Positions 1 through 57,591 of a stretch of 57,591 nucleotides of DNA are shown here, in pieces (position 1 is the stretch's first letter; each line of letters opens with the position of its first letter). Source of the stretch: Candidatus Moraniibacteriota bacterium (GTDB lineage Bacteria > Patescibacteriota > Minisyncoccia > Moranbacterales > UBA1568); contig JAQTRS010000001.1 of NCBI GenBank assembly GCA_028711705.1, positions 265,657 to 323,247 on the forward strand, read 5' to 3'. The notes under the pieces are model-generated. The model did not search any database. It saw only the letters and a program-made list of their open reading frames with translations, and was not told where the DNA came from. A program made the translations under genes and the position numbers.

Positions 1-90
1 GATAGGGAACAAAGCCTCGACCCGTTCATTCGAAATCGCACCGGTCCATAAACCGATACCGACCCGAAACCAATTCATCAATCTTTTCAT
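1..90 (-). CDS. N-terminal fragment of an unidentified protein (runs off the left edge)
   Basis: An open frame of 30 codons starts at an ATG and continues past the window edge. The start is supported by a clear Shine-Dalgarno sequence (AGGAG about 8 nt upstream), one of the few strong ones in this window, and by a plausible promoter further upstream. The visible residues begin MKRLMNWFRVGIGLW, a basic, partly hydrophobic start that could be a membrane or signal segment. Too little is visible to name a family. It lies downstream of the YbhN-like gene on the same strand but appears to have its own promoter. Confidence 0.6.
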   Translation of the reverse strand, partial: MKRLMNWFRVGIGLWTGAISNERVEALFPI

Positions 91-120
91 ATCGATTTCT
101 CCTCGCCATACCCTGCAGGC

Positions 121-148
121 AATATAGTATTGTTAACGAACCATCCAA
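121..148 (-). promoter_or_regulatory. Sigma70-like promoter for the left-edge gene
   Basis: On the minus strand TTGGAT is followed after 16 nt by TATATT. The predicted start of transcription is near position 114, giving a leader of about 24 nt that holds the AGGAG ribosome binding site. The match is by eye only. Confidence 0.4.
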
Positions 149-181
149 CCGTGACATCTTTTACGGCACCCCACCCACCCG

Positions 182-1156
182 TCACTTCGCGAAGCTATTT
201 TCTTCTTCCAAACCGAGCTGCTTCCGTTTGAGGAAATCGGGAAAGGCCAAGAAGCTCAGGAGCATCTGAATGAAACGGCTCACGATAGCGACCGTGATCG
301 CCACTTCGGGATTGACGCTGATGAGCGCGAAAAAGGTGAAGTAGGCCCACTCCTTGACCCCGATATTGTTGACGCTGATCGGAATGCTGGAAATGATGCT
401 GATCAGGAAAATCACGGCGAAGAAATCGATGACCGGGATGGACTGCCCGAACGCCTTAAACAAGATAAGATTGGCAAGGCCGATACCGAATATATTAAAG
501 AGAAGTGAAAGCGTTATCGTGGGAATCAGGATGTCTTTGTGGAAATAATCCCGCACCTCACTCAGGAAAATCTGGACTTTTCGGGGTAAAACACGCACGA
601 TGTGTTGCACCAAAATAAAATCGCTCACGTTTCTCCAGATTATCCCCCAAAATAGAGCTCCCACGACCGAGATGGTCAGAAGTACCAGACACAGCGTCCA
701 TACCGAAGACATTATGACCGTCTCGAATCGCATGAACGAAAACGCGGTCGCAAGCAGAGCGGCGGCGAACAATCCCGACAGACGATCGAAGACGATCGTG
801 GAGATGGCCAGAGTATATCCTTCGCGCTGCTTGCCGAGCCAATGCGTGCGATACATATCGCCCCCGATGAAGCCCGGGAAAAAATTATTGATGAAGGTTC
901 CGGTCAGATAGGCCCGGAAGCATCCGAACGTCGTCCGCTGGAAACCCTTATATCGCGCGATAATCTTCCATTTCTTGGCGGAAAAAAGCATCCCGATCAA
1001 AACAAGCGCGATATAGAGCGCCAAATACCTCGCTTCGACATGACGCACGGTTTCCCACACATCCGCCCACTTCACCTTATAGATGAGCCATAACACGAAG
1101 GCGATACTGATGCCGGCCTTGAGCGCGAATGATTTTCTTTTTGAAAGTGTGAACAT
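182..1156 (-). CDS. YbhN/LPG-synthase-type flippase-like membrane protein
   Basis: A 324-residue integral membrane protein of the lysylphosphatidylglycerol synthase transmembrane-region family (YbhN/UPF0104, PF03706 type). It shows about eight hydrophobic segments and the family-typical stretch FINNFFPGFIGGDMYR near residues 88-103. Family members act in the inner membrane in lipid or glycolipid translocation or modification; the C-terminal aminoacyl-transfer domain of MprF is absent, so lysine transfer is unlikely. It follows the GT4 gene by 4 nt, without its own ribosome site, which suggests one operon with that gene, the UDP-glucose dehydrogenase and the GT2. A role in moving a lipid-linked sugar is inference from this context. 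The gene ends with TGA, showing that TGA is a stop here. Confidence 0.8.
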   Translation of the reverse strand: MFTLSKRKSFALKAGISIAFVLWLIYKVKWADVWETVRHVEARYLALYIALVLIGMLFSAKKWKIIARYKGFQRTTFGCFRAYLTGTFINNFFPGFIGGDMYRTHWLGKQREGYTLAISTIVFDRLSGLFAAALLATAFSFMRFETVIMSSVWTLCLVLLTISVVGALFWGIIWRNVSDFILVQHIVRVLPRKVQIFLSEVRDYFHKDILIPTITLSLLFNIFGIGLANLILFKAFGQSIPVIDFFAVIFLISIISSIPISVNNIGVKEWAYFTFFALISVNPEVAITVAIVSRFIQMLLSFLAFPDFLKRKQLGLEEENSFAK

Positions 1157-1160
1157 GTTG

Positions 1161-2315
1161 TTATGCCGTTGTTTTTTTATATACTTCCGCGTACTGCTGG
1201 GCGATATTTTTCCAACTCATCGACTCGGCCAGGGCGCGGCTCTTTTCGCCCATCCGTTCGCGAAGCGCTACGTCCTGTGCCAGCATCCTTAGGGCCCGTG
1301 CCACATCCTTCGCATCCCGCTTTCGGATGAGCAGTCCGTTCTCGCCCTCTTGCACCAATTCCTCCGCTCCGCCCGTTCGCGTCGTAATGATCGGCAATCC
1401 GCAGGAAAGCGCCTCGAGCATCGCATTGCTCATCCCCTCATTGAGCGATGGCAGCACGAACATATCCGCCTCCTGATAATACCTCAGCGTTTCCTCTCTT
1501 GGGATACGGCCAACGAATGTTACCTGCGATTCCAAGCCGTATTCCGAAACCAACTGCTCCAAACGGGCCTTGGCATTCCCTTCGCCGATGACCTTGAGCA
1601 TGAACGTATATTCCTCTTTCAGAAGATGTATCGCCTCGATGAGGTAGCGGATGCCTTTACGGTCTGTCAATCGCGAGGCGCCGAGTGTCAGATGAAGCGT
1701 ATTTAAATCTTCAAGAGACGCTTTCTGTTTCGGAAAAAAATGCTCCGTATCGACACCGTTGTGGATAATACCTATTTCCTGCTGCAAAGAAGTCTTGTGC
1801 GCCAAGTCTTTGAGTCCTTGGCTATTGGATACGACGGCTGCTGCTCCCCGCCAAATAGCCCGGGCGATCGGGCGGATGAACGGATACAAAAAATCGAAGC
1901 GATCGCTATACCCCGGGACATCCGAACCGCGAAGCGACACCACATACGGCACCCTAAACTCCCGATGCAATTTCCAGGCCACCAATCCGCACGGGACAGT
2001 AAAGAAGGCTTGGGCGACATCGATCTTTTCCTTCTTGAGCAACGCTTTGGCGAAACGATACGACTTCCAGGTATATACGAAAAGATCCTTCACCGATTGG
2101 AAGTGTAAGCTCTTGGCGTTTTTGCCGATAGGCAGCCGATGTATCACGATATGCTCGCCGATACATTCGCGATGATACTGGCTATCGATAGAAGATGTAA
2201 TCAGATTCACCTCCACGCCAGACATGCGCGAAAATTCATCCAAAAGATAGGCGGTAGCATTGGCGGCGCCACCACCCAACGGAGGGTATTCGTAGTTTAA
2301 AAATAGTATCTTCAT
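1161..2315 (-). CDS. GT4-family (GT-B fold) glycosyltransferase
   Basis: A cytoplasmic sugar transferase of 384 residues. The N-terminus MKILFLNYEYPPLGGGAANAT has the glycine-rich acceptor-side loop of GT4 enzymes. The C-terminal half has GASRLTDRKGIRYLIEA and the donor-binding EX7E motif in PSLNEGMSNAMLEALSCG, followed by GGAEELVQEGENG. I take the ATG giving MKILF as the start; an upstream start adding six residues would lie inside an inverted repeat. The nucleotide sugar and acceptor cannot be read from sequence. It sits between UDP-glucose dehydrogenase and the YbhN-like protein, consistent with a glycolipid or polysaccharide operon. Confidence 0.88.
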   Translation of the reverse strand: MKILFLNYEYPPLGGGAANATAYLLDEFSRMSGVEVNLITSSIDSQYHRECIGEHIVIHRLPIGKNAKSLHFQSVKDLFVYTWKSYRFAKALLKKEKIDVAQAFFTVPCGLVAWKLHREFRVPYVVSLRGSDVPGYSDRFDFLYPFIRPIARAIWRGAAAVVSNSQGLKDLAHKTSLQQEIGIIHNGVDTEHFFPKQKASLEDLNTLHLTLGASRLTDRKGIRYLIEAIHLLKEEYTFMLKVIGEGNAKARLEQLVSEYGLESQVTFVGRIPREETLRYYQEADMFVLPSLNEGMSNAMLEALSCGLPIITTRTGGAEELVQEGENGLLIRKRDAKDVARALRMLAQDVALRERMGEKSRALAESMSWKNIAQQYAEVYKKTTA

Positions 2316-2321
2316 AAAATA

Positions 2322-2429
2322 ACCAATGACCAAAATCCAATCATCAAAGAAATCCCAATGCCCAAAGATTCAAACCAACATCATCGCCCGAAACGAAGGG
2401 CTATTGATGATTGGATTTTGGTCATTGGT
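2322..2429. repeat. Perfect 26-bp inverted repeat with 56-nt spacer (MITE/REP-like)
   Basis: Arms 2322-2347 and 2404-2429 are exact reverse complements. The arms contain TTTTGGTCATTGG, and outside the right arm GGTCATT recurs in a 7-nt period. The element fills the gap between UDP-glucose dehydrogenase and the GT4 gene, reaching to 6 nt before the GT4 start. No T-tract follows the stem, so it is not a classical terminator. A miniature inverted-repeat or REP-like element is the best guess. Confidence 0.7.
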
Positions 2430-2438
2430 CATTGCGTA

Positions 2439-3746
2439 CTACGCGCCGATGCCGTGATACACGAAGCCTTCCGCTTCCGCTTCGTTGCGATCCAAAATAT
2501 TGCGTCCATCGACGATCACATCACCTTTCATCAAGCGCTTCAGCTCGGCATATTCCACGGTACGGAATTCATCCCACTCGGTCGTGATAAGCAAGGCGTC
2601 CGCACCTTTCAGGGCCGCGTGCGATGACTTCGCGTATTCGATTGGCAATGCCCGCAGTTCCTTCTTGGTGTTTTCCACTGCCACAGGATCAAAGACTGAT
2701 ATTGACGCCCCTTCCAAGACCAAAGCCTTGATAGCAAGGAGTGCCGGGGCCTCGCGGATATCATCCGTGCGCGGCTTAAAAGAAAGCCCCCAAACCGCGA
2801 TTTTCTTCCCCTCCAAAGAACCGAATTGCTTTTTCAGAATTTCCACCGGTCGCATTTTCTGGGCATCATTCACAGTGTCCACCGCCCGCAGGATCTGAAA
2901 CGCCTGACCATACTGCGCGCCCGTCTGGATCAGCGCCTTTACATCCTTCGGAAAGCACGATCCACCATACCCGATACCGGCTGACAGGAATCGTGATCCG
3001 ATGCGAGCATCATACCCCATCCCCTTAGCAACTTCCTTCACGTTGCCGCCCGCCGCCTCGCAAAAATTAGCTATCTCGTTAATGAACGAGATCTTGGTGG
3101 CCAAAAAGGAATTCGAGGCATACTTGATGATTTCCGCGCTTTTGACATCGGTGAAAATCACCGGGCGGCCGGCACGCGCCAAAGAACGATAGATCTTCTC
3201 CATCAGCATCCTCGCCTGCTCGGAACTCACGCCCACCACGACGCGATCAGGATTCAAAAAATCCTTGATAGCGGCTCCTTCTCGCAAAAACTCCGGATTG
3301 GAAACGATATCGAATCCGAATTTCCCTTTGCTTTCCTTGCGCACGATGTCGGACACCTTCTGCGCCGTCCCCACCGGCACGGTCGATTTGTTGACCAGCA
3401 CCTTATACCCGTTCAGGTATTTCCCGAAACTCTCGGCCACGGAAAACACGTACTGCAGATCCGCCTGGCCGGTTTTCTTGTCCTCAGGTGTTCCTACCGC
3501 ATTGAAGACCGCGTCCGATTCCTGTATCGCTGCCTTGATGGAGGTGGTGAACGAAAGCCGTTCTTCCTTCACATTCCTGCGCACCAATTCCTCAAGGCCG
3601 AGCTCATAGATCGGCATGACATGCTTCTTGAGCATCTCGATCTTGTCCTCATCGATATCGGCACAGATCACCGTATGCCCGAGCTCCGCCATGCACGCTC
3701 CCGTCACCAATCCCACATAGCCCGTCCCGATAAATGCGAGTTTCAT
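2439..3746 (-). CDS. ugd: UDP-glucose 6-dehydrogenase
   Basis: Oxidises UDP-glucose to UDP-glucuronate with two NAD+ in the cytoplasm. The 435-residue length is normal for the family. The N-terminal NAD-binding loop is GTGYVGLVTG (residues 7-16), the UDP-sugar region holds NKSTVPVGT and SNPEFLREG, and the catalytic cysteine lies in GYGGSCFPKD (near residue 260). The C-terminal domain has the usual WGLSFKPRTDDIREAP. It is transcribed after the membrane GT2 with a 12-nt gap. Together with the UDP-glucuronate 4-epimerase-like gene at 34.4-35.4 kb it could supply UDP-glucuronate and UDP-galacturonate for the surface glycans encoded here. Confidence 0.95.
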   Translation of the reverse strand: MKLAFIGTGYVGLVTGACMAELGHTVICADIDEDKIEMLKKHVMPIYELGLEELVRRNVKEERLSFTTSIKAAIQESDAVFNAVGTPEDKKTGQADLQYVFSVAESFGKYLNGYKVLVNKSTVPVGTAQKVSDIVRKESKGKFGFDIVSNPEFLREGAAIKDFLNPDRVVVGVSSEQARMLMEKIYRSLARAGRPVIFTDVKSAEIIKYASNSFLATKISFINEIANFCEAAGGNVKEVAKGMGYDARIGSRFLSAGIGYGGSCFPKDVKALIQTGAQYGQAFQILRAVDTVNDAQKMRPVEILKKQFGSLEGKKIAVWGLSFKPRTDDIREAPALLAIKALVLEGASISVFDPVAVENTKKELRALPIEYAKSSHAALKGADALLITTEWDEFRTVEYAELKRLMKGDVIVDGRNILDRNEAEAEGFVYHGIGA

Positions 3747-3758
3747 ACACGATATCTT

Positions 3759-4715
3759 TTATTGATTTTTGATTTCCCGGATGGAATAATTCATCGTCTG
3801 GCGGTTCTTGTAGTAACTTCGCACCAATACGTCCGACATGATGCCGAAAATGAACAGCTGAATGCCTGCCAGAATCAAAAAGAGTCCCACGAGCGGCCAG
3901 ATGCGCTCGGAAATAGATTCCATATACACGAGCTTGATGATCGCCATCCACGCAAGGATACCGCCACCCACAAGAATGCTCAACAGCCCCACGCCGCCGA
4001 AAAGATGCACCGGCCGGTTGGCATACTTGCGCCAGAACCAGATCGTGAGCATATCCACGAATCCCTTGATGCTGCGGCGCCAGTTGTATTTGGTTATACC
4101 GTTGATACGCGGATGATGCGACACCACCACTTCCGCCACACGGAATCCCTGCAACTCCAACAGCGCCGGGATGAATCGGTGCATCTCGCCGAACAGGTCC
4201 ATATCGTCGAAACATTCCTTGCGATAGGCCTTCAGGCTGCAGCCCGAATCATGGATACCGTCCTTGATCAGGATCTTACGCAAAAGATTGGCGCCGCGCG
4301 AGAAGAAACGCTTGCCAAAAGAATCCTTACGATGCAGACGCCATCCGGACACCACATCATAGCCCTCGTTCAGCTTTTCGAGCAGCAAGGAAATATCCGC
4401 CGGATCGTTCTGCAGATCGCCGTCCATCGTGACGATCACATCACCTGTGGCCGCCTTGAACCCCGCATCGAACGCCGCCGTCTGACCGAAATTGCGACGG
4501 AACACGACCAACTTCAAAGGCGAGAGCCCCTGGCATTCCGCGACCGTTTTGTCTTTGGAACCATCGTCCACGAAGATAACCTCGAACGGCTTCCCGATTT
4601 TGCGGGCAGCCTCGACGATTTTCGTATGCAACGGTATCACATTCCCCTCTTCATTAAAAATCGGCACAACGATCGACAGATATGGTTTTTCTTGCATACG
4701 ACGGGAAAACAACAT
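3759..4715 (-). CDS. Membrane-anchored GT2 (polyprenyl-phosphate sugar synthase, ArnC/GtrB type)
   Basis: A 318-residue GT2 with a GT-A fold: SIVVPIFNEEGNV near the start, VDDGSKDKT, and the metal-binding TMDGDLQNDP. Two hydrophobic helices near residues 230-300 (LLSILVGGGILAWMAII and WPLVGLFLILAGIQLFIFGI) anchor it to the membrane, as in DPM1/ArnC/GtrB enzymes that move a sugar from a nucleotide to undecaprenyl phosphate. Two starts are possible: the ATG taken here and a second one six codons later, which would give a longer leader from the promoter just upstream. It is the first gene of an operon that continues into UDP-glucose dehydrogenase. Confidence 0.88.
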   Translation of the reverse strand: MLFSRRMQEKPYLSIVVPIFNEEGNVIPLHTKIVEAARKIGKPFEVIFVDDGSKDKTVAECQGLSPLKLVVFRRNFGQTAAFDAGFKAATGDVIVTMDGDLQNDPADISLLLEKLNEGYDVVSGWRLHRKDSFGKRFFSRGANLLRKILIKDGIHDSGCSLKAYRKECFDDMDLFGEMHRFIPALLELQGFRVAEVVVSHHPRINGITKYNWRRSIKGFVDMLTIWFWRKYANRPVHLFGGVGLLSILVGGGILAWMAIIKLVYMESISERIWPLVGLFLILAGIQLFIFGIMSDVLVRSYYKNRQTMNYSIREIKNQ

Positions 4716-4731
4716 GGATTAGTATATCTTC

Positions 4732-4760
4732 ATTGTAGCCAATCCGAGGCCAAATGACAA
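4732..4760 (-). promoter_or_regulatory. Sigma70-like promoter for the GT2-ugd operon
   Basis: TTGTCA, 17 nt, then TACAAT on the minus strand, between recQ and the GT2 gene. The predicted transcript starts near 4725, 10 nt before the first ATG and 28 nt before the second. A TATACT lies closer still to the first ATG and could be an alternative -10. Confidence 0.5.
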
Positions 4761-4767
4761 ACTAACC

Positions 4768-6939
4768 CTACCGATTTCGCCTCATTTCCTCGATGACAGC
4801 TCGGATCTCGCCGTAGCTGTACGCGTCGCCAAGGGTTTCTTTCAAGGCCCGTAGCGGAATAAAGCCGTTTTCCGACAGTTCACCTCGGATGCGCTCGATC
4901 TTTTCTTGCGATACCATATCTGAAAGCGCAAGTTCTCCTATCCCGATAAAAAAGGTCAGATGGCCCTCAATGGTCGAGGTAGTGAGATTGCGAAGCGCTG
5001 CTATCTGAGCCACCGGCTTCCCCTCTAAAAACAGCCTAAGCGTTTCCTGTTTCGTCGCATTGACCTCAGGCTTTCCTTTTTCAACAGATTCTTTTTTCAC
5101 ACGCGTCTTGCGGCTGGATACTTTCTCACCCATCTTCGATGACAACTGATGCTCCTCGCAATACGTAACCACGCCTTCCAAAAACGCTTCCCCATACCGC
5201 GAAAGTTTCACCTCGCCGAAACCGGAAATGCGCCTCATATCATCCAGGGTCAATGGCAGATAGGTTGCAAGCTCCAAAAGCGTCGCATCGGAAAACACGA
5301 TATATGCCGGAATCTTTTCCTTCTGAGCAATCTCCATACGCAAACTCTTGAGTGCTTCGAAGAGCTCCTCTTCATAGGGCAATTCTTTCGCTTCCACCTC
5401 CTTCACATGCACGGATTGCACGAGCGTCACCGCCTCCTCACCCCGCAGTACCGCCGCGCTTTTGTGAGACAAGGTCAATACCGGATACTGATCACCGGAT
5501 TGGCGAAGGTATCCCATGGACACCAAATCCTTGATCAACCGCATCCACTCCGTTTTAGAAATATCCGCGCCCACGCCATAGGTCTTAAGTTCCCTATGCT
5601 CCGCTCGGATCTTCTCCGATTTGGAGCCGCGCAAAAAATCCACCACATAGCTCAGGCCGAACCGCTCCTCCAAGCGCAGGACCGCCGAAAGCGCCTTCTG
5701 TGCGAGCACCGTCCCATCGAAGGTCTCGTATTCCGTCAGACACACATCGCAGCTCTCGCAGGTATCCGGGAATTCCTCGCCGAAATAGTTGAGAAGGTGC
5801 TTGCGGCGGCAGGTCCGTATCTCGCAAAAGTCCGCCATCTGCCCGAGCTTGCGCAGCATGATGCGCGTCTGCTCGGGATTGCCGTCCACTTCCGCAAACC
5901 GCTTGAGTTTCATCACATCCCCGTTCCCATAAAATAGCAGGGCATCGCTTCGGACCCCGTCGCGGCCCGCTCGGCCCGTCTCCTGATAATAGCTCTCCAG
6001 ATTTTTCGGCAGGTCCATATGCACCACGAAGCGCACATTGGATTTGTTGATACCCATACCGAACGCGATGGTGGCGACGATGATATTGATCTCGTCTTTC
6101 TGGAACAGTTCCTGATGCTTGTCCTTGACCTCCTTGCTCAATCCCGCATGATACGGCTTCACTAAAAATCCGTCCATCGAAAGCTTCTCCGAAAGTGCTT
6201 CCGCCGATTTCCTCGAAAGCGTATACAAAATACCCATCTCGCCTTTGTGCGCGGACAGATAGTCCACCAACCGCTCATAGCTATTCTTCTTGGGGACGAC
6301 CGTGTAATGGATATTTTCACGGTTGAAACTCGACACGAAGACGCGCGCATCCTCAAGCCCTAATTTTTCCAACACATCCTTTTGGGTCACATGGTCCGCC
6401 GTGGCCGTGAGCGCGATGACCGGCACATCGGGGAATTCCTGCTTCAACCGGGACAAATGGAAATACTCGGGACGGAAATCATGACCCCATTGCGACACGC
6501 AGTGCGCCTCATCGATGGCGAACAAGGAGACATCCATCTGCTTGAGCATCTCCAAAAACATCCCGCCTCCGGCAAAGAATTTCTCGGGAGCGATGTATAA
6601 AAGCTTCAATTCCCCGCGCCGAAGCGAGGCTACCACACTATCCTGATCGGCGTATTCCAAAGAAGAGTTGAGATAGGCGGCTGCGATGCCGTTCATACGG
6701 AGGGCATCCACCTGATCCTTCATGAGCGCGATAAGCGGCGACACCACCACCGTCACGCCCGGGAATATGAGCGCCGGTATCTGATAGCACAGCGACTTCC
6801 CGCCTCCGGTCGGCATAAGCACGAACGCATCGCCGCCCTCGAGCACGGTCTGAATGATCTCATCCTGCCCATGCCGAAAAGCATCATACCCGAAACGGGT
6901 CTTAAGGACGGTCAAGGCATCGGGTGATTTGGTAGACAT
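4768..6939 (-). CDS. recQ: ATP-dependent DNA helicase RecQ
   Basis: A 3'-5' superfamily 2 DNA helicase of 723 residues acting in recombination and repair. Walker A is MPTGGGKS (42-49), Walker B is DEAH (143-146) followed by the aromatic-rich loop CVSQWGHDFR, and the arginine-finger motif VI is QETGRAGRDG. The zinc-binding region has C..CRRKHLLNYFGE..C..C..C. An RQC winged helix follows, then an HRDC domain (roughly 525-600). The last ~85 residues form a helix-turn-helix domain of the kind found at the end of many RecQ proteins (TKQETLRLFLEGKPVAQIA). It separates the first glycan operon from the large locus and has higher GC than the genes starting at 7 kb. Confidence 0.96.
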   Translation of the reverse strand: MSTKSPDALTVLKTRFGYDAFRHGQDEIIQTVLEGGDAFVLMPTGGGKSLCYQIPALIFPGVTVVVSPLIALMKDQVDALRMNGIAAAYLNSSLEYADQDSVVASLRRGELKLLYIAPEKFFAGGGMFLEMLKQMDVSLFAIDEAHCVSQWGHDFRPEYFHLSRLKQEFPDVPVIALTATADHVTQKDVLEKLGLEDARVFVSSFNRENIHYTVVPKKNSYERLVDYLSAHKGEMGILYTLSRKSAEALSEKLSMDGFLVKPYHAGLSKEVKDKHQELFQKDEINIIVATIAFGMGINKSNVRFVVHMDLPKNLESYYQETGRAGRDGVRSDALLFYGNGDVMKLKRFAEVDGNPEQTRIMLRKLGQMADFCEIRTCRRKHLLNYFGEEFPDTCESCDVCLTEYETFDGTVLAQKALSAVLRLEERFGLSYVVDFLRGSKSEKIRAEHRELKTYGVGADISKTEWMRLIKDLVSMGYLRQSGDQYPVLTLSHKSAAVLRGEEAVTLVQSVHVKEVEAKELPYEEELFEALKSLRMEIAQKEKIPAYIVFSDATLLELATYLPLTLDDMRRISGFGEVKLSRYGEAFLEGVVTYCEEHQLSSKMGEKVSSRKTRVKKESVEKGKPEVNATKQETLRLFLEGKPVAQIAALRNLTTSTIEGHLTFFIGIGELALSDMVSQEKIERIRGELSENGFIPLRALKETLGDAYSYGEIRAVIEEMRRNR

Positions 6940-7013
6940 AAAAATAAGGCCTATTTACATCATAAAAATATTCTCCTTGAATAACCCTATTTTATCATAC
7001 AAAAGACGCCTTA

Positions 7014-7022
7014 TGATATAAT
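7014..7022 (+). promoter_or_regulatory. Extended -10 promoter at the start of the glycan locus
   Basis: TGATATAAT is a perfect extended -10 (TGnTATAAT) 40 nt before the GT2 start. No good -35 is visible, which is normal for this promoter type. The gap between recQ and the GT2 gene is AT-rich, so a chance match remains possible. Confidence 0.5.
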
Positions 7023-7062
7023 AAGAATATCAGAACAGCTACACAACCACTATCCTACTATC

Positions 7063-7803
7063 ATGATTCATCCGTCACTCTCCATTATCATCCCTTGCTA
7101 CAACGAGGAGTCCATTATCTACAACACCATAAAAACCATAGCCACCTTTCTCTCTGCGAAAGAATTTGACTTTGAGATCATTCCCGTCAATGACGGCAGT
7201 TCTGACGGCACTATCTCAGAAATGAATCGCGCAAAAATCGAGCTCACCTCATTCACCATCAAGCCTATCGATAATACTGCCAACCAAGGCAAGGGGCAAG
7301 CCATAAAAGATGGGGTTCTCCTCAGCCATAAAGATGTCATCGTCTTTATAGATGCCGATCTTACCGTTTCTATCGATGAACTAGAGGCATTCCTTCCTGC
7401 ACTCAAAACACACGATATCGTCATCGCTTCGCGGGCACTCCAAGGAACGACCTTCGAAGAAGAAAATCCATGGTATCGCATATGGCTTGCCAAGGGATTT
7501 CGCTTTTTCCAAACACTCATCCTTGGAGATTTAGATGTCAAAGATACCCAATGCGGTTTCAAGGTTTTCAAAAGAGATGCTGCACAAGAAATCTTTAAGA
7601 AAGTTACTATCAAACGATTCGCTTTTGATGCAGAAGCATTATTTCTTGCAGAAAGACTTCGCTACAGCATACAACAGCTTCCCATCACCATTCGGAGAGA
7701 TCACAGAGTGAGTCGTGTCAACGCCCTAAGCGATCCTATTGACATGCTTTTCGCATTGATAAAAATCCGCATCAATGCATGCTTAGGAAGATACGACAAT
7801 TGA
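7063..7803 (+). CDS. Alg5-like GT2, polyprenyl-phosphate glycosyltransferase
   Basis: A soluble 246-residue GT2 enzyme. GT-A motifs are SIIIPCYNEES, PVNDGSSDGT and FIDADLTVS (DxD-like). The second half carries DTQCGFKVFKRDAAQEIF and FAFDAEALFLAERL, the pattern seen in Alg5/GtrB-type enzymes that transfer a hexose from UDP-sugar to a polyprenyl phosphate. There is no membrane helix, unlike the GT2 at 3.8-4.7 kb. It opens the plus-strand half of the locus, followed 61 nt later by the PRPP synthetase, so it may provide one of the lipid-linked sugar donors. Confidence 0.85.
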   Translation: MIHPSLSIIIPCYNEESIIYNTIKTIATFLSAKEFDFEIIPVNDGSSDGTISEMNRAKIELTSFTIKPIDNTANQGKGQAIKDGVLLSHKDVIVFIDADLTVSIDELEAFLPALKTHDIVIASRALQGTTFEEENPWYRIWLAKGFRFFQTLILGDLDVKDTQCGFKVFKRDAAQEIFKKVTIKRFAFDAEALFLAERLRYSIQQLPITIRRDHRVSRVNALSDPIDMLFALIKIRINACLGRYDN

Positions 7804-7864
7804 ACCGATATATACGATACCATGCTTCTGTTAAAAATAGCATAAACCATCACGTAAAAAACAT

Positions 7865-8788
7865 ATGCCCGTTGTTATCTATGGTAGTAATTGCGAAAAG
7901 AATGCTCGGCAATTTTCAAAACTAAAGAAACTTCCCTTTATCAAAGCTGAAAAGATCCCTTTTTCAAATTCCGAATTCAAGATACGGATTACCGGAAAAG
8001 TGAAAGGTGATGAATGCATAATCATTCATTCCATTTGCAACCCTACCAGCAATAGCATTATCGAGCTATTTTTTATTATGAACGCCCTGAAAAACGAAGG
8101 TGCCGCTTCAATTCGCTTAGTGATACCTTATCTCGGATACGCGCGCCAGCATAAACAGTTCCTCAAGGGAGAATGCGTATCGCTTAAAACACTGATCTCC
8201 TGTCTTTCGGCTCTCGAGGCGAAAGACATAACAACTTTTGATATCCACAACGACCGATCGATAGAAAATTGTGCTATACCCATGCGGAATATCTCACTAC
8301 TTCCCTATCTGGCAAGTAAACTGCAACCCATACTCTTAAAAGAGTTTTCCGTACAAAGCATTGTAATCGCTTCTCCTGACAAGGGCGGCATAATCCGCGC
8401 CGCCCTATTTAGGGATGCGTTCCTTCCGAACGGTAATGAATTGGTATTTATTGAAAAAAAACGAGATCTCAATAAAACGCATCATTCTGAAGCGATCTTT
8501 CTCCATGGAGATGTTCTTAATAAAAACATACTCTTGATCGACGATATATCCACAAGCGGCGGTACTTTGATAAACGCAGCCGATATATGCCTCAAAAAAG
8601 GAGCCAGAAGCGTTTCAGCGCTGATCGTGCACACTGATTTGGCGAGAGGCGCTGCAGAAAAACTCCAAAAATCCGATCTTTCAAGCATCTTTGTCTCAAA
8701 TACCATCGAAAACCCCATTGAAAACCTCGCGAAATTCGATAAATTTACCACGATTCCCATTGGTGATTTCTTTAAAAATATGCTATAA
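7865..8788 (+). CDS. Ribose-phosphate pyrophosphokinase (PRPP synthetase)
   Basis: Makes PRPP from ribose 5-phosphate and ATP. The 307 residues match the family length (about 310). The ATP-site motif is PYLGYARQHKQF (compare the usual PYFPYARQDR), SPDKGGIIRA stands at the pyrophosphate loop, and the PRPP-binding loop is LLIDDISTSGGTL. The N-terminal NSEFKIRI corresponds to the usual GE-containing strand. The sequence is divergent from the housekeeping form. Its place directly before a UbiA-type phosphoribosyltransferase suggests a dedicated PRPP supply for lipid-linked ribose, though it could also be the cell's only copy. Confidence 0.85.
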   Translation: MPVVIYGSNCEKNARQFSKLKKLPFIKAEKIPFSNSEFKIRITGKVKGDECIIIHSICNPTSNSIIELFFIMNALKNEGAASIRLVIPYLGYARQHKQFLKGECVSLKTLISCLSALEAKDITTFDIHNDRSIENCAIPMRNISLLPYLASKLQPILLKEFSVQSIVIASPDKGGIIRAALFRDAFLPNGNELVFIEKKRDLNKTHHSEAIFLHGDVLNKNILLIDDISTSGGTLINAADICLKKGARSVSALIVHTDLARGAAEKLQKSDLSSIFVSNTIENPIENLAKFDKFTTIPIGDFFKNML

Positions 8789-8789
8789 T
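8781..8789 (+). promoter_or_regulatory. Internal extended -10 promoter before the UbiA gene
   Basis: TGCTATAAT overlaps the last codons of the PRPP synthetase, 40 nt before the UbiA start. It is a perfect TGnTATAAT and would give a leader of about 34 nt. It may uncouple the UbiA-HAD-GT4 genes from the genes upstream. Confidence 0.5.
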
Positions 8790-8829
8790 CCAACAATACT
8801 GACAACTATTCCAAACTGATCTACTCCCT

Positions 8830-9699
8830 ATGAAAAGACTTGCAGCATATATATTGCTTATGCGACCAAAACAATGGATCAAGAATTTATTTGTATTCTT
8901 ACCTGTTTTTTTTAGTCTGCAAATCGGAAATATCACACTCCTCCGACATTCTCTTATCGCCTTTATCGCCTTCTCCCTTGTTGCAAGCAGTATCTATATT
9001 TTTAACGATATTCATGATATCGAGGAGGATCAAAAACACCCCGTCAAAAGAAATCGGCCCATATCATCCGGAAAAATCAATCTACGATCTGCCTATCTGT
9101 TCATGACTGCACTCTTGGCAACGGGAATTCTTGTTGGAACGACGCTTAACGCTGATGTCGTGAGGTTTCTCAGTTATTATCTTCTCTTGAATTTCCTGTA
9201 TACGCTATGGCTCAAAAAGATCGCCATCATAGACACGTTCATCATTTCCATAGGTTTTGTGCTACGTCTCTATATCGGATCCTTCGCCACAGGGATACAT
9301 CTTTCGGTATGGATAATACTGATGACATTTCTTCTCGCTCTTTTCCTCGCCCTTTCAAAAAGGAAGGATGATCTCAATATCTTCGAAGCAACCGGTAAAA
9401 AAACACGGAAAACCCAAGGGTATACGATCGAATTCCTCAATCTTTCAATGACTATTATGGCATCGATCATAATAGTGTCTTACATCATGTATAGCACTTC
9501 TCCCACTATTATGCAGAAAAACAACGGGGATATGCTGTATATAACCACCATTTTCGTGCTTCTCGGCATTATGCGTTATATGCAACTCAGCTTGGCAGAA
9601 AAAACGAGCACATCACCAACAGACATCTTATACACCGACAGAGTCATCCAACTTTCCATATTGGGATGGATCGGAACACTCTTTATCCTTCTTTATTAA
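8830..9699 (+). CDS. UbiA-family polyprenyl-phosphate phosphoribosyltransferase (DPPR synthase-like)
   Basis: A polytopic membrane prenyltransferase of 289 residues with about eight hydrophobic helices. It begins MRPKQWIKNLFVFLPVFFS, typical of the decaprenyl-phosphate phosphoribosyltransferase branch (mycobacterial UbiA/Rv3806c) rather than of quinone enzymes. The first Asp motif is NDIHDIEEDQKHPVKRNRPI; the second region includes LSKRKDDL. Enzymes of this branch join PRPP and a polyprenyl phosphate to make polyprenyl-phospho-5-phosphoribose. The neighbours fit this reading very well: a PRPP synthetase before it and a HAD phosphatase 8 nt after it. The specific substrate remains inference. 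Confidence 0.82.
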   Translation: MKRLAAYILLMRPKQWIKNLFVFLPVFFSLQIGNITLLRHSLIAFIAFSLVASSIYIFNDIHDIEEDQKHPVKRNRPISSGKINLRSAYLFMTALLATGILVGTTLNADVVRFLSYYLLLNFLYTLWLKKIAIIDTFIISIGFVLRLYIGSFATGIHLSVWIILMTFLLALFLALSKRKDDLNIFEATGKKTRKTQGYTIEFLNLSMTIMASIIIVSYIMYSTSPTIMQKNNGDMLYITTIFVLLGIMRYMQLSLAEKTSTSPTDILYTDRVIQLSILGWIGTLFILLY

Positions 9700-9707
9700 A
9701 GAACATC

Positions 9708-10169
9708 ATGTTCATCACCAATTCCAAAATTAAAGCCCTATCAAACAAGCTTATAATCCTCGACATCGATGGCACGATCGCGTACGATAACCAGCATGAT
9801 ATCGATACCGCGGTCATTGATATCATCAAGATACTGAAACGGAAAAACGATATATACCTTTGTTCAAATTCGAGAAATACGCAACGAAACGCTATCATCT
9901 CCGATGCGACACATATTCCGCTTATCATTTCCCCCTACAGAAAGCCAAGCAAGAAAATCATCCGATACATAAAGAAATCGACTCACACCGATATAGTGGT
10001 CATAGGAGACAAGTTTTTAACGGATGGGATATTCAGTATCAGAATCAAGGGAGATTTCATCAAGGTCAGAAGACTGCGCTCAGGAGAAGAAAGACCCTCA
10101 ACCAAGCTATTTAATCTGTTAGACGATATCGCATATTTCATATGGAAAAAAATGGGAAAAATATCTTAA
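9708..10169 (+). CDS. YqeG-like HAD phosphatase, candidate polyprenyl-phospho-ribose 5-phosphatase
   Basis: A 153-residue HAD hydrolase. Motif I is ILDIDGTIA, motif II LCSNS, the motif III lysine lies in YRKPSKK, and motif IV is IGDKFLTDG, the arrangement of the YqeG/Gep4 (HAD-IIIA) group. There is no cap domain. I chose the ATG 8 nt after the UbiA stop; an earlier in-frame start would lie inside UbiA. Its end overlaps the next gene by 28 nt. Given the UbiA neighbour, removal of the 5-phosphate from polyprenyl-phospho-5-phosphoribose is the likely job, a step done in mycobacteria by an unrelated phosphatase. Confidence 0.75.
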   Translation: MFITNSKIKALSNKLIILDIDGTIAYDNQHDIDTAVIDIIKILKRKNDIYLCSNSRNTQRNAIISDATHIPLIISPYRKPSKKIIRYIKKSTHTDIVVIGDKFLTDGIFSIRIKGDFIKVRRLRSGEERPSTKLFNLLDDIAYFIWKKMGKIS

Positions 10170-11272
10170 TAGGGCTGTACTACTATCATCCATACGTAAG
10201 CGGAGTTTCAATATATGCGAAACGGCTAGCGGAAGGCCTTGCCGCACATGGGCACAATGTTACCATCATTACCACAAAATTTGAGAAGGATCTTAAAACC
10301 GAAGAGAACATCAATAACGTCAGAGTCATACGCAAACCGATACTGTTTAAGCTCGGAAAAGGCGTTGTTTCCCCAAGATTCCTGTTCAGCATTATAGCTC
10401 TCTCTCGAAAATTCAACGTTATAAACCTGCATCTTCCACTCGCGGAATCGGGAATCGCAACACTGTTCATCCCGTCAAAAAAGATTGTCACGACATATCA
10501 GTGCGACATAAACCTCGGAGACGCCTTTTTTTCAAAAATCATCGAAAAGATATCGTTTGCACTCATGGGGATAACGTTACGAAGATCTCGATCGATAGTC
10601 ACGCTGAGCATGGATTACTTTCTCAACTCTAAGATGAAATCTTTCGCATACAAAACGAAGGAGGTGCCACCTCCGATAGAAACCAGTCTTTTTAACAGAT
10701 CACACGATACGGAAAGCTTCAAAAAAAATCTTGGTCTATCCACTGAGAACTTCCTGATCGGATTTGTCGGAAGGATAGTCTATGAAAAAGGGATACAATA
10801 CCTCCTGGAAACAATAGAGACTCTCTCAAAGAGTATTCCCTCCTTCAAAATAATCATTGCAGGAGATTACGAGAATGTAGCTGGCGGGAGCATCAAGAGC
10901 GAACTGGATGCTTATCAGAGCGTATTCCCAGGAAAAATCATATTCACAGGATTCCTCTCCGATGAGGACCTCGTAAGATTCTACTCGACTATCGATGTAT
11001 TGGTCCTACCAAGCATCGATCCGCTCGAAGCATTTGGCATGGTACAGATAGAGGCTATGTGTTGCGGCTGCCCAGTGATAGCGAGCGATATGCCTGGGGT
11101 AGATACCGCTGTACGAAAAACCCATTTTGGGCATCTCTCCAAACCGAAAGATTCTCTCGATATTGCTAAGAAGATTATTAACACCTACCATAATGGGGTA
11201 TCTGGTCGCCAATTTAAAAAAGAAGACTGGGATACTAAAAAGACCGTTCAACGTTATGAGGAGATATTTTAA
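10142..11272 (+). CDS. GT4-family glycosyltransferase
   Basis: A 376-residue GT-B enzyme. The N-terminal half has GLYYYHPYVSGVSIYAKRLAEGLAAHGHNVTIITT; the C-terminal half has IGFVGRIVYEKGIQYLLETI and the donor motif VLPSIDPLEAFGMVQIEAMCCG, with the two glutamates spaced as in EX7E, then PVIASDMPG. The start overlaps the end of the HAD gene by 28 nt, indicating translational coupling. Substrates are not readable; the context suggests addition of one sugar of the surface glycan in the cytoplasm. Confidence 0.88.
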   Translation: MEKNGKNILIGLYYYHPYVSGVSIYAKRLAEGLAAHGHNVTIITTKFEKDLKTEENINNVRVIRKPILFKLGKGVVSPRFLFSIIALSRKFNVINLHLPLAESGIATLFIPSKKIVTTYQCDINLGDAFFSKIIEKISFALMGITLRRSRSIVTLSMDYFLNSKMKSFAYKTKEVPPPIETSLFNRSHDTESFKKNLGLSTENFLIGFVGRIVYEKGIQYLLETIETLSKSIPSFKIIIAGDYENVAGGSIKSELDAYQSVFPGKIIFTGFLSDEDLVRFYSTIDVLVLPSIDPLEAFGMVQIEAMCCGCPVIASDMPGVDTAVRKTHFGHLSKPKDSLDIAKKIINTYHNGVSGRQFKKEDWDTKKTVQRYEEIF

Positions 11273-11293
11273 CGATAATCAATACACAATACT

Positions 11294-12265
11294 ATGAAAA
11301 AAACTGCGCTCATTACCGGTATTCTAGGACAAGACGGTCCGTATCTCGCCAAGCTTTTGCTAGAAAAAGACTACAAGGTATACGGATTGATACGACGCTA
11401 TTCCAATCCGAACTTCGAAAACCTGGAATTCCTCGGGATAAGCGACCGAATAGAATACGTATCGGGAGACATGACGGATGAAGCGTCCCTGATAAATATC
11501 ATCAAGCTCACTCAACCGACAGAAGTCTATAATCTCGCGGCTCAGTCATTCGTCGGATCATCTTGGGATCAATCAAAACTGACTACTGAAGTGAACTCAT
11601 TGGGCGTTTTGTACATCTTGAACGCGATCAAGTTATTCTCACCCCTAACGAAATTCTACCAGGCATCGACTAGTGAAATGTTCGGAAATAGCAGCAATGA
11701 AGGCATTCAGACGGAAGAGACTTCCTTCCACCCGAGAAGTCCCTACGCCATAGCAAAACTCTACGCGTATTGGATGACTATTAATTTCAAGGAAAGCTAC
11801 GGGCTGTTCTGCGCGAACGGCATCCTGTTCAATCACGAATCCCCTATCCGAGGCAAGGAATTCGTTACAAGAAAAATATCTGACGGCGTAGCGAAAATCA
11901 AACTCGGACTATCCGATAAAATCCGCTTAGGCAATATCGACAGCAAGAGGGATTGGGGTTTTGCAGGAAACTACGTAGAAGCCATGTGGCTTATGCTACA
12001 ACAGGAAAAGGCTGATAATTATATCGTTTCCACAGGAGAATCACATTCGATCAAAAACTTCTTGGAGATAGCCTTTGATCACGTAGGAATTTCAGATTGG
12101 GAAAAACACGTAACCATAGACCCTAATTTCAAACGACCTGCAGAACTACACGTTCTGCAAGGAAAATCAGATAAGGCGAAAAACGTGCTGAAATGGATAC
12201 CGAAAGTAAAGTTCGAAGAGCTTGTCAAAATGATGGTTGATGCGGATCTGCAACGACTGCGATAA
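11294..12265 (+). CDS. gmd: GDP-mannose 4,6-dehydratase
   Basis: Converts GDP-D-mannose to GDP-4-keto-6-deoxy-D-mannose, the precursor of fucose, rhamnose, perosamine and related sugars. This extended SDR enzyme shows the NADP-binding TGILGQDGPYLAKLLL, the family's YGLIRRYS, the catalytic region STSEMFG, and YAIAK (YxxxK). The 323 residues are a little shorter than the usual 340-370. No GDP-fucose synthase is in the window, so the 4-keto sugar could be reduced elsewhere or aminated by the DegT enzyme at 22.2-23.3 kb; the latter is only a possibility. Confidence 0.92.
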   Translation: MKKTALITGILGQDGPYLAKLLLEKDYKVYGLIRRYSNPNFENLEFLGISDRIEYVSGDMTDEASLINIIKLTQPTEVYNLAAQSFVGSSWDQSKLTTEVNSLGVLYILNAIKLFSPLTKFYQASTSEMFGNSSNEGIQTEETSFHPRSPYAIAKLYAYWMTINFKESYGLFCANGILFNHESPIRGKEFVTRKISDGVAKIKLGLSDKIRLGNIDSKRDWGFAGNYVEAMWLMLQQEKADNYIVSTGESHSIKNFLEIAFDHVGISDWEKHVTIDPNFKRPAELHVLQGKSDKAKNVLKWIPKVKFEELVKMMVDADLQRLR

Positions 12266-12309
12266 TATATCGATAATGCCCCGCCAATAAAAGCTAAAAA
12301 CCAATTACT

Positions 12310-13119
12310 ATGAAATATCTGTACGAATCGTTATACTTAGACTACGTCTTCCTGTTCAAAGTAAAATTGAACATTCTTTACAAAATAGGCTTTGTCTTTC
12401 TGAAATACCTTTTACTGGTTAAGAACGTCATCGTTTTCAATTATGGCAAGTCCTCCATCAAAGTTTTTGGAAAAAGATTCTACTATCCGAATATTTATGG
12501 CCTCGTTTCGATACAGAGGGTTTTTGCTGACAACTATTTCTTGAAGGAAAACCTGAGAAACTGCGAAACTGTCATCGATATCGGTGCGCATGTCGGAGAA
12601 TTCAATATTTTCGCAAAAAAATACCTCGGGGCAAAGACGGTCCACAGTTTCGAGCCTATGAAAAAAAGCTATTCCCTCTTGCAGAAGAACGTCAACCAGA
12701 ACAACGCATACAACTACGCCATCTACACTGATAAGTCTGCAAACCTGCACATCTCGAGTATAAGCACACAACTCAACTCGATCAAGAACCAGAATGGATC
12801 CGATTATACCGAATCTGAAACGGTAAATTGTGTTGTTCTTGACGAATTCTTGGCAGTGAATAAAGATACTGTCTATGATTTGCTCAAAATAGACGTCGAG
12901 GGCGCGGAATTTGAGGTTATCTCGACTGCTCAAAAAATTATCCAGCGATGCAGGTATCTGATAATAGAAATGAGTGTAGATAGGGCTGGATCCGAAAATT
13001 TTATGACCATTATCAGTCACATGCACGAAAACCATCCCTATTTGGAAATCGCTGCCCTGAACAACTATCACACGGGAGCTCGGTCGATCGATATATTATT
13101 TCATAACAATAGTATCTAA
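12310..13119 (+). CDS. FkbM-family SAM-dependent methyltransferase
   Basis: A 269-residue methyltransferase. The SAM-binding motif I is TVIDIGAHVGEF (residues about 93-104), followed by VHSFEPMKKSYSLLQKNV and, later, the family's LLKIDVEGAEFEVI. FkbM enzymes O-methylate sugars or polyketides; here a sugar hydroxyl is the natural guess. The first ~60 residues include a hydrophobic, aromatic-rich stretch that may bring it to the membrane. Its start has no Shine-Dalgarno and reads TTACTATG, a form repeated at several genes in this window. Confidence 0.85.
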   Translation: MKYLYESLYLDYVFLFKVKLNILYKIGFVFLKYLLLVKNVIVFNYGKSSIKVFGKRFYYPNIYGLVSIQRVFADNYFLKENLRNCETVIDIGAHVGEFNIFAKKYLGAKTVHSFEPMKKSYSLLQKNVNQNNAYNYAIYTDKSANLHISSISTQLNSIKNQNGSDYTESETVNCVVLDEFLAVNKDTVYDLLKIDVEGAEFEVISTAQKIIQRCRYLIIEMSVDRAGSENFMTIISHMHENHPYLEIAALNNYHTGARSIDILFHNNSI

Positions 13120-13123
13120 TACG

Positions 13124-13480
13124 ATGTTCACCACCATATCACTCTTTGCAATCGGAATCTTCCTTGGCTCGTGCGGCGCCCTGTTTTTTAAGGTCGGTAT
13201 CAAGGATATAACAACATTTTCTCCGACACTTTCCTGGTTTTATGCATTACTAACGAACCCCTATATATTTTTAGGGTTTCTCAGCTATGTGCTACCGATG
13301 TTTATTTGGATGTATATGCTAAGCAAATTTCCCGTGAGCTACGTTCAACCGATTTTAGCATTGACCTATGCGATTACGCCGATACTCGCATTGCTTTTCC
13401 TGAAAGAGCCGGTCCCATCGTTACGATGGATAGGGATACTCGTGATAATCACAGGGGTATTCCTTATCTCAAAAAGCTAG
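13124..13480 (+). CDS. SMR/EamA-like four-helix transporter
   Basis: A 118-residue membrane protein with four predicted helices and the small-multidrug-resistance/EamA ending LFLKEPVPSLRWIGILVIITGVFLIS. Proteins of this size in glycan loci (ArnE/ArnF are the known examples) flip polyprenyl-phosphate sugars across the membrane. It follows FkbM by 4 nt and ends 2 nt before the convergent GT-C gene. A flippase for the polyprenyl-phospho-ribose proposed for this locus would fit, but a drug or metabolite exporter cannot be excluded. Confidence 0.7.
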   Translation: MFTTISLFAIGIFLGSCGALFFKVGIKDITTFSPTLSWFYALLTNPYIFLGFLSYVLPMFIWMYMLSKFPVSYVQPILALTYAITPILALLFLKEPVPSLRWIGILVIITGVFLISKS

Positions 13481-13482
13481 CA

Positions 13483-15474
13483 TCAATCGACCCTTTCCAG
13501 CACTTCCATCGGAAAATTTCCTTCAGTTTCCTTGAACGCAACAATATACTTCGTATCCAATGAGGAGATTAAAGAGGGGTATATCGAATTCGCATACACA
13601 ACAATGTGCCGCGGTTTCATTTTTTCGACAATATTTTTCCATTTTTTGATTTGCTTTTCAGTCGGAACCGTCATCAAAGAAGGACCTTTTGGCCAACGAT
13701 CCATCTCAGTTCCCGGAAGAAATACTACGCGATTGCTATAGGTTCTATTCCACAATAAAGCATGAAACCCATTGACATTCCATCCAAGCATATCGCCAGA
13801 AAGGCTATTATCTCTTATATACTTGATCACTTGCGCGGTCGGATAATTATCATACCCTCCCAAAGACACCTTTTCCGCAACAATCGAGCTCCTATTACGG
13901 AAATCAAAACCATCCGTGCCACTCAATGATTTTATCCATGCTATACTTTTCGTCATATTATCGAAAGGAATAGAAATTGTGAGAACGCAAAGACCTAGCA
14001 ACGCATACATCAACGTATTCAATATCCTTTTCTCGAAGTACATGAAAATATTGATCGCTCCGACTATACCAATAGCTGTCATCACCAAGTTATAACGCGG
14101 TGTAAACAACCCCGGGATGATAAAGGATAATGAAACGATTGCGGAAAGCGCTATATGATAGGCGTTTCGCTCGGCAAGCGTCTTCATCAAAAAAATTATG
14201 AATGGGAAAACTATGGCCAAAATAAATACCGCACCCGTACTTCCGAAAGAATCCACATTCAATCCATTGAACACATCGGCCCATGAAGAATAGAATCTCT
14301 GGATGGAGCTCATGCTCTTGACATCCCCCATGAGCGTATTGACGCCCAATCCGAAATCGGTCGGGTTCATAATCCCTTTAAAAACACTCGTACCTAAGAC
14401 GCTCAGACCTATCGGATATATCGGATTATCATAGGTAATCCAGTTTTCGATATAATGCGAGCTGGACAAAACAAGCGCGGCCAGTGATAAGAAAAAGAAC
14501 TTCGACTTGAAAAACAGGGTGCTGTCGGAAAATATGTAACGGCCACCCTCTTTCGAAAACATCTTCGCGAAAAGCATGATTCCGATGAATAGCGTGGCTA
14601 TTATCGGCACCTTTATCAACGCGGCCAAAGAAAGGGCTAGCGCCGCGAAGAAAATGTCATACTTAAGAAATTTCTTTGGCGATGGCGCTAAAAATGCGAT
14701 TCCGGCGAGTATGCTCGCCCCATAATCCATATCGATATAGCCCGAAATCGTCAGGATATAGAAAATAGGCATGGTCAAAAAAATAATGGCAGCCATAAGT
14801 GACTCACGAATTCCATTTCCGAGTTTCTTCGATAAGACGTAGATCGCGAGCAATAGGTTGAAACCGAAAAATAGTTGGACAGCATTGAATAATAGGTCCG
14901 ACTTCGTCAGCTGCAAGGTCCAATACCACATGACCTCAGCACCGCGCGGATATAGATAGGTCCAGGGAAGATCGCTATCTATATTGGCAATCCTGCCATC
15001 CTGATAAGGCTGAATCGCGAGAGGAATGTGGTATGAAAGAGTATCCGGGGCACTCGGAACAAAGAAAACTCCCGCCAAAAAGTAGACGGGGAAAATAATG
15101 ACAGCCAGTCCAATCAGAAGCCTTTGAAGCAGATCCCCGTTCCCGAAAAAATCAAAAATAACTCTCTTGCTATGCCGCATCAAGTCTTTCCATGCGTCGA
15201 TTTTCCACAAGTACAAAGTACTTGAAACGAAAGCGAAGACCACCGCGGTATGAAACAGCCAAAGAAACCTGAGCGGCCTTTCGATCGGAATAAACGACAA
15301 CAGATAGACTTCAGCGATGACAATCAGAGCGACAGATATACATGATTCCAAAATATTCAAGGAAAGGAAATCATTCCTTATCTTGCCTAAGATTATCAAT
15401 ATGCTTCCGATCAGCAGCGCAAGAGATAGGCATACTGCCGTTACCAATGATACGTTCAACGCTGTAATTAACAT
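13483..15474 (-). CDS. GT-C type membrane glycosyltransferase (putative)
   Basis: A 663-residue protein with a dozen or more hydrophobic helices. The first large extracytoplasmic loop contains PDTLSYHIPLA, the DxxxYH pattern typical of GT-C enzymes that take sugars from polyprenyl phosphates outside the membrane. The last ~130 residues form a soluble domain with a DGFDFRNRSS...YDNYPTAQVIKYIRDN region. The exact family is not clear to me. It converges with the SMR-like gene, leaving only 2 nt, so the two halves of the locus meet here without room for a terminator. It could use the lipid-linked ribose proposed to be made by the neighbouring genes. Confidence 0.65.
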   Translation of the reverse strand: MLITALNVSLVTAVCLSLALLIGSILIILGKIRNDFLSLNILESCISVALIVIAEVYLLSFIPIERPLRFLWLFHTAVVFAFVSSTLYLWKIDAWKDLMRHSKRVIFDFFGNGDLLQRLLIGLAVIIFPVYFLAGVFFVPSAPDTLSYHIPLAIQPYQDGRIANIDSDLPWTYLYPRGAEVMWYWTLQLTKSDLLFNAVQLFFGFNLLLAIYVLSKKLGNGIRESLMAAIIFLTMPIFYILTISGYIDMDYGASILAGIAFLAPSPKKFLKYDIFFAALALSLAALIKVPIIATLFIGIMLFAKMFSKEGGRYIFSDSTLFFKSKFFFLSLAALVLSSSHYIENWITYDNPIYPIGLSVLGTSVFKGIMNPTDFGLGVNTLMGDVKSMSSIQRFYSSWADVFNGLNVDSFGSTGAVFILAIVFPFIIFLMKTLAERNAYHIALSAIVSLSFIIPGLFTPRYNLVMTAIGIVGAINIFMYFEKRILNTLMYALLGLCVLTISIPFDNMTKSIAWIKSLSGTDGFDFRNRSSIVAEKVSLGGYDNYPTAQVIKYIRDNSLSGDMLGWNVNGFHALLWNRTYSNRVVFLPGTEMDRWPKGPSLMTVPTEKQIKKWKNIVEKMKPRHIVVYANSIYPSLISSLDTKYIVAFKETEGNFPMEVLERVD

Positions 15475-15498
15475 TTTCTTATTATTAACGCATTATAC

Positions 15499-16713
15499 CT
15501 ACAAAATTGGCTCCAAAAACTTTTCCATCAGGTGGCTTGAACGCTCCCAGCTCCAATCCTTTATCGTTTCATACCCTCCCGCGATAAGCTTTTCCCTCAA
15601 TTCCGCATCCCGTATCAGCTTCTCCACCGACTTCTTCGCCGCGTCCACATCGCCCATGTCAACGACAAGGGCGTTTTTTCCATCGACGACGTATTCATCA
15701 TACCCCGAGACCTTTCCGACAACTACCGCGCAACCGCACGCCATAGCTTCCATAGGCGGTCCGAAAAACCCTTCGATTCTGCTCATTTTCAAAAAAATAT
15801 CGCACGAGGAATAGAGTTCATGCATTTTCTCGAAAGGAACATTTTCAAAAAACCTATCATATCTCCAGTGGCTCCGCGGCTTCCCGTTATTGCTTACGAT
15901 CCATATCTCGCAGTCGAGGTCTTTAATGGCATCATAAGCGTCATCCATGCCCTTGTACGAAATATTGATCGAGCCTTCAATGAGCACTCTAGGCTTCCCT
16001 GTTTTTTGAACGATAGGACCAACCTTCTTGAAAATATCCAGATCGATGCCATTGGGGACATACGTGGCATCATGACCATATGCATCCTTGAGCCAATACT
16101 GCATCCATCTGGCCGCAGTAAAATATTCGAAATCAATGGCATACCCGACATTTATCTTTTCGGTCAAGACCATATCTTCAGAAAAAAATCGGCTTTCATC
16201 GGACTGCACATAGTAACATTTTCTCCTCGCTGATGACATATCGACAGTAAAGACCGTACTCCAGTTCGTCGCGATAAGGATATCGACAGACCCGCTCCGC
16301 ATCACACCCTCCGCGATGCGGTACGGTACAATTTTCACTTTCTGGTTCGGGAACCAATCGATGCTATCGCTATTACTCAACGAAAAAACCTCGACATCAT
16401 ATCCCTTTCGCAGCAACCTATTCGCATGCTGAAGAACCATGCCGACTCCTCCGGAAATATGGGTTCCAGGTATGAGGAACGCTATCTTCTGTTTTTTAAT
16501 ATCGGATGCATCCTTTTCTGGAACCGTCCTGCTAGCGGCATTCGATTGCCTGTTATGGTACTTTTTCCAACGATCGAATTCGTAATCGAAAGAAAACGAT
16601 TTGATGAACAGCTTATTCTGAAGATAAAAACGTATTCCGGATATGACATGCCTTATCCCATATATCCTCAATTCGCGATAAGCTTTCTTGATCAATACGA
16701 TAATTTTTTTCAT
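15499..16713 (-). CDS. GT4-family glycosyltransferase
   Basis: A 404-residue GT-B enzyme. Residues about 70-100 carry KIAFLIPGTHISGGVGMVLQHANRLLRKGYDV, the glycine-rich N-terminal motif; the C-terminal half has YVPNGIDLDIFKK, PRVLIEGSINISYKGMDDAYDAI, and the donor motif SRIEGFFGPPMEAMACGCAVVVG. The first 60 residues are a basic helical extension without similarity I recognise. It begins 3 nt after the dehydratase gene. A possible promoter -10 (TATAAT, 15492-15497) lies at its end and would serve the GT-C gene downstream. Confidence 0.88.
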   Translation of the reverse strand: MKKIIVLIKKAYRELRIYGIRHVISGIRFYLQNKLFIKSFSFDYEFDRWKKYHNRQSNAASRTVPEKDASDIKKQKIAFLIPGTHISGGVGMVLQHANRLLRKGYDVEVFSLSNSDSIDWFPNQKVKIVPYRIAEGVMRSGSVDILIATNWSTVFTVDMSSARRKCYYVQSDESRFFSEDMVLTEKINVGYAIDFEYFTAARWMQYWLKDAYGHDATYVPNGIDLDIFKKVGPIVQKTGKPRVLIEGSINISYKGMDDAYDAIKDLDCEIWIVSNNGKPRSHWRYDRFFENVPFEKMHELYSSCDIFLKMSRIEGFFGPPMEAMACGCAVVVGKVSGYDEYVVDGKNALVVDMGDVDAAKKSVEKLIRDAELREKLIAGGYETIKDWSWERSSHLMEKFLEPIL

Positions 16714-16716
16714 TTC

Positions 16717-18132
16717 CTAGGCTTTTACTGATGGAAATATGCCTTTTAGATAGAGCTTGATCTCGTCTTTCTCATTCTTTTCGGCTAGACCTCGCAATTC
16801 TCCGATCAACTCAGCGATGTTCACGGGGCACTCCTCATAGTTTTTCAGGCGGAAAACATTCTCCATCTCCGTTTCGATCAGATTCTCCTTCTCTTTATCC
16901 GTAAAAAGCTCCTCGATTATCTTCTCCCCTTTCTTGAGACCGATGATCCTGATTTCGATATCCTCATGGGGAATAAGGTTCTTACTACGGATCAGGCATT
17001 CGGCCGTTTCATAGATATTTACCAGCTCACCCATATCGAGAATATATATCTCTCCGTGATTATCCTTGGAAGCGCCTTCGACAACAAGCTGCGCCGCTTC
17101 ACGAATCGACATGAAAAATCTCCTGACATCCTTATGTGTCACGGTGACATACTTATTTTTGATAATCTGCCGTTCGAACAGAGGGAGAACTGATCCGTTG
17201 GAGTTGATCACATTGCCGAAGCGAACGATGGTAAATTTCGTCTCTGTCGGAGGAAGACACTTGATATAGTATTCCGCAATCTTCTTGGTCGAACCCATGA
17301 TGCTCGTAGGATTGACCACCTTATCGGTAGAGATGAATATGAAATTTTTCACCTTATTCTTAATAGCGACATCGACGATATTTTTCGTTCCGACAACATT
17401 ATTCAATATAGCCTCATCCGCGTTGTCCTCCATGAGATATACATGTTTATACGCCGCCGCATGGAACATGAGGTCCGGTTTTTCCTCCTTCACGATGCTA
17501 TCGATCTTCGAAACGTTGAGAATGCTCCCCACAATAAGGTGATACCTATCCCTGTCGATTCCGTTTTCCTTCAAATCTTGATCGATGTTGAATATCAGGT
17601 ATTCGGAGTTATCATATACGATGACCTTCTTTACTTCCAAATCAAGAAGCTGCCGAACGATTTCCGACCCGATAGAACCGGCTCCGCCGGTAATAAGGAC
17701 CGTCTTGTTCCGATAAAAGGACTTGAGGTTCTCGACATCCCTTTTCAGAAACGGTCGTCCGAGAAAGTCCTCGAAATCGAGATCCTTGATTTCGGAATAC
17801 AAAACGCGATTCTCACCGATGACTTTCGGACTGCGCGGAACGATCTTGATCGGCGTATTATTCTTGAAATTCGCCTGCAATATCCTTCGAATCAACGCGC
17901 CATCCGCAGAAGGAATCGCGATGATAATCTCATCCACCCTATAAATCTTATTGATTTTGGACAAACCATCGATCTTGCCGATAATATTGAATTTCTGCTT
18001 CGTATCGACATTTTCAGTATCATCAACAAAACCGATCATCTTGACATCCTGATAGTTCTCTTCAATATCCTTTTTTAACAGATCGCCGGCGATTCCTGCG
18101 CCTATGATCAGTACGTTCTTGAATTCATTCAT
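16717..18132 (-). CDS. CapD/PglF-type nucleotide-sugar 4,6-dehydratase lacking the membrane domain
   Basis: A 471-residue SDR protein. Residues 1-110 form a Rossmann-like CoA-binding-type domain (VLIIGAGIAGDLLKK); the catalytic domain has GGAGSIG at 149-155, AAYKHVYLMEDN, STDKVVNPTSIMGSTKK at 268-284 with the Met-x3-Lys pair that replaces Tyr-x3-Lys in this family, and a long C-terminal extension. PglF/WbpM-type relatives usually start with four membrane helices; none is present here. The reaction is likely UDP-GlcNAc to a 4-keto-6-deoxy sugar (or the C5 epimer). The DegT aminotransferase in the same operon would give a 4-amino sugar. Confidence 0.85.
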   Translation of the reverse strand: MNEFKNVLIIGAGIAGDLLKKDIEENYQDVKMIGFVDDTENVDTKQKFNIIGKIDGLSKINKIYRVDEIIIAIPSADGALIRRILQANFKNNTPIKIVPRSPKVIGENRVLYSEIKDLDFEDFLGRPFLKRDVENLKSFYRNKTVLITGGAGSIGSEIVRQLLDLEVKKVIVYDNSEYLIFNIDQDLKENGIDRDRYHLIVGSILNVSKIDSIVKEEKPDLMFHAAAYKHVYLMEDNADEAILNNVVGTKNIVDVAIKNKVKNFIFISTDKVVNPTSIMGSTKKIAEYYIKCLPPTETKFTIVRFGNVINSNGSVLPLFERQIIKNKYVTVTHKDVRRFFMSIREAAQLVVEGASKDNHGEIYILDMGELVNIYETAECLIRSKNLIPHEDIEIRIIGLKKGEKIIEELFTDKEKENLIETEMENVFRLKNYEECPVNIAELIGELRGLAEKNEKDEIKLYLKGIFPSVKA

Positions 18133-18144
18133 AGTATTGTCCGT

Positions 18145-18990
18145 TCATTTACCATTAATTAGGGCTATATTCCTCTTGTAAAAATCGTATGTCTCCTGCA
18201 AACCCTGTCCCATAGGCGTCAATCCGACATTTTCTATAAGCGCATTACTCGCCAATGGGCACACGAGGGTTTCCTGCATACCCTTATCGATAACAGCTAC
18301 CTTTTCATAGATCGATTCTTCGATATGAGAAATCACCTCTCCTAATGTCAGTAATTGTTGCGTCCCAAGGTCGGTGGATCCGTCATAGGATGCCTCGATG
18401 GCAAATCGGACGAATTTGGCCATGTCAGCGGCAAACATAAAATCACGCTTCGCATTCATATCGAAAATTTCCGTCGGCGCATGCATCAGATGATTGCACA
18501 GCACATTGGCGACAAAACTTCCCTGCTTGAATGGTATCTGATACTTCCCAAATATGTTGAACAGCCGGAAAATGACCGGTTTTATGTCATTCGCTTTCGC
18601 ATGCTGCGAAATCACCGATTCAAGGATCGCTTTTCTCTGAGCGTATTCGGAAGTGGGATTGGCATACAGCACTGCCGACGAAAAAAGTATGATCTGAGCA
18701 TTATCCGCGAACCGTATATTGCCAAGCAGCCGCCTCTCCTGTCTCTCAAACTCATCCAGGGATATGGCATTATCAATCAGATGGATCACGATATCAAATT
18801 CCCCTTCGATCCTCTCGGCATAAGGATTCGCGGAAATATACGCATCATTTCGATCTCCTTGAAAAAAAGGTGATTTTGCCACGCCGACAGAATGACACCT
18901 ATAATCGGCGCCCAATTCATCGACGATATTCCTCCCGATAAACCCCTCTCCCCCAAGAAGCAAGATATTTTTCTTATGTGAGCTTAACAT
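18145..18990 (-). CDS. NAD-dependent epimerase/dehydratase family protein
   Basis: An extended-SDR protein of 281 residues. The N-terminal GGEGFIGRNIV is the NAD-binding glycine motif; SSAVLY and YAQRK (YxxxK) form the active site; RDFMFAADMAKFV is the usual sugar-side strand. It is shorter than most epimerases (300-340). The start overlaps the end of the large GT fusion by 7 nt and its stop lies 12 nt before the dehydratase, so the three are co-transcribed. A 4-keto reductase or epimerase acting on the product of one of the dehydratases in this locus is the likely role. Confidence 0.8.
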   Translation of the reverse strand: MLSSHKKNILLLGGEGFIGRNIVDELGADYRCHSVGVAKSPFFQGDRNDAYISANPYAERIEGEFDIVIHLIDNAISLDEFERQERRLLGNIRFADNAQIILFSSAVLYANPTSEYAQRKAILESVISQHAKANDIKPVIFRLFNIFGKYQIPFKQGSFVANVLCNHLMHAPTEIFDMNAKRDFMFAADMAKFVRFAIEASYDGSTDLGTQQLLTLGEVISHIEESIYEKVAVIDKGMQETLVCPLASNALIENVGLTPMGQGLQETYDFYKRNIALINGK

Positions 18991-21900
18991 AATATATCAT
19001 TGTACAGCTTTTTATAATTTTCCGCCAGCATGCCCACCGAAAATTTTTCTTCGACCAGCTTCCTCGCGTTTGAAGAGACTTCCTTCCTCATCTCCGGATT
19101 TTTAATGATCAATTCCAACTTTTTCGCTATTTCATCAGAATTATTCGGTGGTACAAGAAAGCCTGTCACCCCTTCGCTGACGGCGTCGCCTACCCCGCCG
19201 ACATTGGATGCCACCACGCAGACGCCCATTGCCATAGCCTCGATATTCGAAAGCGGAAAACCTTCCATCTTCGACGGCAAGACGAATACATCAGCGGTGC
19301 TCAAAAACCTCGAGATATCCTCTTGATACCCCAAATACTTGATATTGCCGCCGACCGATCCGATAGACTTTTCAATCGAAACCCTCATAGGACCATCCCC
19401 CACGACAAAAAATTTCATTCGATCATTATTCATGATCAGTTTTCTCGCAGCTTCGACAAACACATCCGGATTCTTTTCCGGAGATAGCCTGCCTATGAAA
19501 TATACGGCCAAATCATCTTTTTTCAAATCTAGCTTCTCCCTTTCGCGATACCTATTATACTTTGACGGATCGAATCTGCCATAGCAATCGATACCATTAT
19601 AAATCACGCACACTGAACTCTTCCGGATTCCTTCTTCCAAAAAAGCCGCCCTAACTTTCATGTTATCCGTCGTATGGATATCGATCAAACGGCCCGCTGA
19701 AATAGAGTTCCTCAAATGATCGGCAAGCGTATTGAAAACGGTACTCACTATTTTGATATCCGGAAACTTCTCTTTAACGGTCGGCAAAGAGCTATAAAAA
19801 AAGCTGTTATGCACGATATGTATGATATCGATACTCCTTGTCCTTATATAGTTCAATACGAATTCGAGGTATTCATCCTCCCTCCGGAAAAGATTCGGCA
19901 GATGATAGATATTGCTCGTGATCTCTTTGAACTTATATTCCCATTCATTATCGCTCTTATGTCCGGTTATGATGGAAAAGTTGAATATGTCCTTATTTCT
20001 CAAGCAAAAATTATATACCACCGTCTCAGCGCCACCAAATGTCAGCCATGGCATAATCAACAGGACATTCTTACGATCTAAACTTCCCCGCAAATACTCC
20101 TTCTCATCGAAAAAATTTATAAGCTGGCTGTGTCCGGAGAATATGTATTTCTCTATGGGAACGCCGCGCGCGCTTTTATGAAAATTTGGATGCAGCTTAT
20201 GGATTTTTTGAATGTGCTCATCCTTCTTTTTCTTATCCTCAGTATACCGGGAATCGGCGGCCCTCCGGTATAGAAACAGGGGCTCCGGAATTCTCCTGGC
20301 TACAGCGCCGGATTCTACGGCATTCATCCAAAACTCCCAATCCTCGAATCCGATTCCTGATTTGTATCCCCCGCACTTCTCCCACATGGATCGCCTAAAA
20401 ATGGCGGCTGTGGTGATGATATTATTTTTATAGAGAAGCCTCGGGTTAAATTCCGGTTCCTTGTACACCCTTTCTTCCAATCCAAAAAAATGCATATCGG
20501 AATACACGATATCAATACCCGGATTTGACTCCAAAACGACCAGGGATTTTTCCAAATAAGTGGCATCGATCTTATCATCTGAATCCAAGCAAAGGATGTA
20601 CTTCCCCTTCGCACCCTTAATGCCTTTATTTCGAGCCATCGATACGCCCGCATTGCTTTGGGAAATCTTAATGATTTTGGGATGATTGATCGATTCGAAC
20701 ACATCATTGCTTTCAGTGTCTGTCGAGCCGTCGTTCACGATGATGTATTCAAAATTCTGGAATGTCTGGTTCAAAACGCTCTCAACGGTTTCATTGATCG
20801 TTTTTCCATGGTTATAAAATGGCGTGACGACGGAGATCAATGGACCATCCCATTTCGCGTTGCTGACCTTCTTCGTAATTACTTGGTATTTTTTAGGTAA
20901 AAATTGCCGAGCAATCTCCCGAATGTCTTCGTTCAGGTATTTTTTTGCAGCGCGCAGCAATCGAGCCTCGATTTTCGATTTGATGGTTCTCGCATGATAC
21001 ATGTACACCCTCAACTTATCACGCAACAAGATGACCGGACGGATTATACGGGAATGATACAAATCGTAAAGAGCATCCTCTTTTTCCTGCAGCAAGGCGC
21101 TGTTCTTTTCGATAATAAGGTCTTTTTCCCTTAGAGGAATGTTATTTTGCTGGATTATTTGCTCTTTTCTGAAAAACAGACTCGGGTCAAGGGCGACCTC
21201 GCGACCGGATAGCGCTATCAAATCAGAAACGGTGAAACCATAACGGCTACTCAATATCTCCAATGACGCCTGATCATGGGCCAGCCTGAAAAGCAAAGAG
21301 ATCCCGAAGATTTTATGCGAAATCGTGATATCGTTGTTTAAAGCCAACAGGGCAATGTTATATCTGACATCGATATCATCCTGAATCGGCACGCCTTCCA
21401 GCTCCGGAAAGACTATTTTCACTTCAGTCGCATCAAGATTTAGAAAATTGTCCAGCATAAAAATCATCTCCCATGCGGTTCGTATCCGTTTCTCCGGCTT
21501 ATCCGCACTGATATTCTGACTCTTACTCCTGATCCTATACTTCAATAGCCTTTCCGGCATTATATGGACTTCATATTTCTGACATAACCTGATCCAAAAA
21601 TCCCAATCAGGAACCTGCGCGAACCGCTCGTCATAATAACCGATCCCCCGATAGCAATCCCGCCTGATCAACGCGCTGGGATGAGCGAAGTTGTTTTTTC
21701 CAAAAAAGGCTTCTCTCATCCATCCATACCTGCCCCTATTCTCCTGTTCGAAGTGAACATGATCGAACAGATTCTTGTCAAAAAATTCGTTGCCATCCTC
21801 GTCTATCGGCAAAAGATGCGACACGACCGCTCCGAAATCCCCATGATTATCAAGAAATTCCACCTGCTTTTCCAGCTTATCTTCTACGAACACATCATCG

Positions 21901-22166
21901 GAATTCATCATCGCGATATACTTCCCGGAAGAATTCCGGATGCAATGATTGACGGCAGCAGAAGCTCCTTTGTTCTTATCGAATATGAATAATTTGATTC
22001 TCTTGTCAGTAAACTTTTTGATTTCCTGCACCGTGTCATCGGAAGATCCGTCATCGGTGATAATCAATTCGAAGTCCTGAAAAGTCTGATCCAATATGCT
22101 TTGGATGCACTCTGAGACATACTTCTCATGATTATACGATGGTAAGACGACACTTACTTTTGGCAT
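18984..22166 (-). CDS. Three-domain glycosyltransferase fusion GT2-GT2-GT4
   Basis: A 1060-residue protein with three sugar-transferase domains in a row. Domain 1 (1-230) is GT2 with SVVLPSYNHEKYV, TDDGSSDDT and the metal site MNSDD (87-91). A helical, coiled-coil-prone region (about 330-420) follows. Domain 2 (441-665) is GT2 with SVVTPFYNHGKTI, NDGSTD and LDSDD (527-531). Domain 3 (700-1060) is GT4 with MPWLTFGGAETVV, FIGRLSPEKNPDVF and the EX7E motif in KMEGFPLSNIEAMAMG. All three retain the catalytic motifs, so the protein may add up to three residues of the repeat unit. It follows the aminotransferase gene with 1 nt between them. Confidence 0.9.
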   Translation of the reverse strand: MPKVSVVLPSYNHEKYVSECIQSILDQTFQDFELIITDDGSSDDTVQEIKKFTDKRIKLFIFDKNKGASAAVNHCIRNSSGKYIAMMNSDDVFVEDKLEKQVEFLDNHGDFGAVVSHLLPIDEDGNEFFDKNLFDHVHFEQENRGRYGWMREAFFGKNNFAHPSALIRRDCYRGIGYYDERFAQVPDWDFWIRLCQKYEVHIMPERLLKYRIRSKSQNISADKPEKRIRTAWEMIFMLDNFLNLDATEVKIVFPELEGVPIQDDIDVRYNIALLALNNDITISHKIFGISLLFRLAHDQASLEILSSRYGFTVSDLIALSGREVALDPSLFFRKEQIIQQNNIPLREKDLIIEKNSALLQEKEDALYDLYHSRIIRPVILLRDKLRVYMYHARTIKSKIEARLLRAAKKYLNEDIREIARQFLPKKYQVITKKVSNAKWDGPLISVVTPFYNHGKTINETVESVLNQTFQNFEYIIVNDGSTDTESNDVFESINHPKIIKISQSNAGVSMARNKGIKGAKGKYILCLDSDDKIDATYLEKSLVVLESNPGIDIVYSDMHFFGLEERVYKEPEFNPRLLYKNNIITTAAIFRRSMWEKCGGYKSGIGFEDWEFWMNAVESGAVARRIPEPLFLYRRAADSRYTEDKKKKDEHIQKIHKLHPNFHKSARGVPIEKYIFSGHSQLINFFDEKEYLRGSLDRKNVLLIMPWLTFGGAETVVYNFCLRNKDIFNFSIITGHKSDNEWEYKFKEITSNIYHLPNLFRREDEYLEFVLNYIRTRSIDIIHIVHNSFFYSSLPTVKEKFPDIKIVSTVFNTLADHLRNSISAGRLIDIHTTDNMKVRAAFLEEGIRKSSVCVIYNGIDCYGRFDPSKYNRYREREKLDLKKDDLAVYFIGRLSPEKNPDVFVEAARKLIMNNDRMKFFVVGDGPMRVSIEKSIGSVGGNIKYLGYQEDISRFLSTADVFVLPSKMEGFPLSNIEAMAMGVCVVASNVGGVGDAVSEGVTGFLVPPNNSDEIAKKLELIIKNPEMRKEVSSNARKLVEEKFSVGMLAENYKKLYNDILC

Positions 22167-22167
22167 A

Positions 22168-23310
22168 CTAGTTTCCCTTAAAGCTACTTATCAAATCGCA
22201 GATCCGCTCAGCATCATCAGGCGATATTCCTCCATGAAAAGGCAGTGCCAATACCCGATCAGCCACATCATTGGCAATCGGCAATCGCTCTTCTTTGGCG
22301 GAAAAAAAGTCCCGATAAAATTTGGCATTGCTGCACAATGGATAAAAATATTTTCTTGAAAAAACGTTGTGCTTTTTCAGATTTTCATGGACATAATCGC
22401 GCGAAAAACCAAATTGAGCAGCATTTATCCTGATAACGAAGTACTGCAAACTCTCTTTCGTAACATCCCCGCTTTTCCGCGGCAATATGACCCCATCCAC
22501 ACCCCCCAACCTGTCATGGAAGATGCCTTCGATCATGGCCCTGTGATTCCTCTCTATATCCTTCTCTGTCAGCATCAACAGACCGATCGATGCCTGCAAT
22601 TCATTCATTTTACCATTTATGCCGCATTCGATCACCTCTTCATTCTTGATACCGAAGTTCTTCACGATATCACATTTCTCTTTCAAATGTTTATCCTTAA
22701 AAACGATAGCGCCGCCCTCAACCGTATGAAAAAGTTTGGTCGCGTGAAAACTGAATACGGACGCGTCTCCATAGCATGCAACGCTTTTTCCGTTAAGCTC
22801 CAACTCAAATGCATGCGCAGCATCATAGATAACCTTCAGATCATGCTTCCGAGCAATCTCCGCTATTTTTTCAACCTCGCAAGCTCTCCCAAAAACATGC
22901 ACCGCTAAGATCGCCTTCGTATCAGCCGTTATGAGACTCTCGATTTTCTTGACATCGATATTCATTGAATCCGGATCGATATCGCAAAAAACAGGTTTAA
23001 GACCCGCCCATGTGATCGAGTGCGGCGTTGCCGGAAACGTAAAGGGCGTCGTAATAACTTCCCCGCTAGTGATACCGAGTGTCTTAAACGCGACAATGAG
23101 TCCTATCGTAGCATTTGAAACAAGGGATGTCGGAAATCCATCGAATATCTCGGCTTGGAGACGCGCTTCCAACTCCTGATGCTTATACCCGTTATTCGTG
23201 AGCCACCCCGACTTCCACACCTCTTGCAGTTCACCCTTGAAATCGTCTAAATCCACCAAAACAGGCTTTGCTATAACGACAGGATTTTCAAATGAGGGTC
23301 TGTTAGGCAT
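22168..23310 (-). CDS. DegT/DnrJ/EryC1 sugar aminotransferase
   Basis: A PLP-dependent aminotransferase of 380 residues that aminates keto sugars. The PLP lysine lies in VFSFHATKLFHTVEGGA (Lys near residue 193), with DAAHAFE upstream holding the PLP-pyridine aspartate. The FHATK...EGG form is typical of 4-keto-6-deoxy sugar aminotransferases. It could act on the product of the CapD/PglF-like enzyme in the same operon or on GDP-4-keto-6-deoxymannose from Gmd. The start region has a fair ribosome-site-free leader; the stop is 1 nt from the GT fusion. Confidence 0.9.
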   Translation of the reverse strand: MPNRPSFENPVVIAKPVLVDLDDFKGELQEVWKSGWLTNNGYKHQELEARLQAEIFDGFPTSLVSNATIGLIVAFKTLGITSGEVITTPFTFPATPHSITWAGLKPVFCDIDPDSMNIDVKKIESLITADTKAILAVHVFGRACEVEKIAEIARKHDLKVIYDAAHAFELELNGKSVACYGDASVFSFHATKLFHTVEGGAIVFKDKHLKEKCDIVKNFGIKNEEVIECGINGKMNELQASIGLLMLTEKDIERNHRAMIEGIFHDRLGGVDGVILPRKSGDVTKESLQYFVIRINAAQFGFSRDYVHENLKKHNVFSRKYFYPLCSNAKFYRDFFSAKEERLPIANDVADRVLALPFHGGISPDDAERICDLISSFKGN

Positions 23311-23319
23311 AAATAAGGT

Positions 23320-23862
23320 CTACTGATCAATTTTTTTCGCGACAACCGTATAGTGAATCGGCATCAGAAATCTCTCTGATTCAAGAGCGTTCAGCGCCAA
23401 AATCTCCCACCCATGACTCAACAATGCTCTCCAGCCATGCTCGCTGAATCGCCAGCAATCGGGCAATGGACCGTGTATGCGAAAATCAAAAGGGGCTGAG
23501 AAGAAAGCGAGCCCATCTTGCTTCAGCATCCTTCTGATCTCAACGACCGCAGCAAAAGGATTGAGCGTGTGCTCCAAAACCTCCGCGCACAACACCCTAT
23601 CAAATCGACTGTCAGGTATGATACGCGAATTTTCAACACATATATCCGCGATGTATGTGGCTGAAGAATTCGGATCGATATCTAACGTTTCAATGGAACA
23701 TTCCCTGAACCACTCCTTCGCTCCGGCATGATCCTGGGGCGCAACGTCGAGCAGTAACCCGCCGTCGTCATATTTTTTTGCGCAATCCTCGATAAAATGG
23801 GAAACATTGTCTCTCAGAAGTTTGAAATGTCGCAAATCCCGTTCATCAATTTCTTGTTTCAT
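23320..23862 (-). CDS. Class I SAM-dependent methyltransferase
   Basis: A 180-residue methyltransferase. The first motif reads GGLLLDVAPQDHAGAKEWF, followed by the acidic strand end ETLDIDPNSSATYIADICVE, and then FDRVLCAEVLEHTLNPFAAVVEIRRMLKQDGLAFFSAPFDFRIHG, the usual methyltransf_11 pattern. The Gly-rich motif I is weak (DVAPQDHAG), as in several short sugar-locus methyltransferases. A GGAAG ribosome site precedes the start. It lies 4 nt after the ATP-grasp/HAD gene and 9 nt before the aminotransferase. N- or O-methylation of the amino sugar is possible but not shown. Confidence 0.8.
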   Translation of the reverse strand: MKQEIDERDLRHFKLLRDNVSHFIEDCAKKYDDGGLLLDVAPQDHAGAKEWFRECSIETLDIDPNSSATYIADICVENSRIIPDSRFDRVLCAEVLEHTLNPFAAVVEIRRMLKQDGLAFFSAPFDFRIHGPLPDCWRFSEHGWRALLSHGWEILALNALESERFLMPIHYTVVAKKIDQ

Positions 23863-23866
23863 GCAA

Positions 23867-25156
23867 TTATTTCTTCCAACTGATTAAACTTTCCAAAGAG
23901 CTGACCTCAAACGTCGGTATAGCTTTCTTTTCATAGACAGCCAGGCGTTCCTGAAAAGAATCGTCGATAAAAATTGAGGGATACTCGTTGATATAAGTAT
24001 CCTTGCTATCAGATACGCCGATATCATCTATACTATCGAAAACTTCCGATATCCTGAATTTCTTCAAGACATCCCTGATGTCCTCCCCGAACCTCTCCTT
24101 GTGCCGGGATAATAGATGTATTTTAATTCCCTCGTTAAAACACTGGTATAGATATGCCATTACGACAGGATTCACTTTTCCGTCAAAGATGATGGTATCA
24201 TCCAAATCTATATATACATGCCGATACTCCAATTCCGCCCGGAACCTGTTGAAAAGAGCCCTATCCATCACGATACCATACTGATTCGGCATGATGCGAA
24301 CATCTATACCCAATGTATCAAAAATACTCAATAATGGGAAATTCACGCCTAAATTTCTATATAAGGCCATACTGCCGGCAATACGGGGAGCCACCTCTAA
24401 TAATGATAATTCCCCATTCCGATCCTCTTTTACCTGAAAAAACCACGCTCCATGAAACAGGAGCTTCTGATTGATTTTCTCCGCCATGGACCTGAATTTC
24501 TGCATATCTGCCGGAAATGTACGTACGCTTATACCGCCAGAGATCCGCCCTCGCTCGCGAGCGCCAGAAAAAAGCAACTCCCGATTCTTATCGGTAAAAC
24601 AATCGATGGTGTATTCTTTTCCTGGCAGGTATTCCAACATCAGGAGCGTTGGATCCTTCTTAGCGTAGAATTCGATGTCCTCGATACATGAAGCCGTATA
24701 GGTACCCCTGGATCCCTGCCCGACATCAGGCTTTAAAAAAACAGGGTAGCTGCGGATTTCATCTGCGGACGCATATATCTGCGGCACATTGATACTCCCC
24801 CTCAAGAAATCATATGTTTTCTTTTTCGATCGACAGGTTTCACATGTCTCGACGGGTGAGCTGATAATTCCGCAAGACAACGCCTGCTTGTTTTGTACCA
24901 ATTTCAAAACGACACTGTCATGGGCGGGAAATATGAAATCTATGGCATATTTTTGGACTATCTCCTCCATTCTTTCGATAAAATCCGCATCCTCAACATC
25001 AGGGATATCCCCTATATAATTCGAGTAGACATATTCCCCGTGATTGGAAACGCTTGAACCTCCAAAAAGGGCCACATGTGTAGACCATTTCAACGCATTA
25101 TGTATCTCAAGGGCGATTTCCGAGCCGCAAGGAAAAACAAGGATGTTTTTTTTCAT
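23867..25156 (-). CDS. ATP-grasp ligase fused to a C-terminal HAD domain
   Basis: A 429-residue fusion. Residues 1 to about 300 form a CarB-like ATP-grasp: KKNILVFPCGSE, VFLKPDVGQGSRGTY (ATP loop), MLEYLPGKEYTIDCF, and the metal-binding LSLLEVAPRIAGSMALY. The last ~115 residues are a HAD domain with VYIDLDDTIIFDG (motif I), LLSRHKERFG and FIDDSFQER (motif IV). I start at MKKNILVF; an upstream start adds six residues without support. ATP-grasp enzymes activate a carboxylate with ATP and join it to an amine, alcohol or thiol. In this locus it may amidate or acylate a sugar; which one, and what the HAD part does, is unknown. Confidence 0.85.
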   Translation of the reverse strand: MKKNILVFPCGSEIALEIHNALKWSTHVALFGGSSVSNHGEYVYSNYIGDIPDVEDADFIERMEEIVQKYAIDFIFPAHDSVVLKLVQNKQALSCGIISSPVETCETCRSKKKTYDFLRGSINVPQIYASADEIRSYPVFLKPDVGQGSRGTYTASCIEDIEFYAKKDPTLLMLEYLPGKEYTIDCFTDKNRELLFSGARERGRISGGISVRTFPADMQKFRSMAEKINQKLLFHGAWFFQVKEDRNGELSLLEVAPRIAGSMALYRNLGVNFPLLSIFDTLGIDVRIMPNQYGIVMDRALFNRFRAELEYRHVYIDLDDTIIFDGKVNPVVMAYLYQCFNEGIKIHLLSRHKERFGEDIRDVLKKFRISEVFDSIDDIGVSDSKDTYINEYPSIFIDDSFQERLAVYEKKAIPTFEVSSLESLISWKK

Positions 25157-25210
25157 AACGATAATCGATACCAAATAACCGGCTTATTCCAGATACTGCT
25201 ACTTCGAAAT

Positions 25211-26485
25211 CTATTTCAATACACCTGCGCCTTCCCATATATAATCCAAAACTATCGGACCTTCGTTCTTATTTTTTGAAATGACCCTGAATTTTCGCAT
25301 TTTTTCAGCGAAAGGATACGCGTATGCCAAATGAGGATGTATCCCGATCACATTGGCATAAACATGAAATAAGCCCTCATGAAGAGGAACATGTTTAAAA
25401 TCTATTCGGAAAAATCCATCTTCAACGTATTTTACCGTATCGATTTTATCTAAGAACGTATTTATTCCGAATAGATATACCCCATTCTCGTCATGAATCC
25501 GAACACCGAAATCAACCGTCTTCGACGTATCGAACAATTCAAAATGAACTTTTACGGATACGTCGTCACCGCTCTCGAACACATTTTTTTCATTATTATC
25601 CGCATCAAAAAATTCTATCCTGGAAATTTCAGCAACCCTACGATTCGCATCATTCGCTTCCGATTCTTCATTTTCAACAGCCTTTGCATTCTTTTCTGAT
25701 TGATCTGCACTCTCCTTCTCCTCATCGATAATCCGTCTCTCTTCATCCGACATGTTTTCATATACATACTCGTTTGAAACTTCCTCAGCCGTTCCTATCT
25801 TCATTATCACGCCATTGCGTAAAAGTATCGCTTTATCGCAATACTTCTGTATCACAGAAATATCGTGGGTCACGATAATAACCGTCCGACCCATATCTTT
25901 ATACTTCACGAATTCCGTAAGGCACTTGCTCTGAAAGTTGCTATCCCCCACTGCTAAGACTTCGTCCATCAGGAGGATATCGCGATTAGCATGGATGGAA
26001 ACAGAAAACGCGAGACGGACCTGCATGCCGCTCGAATAATTTTTGAGTTTCTGATCGATAAACTTCTCAAGTTCCGAGAACTTCACGATGTCGTCGAACT
26101 TCTCGTCGATCTGCTTCTGCGTCATCCCGAGCACGGTCGCATTGAGATAGATATTATCCCGTCCCGAAAGCTCGGGATTGAATCCGATACCGAGCTCCAA
26201 AAACGGCGAGATCATCCCATCGATATGCACCCTCCCCTTATTGGGATGATAGATCCCCGCCAGAATCTTCAGCAGCGTCGACTTGCCGCTGCCATTCCGC
26301 CCGATGATACCGAAGAACTCGCCCTTCTTCACCTCGAAGCTCACGTCATCAAGGGCTTTGAACTCTTCGTAGGTGGAGTGCTTGAAGACGCTCACAAAGG
26401 CCCCGCGCAGGCTTGACACCTTTTCATGCGGGATCCTGAATGTCTTGGAGACGTTGTGTACTTTGATGGCGATGTTTTTGTACAT
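25211..26485 (-). CDS. wzt: Polysaccharide ABC exporter ATPase with C-terminal carbohydrate-binding domain (Wzt)
   Basis: A 424-residue ATPase energising polysaccharide export. Walker A is GRNGSGKST (62-70), the ABC signature YSSGMQ (150-155), Walker B ILLMDE (170-175), and the switch histidine is in VTHD (205-208). After a charged linker (245-285) comes a Wzt_C-type beta-sandwich domain (about 287-424) that reads the glycan end. The ATG chosen lies 7 nt after wzm; a much longer open frame runs back into wzm but is out of frame with that gene and lacks similarity. GC changes from about 53% to about 40% near codon 195, so only the N-terminal part resembles the flanking genome. Confidence 0.93.
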   Translation of the reverse strand: MYKNIAIKVHNVSKTFRIPHEKVSSLRGAFVSVFKHSTYEEFKALDDVSFEVKKGEFFGIIGRNGSGKSTLLKILAGIYHPNKGRVHIDGMISPFLELGIGFNPELSGRDNIYLNATVLGMTQKQIDEKFDDIVKFSELEKFIDQKLKNYSSGMQVRLAFSVSIHANRDILLMDEVLAVGDSNFQSKCLTEFVKYKDMGRTVIIVTHDISVIQKYCDKAILLRNGVIMKIGTAEEVSNEYVYENMSDEERRIIDEEKESADQSEKNAKAVENEESEANDANRRVAEISRIEFFDADNNEKNVFESGDDVSVKVHFELFDTSKTVDFGVRIHDENGVYLFGINTFLDKIDTVKYVEDGFFRIDFKHVPLHEGLFHVYANVIGIHPHLAYAYPFAEKMRKFRVISKNKNEGPIVLDYIWEGAGVLK

Positions 26486-26492
26486 AGTTTTG

Positions 26493-27272
26493 CTAGATTT
26501 CTTCGGCGACATTAACGGAAAATTTCCTGTACGCAAGGACGCTGAGTCCGAATCCTGCCACAAGGACAGCAAAAAAAGCACTGTATTGCCAACTCTCCGC
26601 GAAGTGTCCGGTTGTGAGGGATTCCTTGGTGAAGTGGATAATAAAGGCCATCGGATTGGCGAGAAGGACCTGTTGAATGTACAACGGAAGCATCTGAAGC
26701 GGATAGATGATCGGTGTCGCATAGAAAAGAATAGTAAGAACGACCTCCCATACCAAAATAAGATCGCGCAAACGCACGTACAATGGGGCCATCAGAAGAC
26801 CGAATGCCAAGACGATGGCATATATGGAAAGAGAGAATAGGATGAACATCACAACAGCCGCAAAACTCGGCAGGAACTGATACCATGCGAAGAATGCGAT
26901 GATCACCACGAGATTCATCGCATAGACCAGCGCCGAATTGAGCGTGGAGGCGACGATGATCGTCCAACGCGGGATGTATATCTTGGTCACCAATTGCGAC
27001 TTGTTAAGGAGCGACGACATGCTCGCCATCGTTCCTTCGGAAAAGAAGTTGAACATGATAATCGCCGTCAAAAGCTGGAGCGTGTAGTATTCATTACCAC
27101 CAGACCCGCGAGGATTGAAAATGGACGAGAAGACGAAATTGAGGATGGCGAACATGAGCAGCGGCTTAAGCAGGGCCCAGACATACCCCAAAACAGACCC
27201 GTGATAACGGAGTTTGAAATCTGTCTTGGCGAGTACCCAGACCAGCTCGCGGTAATTCTCATGTTTGCGCAT
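26493..27272 (-). CDS. wzm: ABC-2 polysaccharide/polyol-phosphate export permease (Wzm)
   Basis: A 259-residue inner membrane permease with six hydrophobic helices. The N-terminal LVWVLAKTDFKLRYHGSVLGYVWALLKPLLMFAIL is typical of Wzm/TagG/KpsM proteins, and YATPIIYPLQMLP stands in the last third, as in the family. It forms the pore for the polysaccharide with Wzt, encoded 7 nt downstream. The start follows TAAGGGATACTATG. GC is close to that of the housekeeping genes, unlike the transferase genes of the locus. Confidence 0.92.
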   Translation of the reverse strand: MRKHENYRELVWVLAKTDFKLRYHGSVLGYVWALLKPLLMFAILNFVFSSIFNPRGSGGNEYYTLQLLTAIIMFNFFSEGTMASMSSLLNKSQLVTKIYIPRWTIIVASTLNSALVYAMNLVVIIAFFAWYQFLPSFAAVVMFILFSLSIYAIVLAFGLLMAPLYVRLRDLILVWEVVLTILFYATPIIYPLQMLPLYIQQVLLANPMAFIIHFTKESLTTGHFAESWQYSAFFAVLVAGFGLSVLAYRKFSVNVAEEI

Positions 27273-27307
27273 AGTATCCCTTAAAGTGTGTAGTACGATA
27301 CGTTATG

Positions 27308-27341
27308 CATGAGAGACAAAGCTTTCGCATTGTCTCTCATG
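27308..27341. terminator. 12-bp hairpin after the cupredoxin gene
   Basis: Arms CATGAGAGACAA and its exact complement with a 10-nt loop lie between the cupredoxin stop and the wzm start. There is no T-tract on either strand, so it is a weak or factor-dependent terminator, an mRNA-end stabiliser, or a regulator site. Confidence 0.45.
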
Positions 27342-27359
27342 TGTCGCCTGCCTTCGGTA

Positions 27360-27794
27360 TTATTCGGTCACCTTCAGAAGACCCCACTGTCCGCCGGCGC
27401 GATGCCCCGGCATGGAACAATAGTAGGTGAACTCGCCCACCTTGTCGGCAGTGAACTCGATCACGGTCTCCTCGTTGAGCGGCGTCATCTTCTTGATACC
27501 GTATTCATCGATAGCGAAATCATGCGATCCTTTAGTATTGGTCACTCTGATACGGACCTTATCCCCCTTCTTGACACTGATTTCCTTGAGCGAGAACCAT
27601 TTCCCGGCCTCGTCATAGTACGAGGTCATCGAGAATTCCTTCATATCGCCTGCGGTAGCTGCAATATCGTCGTTCATCGCCTGATTCTTCTCCACCTGCG
27701 TCGGAGCTGCCGGCGCCGCCGCCTTATCCCCCCGCATGGCAAAAAACGCAACCACCCCGATAACGATCACCGTTCCCGCAATAAGCTTTCCCAT
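27360..27794 (-). CDS. Membrane-anchored cupredoxin (type 1 copper protein) with a glutamine at the axial position
   Basis: A 144-residue protein: an N-terminal membrane helix (2-20), an Ala/Pro-rich linker, then a plastocyanin-like domain (about 52-144). Copper ligands are His91 (KGSHDF), Cys126 and His131 (YYCSMPGHRAGGQWG). At the axial position, where most plastocyanins have Met, stands Gln136, as in stellacyanin-type proteins. It should act outside the membrane as an electron carrier or copper store. It has its own extended -10 promoter and is not obviously tied to the glycan genes. Confidence 0.88.
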   Translation of the reverse strand: MGKLIAGTVIVIGVVAFFAMRGDKAAAPAAPTQVEKNQAMNDDIAATAGDMKEFSMTSYYDEAGKWFSLKEISVKKGDKVRIRVTNTKGSHDFAIDEYGIKKMTPLNEETVIEFTADKVGEFTYYCSMPGHRAGGQWGLLKVTE

Positions 27795-27828
27795 AAAAGT
27801 AGTCTTAAATACTAAAAACTTCCTCTTC

Positions 27829-27837
27829 AGTATAGCA
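27829..27837 (-). promoter_or_regulatory. Extended -10 promoter of the cupredoxin gene
   Basis: TGCTATACT on the minus strand, 34 nt before the start codon. No clear -35. A G-run and a short AT-rich leader lie on either side. Confidence 0.5.
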
Positions 27838-27878
27838 TATCGGGGGGAAAGGGGCTATTTTGAACCCTTTCGCTTCTT

Positions 27879-28271
27879 TTATTTTGCTTTTCTGTGGGCC
27901 CGGACAATAATTATGCCGCTCACAAAAACAAAGATGACAGAAGTCATAAGAAAAACACTCCCCTTTTCAATAGGAAACATCCAATCATGACTATATGCAG
28001 GCGCAAGAACAATAAACAACATAGAAACGGGCGTTGCGATACAGGCAAACTTCCACCATTTCTGAAAGATCTCTTCTTGCATACGATATGTTATGAGAGA
28101 AAAGAGAAAAAGCAGGAAGAATGGAAAGAAAGTTATAGCTATACTATCAAATTTCTCGATACAAGCACCGTAACTATGCGGTGGACAAATACCAATTTCC
28201 CTGGAGAAAATAAAGATTCCCGAAAAAATCATCGCAACAATAGAACCAAACAATACACTTTTCTTTGTCAT
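27879..28271 (-). CDS. Four-helix membrane protein of unknown function
   Basis: A 130-residue protein with four predicted membrane helices (about 5-25, 45-65, 73-92, 101-122). Two cysteines, CPPHSYGAC (near 29-37), sit in the first extracytoplasmic loop and could form a disulfide. The C-terminus is basic (RAHRKAK), fitting a cytoplasmic end. I recognise no family. It lies 42 nt after the large secreted protein and before the cupredoxin on the same strand. Confidence 0.6.
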   Translation of the reverse strand: MTKKSVLFGSIVAMIFSGIFIFSREIGICPPHSYGACIEKFDSIAITFFPFFLLFLFSLITYRMQEEIFQKWWKFACIATPVSMLFIVLAPAYSHDWMFPIEKGSVFLMTSVIFVFVSGIIIVRAHRKAK

Positions 28272-28313
28272 ATGCTTATTCTTTTTTAATTATATTTTCT
28301 ACTCTACACGCTT

Positions 28314-31300
28314 TTAATAATAAATCACTATCTTTCCCTTTTCTGTGCGGACGCCAGGCACAACAAGACCTGATATGCGTTCCTTGACAGAAGTTTCACT
28401 ATCACCCTCGTCGTTATGTCCTTTTTCATCGCTCGGTATTCTCCGAACAATACTCGTCATATCATCCCTTGATTGGTACTTCGCTTGAATTCCACCGGAT
28501 TGACTCTTTATTTGCGCTTCAAATTCACGATACGCTTGAGTTTTCTTGTTGATTTCAAATTCATATTTAATAGATGTTTTCGACATATCCGTTTCAACAC
28601 CGCCATATGCTATGGATTGCAATATCAAAACATCCTGCTTCTTCTCATCCTTTTCTTTGTTTGATCCGAAAACAAGCGCTATTTCATGTCCCGCCTCATC
28701 CTTCAATGTCACAACACCACCCTTTGTGGCAACAGCTACGGAGGAAAGAGCGTCTATGCCGACAATGTTTATTTTCTGCATCAACGGATCGAATGCTATC
28801 CGTGCTTCTGGAGCTATCGTATCTATCCTAACCGTAACCTCACGAGTCTCTTCCTTCATTCCCTGCATATTCACAGAAAAATACCGTACTTTTGAGAGTC
28901 CCTCTTTCGTAATAGTAAATGGTTCCGCATAGACTGTCCATGTTTCACCATCATCCAGAGAATATCGCGTTTCAGCAATGCCGCTTTCATCATCTACAGG
29001 AGACAGGGTTACCGCGGCATCACTCATATACCAACCGCCAGACCCGGCCTTCCCTTCAATCGAGTATGTCGTTATGGGGGCGGTCGCATCAAAAACAATC
29101 TCTTCCCCTACTTTTGGGTACAAGTGAAAGTCTTGAGCACCGTCACCGTCCTCATCTACGCGAAGTGCGGATATTTCAGTGAACTTTTCGGTTGTGTCCA
29201 AAAAGACTTTGGTCTCTTTGGTTGTGGGAACATCTTTAAACGTGACTTTCCCCACAGAAGCATCACCCCTCAATTCCTCAACCTCGAAAGTGAATACTCC
29301 CTCATCATATCCCTCCATGCTCACGTGCAAAGGAGTTGTTTCATCGGCAAAGATATATTTCACCTCACCGAATTGTCGATAATATGTCCCCGGAATTTGC
29401 TCTTCGATACGACCATCCTTATCCAAGCCCGTATGACGGCCCTGGTCATCGGTAAGATTAAGTGATAGCGGTGAATGTAGGGAGTATTGCAAGCGAGTTC
29501 CATCAGACATTGGCACTTGGGTTACAATATACTCGTACTCATTTAATGGTCTCGATGTATGAGTAATAATATCCTCAACAAAAGTATCAATCTCCGTAAT
29601 CTCAAACAAATCTGAATGGTCAACTTTTAGTAGTCGCCCTTCTCTAGCTCTACTTGAGAGGCTATTATATTTCCCCATATCCACCCAGTACCGCTCAGCG
29701 CCATCCATCCATAAGGCGCTCGGCGTCACGACCGTTCCATCTCCATCCACCGTAAACATCGGGCTGGATTTCAACGTATCTTTTTCCATGGTATACTGCA
29801 TGCCGCTCACAGTTGCAGGCACACCCCAGCCGGCAATCTGCACAACTTTCACACCAGAAGGAGCATGCCAACCATCCACCTCATCATGCCGATTCTCAGC
29901 AGCAGAAAGCAGGTCATTATCAAGCTTACTCGGCTTTTCGGTATCCGAACTTATCGCATCCACCCGCTCATATACATCCGTAAGAAAATTATGCATGCCT
30001 TCCTGCGAATTGATAACATCCCCATATTTCCCACTCCATTCAGGAAGCTTTTCCGAATCGAAGGTAACCACAGGCGTCCCAACGGTATCAAAATACTTAT
30101 CAGAAGGAAGCAGGGTGTACGCTGAGGACATATGTTCTGCCAATCCGCGTGCCGTCGATTTGGAAAGAATCAATCCGCCAAGCAAATCCTGATCATACCC
30201 GTGAAGCATCGCGCCAACCGCGACGGGCGTCCCAAGTTGCGGGACACCAACCATCACAACCTCATCGATAAGCTTTTGAGTCTCCACATCACCTATCTTT
30301 TGCATCAAAGCCTTGGCCACCAAACCGCCGTTCGAATGCGTAACGATCGTAACCTTTCCAGTCCTCGACGACGACGCCAATCGCTTAAGTTCACCGATGA
30401 TATGCGGTGCGATCGATTCACCGTTATACGAAATATTCTCTCCGCTGACCACGCCTCCGTTCACAATATCTTCAAGGGACAACCTCCAATCATACGGAAC
30501 TGCTTGCCAATCATTGATAAGATGATCATCATTCTTCAAAGAATCCATCGTATCAATAAATGACTCATAAATATTTGACCCGGAGATATTGACCTCGTCC
30601 AAAACATCCCGGGTATAAATATCGTATGCATCTGTGCTTTTTCCGTTTGAATCCAGATATAATTTCTTTACATCCTCATTGCGATTCGGTTCCCACAGCT
30701 GATTCTCACAATTGACGAACGTACAATCCGGATCATCTTTGGCATACAATCGACTCGCCTCAACTCCCGGCAAAAACAAAACATTCGAAAAGCAATCCTC
30801 AATGCAACCGACCGGCTGCATCCGGACGAACGGTGCTTGTGCGAATGGGCGGAAAAGCAAGACGCCATCGCCCTCGATCCTATCGCCCGAAGCATCGGCG
30901 TTGGACGCTTCGAAAGCGGATGCTTGGAAATTCGGGCCACTCGCATCGCCCCACCAATTGTTTCGCATCACGACTTTCTGACGGCATTCCTCCGCAGGAA
31001 ATTCAGTCGAGCAATACCCACGGGAAACGACCGCCGTCGATTGGGCATTATCCCCGAAATTCGAATTCGAAACGTGAAAAAAGTCCGTCCTGTTATACTC
31101 GACGAATTGTCCATTAACCCAAATATCCGCGTAGCGATTGCCGATAAAATCGACATGCTCGAAAGTCACCCGCCCGCTCATATACACCACGGCCGGCATC
31201 CCCCACGCGCATTCGCCCGCCGCCAATGCCGTATCGATCAGGAGGGACCTGAAATACGAGGTCGTCCCGCATTCATCCGGATCGGTATATGATCCGCCTG

Positions 31301-31757
31301 ATGTGATATCCACATACTGTAAAAGCGAAGCCTTTCCGACAGTGCCATCTATCCCCTCTTCATAATCCACGAATGTTATGGTAAACGGCGTATTATTATC
31401 CGAGGTAAATACGATAGGCTCGCTTTCCGTTCCCGAGGCAATAATATTGCCCCACATCACGTCCATGGCACCGCCGTTCAGACGCACCTGGGCTCCCGCC
31501 TCGATGGTAAGTGTCGCATTATTATCGATAAAAACCGGCTTATCGAAGGTGAGCGTGTCACTTTTGTGCCACACGGTATCCAAATTGATGTACTCGTACT
31601 GCGATGTCCAATCTTCCTCCCCCGGAGGGATATCGTTCAGCGCCAAGGCGTGTGGAATTACCGATTGAAACAAGAATCCGCCCATCCACATGGCAACAAC
31701 CCCGAAAACAAACGCAAAAACACCTCCATAAACCCTCCTTCTCGCTCCTTGCAGCAT
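28314..31757 (-). CDS. Large secreted beta-helix / LCAT-like hydrolase
   Basis: A 1147-residue exported protein. Residues 10-40 are a signal or anchor helix. Residues 60-300 form a right-handed beta-helix-like region ending in NNWWGDASGP. Residues 322 to about 700 resemble lecithin:cholesterol acyltransferase/lipase enzymes: VLFLPGVEASRLY, PYDWR (421-425), the nucleophile Ser475 in VTHSNGG, GVPQLGTP (504-511), then VDGDGTV and VDHSD as likely Asp and His of the triad. The C-terminal third has OmpL47/Ig-like beta domains (ITTYSIEGKAG...YSLDDGETWTVY). It probably hydrolyses or transfers acyl esters at the cell surface. A -10 TATACT lies 34 nt before the start. Confidence 0.82.
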   Translation of the reverse strand: MLQGARRRVYGGVFAFVFGVVAMWMGGFLFQSVIPHALALNDIPPGEEDWTSQYEYINLDTVWHKSDTLTFDKPVFIDNNATLTIEAGAQVRLNGGAMDVMWGNIIASGTESEPIVFTSDNNTPFTITFVDYEEGIDGTVGKASLLQYVDITSGGSYTDPDECGTTSYFRSLLIDTALAAGECAWGMPAVVYMSGRVTFEHVDFIGNRYADIWVNGQFVEYNRTDFFHVSNSNFGDNAQSTAVVSRGYCSTEFPAEECRQKVVMRNNWWGDASGPNFQASAFEASNADASGDRIEGDGVLLFRPFAQAPFVRMQPVGCIEDCFSNVLFLPGVEASRLYAKDDPDCTFVNCENQLWEPNRNEDVKKLYLDSNGKSTDAYDIYTRDVLDEVNISGSNIYESFIDTMDSLKNDDHLINDWQAVPYDWRLSLEDIVNGGVVSGENISYNGESIAPHIIGELKRLASSSRTGKVTIVTHSNGGLVAKALMQKIGDVETQKLIDEVVMVGVPQLGTPVAVGAMLHGYDQDLLGGLILSKSTARGLAEHMSSAYTLLPSDKYFDTVGTPVVTFDSEKLPEWSGKYGDVINSQEGMHNFLTDVYERVDAISSDTEKPSKLDNDLLSAAENRHDEVDGWHAPSGVKVVQIAGWGVPATVSGMQYTMEKDTLKSSPMFTVDGDGTVVTPSALWMDGAERYWVDMGKYNSLSSRAREGRLLKVDHSDLFEITEIDTFVEDIITHTSRPLNEYEYIVTQVPMSDGTRLQYSLHSPLSLNLTDDQGRHTGLDKDGRIEEQIPGTYYRQFGEVKYIFADETTPLHVSMEGYDEGVFTFEVEELRGDASVGKVTFKDVPTTKETKVFLDTTEKFTEISALRVDEDGDGAQDFHLYPKVGEEIVFDATAPITTYSIEGKAGSGGWYMSDAAVTLSPVDDESGIAETRYSLDDGETWTVYAEPFTITKEGLSKVRYFSVNMQGMKEETREVTVRIDTIAPEARIAFDPLMQKINIVGIDALSSVAVATKGGVVTLKDEAGHEIALVFGSNKEKDEKKQDVLILQSIAYGGVETDMSKTSIKYEFEINKKTQAYREFEAQIKSQSGGIQAKYQSRDDMTSIVRRIPSDEKGHNDEGDSETSVKERISGLVVPGVRTEKGKIVIYY

Positions 31758-31913
31758 ATTCTTTATCGTTACTTATTACCCATGTGTATCAGTATACGAT
31801 AGAAAATATGAAGAAAAAATAAAATCTTTCACAATCTCTATAAAACCAATTTTCTTCCCTTTATAAAAGCAAAAAATATCATAATCATGTTACACAAAGG
31901 CCAGATAAACACG

Positions 31914-31960
31914 CCTACATTCTACCTTGAATCGCAATCGATTTCAAGGTAGAATGTAGG
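31914..31960 (+). repeat. Perfect 18-bp hairpin at the edge of the AT-rich island
   Basis: Arms 31914-31931 and 31943-31960 are exact complements around an 11-nt loop; TTTTAT follows on the plus strand. It lies in the 266-nt gap between the big secreted protein (start) and the HEPN gene (end). It may be a terminator read in either direction, or an end mark of the island. Confidence 0.7.
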
Positions 31961-32023
31961 TTTTATATTCAATTGTACTTTGTGGCTATGAGATGAAGTT
32001 AAAACCTTCTTATCCATTTAAAA

Positions 32024-32814
32024 TTAGCTTACTCCCGTAGAATCTTTAATATTATCAGAAATAATCCTCAACAAGTCAGTATAGAAATTCACTGCACTCG
32101 TAATAGATGTTAATTGAAGGCGAATTGAATGTGATAAGTTAGTAGCTTTATATGCTTTTTTAATATAATCAAAATCTGATGGAGTATATTTTTTTCCATC
32201 GCCATGTACTAAACTATTCTTCTTGAGTATAGCCAATCAGCATATCCAATAATACTATTTGGCAGATTTTTATTACCTGTTGTTTTTTTAAAAACCTTTC
32301 CATCGCTATTATTAACTCGTGGCTTCATGCAGTCTTTTATGTCCAAACATACTTCTAAAATTTTTAAAAGCTTTGAAGAATGTCTGCTTCTAAGTACATT
32401 TGATCTAGTTAATTCTTTAATCTTTTCTGTAATTAGCTCATAAGAACGCTCCTTTGCAAAAAATATTTCAAATACTTCCTTTTTTGTAATAACATCTTTA
32501 TCTACAGTGTTAAGGATTGTATCGCGCATACTTTTATTATTAATAGAAAACCAAAGAAGTAAATTGTCAATTAAATAATCAAATCTATTTATTAAATTAA
32601 CATAGACTAATTTTTGTAAATGTTTCCTATTTCTTTCTACAGTAATGCCCTCAAGCTCTTTAGTTGCCGATTGTATATCATTTTTACAGAAATCTAAAAA
32701 TACCTCTATATCATTCAGAGGCTCCTTTATTGCAATATTTTGAACATCAAGTTCTTGAAAATCCGTTGTTTGACTAACCTTTTTTGGCATTACTGTTTCT
32801 GAATAATGATTCAA
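32024..32814 (-). pseudogene. HEPN-domain ribonuclease gene split by a frameshift in the catalytic motif
   Basis: Two overlapping frames read as one protein. The first (to 32209) ends GYADWLYSRRIV-stop; the second continues in another frame as NSLVHGDGKKYTPSDFDYIKKAY. Adding one A in AGAAGAAT joins them as SRRNSLVHGDGKK, giving the RNxxxH signature of HEPN nucleases, and a protein of about 255 residues, mostly helical. HEPN proteins cut RNA in toxin-antitoxin and abortive-infection systems. The start is either ATG at 32814 or ATG at 32790, both overlapping the upstream small gene. The break may be a true inactivating mutation, a sequencing error, or recoding; no classical slippery site is seen. 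Very AT-rich, unlike the neighbours. Confidence 0.7.
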
Positions 32815-32965
32815 TATACTTATCCTTTTCTATATCTGGCATATTTGGATCAAGGGATTCTTTTATAATTTTTTTTGCATCTTCAATTGATAAAATACCC
32901 TTTGCCAACAGGGAATTAATAACATTGAAAATTAATTTTAACGGGTCAAATGGGCCTAATAACAT
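32774..32965 (-). CDS. Small helical protein upstream of the HEPN gene (candidate antitoxin or partner)
   Basis: A 63-residue protein with a proline-containing start (MLLGPFDPLKLIFNVINSLLAKG), followed by helical, charged segments such as SIEDAKKIIKESLDP. It overlaps the HEPN gene by 17-41 nt, depending on that gene's start, which indicates coupled translation. I recognise no family. Small proteins encoded directly before HEPN toxins are often antitoxins; that role is inferred only from position. It has its own strong promoter with a palindrome next to it. Confidence 0.55.
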   Translation of the reverse strand: MLLGPFDPLKLIFNVINSLLAKGILSIEDAKKIIKESLDPNMPDIEKDKYIESLFRNSNAKKG

Positions 32966-33004
32966 GGTTTATAGTTTCATTTTTATCACATCAATTCTGA
33001 GTAC

Positions 33005-33033
33005 AGAGTAGCATTAAACTCACAATTATTCAA
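33005..33033 (-). promoter_or_regulatory. Promoter of the HEPN operon
   Basis: TTGAAT, 17 nt, TACTCT on the minus strand, with TG at the extended -10 position. The predicted leader is about 33 nt. The palindrome immediately upstream (33035-33053) is placed like an operator and might serve autoregulation. Confidence 0.6.
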
Positions 33034-33189
33034 CAACTTGATTTTTTCAAGTTTATCGGAGAAAATGAAATTTTCCTCTTACGGGAAAATCTTCGGATCC
33101 TTTATCTTCCATCAAAAAAGCAGGACTTGTAATTAACCTTTACCAGTGAGTTATTGGTTTGGCATTTAATAGAATTTGAGTTAAATGCT

Positions 33190-33218
33190 TTGACATAGCA
33201 CAATAACAGTTGTATAGT
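33190..33218 (+). promoter_or_regulatory. Sigma70 promoter of the membrane/Cas2-like pair
   Basis: TTGACA, 17 nt, TATAGT: a near-consensus sigma70 promoter. Transcription would start near 33225, about 48 nt before the coiled-coil protein gene. Confidence 0.7.
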
Positions 33219-33272
33219 AACAAAAAAGAGGTCTAATTTTTTGTAAGTTCTACGAATTCTAAAGCTACTTAT

Positions 33273-33947
33273 ATGAAGAAAATGTTTGAAAAAATTAGAA
33301 ATATGAGTTACTCGAGTCCTGTGATTAAACTGATCGAAAAAATAAAACTAGTATTATTCCACCTTGGAAAGATGTTACTTTGGTTAATGCCGGCTGCTAT
33401 TTTTTTGATTGCTTTAAGCTTACCGAGAATGATATGGAATATTAGCTTTCGCAACTATCTTGATTTTGTAAAAGTTTTAATTTGGCCATTCACTGCATTA
33501 ACTATACTTTTTTTCTTTAAAGAGGTTGTGACTTATTTATTTTTTTCCATGCACGAATTTAACTTTTTTGGTGCAAAGGGTAATTTAAAAAATGTTAACG
33601 AAGTTATAATGGATGGCGTTAATAAAAAATTTTTAGAAGAAAAAAATGAACGAAAACGAAACACCGAAATGCTAAAGATGAGCACGAAAATAAAAGAGAA
33701 TGAGAATGAGATTAAGGCAGCAAGAGGAAATGCTGAAGAGAACTTAGATCTTGCAAAGGATATTTTTAAGCAGCTAAGAGCATCGGAAAATGAGTTTAAA
33801 GAAATTATAGCTGGTCTTGAAACAGAAAATAAACGCCTCAAGGAAGCAACCTTTGGCTCCACACAATTAGTTTCTGAAGTAAACTCTTTGCCTAATATCG
33901 ATAATAATGCTACGAGTGATCCTGTGCTCGAAGAAAATAGTAATTAA
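33273..33947 (+). CDS. Membrane protein with long cytoplasmic coiled coil
   Basis: A 224-residue protein with two hydrophobic segments (about 26-50 and 64-92), a short stretch (AKGNLKNVNEVIMDGVNKKF), then a highly charged coiled coil (about 118-195: EEKNERKRNTEMLKMSTKIKENENEIKAARGNAEENL) and a polar tail. No enzyme motif is visible and I know no matching family. It shares a promoter with the Cas2-like protein, which starts 17 nt after it. A membrane sensor or effector tethered through a coiled coil is possible. Codon use is strongly AT-biased. Confidence 0.6.
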   Translation: MKKMFEKIRNMSYSSPVIKLIEKIKLVLFHLGKMLLWLMPAAIFLIALSLPRMIWNISFRNYLDFVKVLIWPFTALTILFFFKEVVTYLFFSMHEFNFFGAKGNLKNVNEVIMDGVNKKFLEEKNERKRNTEMLKMSTKIKENENEIKAARGNAEENLDLAKDIFKQLRASENEFKEIIAGLETENKRLKEATFGSTQLVSEVNSLPNIDNNATSDPVLEENSN

Positions 33948-33964
33948 AAATAAACGAAAAAACT

Positions 33965-34243
33965 ATGAAAATATTTTTTATATCTTACGATTTAGGTGGC
34001 CCAGAAGCATACTCTGATTATGTAATACTTTCTAATCACATCAAAGGCTTATTTGAATTCTGGGCTAAACCGGTAAAATCCGCGTGGATTGTAAAATCTA
34101 ATAAAAGCGCTGGACAAATAAGGGATGAAATCAAGATCAAACTTGATTCTAATGATAAGTTAATTGTTATTGAAATAGCTAAAGACTGGGGAACTTATAA
34201 TATAGCGAGAGAGGTTACTGATTGGATGAAAAGAAATATCTAA
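33965..34243 (+). CDS. Cas2-fold ('SinR-like') small protein without CRISPR context
   Basis: A 92-residue protein beginning MKIFFISYDLGGPEAYSDY, with KSAWIVKSNKSAGQIRDEIK and LDSNDKLIVIEI. This order (first strand ending in Y-D-L, a W-I-V strand, 'S..QIRD' helix, 'SNDKL.V' strand) is that of the small ferredoxin-fold proteins often annotated as SinR-like and related to Cas2/VapD. There is no CRISPR array or cas1 in the window. Asp9 after the first strand is at the place of the Cas2 metal ligand. Some Cas2/VapD relatives are nucleases; activity here is not known. It is paired with the coiled-coil membrane protein. Confidence 0.65.
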   Translation: MKIFFISYDLGGPEAYSDYVILSNHIKGLFEFWAKPVKSAWIVKSNKSAGQIRDEIKIKLDSNDKLIVIEIAKDWGTYNIAREVTDWMKRNI

Positions 34244-34354
34244 TAGACTGTAACTCTTATCTCCTACATCACAAATGATGTGCGTGAGGCGATTCAAAAA
34301 ACAATATCTCTACATAGAGCCATCAAAAACGTCTTTTTTATAAACCACAACGCC

Positions 34355-34381
34355 AAAAAATCCTTTTTAGGATTCTTTTTT
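34355..34381. terminator. Bidirectional Rho-independent terminator
   Basis: AATCC-TTTTTA-GGATT flanked by an A-run on the left and a T-run on the right, between the convergent Cas2-like and epimerase genes. The stem is short, but both sides have the required T-tract on one strand or the other. Confidence 0.6.
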
Positions 34382-34407
34382 GTTTAACAGAATGATCCTC
34401 AAACCCT

Positions 34408-35364
34408 CTAAGCCCCATAATACCCCTTGTACCACTCCACGAAGTTTTTGATCCCTTCTTCGATATTGGTGGTGGGGGCCCAGCCCATGGCGCGGAGCTT
34501 CCCGATATCGGCCACGGTGGATGGGACGTCGCCGGGTTGAATCGGCATCAGTTTCTGGTCCGCCTTCTTCCCGATATTCTCCTCGATCACTTCGATAAAC
34601 CGCGTCAGCTTTTCTTCCCGGTCGCCCCCGATATTCACCACATCGTACTTCAGGTTCGCATTAAGCGTGGTCAGTATGCCCGAGACGATGTCGTCGATAT
34701 ACGTGAAGTTACGCGTCATGTTGCCGAAATTATACACCTCGATCGGCTTGCCTGAGGTGATTTTTTCCGTAAAGCCGAACAGTGCCATATCCGGCCGTCC
34801 CCACGGTCCATAGACGGTGAAGAAGCGCAGCCCCGTCGTATTGAGCCCGTAGACATGGCTGTACACATGCGCGAAGAGCTCATTGCATTTCTTGGTCGCG
34901 GCATAGGGCGAGATCGGCGTGTCGACGGAATCGCTTTCGGAAAACGGGAGCTTGGTGTTATTGCCATAGACCGACGAGGAAGAGGCGTAGACGAAATTTT
35001 GGATTTTGTGCTTCACGGCCGCATCGAGCATATTGAGCGTCCCGCGGACATTCACCTCTTCATACAAGCGCGGATCGAGCAAGGAACTGCGCACGCCCGC
35101 CATCGCCGCCAAGTGCACCACCTTGTCGATGGATTCCTTGGCAAACACCTCCTCAAGGAAGGCAGTGTCGCGGATATCCCCTTCATAGAGAGTGAATTTC
35201 CCCGCGTAGTCCTTCAAAAAAATATCCAAGCGGTCATGCTTGAGCTTGGGATCATAGTAATCGTTGAAATTGTCTATCAGCACCACCTCATCGCCACGGT
35301 CTATCAACGCCTTCGCGGTCGCTGATCCGATGAATCCGGCGCCGCCTGTTATCAATACTTTCAT
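34408..35364 (-). CDS. UDP-glucuronate 4-epimerase-like SDR
   Basis: A 318-residue extended-SDR epimerase. GGAGFIGSATAKAL binds NAD; SSSSVYG and YAATKK give the Ser and YxxxK active site; RFFTVYGPWGRPDMA and NFTYIDDIV match the UDP-glucuronate (GalE2/Cap1J-type) group. It probably interconverts UDP-glucuronate and UDP-galacturonate, using the product of UDP-glucose dehydrogenase encoded at 2.4-3.7 kb. It marks the return to about 55% GC after the AT-rich island, and lies 21 nt downstream of the GT4 gene, in the same direction. Confidence 0.88.
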   Translation of the reverse strand: MKVLITGGAGFIGSATAKALIDRGDEVVLIDNFNDYYDPKLKHDRLDIFLKDYAGKFTLYEGDIRDTAFLEEVFAKESIDKVVHLAAMAGVRSSLLDPRLYEEVNVRGTLNMLDAAVKHKIQNFVYASSSSVYGNNTKLPFSESDSVDTPISPYAATKKCNELFAHVYSHVYGLNTTGLRFFTVYGPWGRPDMALFGFTEKITSGKPIEVYNFGNMTRNFTYIDDIVSGILTTLNANLKYDVVNIGGDREEKLTRFIEVIEENIGKKADQKLMPIQPGDVPSTVADIGKLRAMGWAPTTNIEEGIKNFVEWYKGYYGA

Positions 35365-35385
35365 AGAGTTATTTCAGATTATTGC

Positions 35386-36639
35386 TTATGCTGGAAATGA
35401 CCTTGTTACCTTGCTGTGCAGATACTCATAATATTCCTTGTTCTGCGCATTGGCGGTCGTATACTTCTGCATCGCTTTCGCTTTGGCCTTCTCGCCCATC
35501 GCGGTGCGCAACGGTGCGTCCTCGATCAAACGACACAGTTTTTCCACCCATTCTTCCGTCGTACTGGCGACAAAACCGTCCACGCCATCCTCGATCGCCT
35601 CCTTATACGGCGCCGTGGCCGAAGCGACGGTCGGCACGCCAACGATGCCGGCCTCGAAAAACTTGAGCTCCGATTTGGATTCGCAGAACGGGTTGCCGAT
35701 TTCGAGCGGCGCAAGGTTGATATCCACCGAAGCGACATTGGCGAAATGCTGCGCCCTCGCTGCATACGGGAACTGCTCTATCCTGTCCGCAAAAACGCTG
35801 AGTTTGCTTTCGGTTTCCAATGGTCCCACCAAGAACAATCTAGTCTGCGGATATTTTTCAAGCACTGTCGCCAGCGCATCCGTAATCGTCGCGAAGTCCT
35901 TGTTATGGCTCAGGGTACCGCTGAAATAGCCGATCTTGATGGTATTTTTCCGATTGTCATCCCGAGCATAGTCGAGGGATCCCTTTGCTACTGAAGCAGA
36001 TTCTTCGACAAGCTCAGAATGACACTTGTTTGCAATAACAGCTTCCGCTACCGCCACATCCTCCTGCGTCAATTTATTGGGCACGATAAATACCCGCTTT
36101 CCTTTCTCGCGTAATTTCTCCGCCAAAAAAGTCGTGGTCGTGGTGCAGACTTTCACATATGGATCATTCAATATCTCCCCGCCCACGCCGTTCTCATACA
36201 ATTTCCTTTCCAAATTGTTCATCTTCTGGAAATAGTCCATAAACTTCAGGTACTGCGGATCGAACACCAGATCATCCGTCTCGAAGATGATTTCCTTGTC
36301 CTGCGCCTTGATACGTTCCATCAATTTGGCGACACTGGGCGTATAGAGCACGCGATGGAAAATGAAGACAGAGAATTTGTCCGCATAGCTCGGCAAAAAC
36401 GGATTATCCTGCACCGTGATACCGGTCGTAAGCCCCTGGATTTCCAATTCCTCGGCCACGTGATGCGCGCGATACAGGGCGCTATCCCCCACTCCGCCCG
36501 TGATAAATAGCACATCGCCCGAACCCACCCGTCGGAACAATGCGAAAAACGCCTTGGAAACGCGCCGTCCTCCGCGCCACAAACCTTCCCGTTTCAGGGT
36601 ATGCAAGGCCTTCCCGATTTTTATGAGCAAGAGGTTCAT
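35386..36639 (-). CDS. GT4-like glycosyltransferase carrying an in-frame palindromic repeat
   Basis: A 417-residue GT-B enzyme. The N-terminal half has VLFITGGVGDSALYRAHHVAEEL and FETDDLVFD; the C-terminal half begins KIGYFSGTLSHNKDF and has ESKSELKFFEAGIVGVPTVASATAPYKEAI. Between them the peptide CHSELVEESASVAKGSLDYARDD is encoded by a palindromic DNA repeat, placed in the linker between the two Rossmann domains, so the enzyme can still fold. The ATG overlaps the stop of the upstream GT4 gene by 4 nt (ATGA). Confidence 0.85.
   Translation of the reverse strand: MNLLLIKIGKALHTLKREGLWRGGRRVSKAFFALFRRVGSGDVLFITGGVGDSALYRAHHVAEELEIQGLTTGITVQDNPFLPSYADKFSVFIFHRVLYTPSVAKLMERIKAQDKEIIFETDDLVFDPQYLKFMDYFQKMNNLERKLYENGVGGEILNDPYVKVCTTTTTFLAEKLREKGKRVFIVPNKLTQEDVAVAEAVIANKCHSELVEESASVAKGSLDYARDDNRKNTIKIGYFSGTLSHNKDFATITDALATVLEKYPQTRLFLVGPLETESKLSVFADRIEQFPYAARAQHFANVASVDINLAPLEIGNPFCESKSELKFFEAGIVGVPTVASATAPYKEAIEDGVDGFVASTTEEWVEKLCRLIEDAPLRTAMGEKAKAKAMQKYTTANAQNKEYYEYLHSKVTRSFPA
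35955..36024. repeat. Palindromic repeat element inserted in a coding frame (copy A)
   Basis: About 70 bp, with imperfect inverted ends: TGTCATCCCGAGC...GTCGAGG and TCTTCGAC...GCTCAGAATGACA. On the minus strand it is read as HSELVEES...GSLDYARDD within the GT4 gene. A second copy lies at 41746-41814 in another GT4 gene. Such elements are known from many environmental bacteria as dispersed palindromes. Confidence 0.88.
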
Positions 36640-37811
36640 ACGGTTTTCAATAATGTTTCCAATTTTTCCGCCGACACATCCCAGCTGAACCTAAACGCGC
36701 GCTTTCGGTTCTCCTCGCCGAAGCGCTTGCGTTTCTTGGGGTCATTCACCAGGTTCACGATAGCGTCTGCCAGCCCCGAAGGAGAAAGGTCTTGAGCCAT
36801 CTCATGCTCGGCGCCCAGGTATTCGCGATTGTTTTTCGTATCGAAGCACGCGACCGGAAGACCGGCACCCATATACTGGAGCGTCTTGCCGCTCGCCTGG
36901 CGCACCGACACATCCTTGGGATCCACCCCGATATCGCTCGCATGCAAAAGTTTCGGAAGCTCGAAATACGACAGCGGCGAAATGAAGGTTATGGACGCGG
37001 AAAGGTTCTTACCCTCGAAAAAAGGCTGTATCAGATCGAGCGGAAAGCCGGCAATGACGAAATGGACATCGGGATTAGATCGCAGCACCAACGGTATCGA
37101 CTCAAGAAAATACTGAATGCCTTTGTTGGGAATCAGCGCGCCCGTATAGGTCACGATCACCTTGTTCTCAGGCAAACCAAGTTGTTTTCGTGCTTCCGAC
37201 TGCGAAGGCAGATGCTGATACCACGAATCATTCACGCCATCCAAAAGCGTTTCCGTCGATTTCCCTTTCCGTATCGCGCTGATTTCCTGCGTGTTCTCCC
37301 ACGAACTCGTCACGGCCACATCGCCCATATTATCGATGCGCGCCTCGATCCACTGAAATACCCTTTTCAAAAAACCGGCGCCCAGATAATCATGCGAGAC
37401 CATTTCCTTGGTCAGGCTCCCGTGGAAATCCCCCACCAGCTTGATGCCGCGCCAAAACAGCAGCTTCTGCACGATCCATCCAATGGCCACACCTTCATGC
37501 AGATGCGCGTGTATCACATCGGGCCGCTTTGTTCGCGCCAAGAAAAACACCTTCTTTATGAGAAGTAGATCGAGGATGATCTTCTGCCAATCCGGACCAG
37601 CCTCGAGTTTCTTATACCAGAACAAAAGCCGCCTGATGCGCCGGACATCGATATTCGTCTCAAGCCTCTTGGGCAAATCAGCCCCGATGTGATACGTGGC
37701 CAAAGTGACGCTATGTCCGCGTTTTTCCAAAGCCAAAGCCTCTTCCAGTATGCGGATATGCGTCCCTCGATCAGAGAAAAATGGTGTCGGCGCGATAACG
37801 AGAATTTTCAT
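36636..37811 (-). CDS. GT4-family glycosyltransferase
   Basis: A 391-residue GT-B enzyme. N-terminal MKILVIAPTPFFSDRGTHIRILEEALALEKRGHSV; C-terminal VTYTGALIPNKGIQYFLESI, then SVRQASGKTLQYMGAGLPVACFDT in the donor region, where the usual EX7E is replaced by a weaker pattern (SGKTLQYMGAG). I use the ATG giving MKILV; the longer frame adds 12 residues upstream of a likely leader-less transcript start. The stop overlaps the start of the next GT4 gene by 4 nt. Acceptor and donor are unknown. Confidence 0.87.
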   Translation of the reverse strand: MKILVIAPTPFFSDRGTHIRILEEALALEKRGHSVTLATYHIGADLPKRLETNIDVRRIRRLLFWYKKLEAGPDWQKIILDLLLIKKVFFLARTKRPDVIHAHLHEGVAIGWIVQKLLFWRGIKLVGDFHGSLTKEMVSHDYLGAGFLKRVFQWIEARIDNMGDVAVTSSWENTQEISAIRKGKSTETLLDGVNDSWYQHLPSQSEARKQLGLPENKVIVTYTGALIPNKGIQYFLESIPLVLRSNPDVHFVIAGFPLDLIQPFFEGKNLSASITFISPLSYFELPKLLHASDIGVDPKDVSVRQASGKTLQYMGAGLPVACFDTKNNREYLGAEHEMAQDLSPSGLADAIVNLVNDPKKRKRFGEENRKRAFRFSWDVSAEKLETLLKTV

Positions 37812-37819
37812 ATGGTTTA

Positions 37820-37825
37820 AGTATA
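37820..37825 (-). promoter_or_regulatory. -10 element giving an almost leaderless GT4 transcript
   Basis: TATACT on the minus strand 8 nt before the ATG; the expected start of transcription is 2 nt before the start codon. No clear -35 is seen. Confidence 0.45.
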
Positions 37826-37877
37826 GCGGAAAAGTGAAGCGGCTCAAAATAGCACATTCTTACTTTATCCAACTATT

Positions 37878-37886
37878 TGGTATAAT
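37878..37886 (+). promoter_or_regulatory. Extended -10 promoter giving a leaderless GT-C transcript
   Basis: TGGTATAAT is followed by exactly 6 nt and the ATG of the GT-C gene, so the usual start of transcription would be the A of ATG. Together with the minus-strand -10 it makes a compact divergent promoter pair. Confidence 0.6.
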
Positions 37887-37892
37887 ACGTCT

Positions 37893-39677
37893 ATGAACAC
37901 ACCCGCGCCTTCCATGCAAGAGTATCGCTTTTTCACTGCCATCACTCTCGGCTTCGTTTTTTGGCTTTTCCTTGGCCTTATTCTTGCCCTCAGCCATGCT
38001 TTTTTCACGCCACTCCTCTGGATTTCCCTGGCGGCCACGCTCGGTTTGGGCGCCTATATCGTTCATATCAAAAAACTCTGCCGCGATATCTCAAAGGAAT
38101 TCCTTATCGTTACGGGTATTGCCATCGCTATCGCCGCAAGCATCGCCTTCATCACCGCTCCCACCATTTTCTCCGGGCGCGACCAAGGGTCCTATAGCGC
38201 CGCCGCCATCCACCTGGCACAAAACCATCAGCTCGCATTTTCCACTCCCGCGTCGAGCGCCTTCTTCGATGTGTACGGTCCCGGCAAAGCCCTCAATTTC
38301 CCCGGCTTCGACTACACCAAGGACGGATTCCTCACCACCCAGTTCCCTCTCGGGTATATCGTCTGGCTCGCCTCCTTCTTCGCGCTTTTCGGACTGGCAG
38401 GACTTGGCATCGCCAACGCCGTCACGCTCGCGCTGTTTTTGATCGCCTTCTATCTCCTCATCAGACTCTTCGCCTCCCGTTTCTATGCCATCTGGGGACT
38501 GGTCATCGCGGCCACCTCCCTCCCGGTCGTCTGGTTTTCCAAATCGACGCTGAGCGAAAACCTCGCACTCACGCTCTTCGTTTTGCTCGCGCTCAACCTG
38601 ATCCTCGCCTTCAAGGAAAGATCCACGCTCCACACGGCGCTCTCGCTCGCTCTCGCCTCATTTTTCATCTTCACCCGCATCGAGGGGTTCACCTTTTTCG
38701 CTATCACCCTCATCCTTCTTTCCTTTTCCGCCAAAGCTCGCGCGCTTTGGAAATCAAGACCATTCGCCCATGCGATCTTTCCGGCAATCATCCTCTCTAT
38801 CCTTTTCATCCGCAATTTCTTCGCCGACCTCCCTTTCTACAAGGCTATCGGCAAGGCCGGCCAAAGCAAATGGCATTCCTTTTTCAAGCCCTGCATTGCT
38901 GCTGATTGCATCGACGACAAGACCCTTTCCCTCTGGAGCATCTTCTGGCCATACGGATTGATTCCTGTTTTCATTATCGGCACTGTCAGCCTCATCATCC
39001 TCGCCAAAAGCCGCAACAAACTTGCGCTCATCCCGCTTATCCTCGCCCTCCCGACCTTTTTCTATGTATTCTCACCAAGCATCTCCATCGATCACCCCTG
39101 GATGCTGCGCCGCTTCATCTTCTCGATCTATCCGAGCCTCCTGTTTTCGGCCATCCTCGGCATCGCCACCATCCAAGCCTTCCTCACCAAACGATACGCG
39201 AATCACTTCCTTTTCAAGCGGCACTACTATAGCCTCCTTCTGCTTGCCGCCCTTCTCATTTCCCAGCTCCCCTTCGCCCTAAAGTATGCGACCTTTTCCG
39301 AGAACAAAAACCTTCTCATACAGACCCAGGAATTCGCCTCCCATTTCTCCGGGGGCGATCTGGTTCTTGCGGACCGACTGGCCACCGGCGATGCCTGGTC
39401 CATGCTTCCCGAACCGATGCATTATTTCGGCATACGAAACGCCGCCTATTTCTTCAATCCGGAAGACTTTGCTAGACTGGATACATCCGGTTTCAAGCAT
39501 GTCTACCTTATCGTCCCGGAGGCCGAAGCCGCCCGCTACACGCAAGCGTCCTCCAAACAGTTCACGCCGATCGCAACCTTCGACTTCGATTCCGAAAGGC
39601 TGATACCATCGACCAAAAGCATGCTTCCGCAAAAGATAAGCGAAACAACCACAGCGCTTGTCCTAAAAGTTGAATAA
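37893..39677 (+). CDS. GT-C type membrane glycosyltransferase (ArnT/PMT-like)
   Basis: A 594-residue membrane protein with about 12 helices. The first extracytoplasmic loop has FSGRDQGSYSAAAIHLA, the acidic motif (D near residue 96) typical of GT-C enzymes, and further on GFDYTKDGFLTTQFPLGYIVWLA. The last ~110 residues are soluble. GT-C enzymes use polyprenyl-phosphate sugars outside the membrane. It has a divergent promoter shared with the GT4 gene to the left and is followed after 5 nt by a single-helix exported protein that might be its partner or substrate. Confidence 0.78.
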   Translation: MNTPAPSMQEYRFFTAITLGFVFWLFLGLILALSHAFFTPLLWISLAATLGLGAYIVHIKKLCRDISKEFLIVTGIAIAIAASIAFITAPTIFSGRDQGSYSAAAIHLAQNHQLAFSTPASSAFFDVYGPGKALNFPGFDYTKDGFLTTQFPLGYIVWLASFFALFGLAGLGIANAVTLALFLIAFYLLIRLFASRFYAIWGLVIAATSLPVVWFSKSTLSENLALTLFVLLALNLILAFKERSTLHTALSLALASFFIFTRIEGFTFFAITLILLSFSAKARALWKSRPFAHAIFPAIILSILFIRNFFADLPFYKAIGKAGQSKWHSFFKPCIAADCIDDKTLSLWSIFWPYGLIPVFIIGTVSLIILAKSRNKLALIPLILALPTFFYVFSPSISIDHPWMLRRFIFSIYPSLLFSAILGIATIQAFLTKRYANHFLFKRHYYSLLLLAALLISQLPFALKYATFSENKNLLIQTQEFASHFSGGDLVLADRLATGDAWSMLPEPMHYFGIRNAAYFFNPEDFARLDTSGFKHVYLIVPEAEAARYTQASSKQFTPIATFDFDSERLIPSTKSMLPQKISETTTALVLKVE

Positions 39678-39682
39678 CCTCT

Positions 39683-40690
39683 ATGACACACACCCTCTCC
39701 ATCCCGAAACCCTGGCAGGCGCGCTACAACATCGCCCGCGTTTTGCTCGTACTCGCCTTCACCTTCGCCGCCGCCTACTTCGCCTTCCTCGTCCTTTTCC
39801 CTTCACAATCACTCGTCTTCGATTTCAAAAACCCGCAAGCTTCAAAGAACACCTTGCTTGATCCTCGCGGTGCCGATGACTCCATACTTGATAAAGGCAA
39901 TATCCCCGCGCTCATGCCTCTTCTTGTCGACGCTCCCGTTATGCGAGGAGATTATTCTCTCTTTCACATCAATATACTCACGGACAGTAAGTTTACCAAA
40001 TCGAAAGCAAATTTCACTTGGCCTACCGGTGAGACGACCCTGCGAAAATCATACCGCGCCTTTTTCTTGCCGATAGGATCACCCATTACCGAAATCAATC
40101 CAAACCAAACCGCCATACACAGCGGATCGCTCCTGTCTTTCGCGGATGGCGTCTTTCTCATTGATGGCAATCTCGTAAGACCCATAGGCGATGCGAGCAT
40201 CTTTGAAAATCTCGGATACGACTGGGATGATGTGATGCCTGCCAGCGAGGAAGACATGGGCGCTTATGAAAAAGGAAAAATCGTCACACTGGGAAACATC
40301 CATCCGGATGGAACCGTCTTGCATGAGATCGATACCGATGCGTATTTCCTGATACGAGATGGAGAAAAACACCCATTACTTAATAAATCCATCTCGCAAA
40401 GCTACCTTCAGGGTACGCATCCCATCGAAATATCTTCGGCATCAAGCACAGTAATACAAGGCTGCATCCTTACCATTTCGGGATTATTCAGCAAAAACTA
40501 CGCATGTGAAACGCCGATAGACGCGCTCGCACCGCTTCCGGGAGACACGTTCCAGATAAGCACCCAACTCGATCAGGAGATCGCATTTCAAACTATGGAC
40601 ATCGAATTCACGGACACTGTCAATATCAAAAATATGCGCGTATCATTAAGCACGATCAAACAAAGAATTTTAGCGCATTACGGACAATAG
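39683..40690 (+). CDS. Exported single-helix protein of unknown function
   Basis: A 335-residue protein with one membrane helix (about 17-40, VLLVLAFTFAAAYFAFLVLF) and a large extracytoplasmic part rich in beta strands. Repeated short motifs such as LSFADGVFLIDGNLVRPI and YFLIRDGEKHPLLNKSISQSYL look like propeller or SH3-like strands, but I cannot assign a family. Two cysteines (GCILTISGLFSKNYAC) may form a disulfide. It follows the GT-C gene by 5 nt and probably shares its transcript. Confidence 0.6.
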   Translation: MTHTLSIPKPWQARYNIARVLLVLAFTFAAAYFAFLVLFPSQSLVFDFKNPQASKNTLLDPRGADDSILDKGNIPALMPLLVDAPVMRGDYSLFHINILTDSKFTKSKANFTWPTGETTLRKSYRAFFLPIGSPITEINPNQTAIHSGSLLSFADGVFLIDGNLVRPIGDASIFENLGYDWDDVMPASEEDMGAYEKGKIVTLGNIHPDGTVLHEIDTDAYFLIRDGEKHPLLNKSISQSYLQGTHPIEISSASSTVIQGCILTISGLFSKNYACETPIDALAPLPGDTFQISTQLDQEIAFQTMDIEFTDTVNIKNMRVSLSTIKQRILAHYGQ

Positions 40691-40766
40691 TAATCAACAA
40701 TTAGCAGCCTGCCCGAATCGCGACGCGAAACGTTGCGGTCGGGTCAACAAATAACAATTAACGGTC
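40683..40766. repeat. Intergenic repeat with imperfect hairpin
   Basis: A GC-rich imperfect hairpin (CCCGA...TCGGG enclosing CGCGAC/GTTGCG, 40711-40743) is flanked by CAACAATTAG on the left and AACAATTAACGG on the right. The same AATTAAC words occur beside the palindromic repeat in the GT4 gene at 41.8 kb. It separates the exported protein from the next membrane protein and ends next to that start codon. Confidence 0.5.
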
Positions 40767-40770
40767 AGCG

Positions 40771-41181
40771 ATGAACATTCAACGATTTACAACTATTTTC
40801 AAGCAAGATGGTTTCTGGCTGATGCTTCATTTCCTGCTTCGTGACGCGCTCGCGCTTTCCCTCCTCGCCTTCGCGGGATTGATGACCATCGAGGGCCTGA
40901 TGCCCGGCTTCGTCTCCGGTCACCTCAATCTCGCCAAAGTCCTCTTTGCCATCGCGCTGCTTTTCTTCGCTTTCATCGGCATCGGACAACAACCAGCCTT
41001 CGCTAAAGCTACGGCGTGGCAAGGAAAAACTTCAAAATGGCTGATTACAGGGTTGCTTTTTTGGTCTTCTCTTCTGATTCTCAATTCCCTTATCAAATTC
41101 CCGCTCTACGCCATCGTCATCACCTTCCTTTTGACAGCCGTCATCGGGAAACTTTTGTACGACGAATTCTTCACGAAATAA
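40771..41181 (+). CDS. Four-helix membrane protein of unknown function
   Basis: A 136-residue protein with four predicted helices (about 23-45, 52-70, 90-108, 112-128). The loop after helix 2 has the peptide PAFAKATAWQGK, which looks like a translated dispersed repeat. No family recognised. The gene converges with the GT4 gene on the other strand and overlaps its end by 11 nt, so neither has a separate terminator. The start codon is poorly supported by a ribosome site. Confidence 0.55.
   Translation: MNIQRFTTIFKQDGFWLMLHFLLRDALALSLLAFAGLMTIEGLMPGFVSGHLNLAKVLFAIALLFFAFIGIGQQPAFAKATAWQGKTSKWLITGLLFWSSLLILNSLIKFPLYAIVITFLLTAVIGKLLYDEFFTK
40994..41024. repeat. Short dispersed-type repeat read as PAFAKATA
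   Basis: About 30 bp (GCCTTCGCTAAAGCTACGG and following bases) in frame in the loop of the four-helix protein. I recall very similar AFAKASAGK peptides in many proteins of uncultured bacteria, which points to a mobile or dispersed palindrome; only one copy is in this window. Confidence 0.4.
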
Positions 41182-42376
41182 TATACTCCATCGTCTCTTT
41201 CGCGCATTTGTCCCAGGAGAACTTTTTGATATTCTCATACCCTCGGCGTATCATCGCCGCACATAAAGATTCTTCCGTCCAGAGCGATTCGATACGCGAC
41301 GCGAGCTCCGAGACATTGAGCGCCTCGAAATACAGCGCCGCATCCCCGCCCACTTCCGGCAGGCTGGAATTATTGGAACAGATTACCGGGGTGCCCGCCG
41401 CCATCGCCTCAAGCACCGGGATGCCGAACCCCTCGTAAAGTGACGGGAAAACGAACATCTTCGCCTGCGCATAGAGCGCCGCCAAATCCCGGAATGAAAC
41501 CTTGCCCGTCACGATAATGTCCTCACGAAACGGATGCTTCTCGATCATATCGACCGTCTCTTTCCAAAGCCACGCTTTTTCTCCCGCCAAGACCAGTTTC
41601 ATATCCGGGTGGCGCTTATGTTCCAATTCGAACGCCTCAAGCAGCACCAAGATATTCTTGCGCGGCTGGATGGCCCCGACATAGAGGAGGTATTTCTTCG
41701 TTTCCAAAGAATACTTTTTCAAGATATTGTCCTGAACCTCTCTTTTGTCATCCTGAGCGTAGTCGAGAGATCTACCGGTATTCTGAGAAGATTCTTCGAC
41801 AAGCTCAGAATGACCACTCAAAGACTGTTGTTGAGTGTTAATTGTTAATTGTTGACCGTTCTCAAATCCATGGTAAATCACGCGAATCTTGGAGGCATCC
41901 ACATCAGGATACCATTTCAGGATATCTCGTTTGGTGGATTCCGAAACGGCGATCAACTTATCCGCCTTCCTCACCGCGAAGTCCGCGAACATATGCAATC
42001 GCCGCTGATCCTTTTTCGGGAAGTGATCCGGAAAGTATTTGAAGGCCAAGTCATGGATGGTCACCGTCGTCTCGATGCCCTTGGGCAAAAAAAACGGCAA
42101 AGCCTGCACCGGCATCCAGAGTTTCTCCGGCCGCAACTTCCACATCTCCCACGCGAAGCGAGTCTGCGTCCAATAGAAAGGCACCGTCACGGTGTGGACG
42201 GTATAATTCGGAAAAGTCGGAGGCACAAGTTCCGGATTGAAAGCGCTTCGATGATATAAATGCCACTGATTCGATGGATCGATCATGCCGAAACGCTTCA
42301 AAAGCTGCGACAAATACACGCGCGTCCCGTCGATGCGATCGGCATCCAGATCTGCCGCCTGTACAGCTATGTTCAT
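41171..42376 (-). CDS. GT4-family glycosyltransferase carrying in-frame repeats
   Basis: A 401-residue GT-B enzyme. N-terminal part: RIDGTRVYLSQLLKRFG; C-terminal part: KYLLYVGAIQPRKNILVLLEAFE, VTGKVSFRDLAALYAQA, and the donor motif PSLYEGFGIPVLEAMAAGTPVICSN (EX7E). Between the two domains about 38 residues (QQLTINTQQQSLSGHSELVEESSQNTGRSLDYAQDD) are encoded by repeat DNA. Without them the protein has normal family length (about 360-365). The ATG overlaps the stop of the UMP kinase gene by 4 nt, placing a glycan enzyme directly behind a nucleotide enzyme. Confidence 0.88.
   Translation of the reverse strand: MNIAVQAADLDADRIDGTRVYLSQLLKRFGMIDPSNQWHLYHRSAFNPELVPPTFPNYTVHTVTVPFYWTQTRFAWEMWKLRPEKLWMPVQALPFFLPKGIETTVTIHDLAFKYFPDHFPKKDQRRLHMFADFAVRKADKLIAVSESTKRDILKWYPDVDASKIRVIYHGFENGQQLTINTQQQSLSGHSELVEESSQNTGRSLDYAQDDKREVQDNILKKYSLETKKYLLYVGAIQPRKNILVLLEAFELEHKRHPDMKLVLAGEKAWLWKETVDMIEKHPFREDIIVTGKVSFRDLAALYAQAKMFVFPSLYEGFGIPVLEAMAAGTPVICSNNSSLPEVGGDAALYFEALNVSELASRIESLWTEESLCAAMIRRGYENIKKFSWDKCAKETMEYIIS
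41746..41855. repeat. Palindromic repeat inside a GT4 gene (copy B) plus AATTAAC repeat
   Basis: 41746-41814 matches copy A (TGTCATCCTGAGCGTAGTCGAG ... CTTCGACAAGCTCAGAATGAC in parts). Directly next to it, 41837-41855 is a 7-nt-period run of GTTAATT. Both parts are read in frame on the minus strand. The pair looks like a composite insertion. Confidence 0.85.
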
Positions 42377-43086
42377 ACGGCATCATCCTTAATCACAGTA
42401 CCCTCGAAAGGCTCGCCGTCCAGGTAGGCCTCAAGGTTGGCGATACCCTCACCGTTCAAAATAACCACTTCCATGCCGGCATCCTGAGCCAACTTCGAGG
42501 CGATCGGATCGAAAGGCGCGCTCATGCCAGGGGACCACGTATCCCCCACCAAGGCGCGGAATTCCGGCCACGTTATTTTCTCTTTCTTGACGGCATCCGG
42601 AAACTTTCGCGGATCCTTATCGTACACGTAATCGATATTGGAAAGGTTGATCACCCGCTTCACATCCAGATACTTGGCAAGCAAAACAGCATCATAGTCC
42701 GTCGAGCACCCCGGCCGCCACCCGGCCGCCACGAGTATCCCCTCCTTGAAATCATAGAAATCCTCCAGATTGTGCGGGTTCGTATTGATGCGAGGATGCG
42801 CGTAATCGCGGAACACGGTACGTATCAGATGGGCATTGAGCCGTGTCGTGTGGATACCGAGCCAATCCTTGTCCTCATCGGTGATGACCGAAACCGTGTC
42901 CGCCGCCTCGATATACCTTCGCGCGGTCTTGCCGCCACCCGTCACCAAGATAAACGAATACCCCTTGCCCAGATACTTCACGATACATTCCTTGAACGCG
43001 GCGATAAACCCCGTATCGATGCCGTCGGGTACCAGAAGCGAACCTCCCAAAGAAATCAATATCCGTTTTGAAGTGTTTTCTGGCAT
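42373..43086 (-). CDS. pyrH: UMP kinase, archaeal-type amino-acid-kinase family
   Basis: Phosphorylates UMP to UDP with ATP. The 237 residues have LISLGGSLLVP at the start, VTGGGKTARRYI, then WLGIHTTRLNAHLI and AAGWRPGCSTDYDAVLLAKYL, and a C-terminal SPGMSAPFDPIASKLAQ. The 'GIHTTRLNA' and 'GCSTDYDA' forms match the archaeal-type UMP kinase (TIGR02076-like) rather than the common bacterial PyrH. It is first in a two-gene unit with the GT4 (ATGA overlap) and follows ProRS by 19 nt. UDP and UTP supply for nucleotide sugars gives a reason for the link. Confidence 0.88.
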   Translation of the reverse strand: MPENTSKRILISLGGSLLVPDGIDTGFIAAFKECIVKYLGKGYSFILVTGGGKTARRYIEAADTVSVITDEDKDWLGIHTTRLNAHLIRTVFRDYAHPRINTNPHNLEDFYDFKEGILVAAGWRPGCSTDYDAVLLAKYLDVKRVINLSNIDYVYDKDPRKFPDAVKKEKITWPEFRALVGDTWSPGMSAPFDPIASKLAQDAGMEVVILNGEGIANLEAYLDGEPFEGTVIKDDAV

Positions 43087-43105
43087 ATATCATTGTGTAT
43101 TCGAA

Positions 43106-44341
43106 TTATTTCACTTTTTCCAAAAGGGCCTCGACGGTCATGATGACGCCCGTTTCTTCCGTTCGTCCCTTCACTTCCGCTCCGCCCTGCTCGAGCGACT
43201 TCTTGCCCACGACCACTCTGTATGGCATACCCATCAAATCACTGTCGGCAAGCTTGGCGCCCGCACCCATATCCCTGTCGTCAAAAAGCACTTCAACACC
43301 GGCCGCCGTCAGCTGCTGATATATTTTTTCTGACTCTTCATCTTTCCCTAATGACAAGAGATGTACTTTAAACGGTGCTACCGCCTCCGGCCAAACAATA
43401 CCTCCATCATCAGCAAAGCATTCCACAATCACACCCATAAGACGCGTCACTCCGATACCGTACGAGCCAAGGATTACTGGCTGAGAAATTCCATTTTCAT
43501 CCTTAAAAAACAATCCGAGCTGTTCGCTTTTCGCTCCGCCGAAACTAAATATATTTCCAACCTCTGCCGCCTTAGCCTCTTCAAGCTCCTCTCGTTTCAC
43601 TCCGAGCAAAACCATGACCTCATCAGTCAACACTTCCTGATTGATGGCAAGCTTCTTCTCTCTGTGTATATAAATAATATCCTCACCCGCATCGGTGATC
43701 GTTTGGAATTCATGACTAAACTGAGTAAAAGCTCCGCCGGATGCGAAGGTAAAAAAAGTTCGATCGCCTAAACCGACTTTTTCAAAAACCCTCAGATACG
43801 CCGCCGTAGTGTCATCATAAAAAGCCTTGTGATCCTCTTCGGATCGGCAGTAGGAATACATATCTTTCATCACGAACTCGCGACATCGCATGATGCCGCT
43901 CTTGGCACGCGTCTCATTTCGCAGTTTACCTTGAAATTGATACACGTATGTCGGCAGATCCCGATAACTGGATATATAATTCGTCATCATTTCCGTTATC
44001 TGCTCCTCATGAGACCAACCGAATCCGACTTCCGTCCCATTTTTCAACGCGGACTTGAACCACACATCGACTTTCTCATCATCCCACCTATCGGTCTTTT
44101 CCCACAATTCCTTGCGCTGCAGACTGGTCATGATCAGCTCCTGACCACGAATTCCGTTCATTTCCTCGCGGATGATGTTTTTGATATTCTCGATAACCCG
44201 GAGCCCCAACGGCAAAAACGCATATACGCCTGCCATTTCCTTATGGATGAATCCGGCGCGGATAAGCAGTTGTGCGTTCTTACTCACCTCGTCTTTCGGC
44301 GCTTCTTTGCGGGTTTTGGAAAATAACTGGCTTTGTTTCAT
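43106..44341 (-). CDS. proS: Prolyl-tRNA synthetase, short form without editing domain
   Basis: Charges tRNA-Pro. The 411-residue protein has class II motif 1 around GLRVIENIKNIIREEM, motif 2 RNETRAKSGIMRCREFVMKDMYSY, motif 3 GSYGIGVTRLMGVIVE, and the anticodon-binding domain (VHLLSLG...VLFDDRDMGAGAKLADSDLMGMPYRVVVG). The ~180-residue INS editing domain of standard bacterial ProRS, which would stand between motifs 2 and 3, is missing; only a short segment remains. The start is the ATG giving MKQSQLFSK, which matches the family; nine more residues upstream are unlikely. Confidence 0.95.
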   Translation of the reverse strand: MKQSQLFSKTRKEAPKDEVSKNAQLLIRAGFIHKEMAGVYAFLPLGLRVIENIKNIIREEMNGIRGQELIMTSLQRKELWEKTDRWDDEKVDVWFKSALKNGTEVGFGWSHEEQITEMMTNYISSYRDLPTYVYQFQGKLRNETRAKSGIMRCREFVMKDMYSYCRSEEDHKAFYDDTTAAYLRVFEKVGLGDRTFFTFASGGAFTQFSHEFQTITDAGEDIIYIHREKKLAINQEVLTDEVMVLLGVKREELEEAKAAEVGNIFSFGGAKSEQLGLFFKDENGISQPVILGSYGIGVTRLMGVIVECFADDGGIVWPEAVAPFKVHLLSLGKDEESEKIYQQLTAAGVEVLFDDRDMGAGAKLADSDLMGMPYRVVVGKKSLEQGGAEVKGRTEETGVIMTVEALLEKVK

Positions 44342-44415
44342 AAGGATCGAGAATAAGGAATTAGGCACCGATAATACGCTTCAATCATAGGCAATCCGGC
44401 TCGGGATGTCAAAGC

Positions 44416-45633
44416 TTACCCCTCCCCTTGCGCGATAAATCCGTTCATTTCACGCTCGGAAGCATTATCGACCAGCAAAAATGCTGGGACAAGACCCAAG
44501 AAGAGCACACCGGCTGCGACGAAAAAGACGGCTGAGAGGGGGATGAAAAGTAGACTGACGCCAACGACGCTGGCGGCCGAGATATTGGCGACAGGTCTTG
44601 CTGTCCTGAAAAACGCGATGATATCCACATCCTGCGAGCTGACCCGCTTATAGAAATAGGAATCCCTGAGTATATCCATACCTGCAGCCCCGACCCTGGT
44701 CATAAACAGCGCGAACGACCACATCCACAATCCTCCTGACACGATAAAGGGCAGCCACGCTGTCGACACGATCATGATGACCAAGAAGAATATGAGCATT
44801 TCCTTCTCCCCCAATCGCTTGTCCGCCAGAACGCCCAAAGGGTACTGGATGAGCACGAACGGCACCAGCATAGCCGTGAACATGATACCGATATCGTCCC
44901 AACCGAAACCGAGCTCGAGCAGATAAAGCGGCGTATAGACGATCATAACCGCATAGAAAAACTCGATCACGAAGGCGATGGAATAGATATGGAGGATATC
45001 CTTCTTGCGGCGGATCTTCTTCAGGATCTGGCCCGGCGTGATTTTTTCCTTAAAGCGCTGATTGACGCGGCGAAGACCCAAGAGAGCCACCACCAAGATG
45101 CATGAATACATCACCAATCCGGCAAAGAAAAGCCCGGCGTATCCCGACTGAGACAGGATGCGAGTGGAGAGTATCGGTGCCAACAGCCAGCCCGAATTCA
45201 CGATAGTCAAAAACAATCCGCGGATGCGCCCCGATTTCCCGTCTTCGGAAAACGACTCCAGAATGATATCCAGATTGACCCAAATAAGATTGGACACCAC
45301 GAGATGGATCATGAGCACGACTATCGTGAACCATGATGGGTCGAACAGAATGAGCGTCGCATTGGTCATGATCGCCACGATAAAAAGCAGGAATAACAGC
45401 ATGGTCTTACCCACCCTCCGCACCAGATCGTGCAGGTAAAACAGCGCGATCAAGACGATACTGAAAGAAACCAGATAGAAAAAACTCACATTTTCCGTGC
45501 CGAAAACTTCTTTGAAATAGGACGAGAGCACATACACCAAAAAGGCGTCCGCGAAACCGAACATAAAAGAAATCAAACTTATCAGCTTGATTTTGGAAGG
45601 GTTGGCGCGCTCATTATTGGATGGTTGTTTCAT
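44416..45633 (-). CDS. MFS transporter
   Basis: A 405-residue major-facilitator-type membrane protein with about 12 helices: SLISFMFGFADAFLVYVLSSYF at the start, a central charged loop (RRVNQRFKEKITPGQILKKIRRKKD), and LGVLADKRLGEKEMLIFFL, which carries the D-K/R loop signature between helices 8 and 9. The substrate is unknown. The start MKQPSNNERAN is fixed by a promoter that would place the first transcribed base on this ATG; the longer frame lies upstream of it. Confidence 0.82.
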   Translation of the reverse strand: MKQPSNNERANPSKIKLISLISFMFGFADAFLVYVLSSYFKEVFGTENVSFFYLVSFSIVLIALFYLHDLVRRVGKTMLLFLLFIVAIMTNATLILFDPSWFTIVVLMIHLVVSNLIWVNLDIILESFSEDGKSGRIRGLFLTIVNSGWLLAPILSTRILSQSGYAGLFFAGLVMYSCILVVALLGLRRVNQRFKEKITPGQILKKIRRKKDILHIYSIAFVIEFFYAVMIVYTPLYLLELGFGWDDIGIMFTAMLVPFVLIQYPLGVLADKRLGEKEMLIFFLVIMIVSTAWLPFIVSGGLWMWSFALFMTRVGAAGMDILRDSYFYKRVSSQDVDIIAFFRTARPVANISAASVVGVSLLFIPLSAVFFVAAGVLFLGLVPAFLLVDNASEREMNGFIAQGEG

Positions 45634-45639
45634 TGCTGT

Positions 45640-45648
45640 AGTATACCA
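45640..45648 (-). promoter_or_regulatory. Extended -10 promoter giving a leaderless MFS transcript
   Basis: TGGTATACT on the minus strand is followed by exactly 6 nt and then the ATG, the same geometry as at 37878-37886. Confidence 0.6.
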
Positions 45649-45661
45649 TGATATAGGGGGG

Positions 45662-45741
45662 AGAAAAAATGTTTCGGATTTCACTTCGCGGCCTGAGCGA
45701 GTACGCAACGGCCACTACGCAAAACCCGAAACATTTTTTCT
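45662..45741. terminator. 20-bp inverted repeat with T-runs at both ends, probable terminator
   Basis: Arms 45662-45681 and 45722-45741 pair with one mismatch (TGTTTCGG core) and end in ATTTTTTCT on either strand. It stands downstream of the Ada-like gene and upstream of the MFS promoter, where a terminator is expected. The 40-nt loop has a small inner palindrome (GGCC). Confidence 0.6.
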
Positions 45742-45762
45742 TAAATAGTGCGGGAGGTGGGT

Positions 45763-46197
45763 TTATTTGAGGCAGCCGGCTACGTAACCTTTGGATTTCG
45801 CGTCCTCTTCCGAAACGAAGCATCGCCGATTTTCCGGTTTGATCCTTTTTACGACAGCACAGGTTGAAAGATGGTACTTGTCCGAATTTTTTGAGCCGAC
45901 GAACGTGCAATTCTGATCAACATTAGTGTTCTGGGTTTGCGTTAATACCTCACCGCTAACCGTCTTTTGAATTTCTTTCTGTTCCGACGAAACACCGGCA
46001 ACCTGTGCCACCGGCGACGGTTTGGCCGGCACCTCGATCACCAACGGCTTGGACTGCATCGACTGCCCTTCCACCAAACCGATCTCGAAACCGACGATGC
46101 CCACCAAAAACACCCCCGCAAAGAGCCCTATCTCGCGCCCATGAGCCTTCCATGTTTCTTTTAGCTTATTTAAAGCATATTTTATATGCTCCGCCAT
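45763..46197 (-). CDS. Single-helix membrane protein with Ada-like metal-binding C-terminus
   Basis: A 144-residue protein: a basic N-terminus, one membrane helix (about 22-43, IGLFAGVFLVGIVGFEIGLV), a low-complexity linker (EVPAKPSPVAQVAGVSS), and a C-terminal module FVGSKNSDKYHLSTCAVVKRI...CFVSEEDAKSKGYVAGCLK. The 'VGSK.S..YH...C' and final Cys pattern is that of the Ada metal-binding-like fold, often seen in small exported proteins of this bacterial group. Cysteines at about 117, 130 and 142 with the histidine would bind zinc. Function unknown. Confidence 0.75.
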   Translation of the reverse strand: MAEHIKYALNKLKETWKAHGREIGLFAGVFLVGIVGFEIGLVEGQSMQSKPLVIEVPAKPSPVAQVAGVSSEQKEIQKTVSGEVLTQTQNTNVDQNCTFVGSKNSDKYHLSTCAVVKRIKPENRRCFVSEEDAKSKGYVAGCLK

Positions 46198-46224
46198 AGC
46201 ATTGTGCTTATTTGGCCGTTTTGT

Positions 46225-46253
46225 TTGACAAAAGGCGCATCTCTAGCTATACT
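46225..46253 (+). promoter_or_regulatory. Sigma70 promoter of rpmA
   Basis: TTGACA, 17 nt, TATACT: the best promoter match in the window. The start of transcription would be near 46260, with a leader of about 32 nt before L27. Confidence 0.8.
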
Positions 46254-46291
46254 GTATCATAAACGGTGTAATCTGATAACTAGTAATCGAT

Positions 46292-46579
46292 ATGGCAACC
46301 AAAAAAGCCGGTGGCTCCACCAGTAACGGCCGTGATTCCATCTCCAAGCGACTTGGCGTGAAAATCTACGGCAACCAGAAAGTAGCAGCAGGAAACATCA
46401 TCGTCCGCCAGCGTGGCACCAAATTCCATCCTGGAAAGAACGTGAAACGCACAGGTGATGACACGCTCATGGCTCTTGCGGACGGACTTGTCCAGTTCAA
46501 GAAGAAGAAAGCTGTCGACTTCACTGGAAAATTCATCAACCGAACATTCGTGCACGTTGTTGAAGCCGCTACCGAATAA
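46292..46579 (+). CDS. rpmA: 50S ribosomal protein L27 (bL27)
   Basis: Component of the large ribosomal subunit; its N-terminus reaches the peptidyl-transferase centre. The 95 residues read [27 protein letters not shown] and [22 protein letters not shown], both diagnostic. It starts at MATKKAGG without the cleavable N-terminal extension of Firmicutes. L21, its usual partner, is not adjacent; the gene stands alone with a consensus promoter in front and a strong terminator behind. Confidence 0.97.
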
Positions 46580-46599
46580 ATCTTCCAAAGATTTCTTAC

Positions 46600-46631
46600 A
46601 AAAAAACAACCTCGAGCGAGGTTGTTTTTTT
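46600..46631. terminator. Bidirectional Rho-independent terminator between rpmA and pyrG
   Basis: ACAACCTC-GAGC-GAGGTTGT is flanked by seven A on the left and seven T on the right, a perfect stem that works for both converging genes. Confidence 0.92.
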
Positions 46632-46647
46632 GTGTCCGCCTGCCCAC

Positions 46648-48309
46648 TTACTTCACGCAGGCTTTAAGAAATTCCACAAACAAAGGGTGTGGGTGAAGCG
46701 GCGAGGACAAAAACTCCGGGTGGAACTGGGAACCCACGAAGAATGGGTGCTCGGAAGCCGGAAGCTCCGCTATTTCCATCAGGCGATGGTCAGGAGACGT
46801 CCCTGAGAAAATAAGTCCCGCCTCCTCGACACGGGCGATATATTCTGGATTGACCTCATAGCGATGGCGATGGCGCTCAATGATCTCTTTTTGCTTATAC
46901 GCCTTACGGGCGATGGTTGCGTTTTTCAAAACCGCCTCATAGGTGCCGAGCCGCATCGTCGCGCCATAATTCTTGTCACGCAGGTTCTTTTTCTGCTCAG
47001 GCATGATATCGATCACCGGGTTTTGCGTTTTCGGATTCACTTCCGTCGTATGCGCATCCGCGATACCGCAAGCATTGCGGGCATACTCGATCACCATCAG
47101 CTGCATGCCGTAACAGATGCCGAAATATGGGATGCCATTCTCGCGACAGAAGCGTATCGCTTCGATCTTCCCTTCGATACCGCGCGAACCGAATCCGCCC
47201 GGAATCAAGACGCCGGCATATTTCTTGAGTTCCCTAAGCGAGCTTGGATTCGTCTCGTATTCCTCACTATCGATCCAGTGCAGCACCGGCTTGCGCTTCA
47301 GGGCATAGGCTGCATATTTGAGCGACTCGATAACGCTCAGATAGGCGTCGCTCAAAACATAATCCCCCGTCTTGAAATACTTCCCGACCACGGCGATATC
47401 CACGGTTTTTTGCGATTCCTCGACCCGGGAGACGAATCCCTTCCAGTCCTTCAGATCCTTCTGGCGCGGACGGAGATTCATTTTTTTCAGCAAAATGGTG
47501 CTCAGATTCTGTTCCTCGAAATTGAGCGGGATATGGTATACGCTATCGACATCCGGAGCGCTGATCACATCCTCTTTGCGGACGCTGCAAAAGAGCGCCA
47601 GTTTTTCCTTGCGTTTCTCATCCAAGTCCCGATCCGCCCGCGCCACGATGATATCCGGCTGTATACCGGCGCCATTGAGCGTCCGTGTCGCATACTGCGT
47701 CGGCTTGGTCTTCATCTCGCCGATCTTGCTCGGTGTCGGCAGATAGCTCACCAGCACGAAAAAGACGTCTTCCGGGTGCATATTCTTCAGCATGCGCGCC
47801 GCTTCCAAGAAAAGAATGTTCTGATACTCGCCGATCGTTCCGCCGATCTCGATCATCGCGATATCGGCTTCCGCCTGTTTGGCAGCCCGCTTGATGCGAT
47901 CGATCACCTCCATCGGGATATGCGGCACCACCTCGACGCACTTGCCCTTGTATTCCAGATTGCGTTCGCGATTGATGACGGATTGGTATACGCGGCCGGT
48001 CGTCATATAGTTATCCCGGGAAAGCGTCACGCCCAAGAAGCGCTCATAATTCCCCATATCCTGATCGCATTCATCGCCATCGCTGAGCACGAAAACCTCG
48101 CCATGCTCCGTCGGATTCATCGTCCCGGCATCGACGTTGATATACGGATCTATCTTGAGCGCCGTCACAGAAAAGCCTCGTGACTGCAGTATCTTCCCGA
48201 TCGAGGAAGTGGTGATGCCCTTCCCCACTCCGCTCATCACGCCGCCGACCACGAAGATATACTTCGTCTTCTTTACTGCCCCCTTCCTTGGTGTTGTCTT
48301 TTTTGCCAT
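46648..48309 (-). CDS. pyrG: CTP synthase
   Basis: Makes CTP from UTP, glutamine and ATP. 553 residues: the synthetase domain has FVVGGVMSGVGKGITTSSIG (P-loop), KIDPYINVDAGTMNPTEHGEVFV and IEIGGTIGEYQN; the glutaminase domain has the nucleophile in GICYGMQ and the C-terminal FVGSQFHPEF with the catalytic His. The start MAKKTTPRKG fits; 37 further residues upstream have no similarity to the family. It follows rplI by 116 nt on the same strand. Confidence 0.97.
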   Translation of the reverse strand: MAKKTTPRKGAVKKTKYIFVVGGVMSGVGKGITTSSIGKILQSRGFSVTALKIDPYINVDAGTMNPTEHGEVFVLSDGDECDQDMGNYERFLGVTLSRDNYMTTGRVYQSVINRERNLEYKGKCVEVVPHIPMEVIDRIKRAAKQAEADIAMIEIGGTIGEYQNILFLEAARMLKNMHPEDVFFVLVSYLPTPSKIGEMKTKPTQYATRTLNGAGIQPDIIVARADRDLDEKRKEKLALFCSVRKEDVISAPDVDSVYHIPLNFEEQNLSTILLKKMNLRPRQKDLKDWKGFVSRVEESQKTVDIAVVGKYFKTGDYVLSDAYLSVIESLKYAAYALKRKPVLHWIDSEEYETNPSSLRELKKYAGVLIPGGFGSRGIEGKIEAIRFCRENGIPYFGICYGMQLMVIEYARNACGIADAHTTEVNPKTQNPVIDIMPEQKKNLRDKNYGATMRLGTYEAVLKNATIARKAYKQKEIIERHRHRYEVNPEYIARVEEAGLIFSGTSPDHRLMEIAELPASEHPFFVGSQFHPEFLSSPLHPHPLFVEFLKACVK

Positions 48310-48425
48310 ACAAATAGTCTTAAAATCTGTTAGACTTTCCAAAACTTTCCCATTCGATACAATCTTATACGCCGCATCCCAGGGATCCGGACAATACGAA
48401 AATGTACCCCATGGGCACATCTATG

Positions 48426-48866
48426 TTACTCCCCCTGAATAATAACCGCTATGGAGCACGTCATGCCGGCCCCGAAATCGAGCGCGACATCATGGCATCC
48501 TGCCGTCTTGAGATGTTTCTTCAAAACGATCGCCTTTTCGGAAACATCAAACCCTTCTTTCTTCAGCGCCTCGGCGATATCCCTGCCCGTAATGGATCCG
48601 AAAAGCTTGCCGTCCTTTGACTTCATCGTGAGCACGACAGATTTTCCCTTCAGCGCCAACATATGCTTCCGAGCCGCCTCGATCGCCTCTTTCTTAAACT
48701 GTTCTTTCTTGGCAGTCTCCAATTGGGCTTGCCTGATAGCATCGGGCGTCGCCACCTTGGCGAGCTTTTTGGGGAGCAGAAAGTTCTGAGCATATCCTTC
48801 GGACACCTCCTTGATATCGCCCTTGCGGGCCACGCCCTTCACGTCTTGTAGAAAAATGGCTTTCAT
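48426..48866 (-). CDS. rplI: 50S ribosomal protein L9 (bL9)
   Basis: Large-subunit protein binding 23S rRNA near the L1 stalk. 146 residues; [36 protein letters not shown] is the conserved N-terminal domain, followed by the long helix and the C-terminal globular domain. The start is unusual: the ATG lies 2 nt after the last base of tRNA-Val, so there is no room for a separate leader or ribosome binding site once the tRNA is cut out. Some candidate-phyla groups lack L9; its presence argues against those. Confidence 0.96.
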
Positions 48867-48868
48867 AG

Positions 48869-48942
48869 TGGGTGTATCCTGACTCGAACAGGAGACCTCG
48901 CCGATGTGAACGGCGCGCTCTAACCAACTGAGCTATACACCC
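48869..48942 (-). tRNA. tRNA-Val (anticodon CAC)
   Basis: The 74-nt gene folds fully: acceptor GGGTGTA/TACACCC, D-arm GCTC/GAGC, anticodon stem CGCCG/CGGCG with loop TTCACAT (anticodon CAC), T-arm TCCTG-TTCGAGT-CAGGA, discriminator A. CCA is not encoded. It reads codon GTG. It is directly followed by rplI. Confidence 0.95.
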
Positions 48943-48960
48943 ATACTCTATTCCCTATCT

Positions 48961-48988
48961 ACAATAGCAGTTTTTACCAAAAAATCAA
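48961..48988 (-). promoter_or_regulatory. Promoter of the tRNA-Val-rplI unit
   Basis: TTGATT, 16 nt, TATTGT on the minus strand, with TG at the extended -10 position. Predicted start near 48954, about 12 nt before the tRNA. Confidence 0.6.
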
Positions 48989-49065
48989 ATGGACGCCCTG
49001 CTTTTGTGCGTTTATATACGAAAAATGAGGCTCCTTCCCCAGAGCCAGACTCGCACGAAGCCCCT

Positions 49066-49105
49066 GAAAAATCAAAAAGCGCTACGCAATTCCTTTGCAT
49101 AACGC
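49066..49105 (-). terminator. Rho-independent terminator of the small hypothetical gene
   Basis: On the minus strand GCGTTATGCAA-AGGAA-TTGCGTAGCGC (11 pairs, two of them G-U) is followed by TTTTTGATTTTT. It lies 28 nt after the stop of the gene ending at 49134. Confidence 0.8.
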
Positions 49106-49133
49106 CCTATCGCCTTGCGACGTGCCTGAAACC

Positions 49134-49433
49134 CTATAGGGTCAAGACCACGAAATAAAGAAGGCCTACTATATCCGAACGCACTCCCTGAGCGCTGATT
49201 GTAAGGTTCTTCTCACGAAGATAGCTTCGCAGCGTATCTTTATGCTCCGGCGGTACGTCGATCAGCACATTGCCATCCGACGCGTACCGAGCATAGGATG
49301 CCATACTGAACGACAATCTGCCAAGGTCAAGTACCATCCCGCGATTATTGGTCAAAAGACCTAACTTTTGTCTCAGTACCGCAAGTTCCCGTTCTTTTTG
49401 CGGACTTCCTTCGATTTTCATTTGCTTCACCAT
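49134..49433 (-). CDS. Small protein of unknown function
   Basis: A 99-residue protein with a charged N-terminus (MVKQMKIEGSPQKERELAVLRQKLGLL), a mixed middle (MVLDLGRLSFSMASYARYASDGNVLIDVPPEHKDTLRSYLREK) and a hydrophobic tail. It may bind nucleic acid or another protein, but no family is recognised. I prefer this ATG over a TTG 19 codons upstream, because a good promoter lies within the longer frame. It has its own promoter and terminator, so it is a single-gene unit. Confidence 0.55.
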   Translation of the reverse strand: MVKQMKIEGSPQKERELAVLRQKLGLLTNNRGMVLDLGRLSFSMASYARYASDGNVLIDVPPEHKDTLRSYLREKNLTISAQGVRSDIVGLLYFVVLTL

Positions 49434-49440
49434 TCTATGA

Positions 49441-49490
49441 CGAGGAATTTTCCTCGCCTCAAGAGTAGCATACTTTACCGAAAAAGTCAA
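49441..49490 (-). promoter_or_regulatory. Promoter with inverted repeat at the transcription start
   Basis: TTGACT (49485-49490), 17 nt, TACTCT (49462-49467), with TG at the extended -10 site. The start of transcription falls near 49455, inside the inverted repeat CGAGGAA-AA-TTCCTCG (49441-49456). The repeat could be an operator, or a 5' hairpin that covers the GAGG ribosome site. Confidence 0.6.
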
Positions 49491-49504
49491 TGATTTTTCG
49501 GCTT

Positions 49505-49741
49505 CTAATCCACTCGGATAATCCCCACAGGGCAGGCTGCGGCCGCTTTTTTGTTATTGTCAAGATCGCTCTCATCTATCTTGGAAACCTTGAACTGATC
49601 CCCTTTCCACTCCGCGCCCAGAAGATCGGATTTGCCATCTTCTTGGTTCATGAACCACTGTTTCGGCGCATACAAAACACACGACCCGCAGCCGATGCAG
49701 TCATTGCGTTTGTGACAGACTGTGATTTTTCGTACTCCCAT
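49505..49741 (-). CDS. Small [4Fe-4S] ferredoxin
   Basis: A 78-residue electron carrier with one cluster: CIGCGSCVLYAP gives three cysteines and AAAACPVGIIRV the fourth. An additional Cys (TVCHKRN) is near the start. The MGVRKITV start is chosen because the frame upstream runs through a miniature inverted-repeat element and has no similarity. Its redox partner is not evident; the next gene upstream is a U32 peptidase, whose family may need an iron-sulfur cluster, so a link is possible. Confidence 0.87.
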   Translation of the reverse strand: MGVRKITVCHKRNDCIGCGSCVLYAPKQWFMNQEDGKSDLLGAEWKGDQFKVSKIDESDLDNNKKAAAACPVGIIRVD

Positions 49742-49751
49742 GGAGGTGGTT

Positions 49752-49913
49752 AGAGATTGTATACTTATTTTCAAACCCGCCAGACCGGCGCTATCATTTA
49801 TAATCCTTCTCGAGATAGAGAAAAAATAACATCCACGCAAGTCTTGCTTTCGTATATCTATCATCTCACCGCGCCTCCAAATGGCGGGATTCGAAAATAA
49901 GTATGCAATCTCT
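49752..49913. repeat. MITE-like element with 31-bp imperfect terminal inverted repeats
   Basis: The ends 49752-49782 and 49882-49913 match as inverted repeats with about three differences (AGAGATTG...ATACTTATTTTC...CCCGCCA). The 99-nt centre has no coding potential. No target-site duplication is obvious. It fills the gap between the ferredoxin and U32 genes. Confidence 0.6.
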
Positions 49914-49941
49914 TGCTGTAACGTAAACGAAAAAATTGATA

Positions 49942-51204
49942 TTATCCTTGAAGCGATTCGCGATCCTTGAAGAGGAAGACGTTGTCGTTGTCGCGGACCT
50001 TGCCGGTGACGGCGAAAGTAACGACATCGCCTTTCTTTCCGGTAGTGATAGAAGTCTTGTCATCCGCGCGCAGGCCGATGACCTTGCCTTCATAGACGCC
50101 GGTCGTGGTCCCGATGATGAGGATATCATCCCCTTCGGAAAGATCGCCCGCACTCATTTCCACTTCCACCACGCCGATCTTTCCGAAGTAGTGTTTCACC
50201 TTTCCGACGCATTCCTTTTCCTTGGTCGCCTTCGAGCCATAGGCATCCGAATACTCGCCCAATTCTTTGCCAAGGTAGTAGTTACCCTTCGACAGGCCGC
50301 GATTATACACCGTTTCCAATCGCTTGTAGTAGCCCTCGATCTTTTCCTTGGTATATTCCCCGTTCTGGATATCCAAAAGCGCGCTCTTATACGCCCGCAC
50401 CACCGTGCTCACATATTCCGCCGAGCGGCCGCGCCCCTCGATCTTCATCACCTGCACGCCCGACTCGAGCAATTTGTCCAGGAAATCTATCGTGCAGATA
50501 TCCGCCGCGCTCATGACATACTGATTATCGATAATCAATTCCTTCCCGGTGTCCACGTCCGTCACCTTGTATTTCGCGCGACAGTTCTGATTGCAGGCGC
50601 CGCGATTGGCCGAAGCATTGTGCGTGTGCAGGCTCATGAAGCAGCGCCCCGACTGCGCCACACACAGCGCACCGTGTATAAAAGCTTCGATTTCCATCAG
50701 ACGGCCCTCATTGCCCATCAACTGCTCTTCCAAAATTTTCTCGTGGATATCCTTGATCTGATCGAGCGTCAACTCGCGAGCCAACACCACGCGGTTAGTC
50801 AGGCCGGTAAAGAATTTCAAGGACTCATAGTTGGAAACGGAAAACTGCACCGAAACATGGGCCGGCACGCCGATTTCATTGCAATATTGAATCGTTGCGA
50901 AATCGAAAGCGATCACCGCGTCCACGCCGTTTTCTTTGGCGGCATCCACTATCTTGCGCATGATCATCACGTCATGATCATACAAGAGCGTATTGACCGC
51001 CAAGTAGGCCTTCACGTTATTTTTGTGACAGACGTTCATGATTTCCGCCAAATCGGCCAAGGTCAGATTGGCCGCCGCACGAGCGCGCATATTGAGCTGT
51101 GTCACCCCGAAATAGATCGAGTCGCACCCGGCCTGTATGGCCGCCACCAAGCTCTCAAAACTCCCCACCGGCGCCATTATTTCCGCGTCTTTTGCCTGAA
51201 TCAT
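49942..51204 (-). CDS. U32 peptidase-family tRNA hydroxylation protein (TrhP-like)
   Basis: A 420-residue U32 protein. AEIMAPVGSFESLVAAIQAGCDSIYFGV is the standard start, IEAFIHGALCVAQSGRCFMS the U32 signature, and NASANRGACNQNCRAKYKV the cysteine group that, with a later Cys, may hold an iron-sulfur cluster. Relatives (TrhP/YegQ) make 5-hydroxyuridine at position 34 of tRNAs using prephenate; others (RlhA) act on 23S rRNA. The start giving MIQAKDAE is used. A promoter lies upstream, between this gene and tRNA-Ala. Confidence 0.88.
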   Translation of the reverse strand: MIQAKDAEIMAPVGSFESLVAAIQAGCDSIYFGVTQLNMRARAAANLTLADLAEIMNVCHKNNVKAYLAVNTLLYDHDVMIMRKIVDAAKENGVDAVIAFDFATIQYCNEIGVPAHVSVQFSVSNYESLKFFTGLTNRVVLARELTLDQIKDIHEKILEEQLMGNEGRLMEIEAFIHGALCVAQSGRCFMSLHTHNASANRGACNQNCRAKYKVTDVDTGKELIIDNQYVMSAADICTIDFLDKLLESGVQVMKIEGRGRSAEYVSTVVRAYKSALLDIQNGEYTKEKIEGYYKRLETVYNRGLSKGNYYLGKELGEYSDAYGSKATKEKECVGKVKHYFGKIGVVEVEMSAGDLSEGDDILIIGTTTGVYEGKVIGLRADDKTSITTGKKGDVVTFAVTGKVRDNDNVFLFKDRESLQG

Positions 51205-51269
51205 AGTATGAGATATTAACATTAAGCCTGCCCGCTTTGACCGCCATATCGCCGCAGGATAGAAATATC

Positions 51270-51298
51270 AGTGTACCAAAAAATCACTCTGAAAGCAA
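51270..51298 (-). promoter_or_regulatory. Promoter of the U32 gene
   Basis: TTGCTT, 17 nt, TACACT on the minus strand with TG at the extended -10 site; leader of about 60 nt. Confidence 0.6.

Positions 51299-57591: not shown

Follow-up and report, generated by a model that had tools for sequence, protein, structure and literature searches.

The gene at positions 28,314 to 31,757 of the window (the whole 57,591-nucleotide stretch of Candidatus Moraniibacteriota DNA analysed here) raises two questions: what its large product does, and to whose lipids. The initial annotation described an open reading frame for a secreted LCAT-like hydrolase with PYDWR, THSNGG and GDGTV motifs. This was borne out, as the frame is open from an ATG and its product scores 53.9 bits with Pfam LCAT (PF02450), for which the cut-off is 21. 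The gene is present in a single copy in a 1.16-Mb genome rated as 99.5% complete. Its layout is as follows.

28314..31757, reverse strand: gene for the predicted secreted LCAT-family enzyme, 1147 aa; open frame from ATG, Pfam LCAT match at E=2.3e-14
31644..31757, reverse strand: signal-peptide-like N-terminus, residues 1-38, with RRR, a hydrophobic stretch and ALA in the sequence
30843..31595, reverse strand: probable right-handed beta-helix region, residues 55-305, ending NNWWGDASGP; motifs, Beta_helix/NosD matches in relatives, profile match to L033
29553..30791, reverse strand: LCAT-type alpha/beta hydrolase domain, residues 323-735; Pfam, homologue alignment, profile against PDB
29094..29525, reverse strand: conserved beta-sandwich-like "IPG" domain, residues 745-888, motif EEQIPGTYY; co-conserved with the LCAT domain (alignment A3), modelled strands
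28824..29030, reverse strand: OmpL47-type domain, residues 910-978; NF047446, E=2.6e-14
28317..28823, reverse strand: undescribed C-terminal module, residues 979-1147, ending SGLVVPGVRTEKGKIVIYY; alignment A4

Hydrophobicity over 19 residues peaks in the segment that starts at residue 12, and hydropathy analysis revealed no hydrophobic C-terminal anchor or membrane segment, so that retention at the surface, as suggested in the initial annotation, is no more than a possibility. The Ig/OmpL47-like domains anticipated after the hydrolase were recovered as the OmpL47-type match to NF047446 (53.4 bits against a cut-off of 40). Identity with OmpL47 itself was rejected, the equivalog model scoring 33 where 250 is required. 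The C-terminal module, whose end pattern across alignment A4 is G-L-x-T-x-K-G-x-Y, occurs in 23 of 380 genomes, nearly always on LCAT open reading frames. One exception is found in genome G093 (L029), where the module forms the C-terminus of a protein that also has an M23-peptidase-like region and an OmpL47-type domain. Given this distribution, a role as a general sorting signal was rejected.

The beta-helix said to precede the hydrolase is the weakest part of the domain assignment. The N-terminal region of the window protein has no Pfam match. Relatives with the same layout match Beta_helix (L033, 8e-8) or NosD (G265, 2e-18; G340, 7e-25), and a profile of four N-termini aligned with the L033 helix region at E=7e-5 (probability 63%). 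Together with the NNWWG..GP motif, and with a low-confidence model that shows short strands, these matches make a right-handed beta-helix probable. Other family members carry different N-termini, and a survey of domain order showed that beta-helix, LCAT and Ig-like domains are not conserved as a unit. The constant unit is the LCAT domain followed by the IPG domain (strands modelled at pLDDT about 50-85), the N and C ends being swapped between members.

The LCAT domain scores above cut-off in 62 of the 380 sampled Patescibacteria genomes and in only one of 14 well-known control genomes. The window protein falls in a clade, with support of 100/100, that includes Moranbacteria and Lloydbacteria members. 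The family is therefore phylum-wide and not an oddity of one genome. No plasmid relatives were found. Four IMG/VR contigs filed as viral (L146-L149) encode LCAT-like relatives at 22-29% identity and may be misfiled cellular DNA.

Hydrolase domain and predicted catalytic triad

PYDWR, THSNGG and GDGTV occupy residues 421-425, 473-478 and 672-676, respectively. The full candidate triad comprises the following codons.

30333..30335, reverse strand: predicted catalytic Ser475 (THSNGG), invariant in 36 homologues and aligned with the serine that is mutated in PLA2G15 S165A (structure 4x92)
29739..29741, reverse strand: predicted catalytic Asp673 (GDGTV), invariant and aligned with GDGTV/GDDTV of PLA2G15/LCAT
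29616..29618, reverse strand: predicted catalytic His714 (DHSDL), invariant and aligned with LCAT QHLNM

The 36 homologues in alignment A3 come from throughout the phylum and share 20-59% identity with the LCAT+IPG region of the window protein. The PG of the oxyanion loop, W355, Y422-D423-W424, H474-S475-x-G-G, G672-D673 and H714 are unchanged in all 36. Judged from this alignment, the invariance of triad, PG loop and PYDW at such divergence is far beyond chance.

A profile of the 36 homologues matched PLA2G15 (E=2e-22) and LCAT (E=8e-21) in the PDB, with the whole hydrolase domain aligned. The alignment takes in the GDN..IP lid region and the LLP motif, which we take to be features of the LCAT family and not of hydrolases at large. 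The alanine of the PLA2G15 S165A structure falls exactly opposite Ser475. HMMER aligns the catalytic histidine correctly in LCAT; in PLA2G15 its register is presumably slipped by about 12 residues, going by the known motif. A single-sequence phmmer search of the PDB with the LCAT protein returned no match. AlphaFold models, which took in four genome-contig loci as their only relatives, reached a mean pLDDT of 55.7 for LCAT+IPG and 38.5 for the full protein, with low values in the Asp/His region that make them too poor for triad geometry. The best alpha/beta-hydrolase matches to the weak model in Foldseek were nevertheless LCAT and PLA2G15 (probability 0.93-0.98, E about 3e-3 to 7e-3); the full-length model yielded only antibody-type noise and DUF4425.

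That these models do not confirm the triad geometry, and the large beta-rich domains, would suit an inactive adhesin built on an LCAT fold. We consider this very improbable, as triad and oxyanion motifs are invariant in 36 divergent homologues. The assignment of the full triad rests on invariant S475, D673 and H714 and on the profile alignment to solved LCAT and PLA2G15 structures. The protein is predicted to be a secreted serine acyl-hydrolase or acyltransferase of the LCAT-PLA2G15 family.

The adjoining membrane-protein gene

The enzyme gene is followed by a second gene that the initial annotation missed.

27879..28271, reverse strand: partner gene, 130 aa, four predicted TM segments with Cys29 and Cys37 between TM1 and TM2; 42 bp past the LCAT stop, same strand

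This gene is single copy in the genome. Its relatives lie directly after the LCAT gene at 10 of 11 clade-A loci, and a profile of the family (family 1) finds matches in only six of the 380 Patescibacteria genomes; each of the six has a member of the close LCAT clade, with the match adjoining it (Fisher p about 2e-12). A second partner site, beside an LCAT fragment, is present in G185. In another LCAT clade the same place is taken, at eight loci out of eight, by a second family, whose 3-TM members often have SLSNFGF at the C-terminus. Between LCAT clades, the partner families show no sequence relationship (hhalign probability 0.2%). Counting any small polytopic neighbour, 24 of 40 LCAT loci have one, against 6 of 147 background genes from the same stretches (p=2e-14; TM segments were called by simple hydropathy, the background set is local and loci from related genomes are not independent). 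Of the six background matches, one (G210) seems itself to belong to an LCAT-linked array. An adjacent TM gene is missing at 17 of 39 LCAT loci, so self-protection of this kind cannot apply throughout the family. Searches of Pfam, NCBIfam, PADLOC and PDB sequences gave no convincing match for the partner family. Directly after the partner gene, the window encodes a cupredoxin-like protein (27360-27794, reverse strand; Pfam 2.6e-9), to which no match was found beside the close relatives L031-L034.

The partner was less conserved than the enzyme in every pair compared (45/45 and 28/28, 73 in all), and extra or tandem copies occur in eight genomes (L034, G185, G240, G140, G035, G181, G210 and G355). 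In L034, G185, G240 and G355, LCAT 3′ fragments that lack the catalytic core are each accompanied by a partner gene of their own, which mostly overlaps the fragment or lies within a few bases of it. Tandem duplication of the 3′ end with its partner could be a passive event. Arrays of an LCAT 3′ fragment plus a small TM gene, resembling orphan effector-immunity cassettes, were seen at L034 8020-10211, L106 2599-4444, L108 2710-3897 and L125 741-2143.

Adjacency, clade specificity, rapid divergence of the partner and orphan or tandem copies form the pattern of an effector-immunity pair, and each was observed here. If the partner only served the enzyme, its gene should degenerate along with that of the enzyme, yet it is kept beside fragments, which argues for an immunity-like role. 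Most likely, the co-directional 4-TM protein is a dedicated partner that would shield the producer's membrane or block the enzyme there.

The main rival to immunity is a working partner, that is, a small lipid flippase or importer, or a membrane anchor, receiving lysolipid or fatty acid. Four TM segments suit flippases of SMR or GtrA size, and one partner member has a weak GtrA match (E=0.03). Strict adjacency to the LCAT gene and the genome's need for lipids are also in keeping with such a role, and divergent tandem copies could form heterodimers. On the other hand, unrelated partners in different clades would be odd for a single transport function, copies persist beside fragments devoid of a catalytic core, and many LCAT loci have no partner at all. 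We regard a transport role as possible but doubtful.

Another reading is that the enzyme serves chiefly in attack or predation, breaking host or competitor membranes, and forms an effector-immunity system with its partner, lipid gain being secondary. Fast partner divergence, tandem copies, copies kept next to broken enzyme fragments and the variable ends around a constant catalytic core are consistent with this role, and LCAT-family enzymes aid parasite exit from host cells in Toxoplasma (PMC5830472). However, the catalytic domain sits in mid-protein instead of forming an exchangeable C-terminal tip, toxin-delivery domains were not found and the PADLOC search was empty. A primary role in attack is thus conceivable without being probable. 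A CDI/Rhs-type polymorphic toxin was rejected, the catalytic domain being central and constant instead of extreme C-terminal, with the ends varying.

Lipid supply and proposed mode of action

No match to ketoacyl synthase (PF00109), PlsC-type acyltransferase (PF01553) or CDP-alcohol phosphatidyltransferase (PF01066) was found in the 99.5% complete genome. Among control genomes, PF00109 and PF01066 are present in 14 of 14 and PF01553 in 10 of 14. Because these three lipid-synthesis families are missing, scavenging of lipids from a host by the secreted enzyme is plausible. Presence or absence of LCAT and PlsC over the 380 genomes shows no association (14/69 versus 53/311, p=0.49), indicating that lipid auxotrophy alone does not account for LCAT carriers. 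A secreted phospholipase-A-like enzyme in a genome without the three families is a specific, testable candidate.

Some CPR genomes have been described in which lipid synthesis is incomplete, as have small-cell fractions and membranes rich in lysolipids, and phospholipase A has been put forward as the origin of these lysolipids (PMC7242380); according to a 2024 review, the routes of lipid uptake and breakdown are unidentified (PMC11665869). Phospholipase use by CPR cells on their hosts has thus been proposed before. A literature search for LCAT in CPR found no publication, and the enzyme family, its spread and its membrane partner appear new as far as the literature was searched. The original suggestion that the protein obtains or remodels host lipids thus stays plausible in view of the missing families and the lysolipid-rich fractions, but draws no support from the LCAT-PlsC comparison.

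Many lysolipids in small-cell CPR fractions (PMC7242380) would also fit a protein that remodels its own envelope (phospholipids, lipoglycans or O-acyl groups on surface polysaccharide) and not host lipids. So would the position of the gene within a cluster for surface polysaccharide export and glycosyl transfer. We think this unlikely: homologues lie in other contexts, the flanks of L033 share no polysaccharide genes with the window, and the large adhesive-type N-terminal domains point outwards.

The polysaccharide cluster covers window positions 18984-27272 and 34408-37847 and includes a Wzm/Wzt-type ABC exporter, glycosyltransferases, a DegT aminotransferase, ATP-grasp_Ter and an NAD epimerase. 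Upstream of the LCAT gene, a near-perfect inverted repeat at 31905-31970 (CATTCTACCTTGAA...TTCAAGGTAGAATG) may be a terminator, a regulatory hairpin or a small mobile element. The segment 32000-34240 is AT-rich (GC 0.295 versus 0.43-0.53 around it), has open reading frames without Pfam matches and looks like foreign DNA. A 594-aa open reading frame at 37893-39677 (forward strand) has no convincing Pfam family.

On balance, we lean towards a secreted phospholipase A or acyltransferase predicted to act on a host membrane, with a self-protecting or accessory membrane partner. The enzyme would be exported by Sec; on either side of its catalytic core, the probable beta-helix and the Ig-like domains may serve adhesion or presentation. 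In membrane phospholipids, the Ser475-Asp673-His714 triad would cleave the ester-linked acyl chains, releasing fatty acid and leaving a lysophospholipid, or else would transfer the acyl group to a different acceptor. Its target is probably the membrane of the cell's bacterial host. The products would either supply the parasite's own membrane, which it seemingly cannot make de novo, or destabilise the envelope of the host; the 4-TM partner would presumably guard the producer's membrane in an immunity-like fashion. Counting against this account are AlphaFold models too poor to place the triad, the LCAT loci without an adjacent TM gene, the missing link between LCAT and PlsC occurrence, the chance that duplication of the 3′ end plus partner was passive, and the lack of a PlsC-family acyltransferase in the genome to re-use freed fatty acids.

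A wider version, which we put forward tentatively, would be a widespread two-part Patescibacteria system in which LCAT-type phospholipases with exchangeable ends are each guarded by one of several unrelated 3-4 TM immunity families, so that a lipid-auxotrophic epibiont digests its host's membrane and not its own. The pair is a concrete candidate for the taking of lipid from a host without self-damage in parasitic bacteria, and the partner offers a second handle, since it predicts self-protection or product uptake.

Comparison with known systems

The window enzyme shares with PLA2G15 and LCAT (PF02450) the PG oxyanion loop, PYDWR, the nucleophile elbow, the GDN lid region and the GD(G/D)TV aspartate. 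It differs from them in being bacterial and distant, in lying between a probable beta-helix and Ig-like domains, and in its extra IPG domain and genetic pairing with small TM proteins. Unlike LCAT proper, a sterol acyltransferase, its sequence carries no sign of a sterol acceptor or of apolipoprotein activation, and by E-value it is slightly nearer to PLA2G15.

The known immunity proteins of the T6SS lipase effectors (Tle) are periplasmic proteins or lipoproteins, whereas the window partner is a small polytopic membrane protein and no T6SS evidence was found here. The likeness lies in the gene arrangement, in which a membrane-damaging lipase adjoins a protecting gene (PMC13133936 for Tle1).

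By description, Vamp_34_196 of Vampirococcus lugosii is likewise a predicted secreted phospholipase of a CPR bacterium, with the same proposed use of host lipids; the portion of that report consulted here states no enzyme family and mentions no partner (PMC8080830). TgLCAT of Toxoplasma and PfLCAT of Plasmodium, also likened by description, are LCAT-family phospholipases of parasites, in other organisms and hosts. These apicomplexan enzymes act in egress from host cells (PMC5830472, PMC10325081), for which the catalytic serine of the Toxoplasma LCAT is required (PMC5830472).
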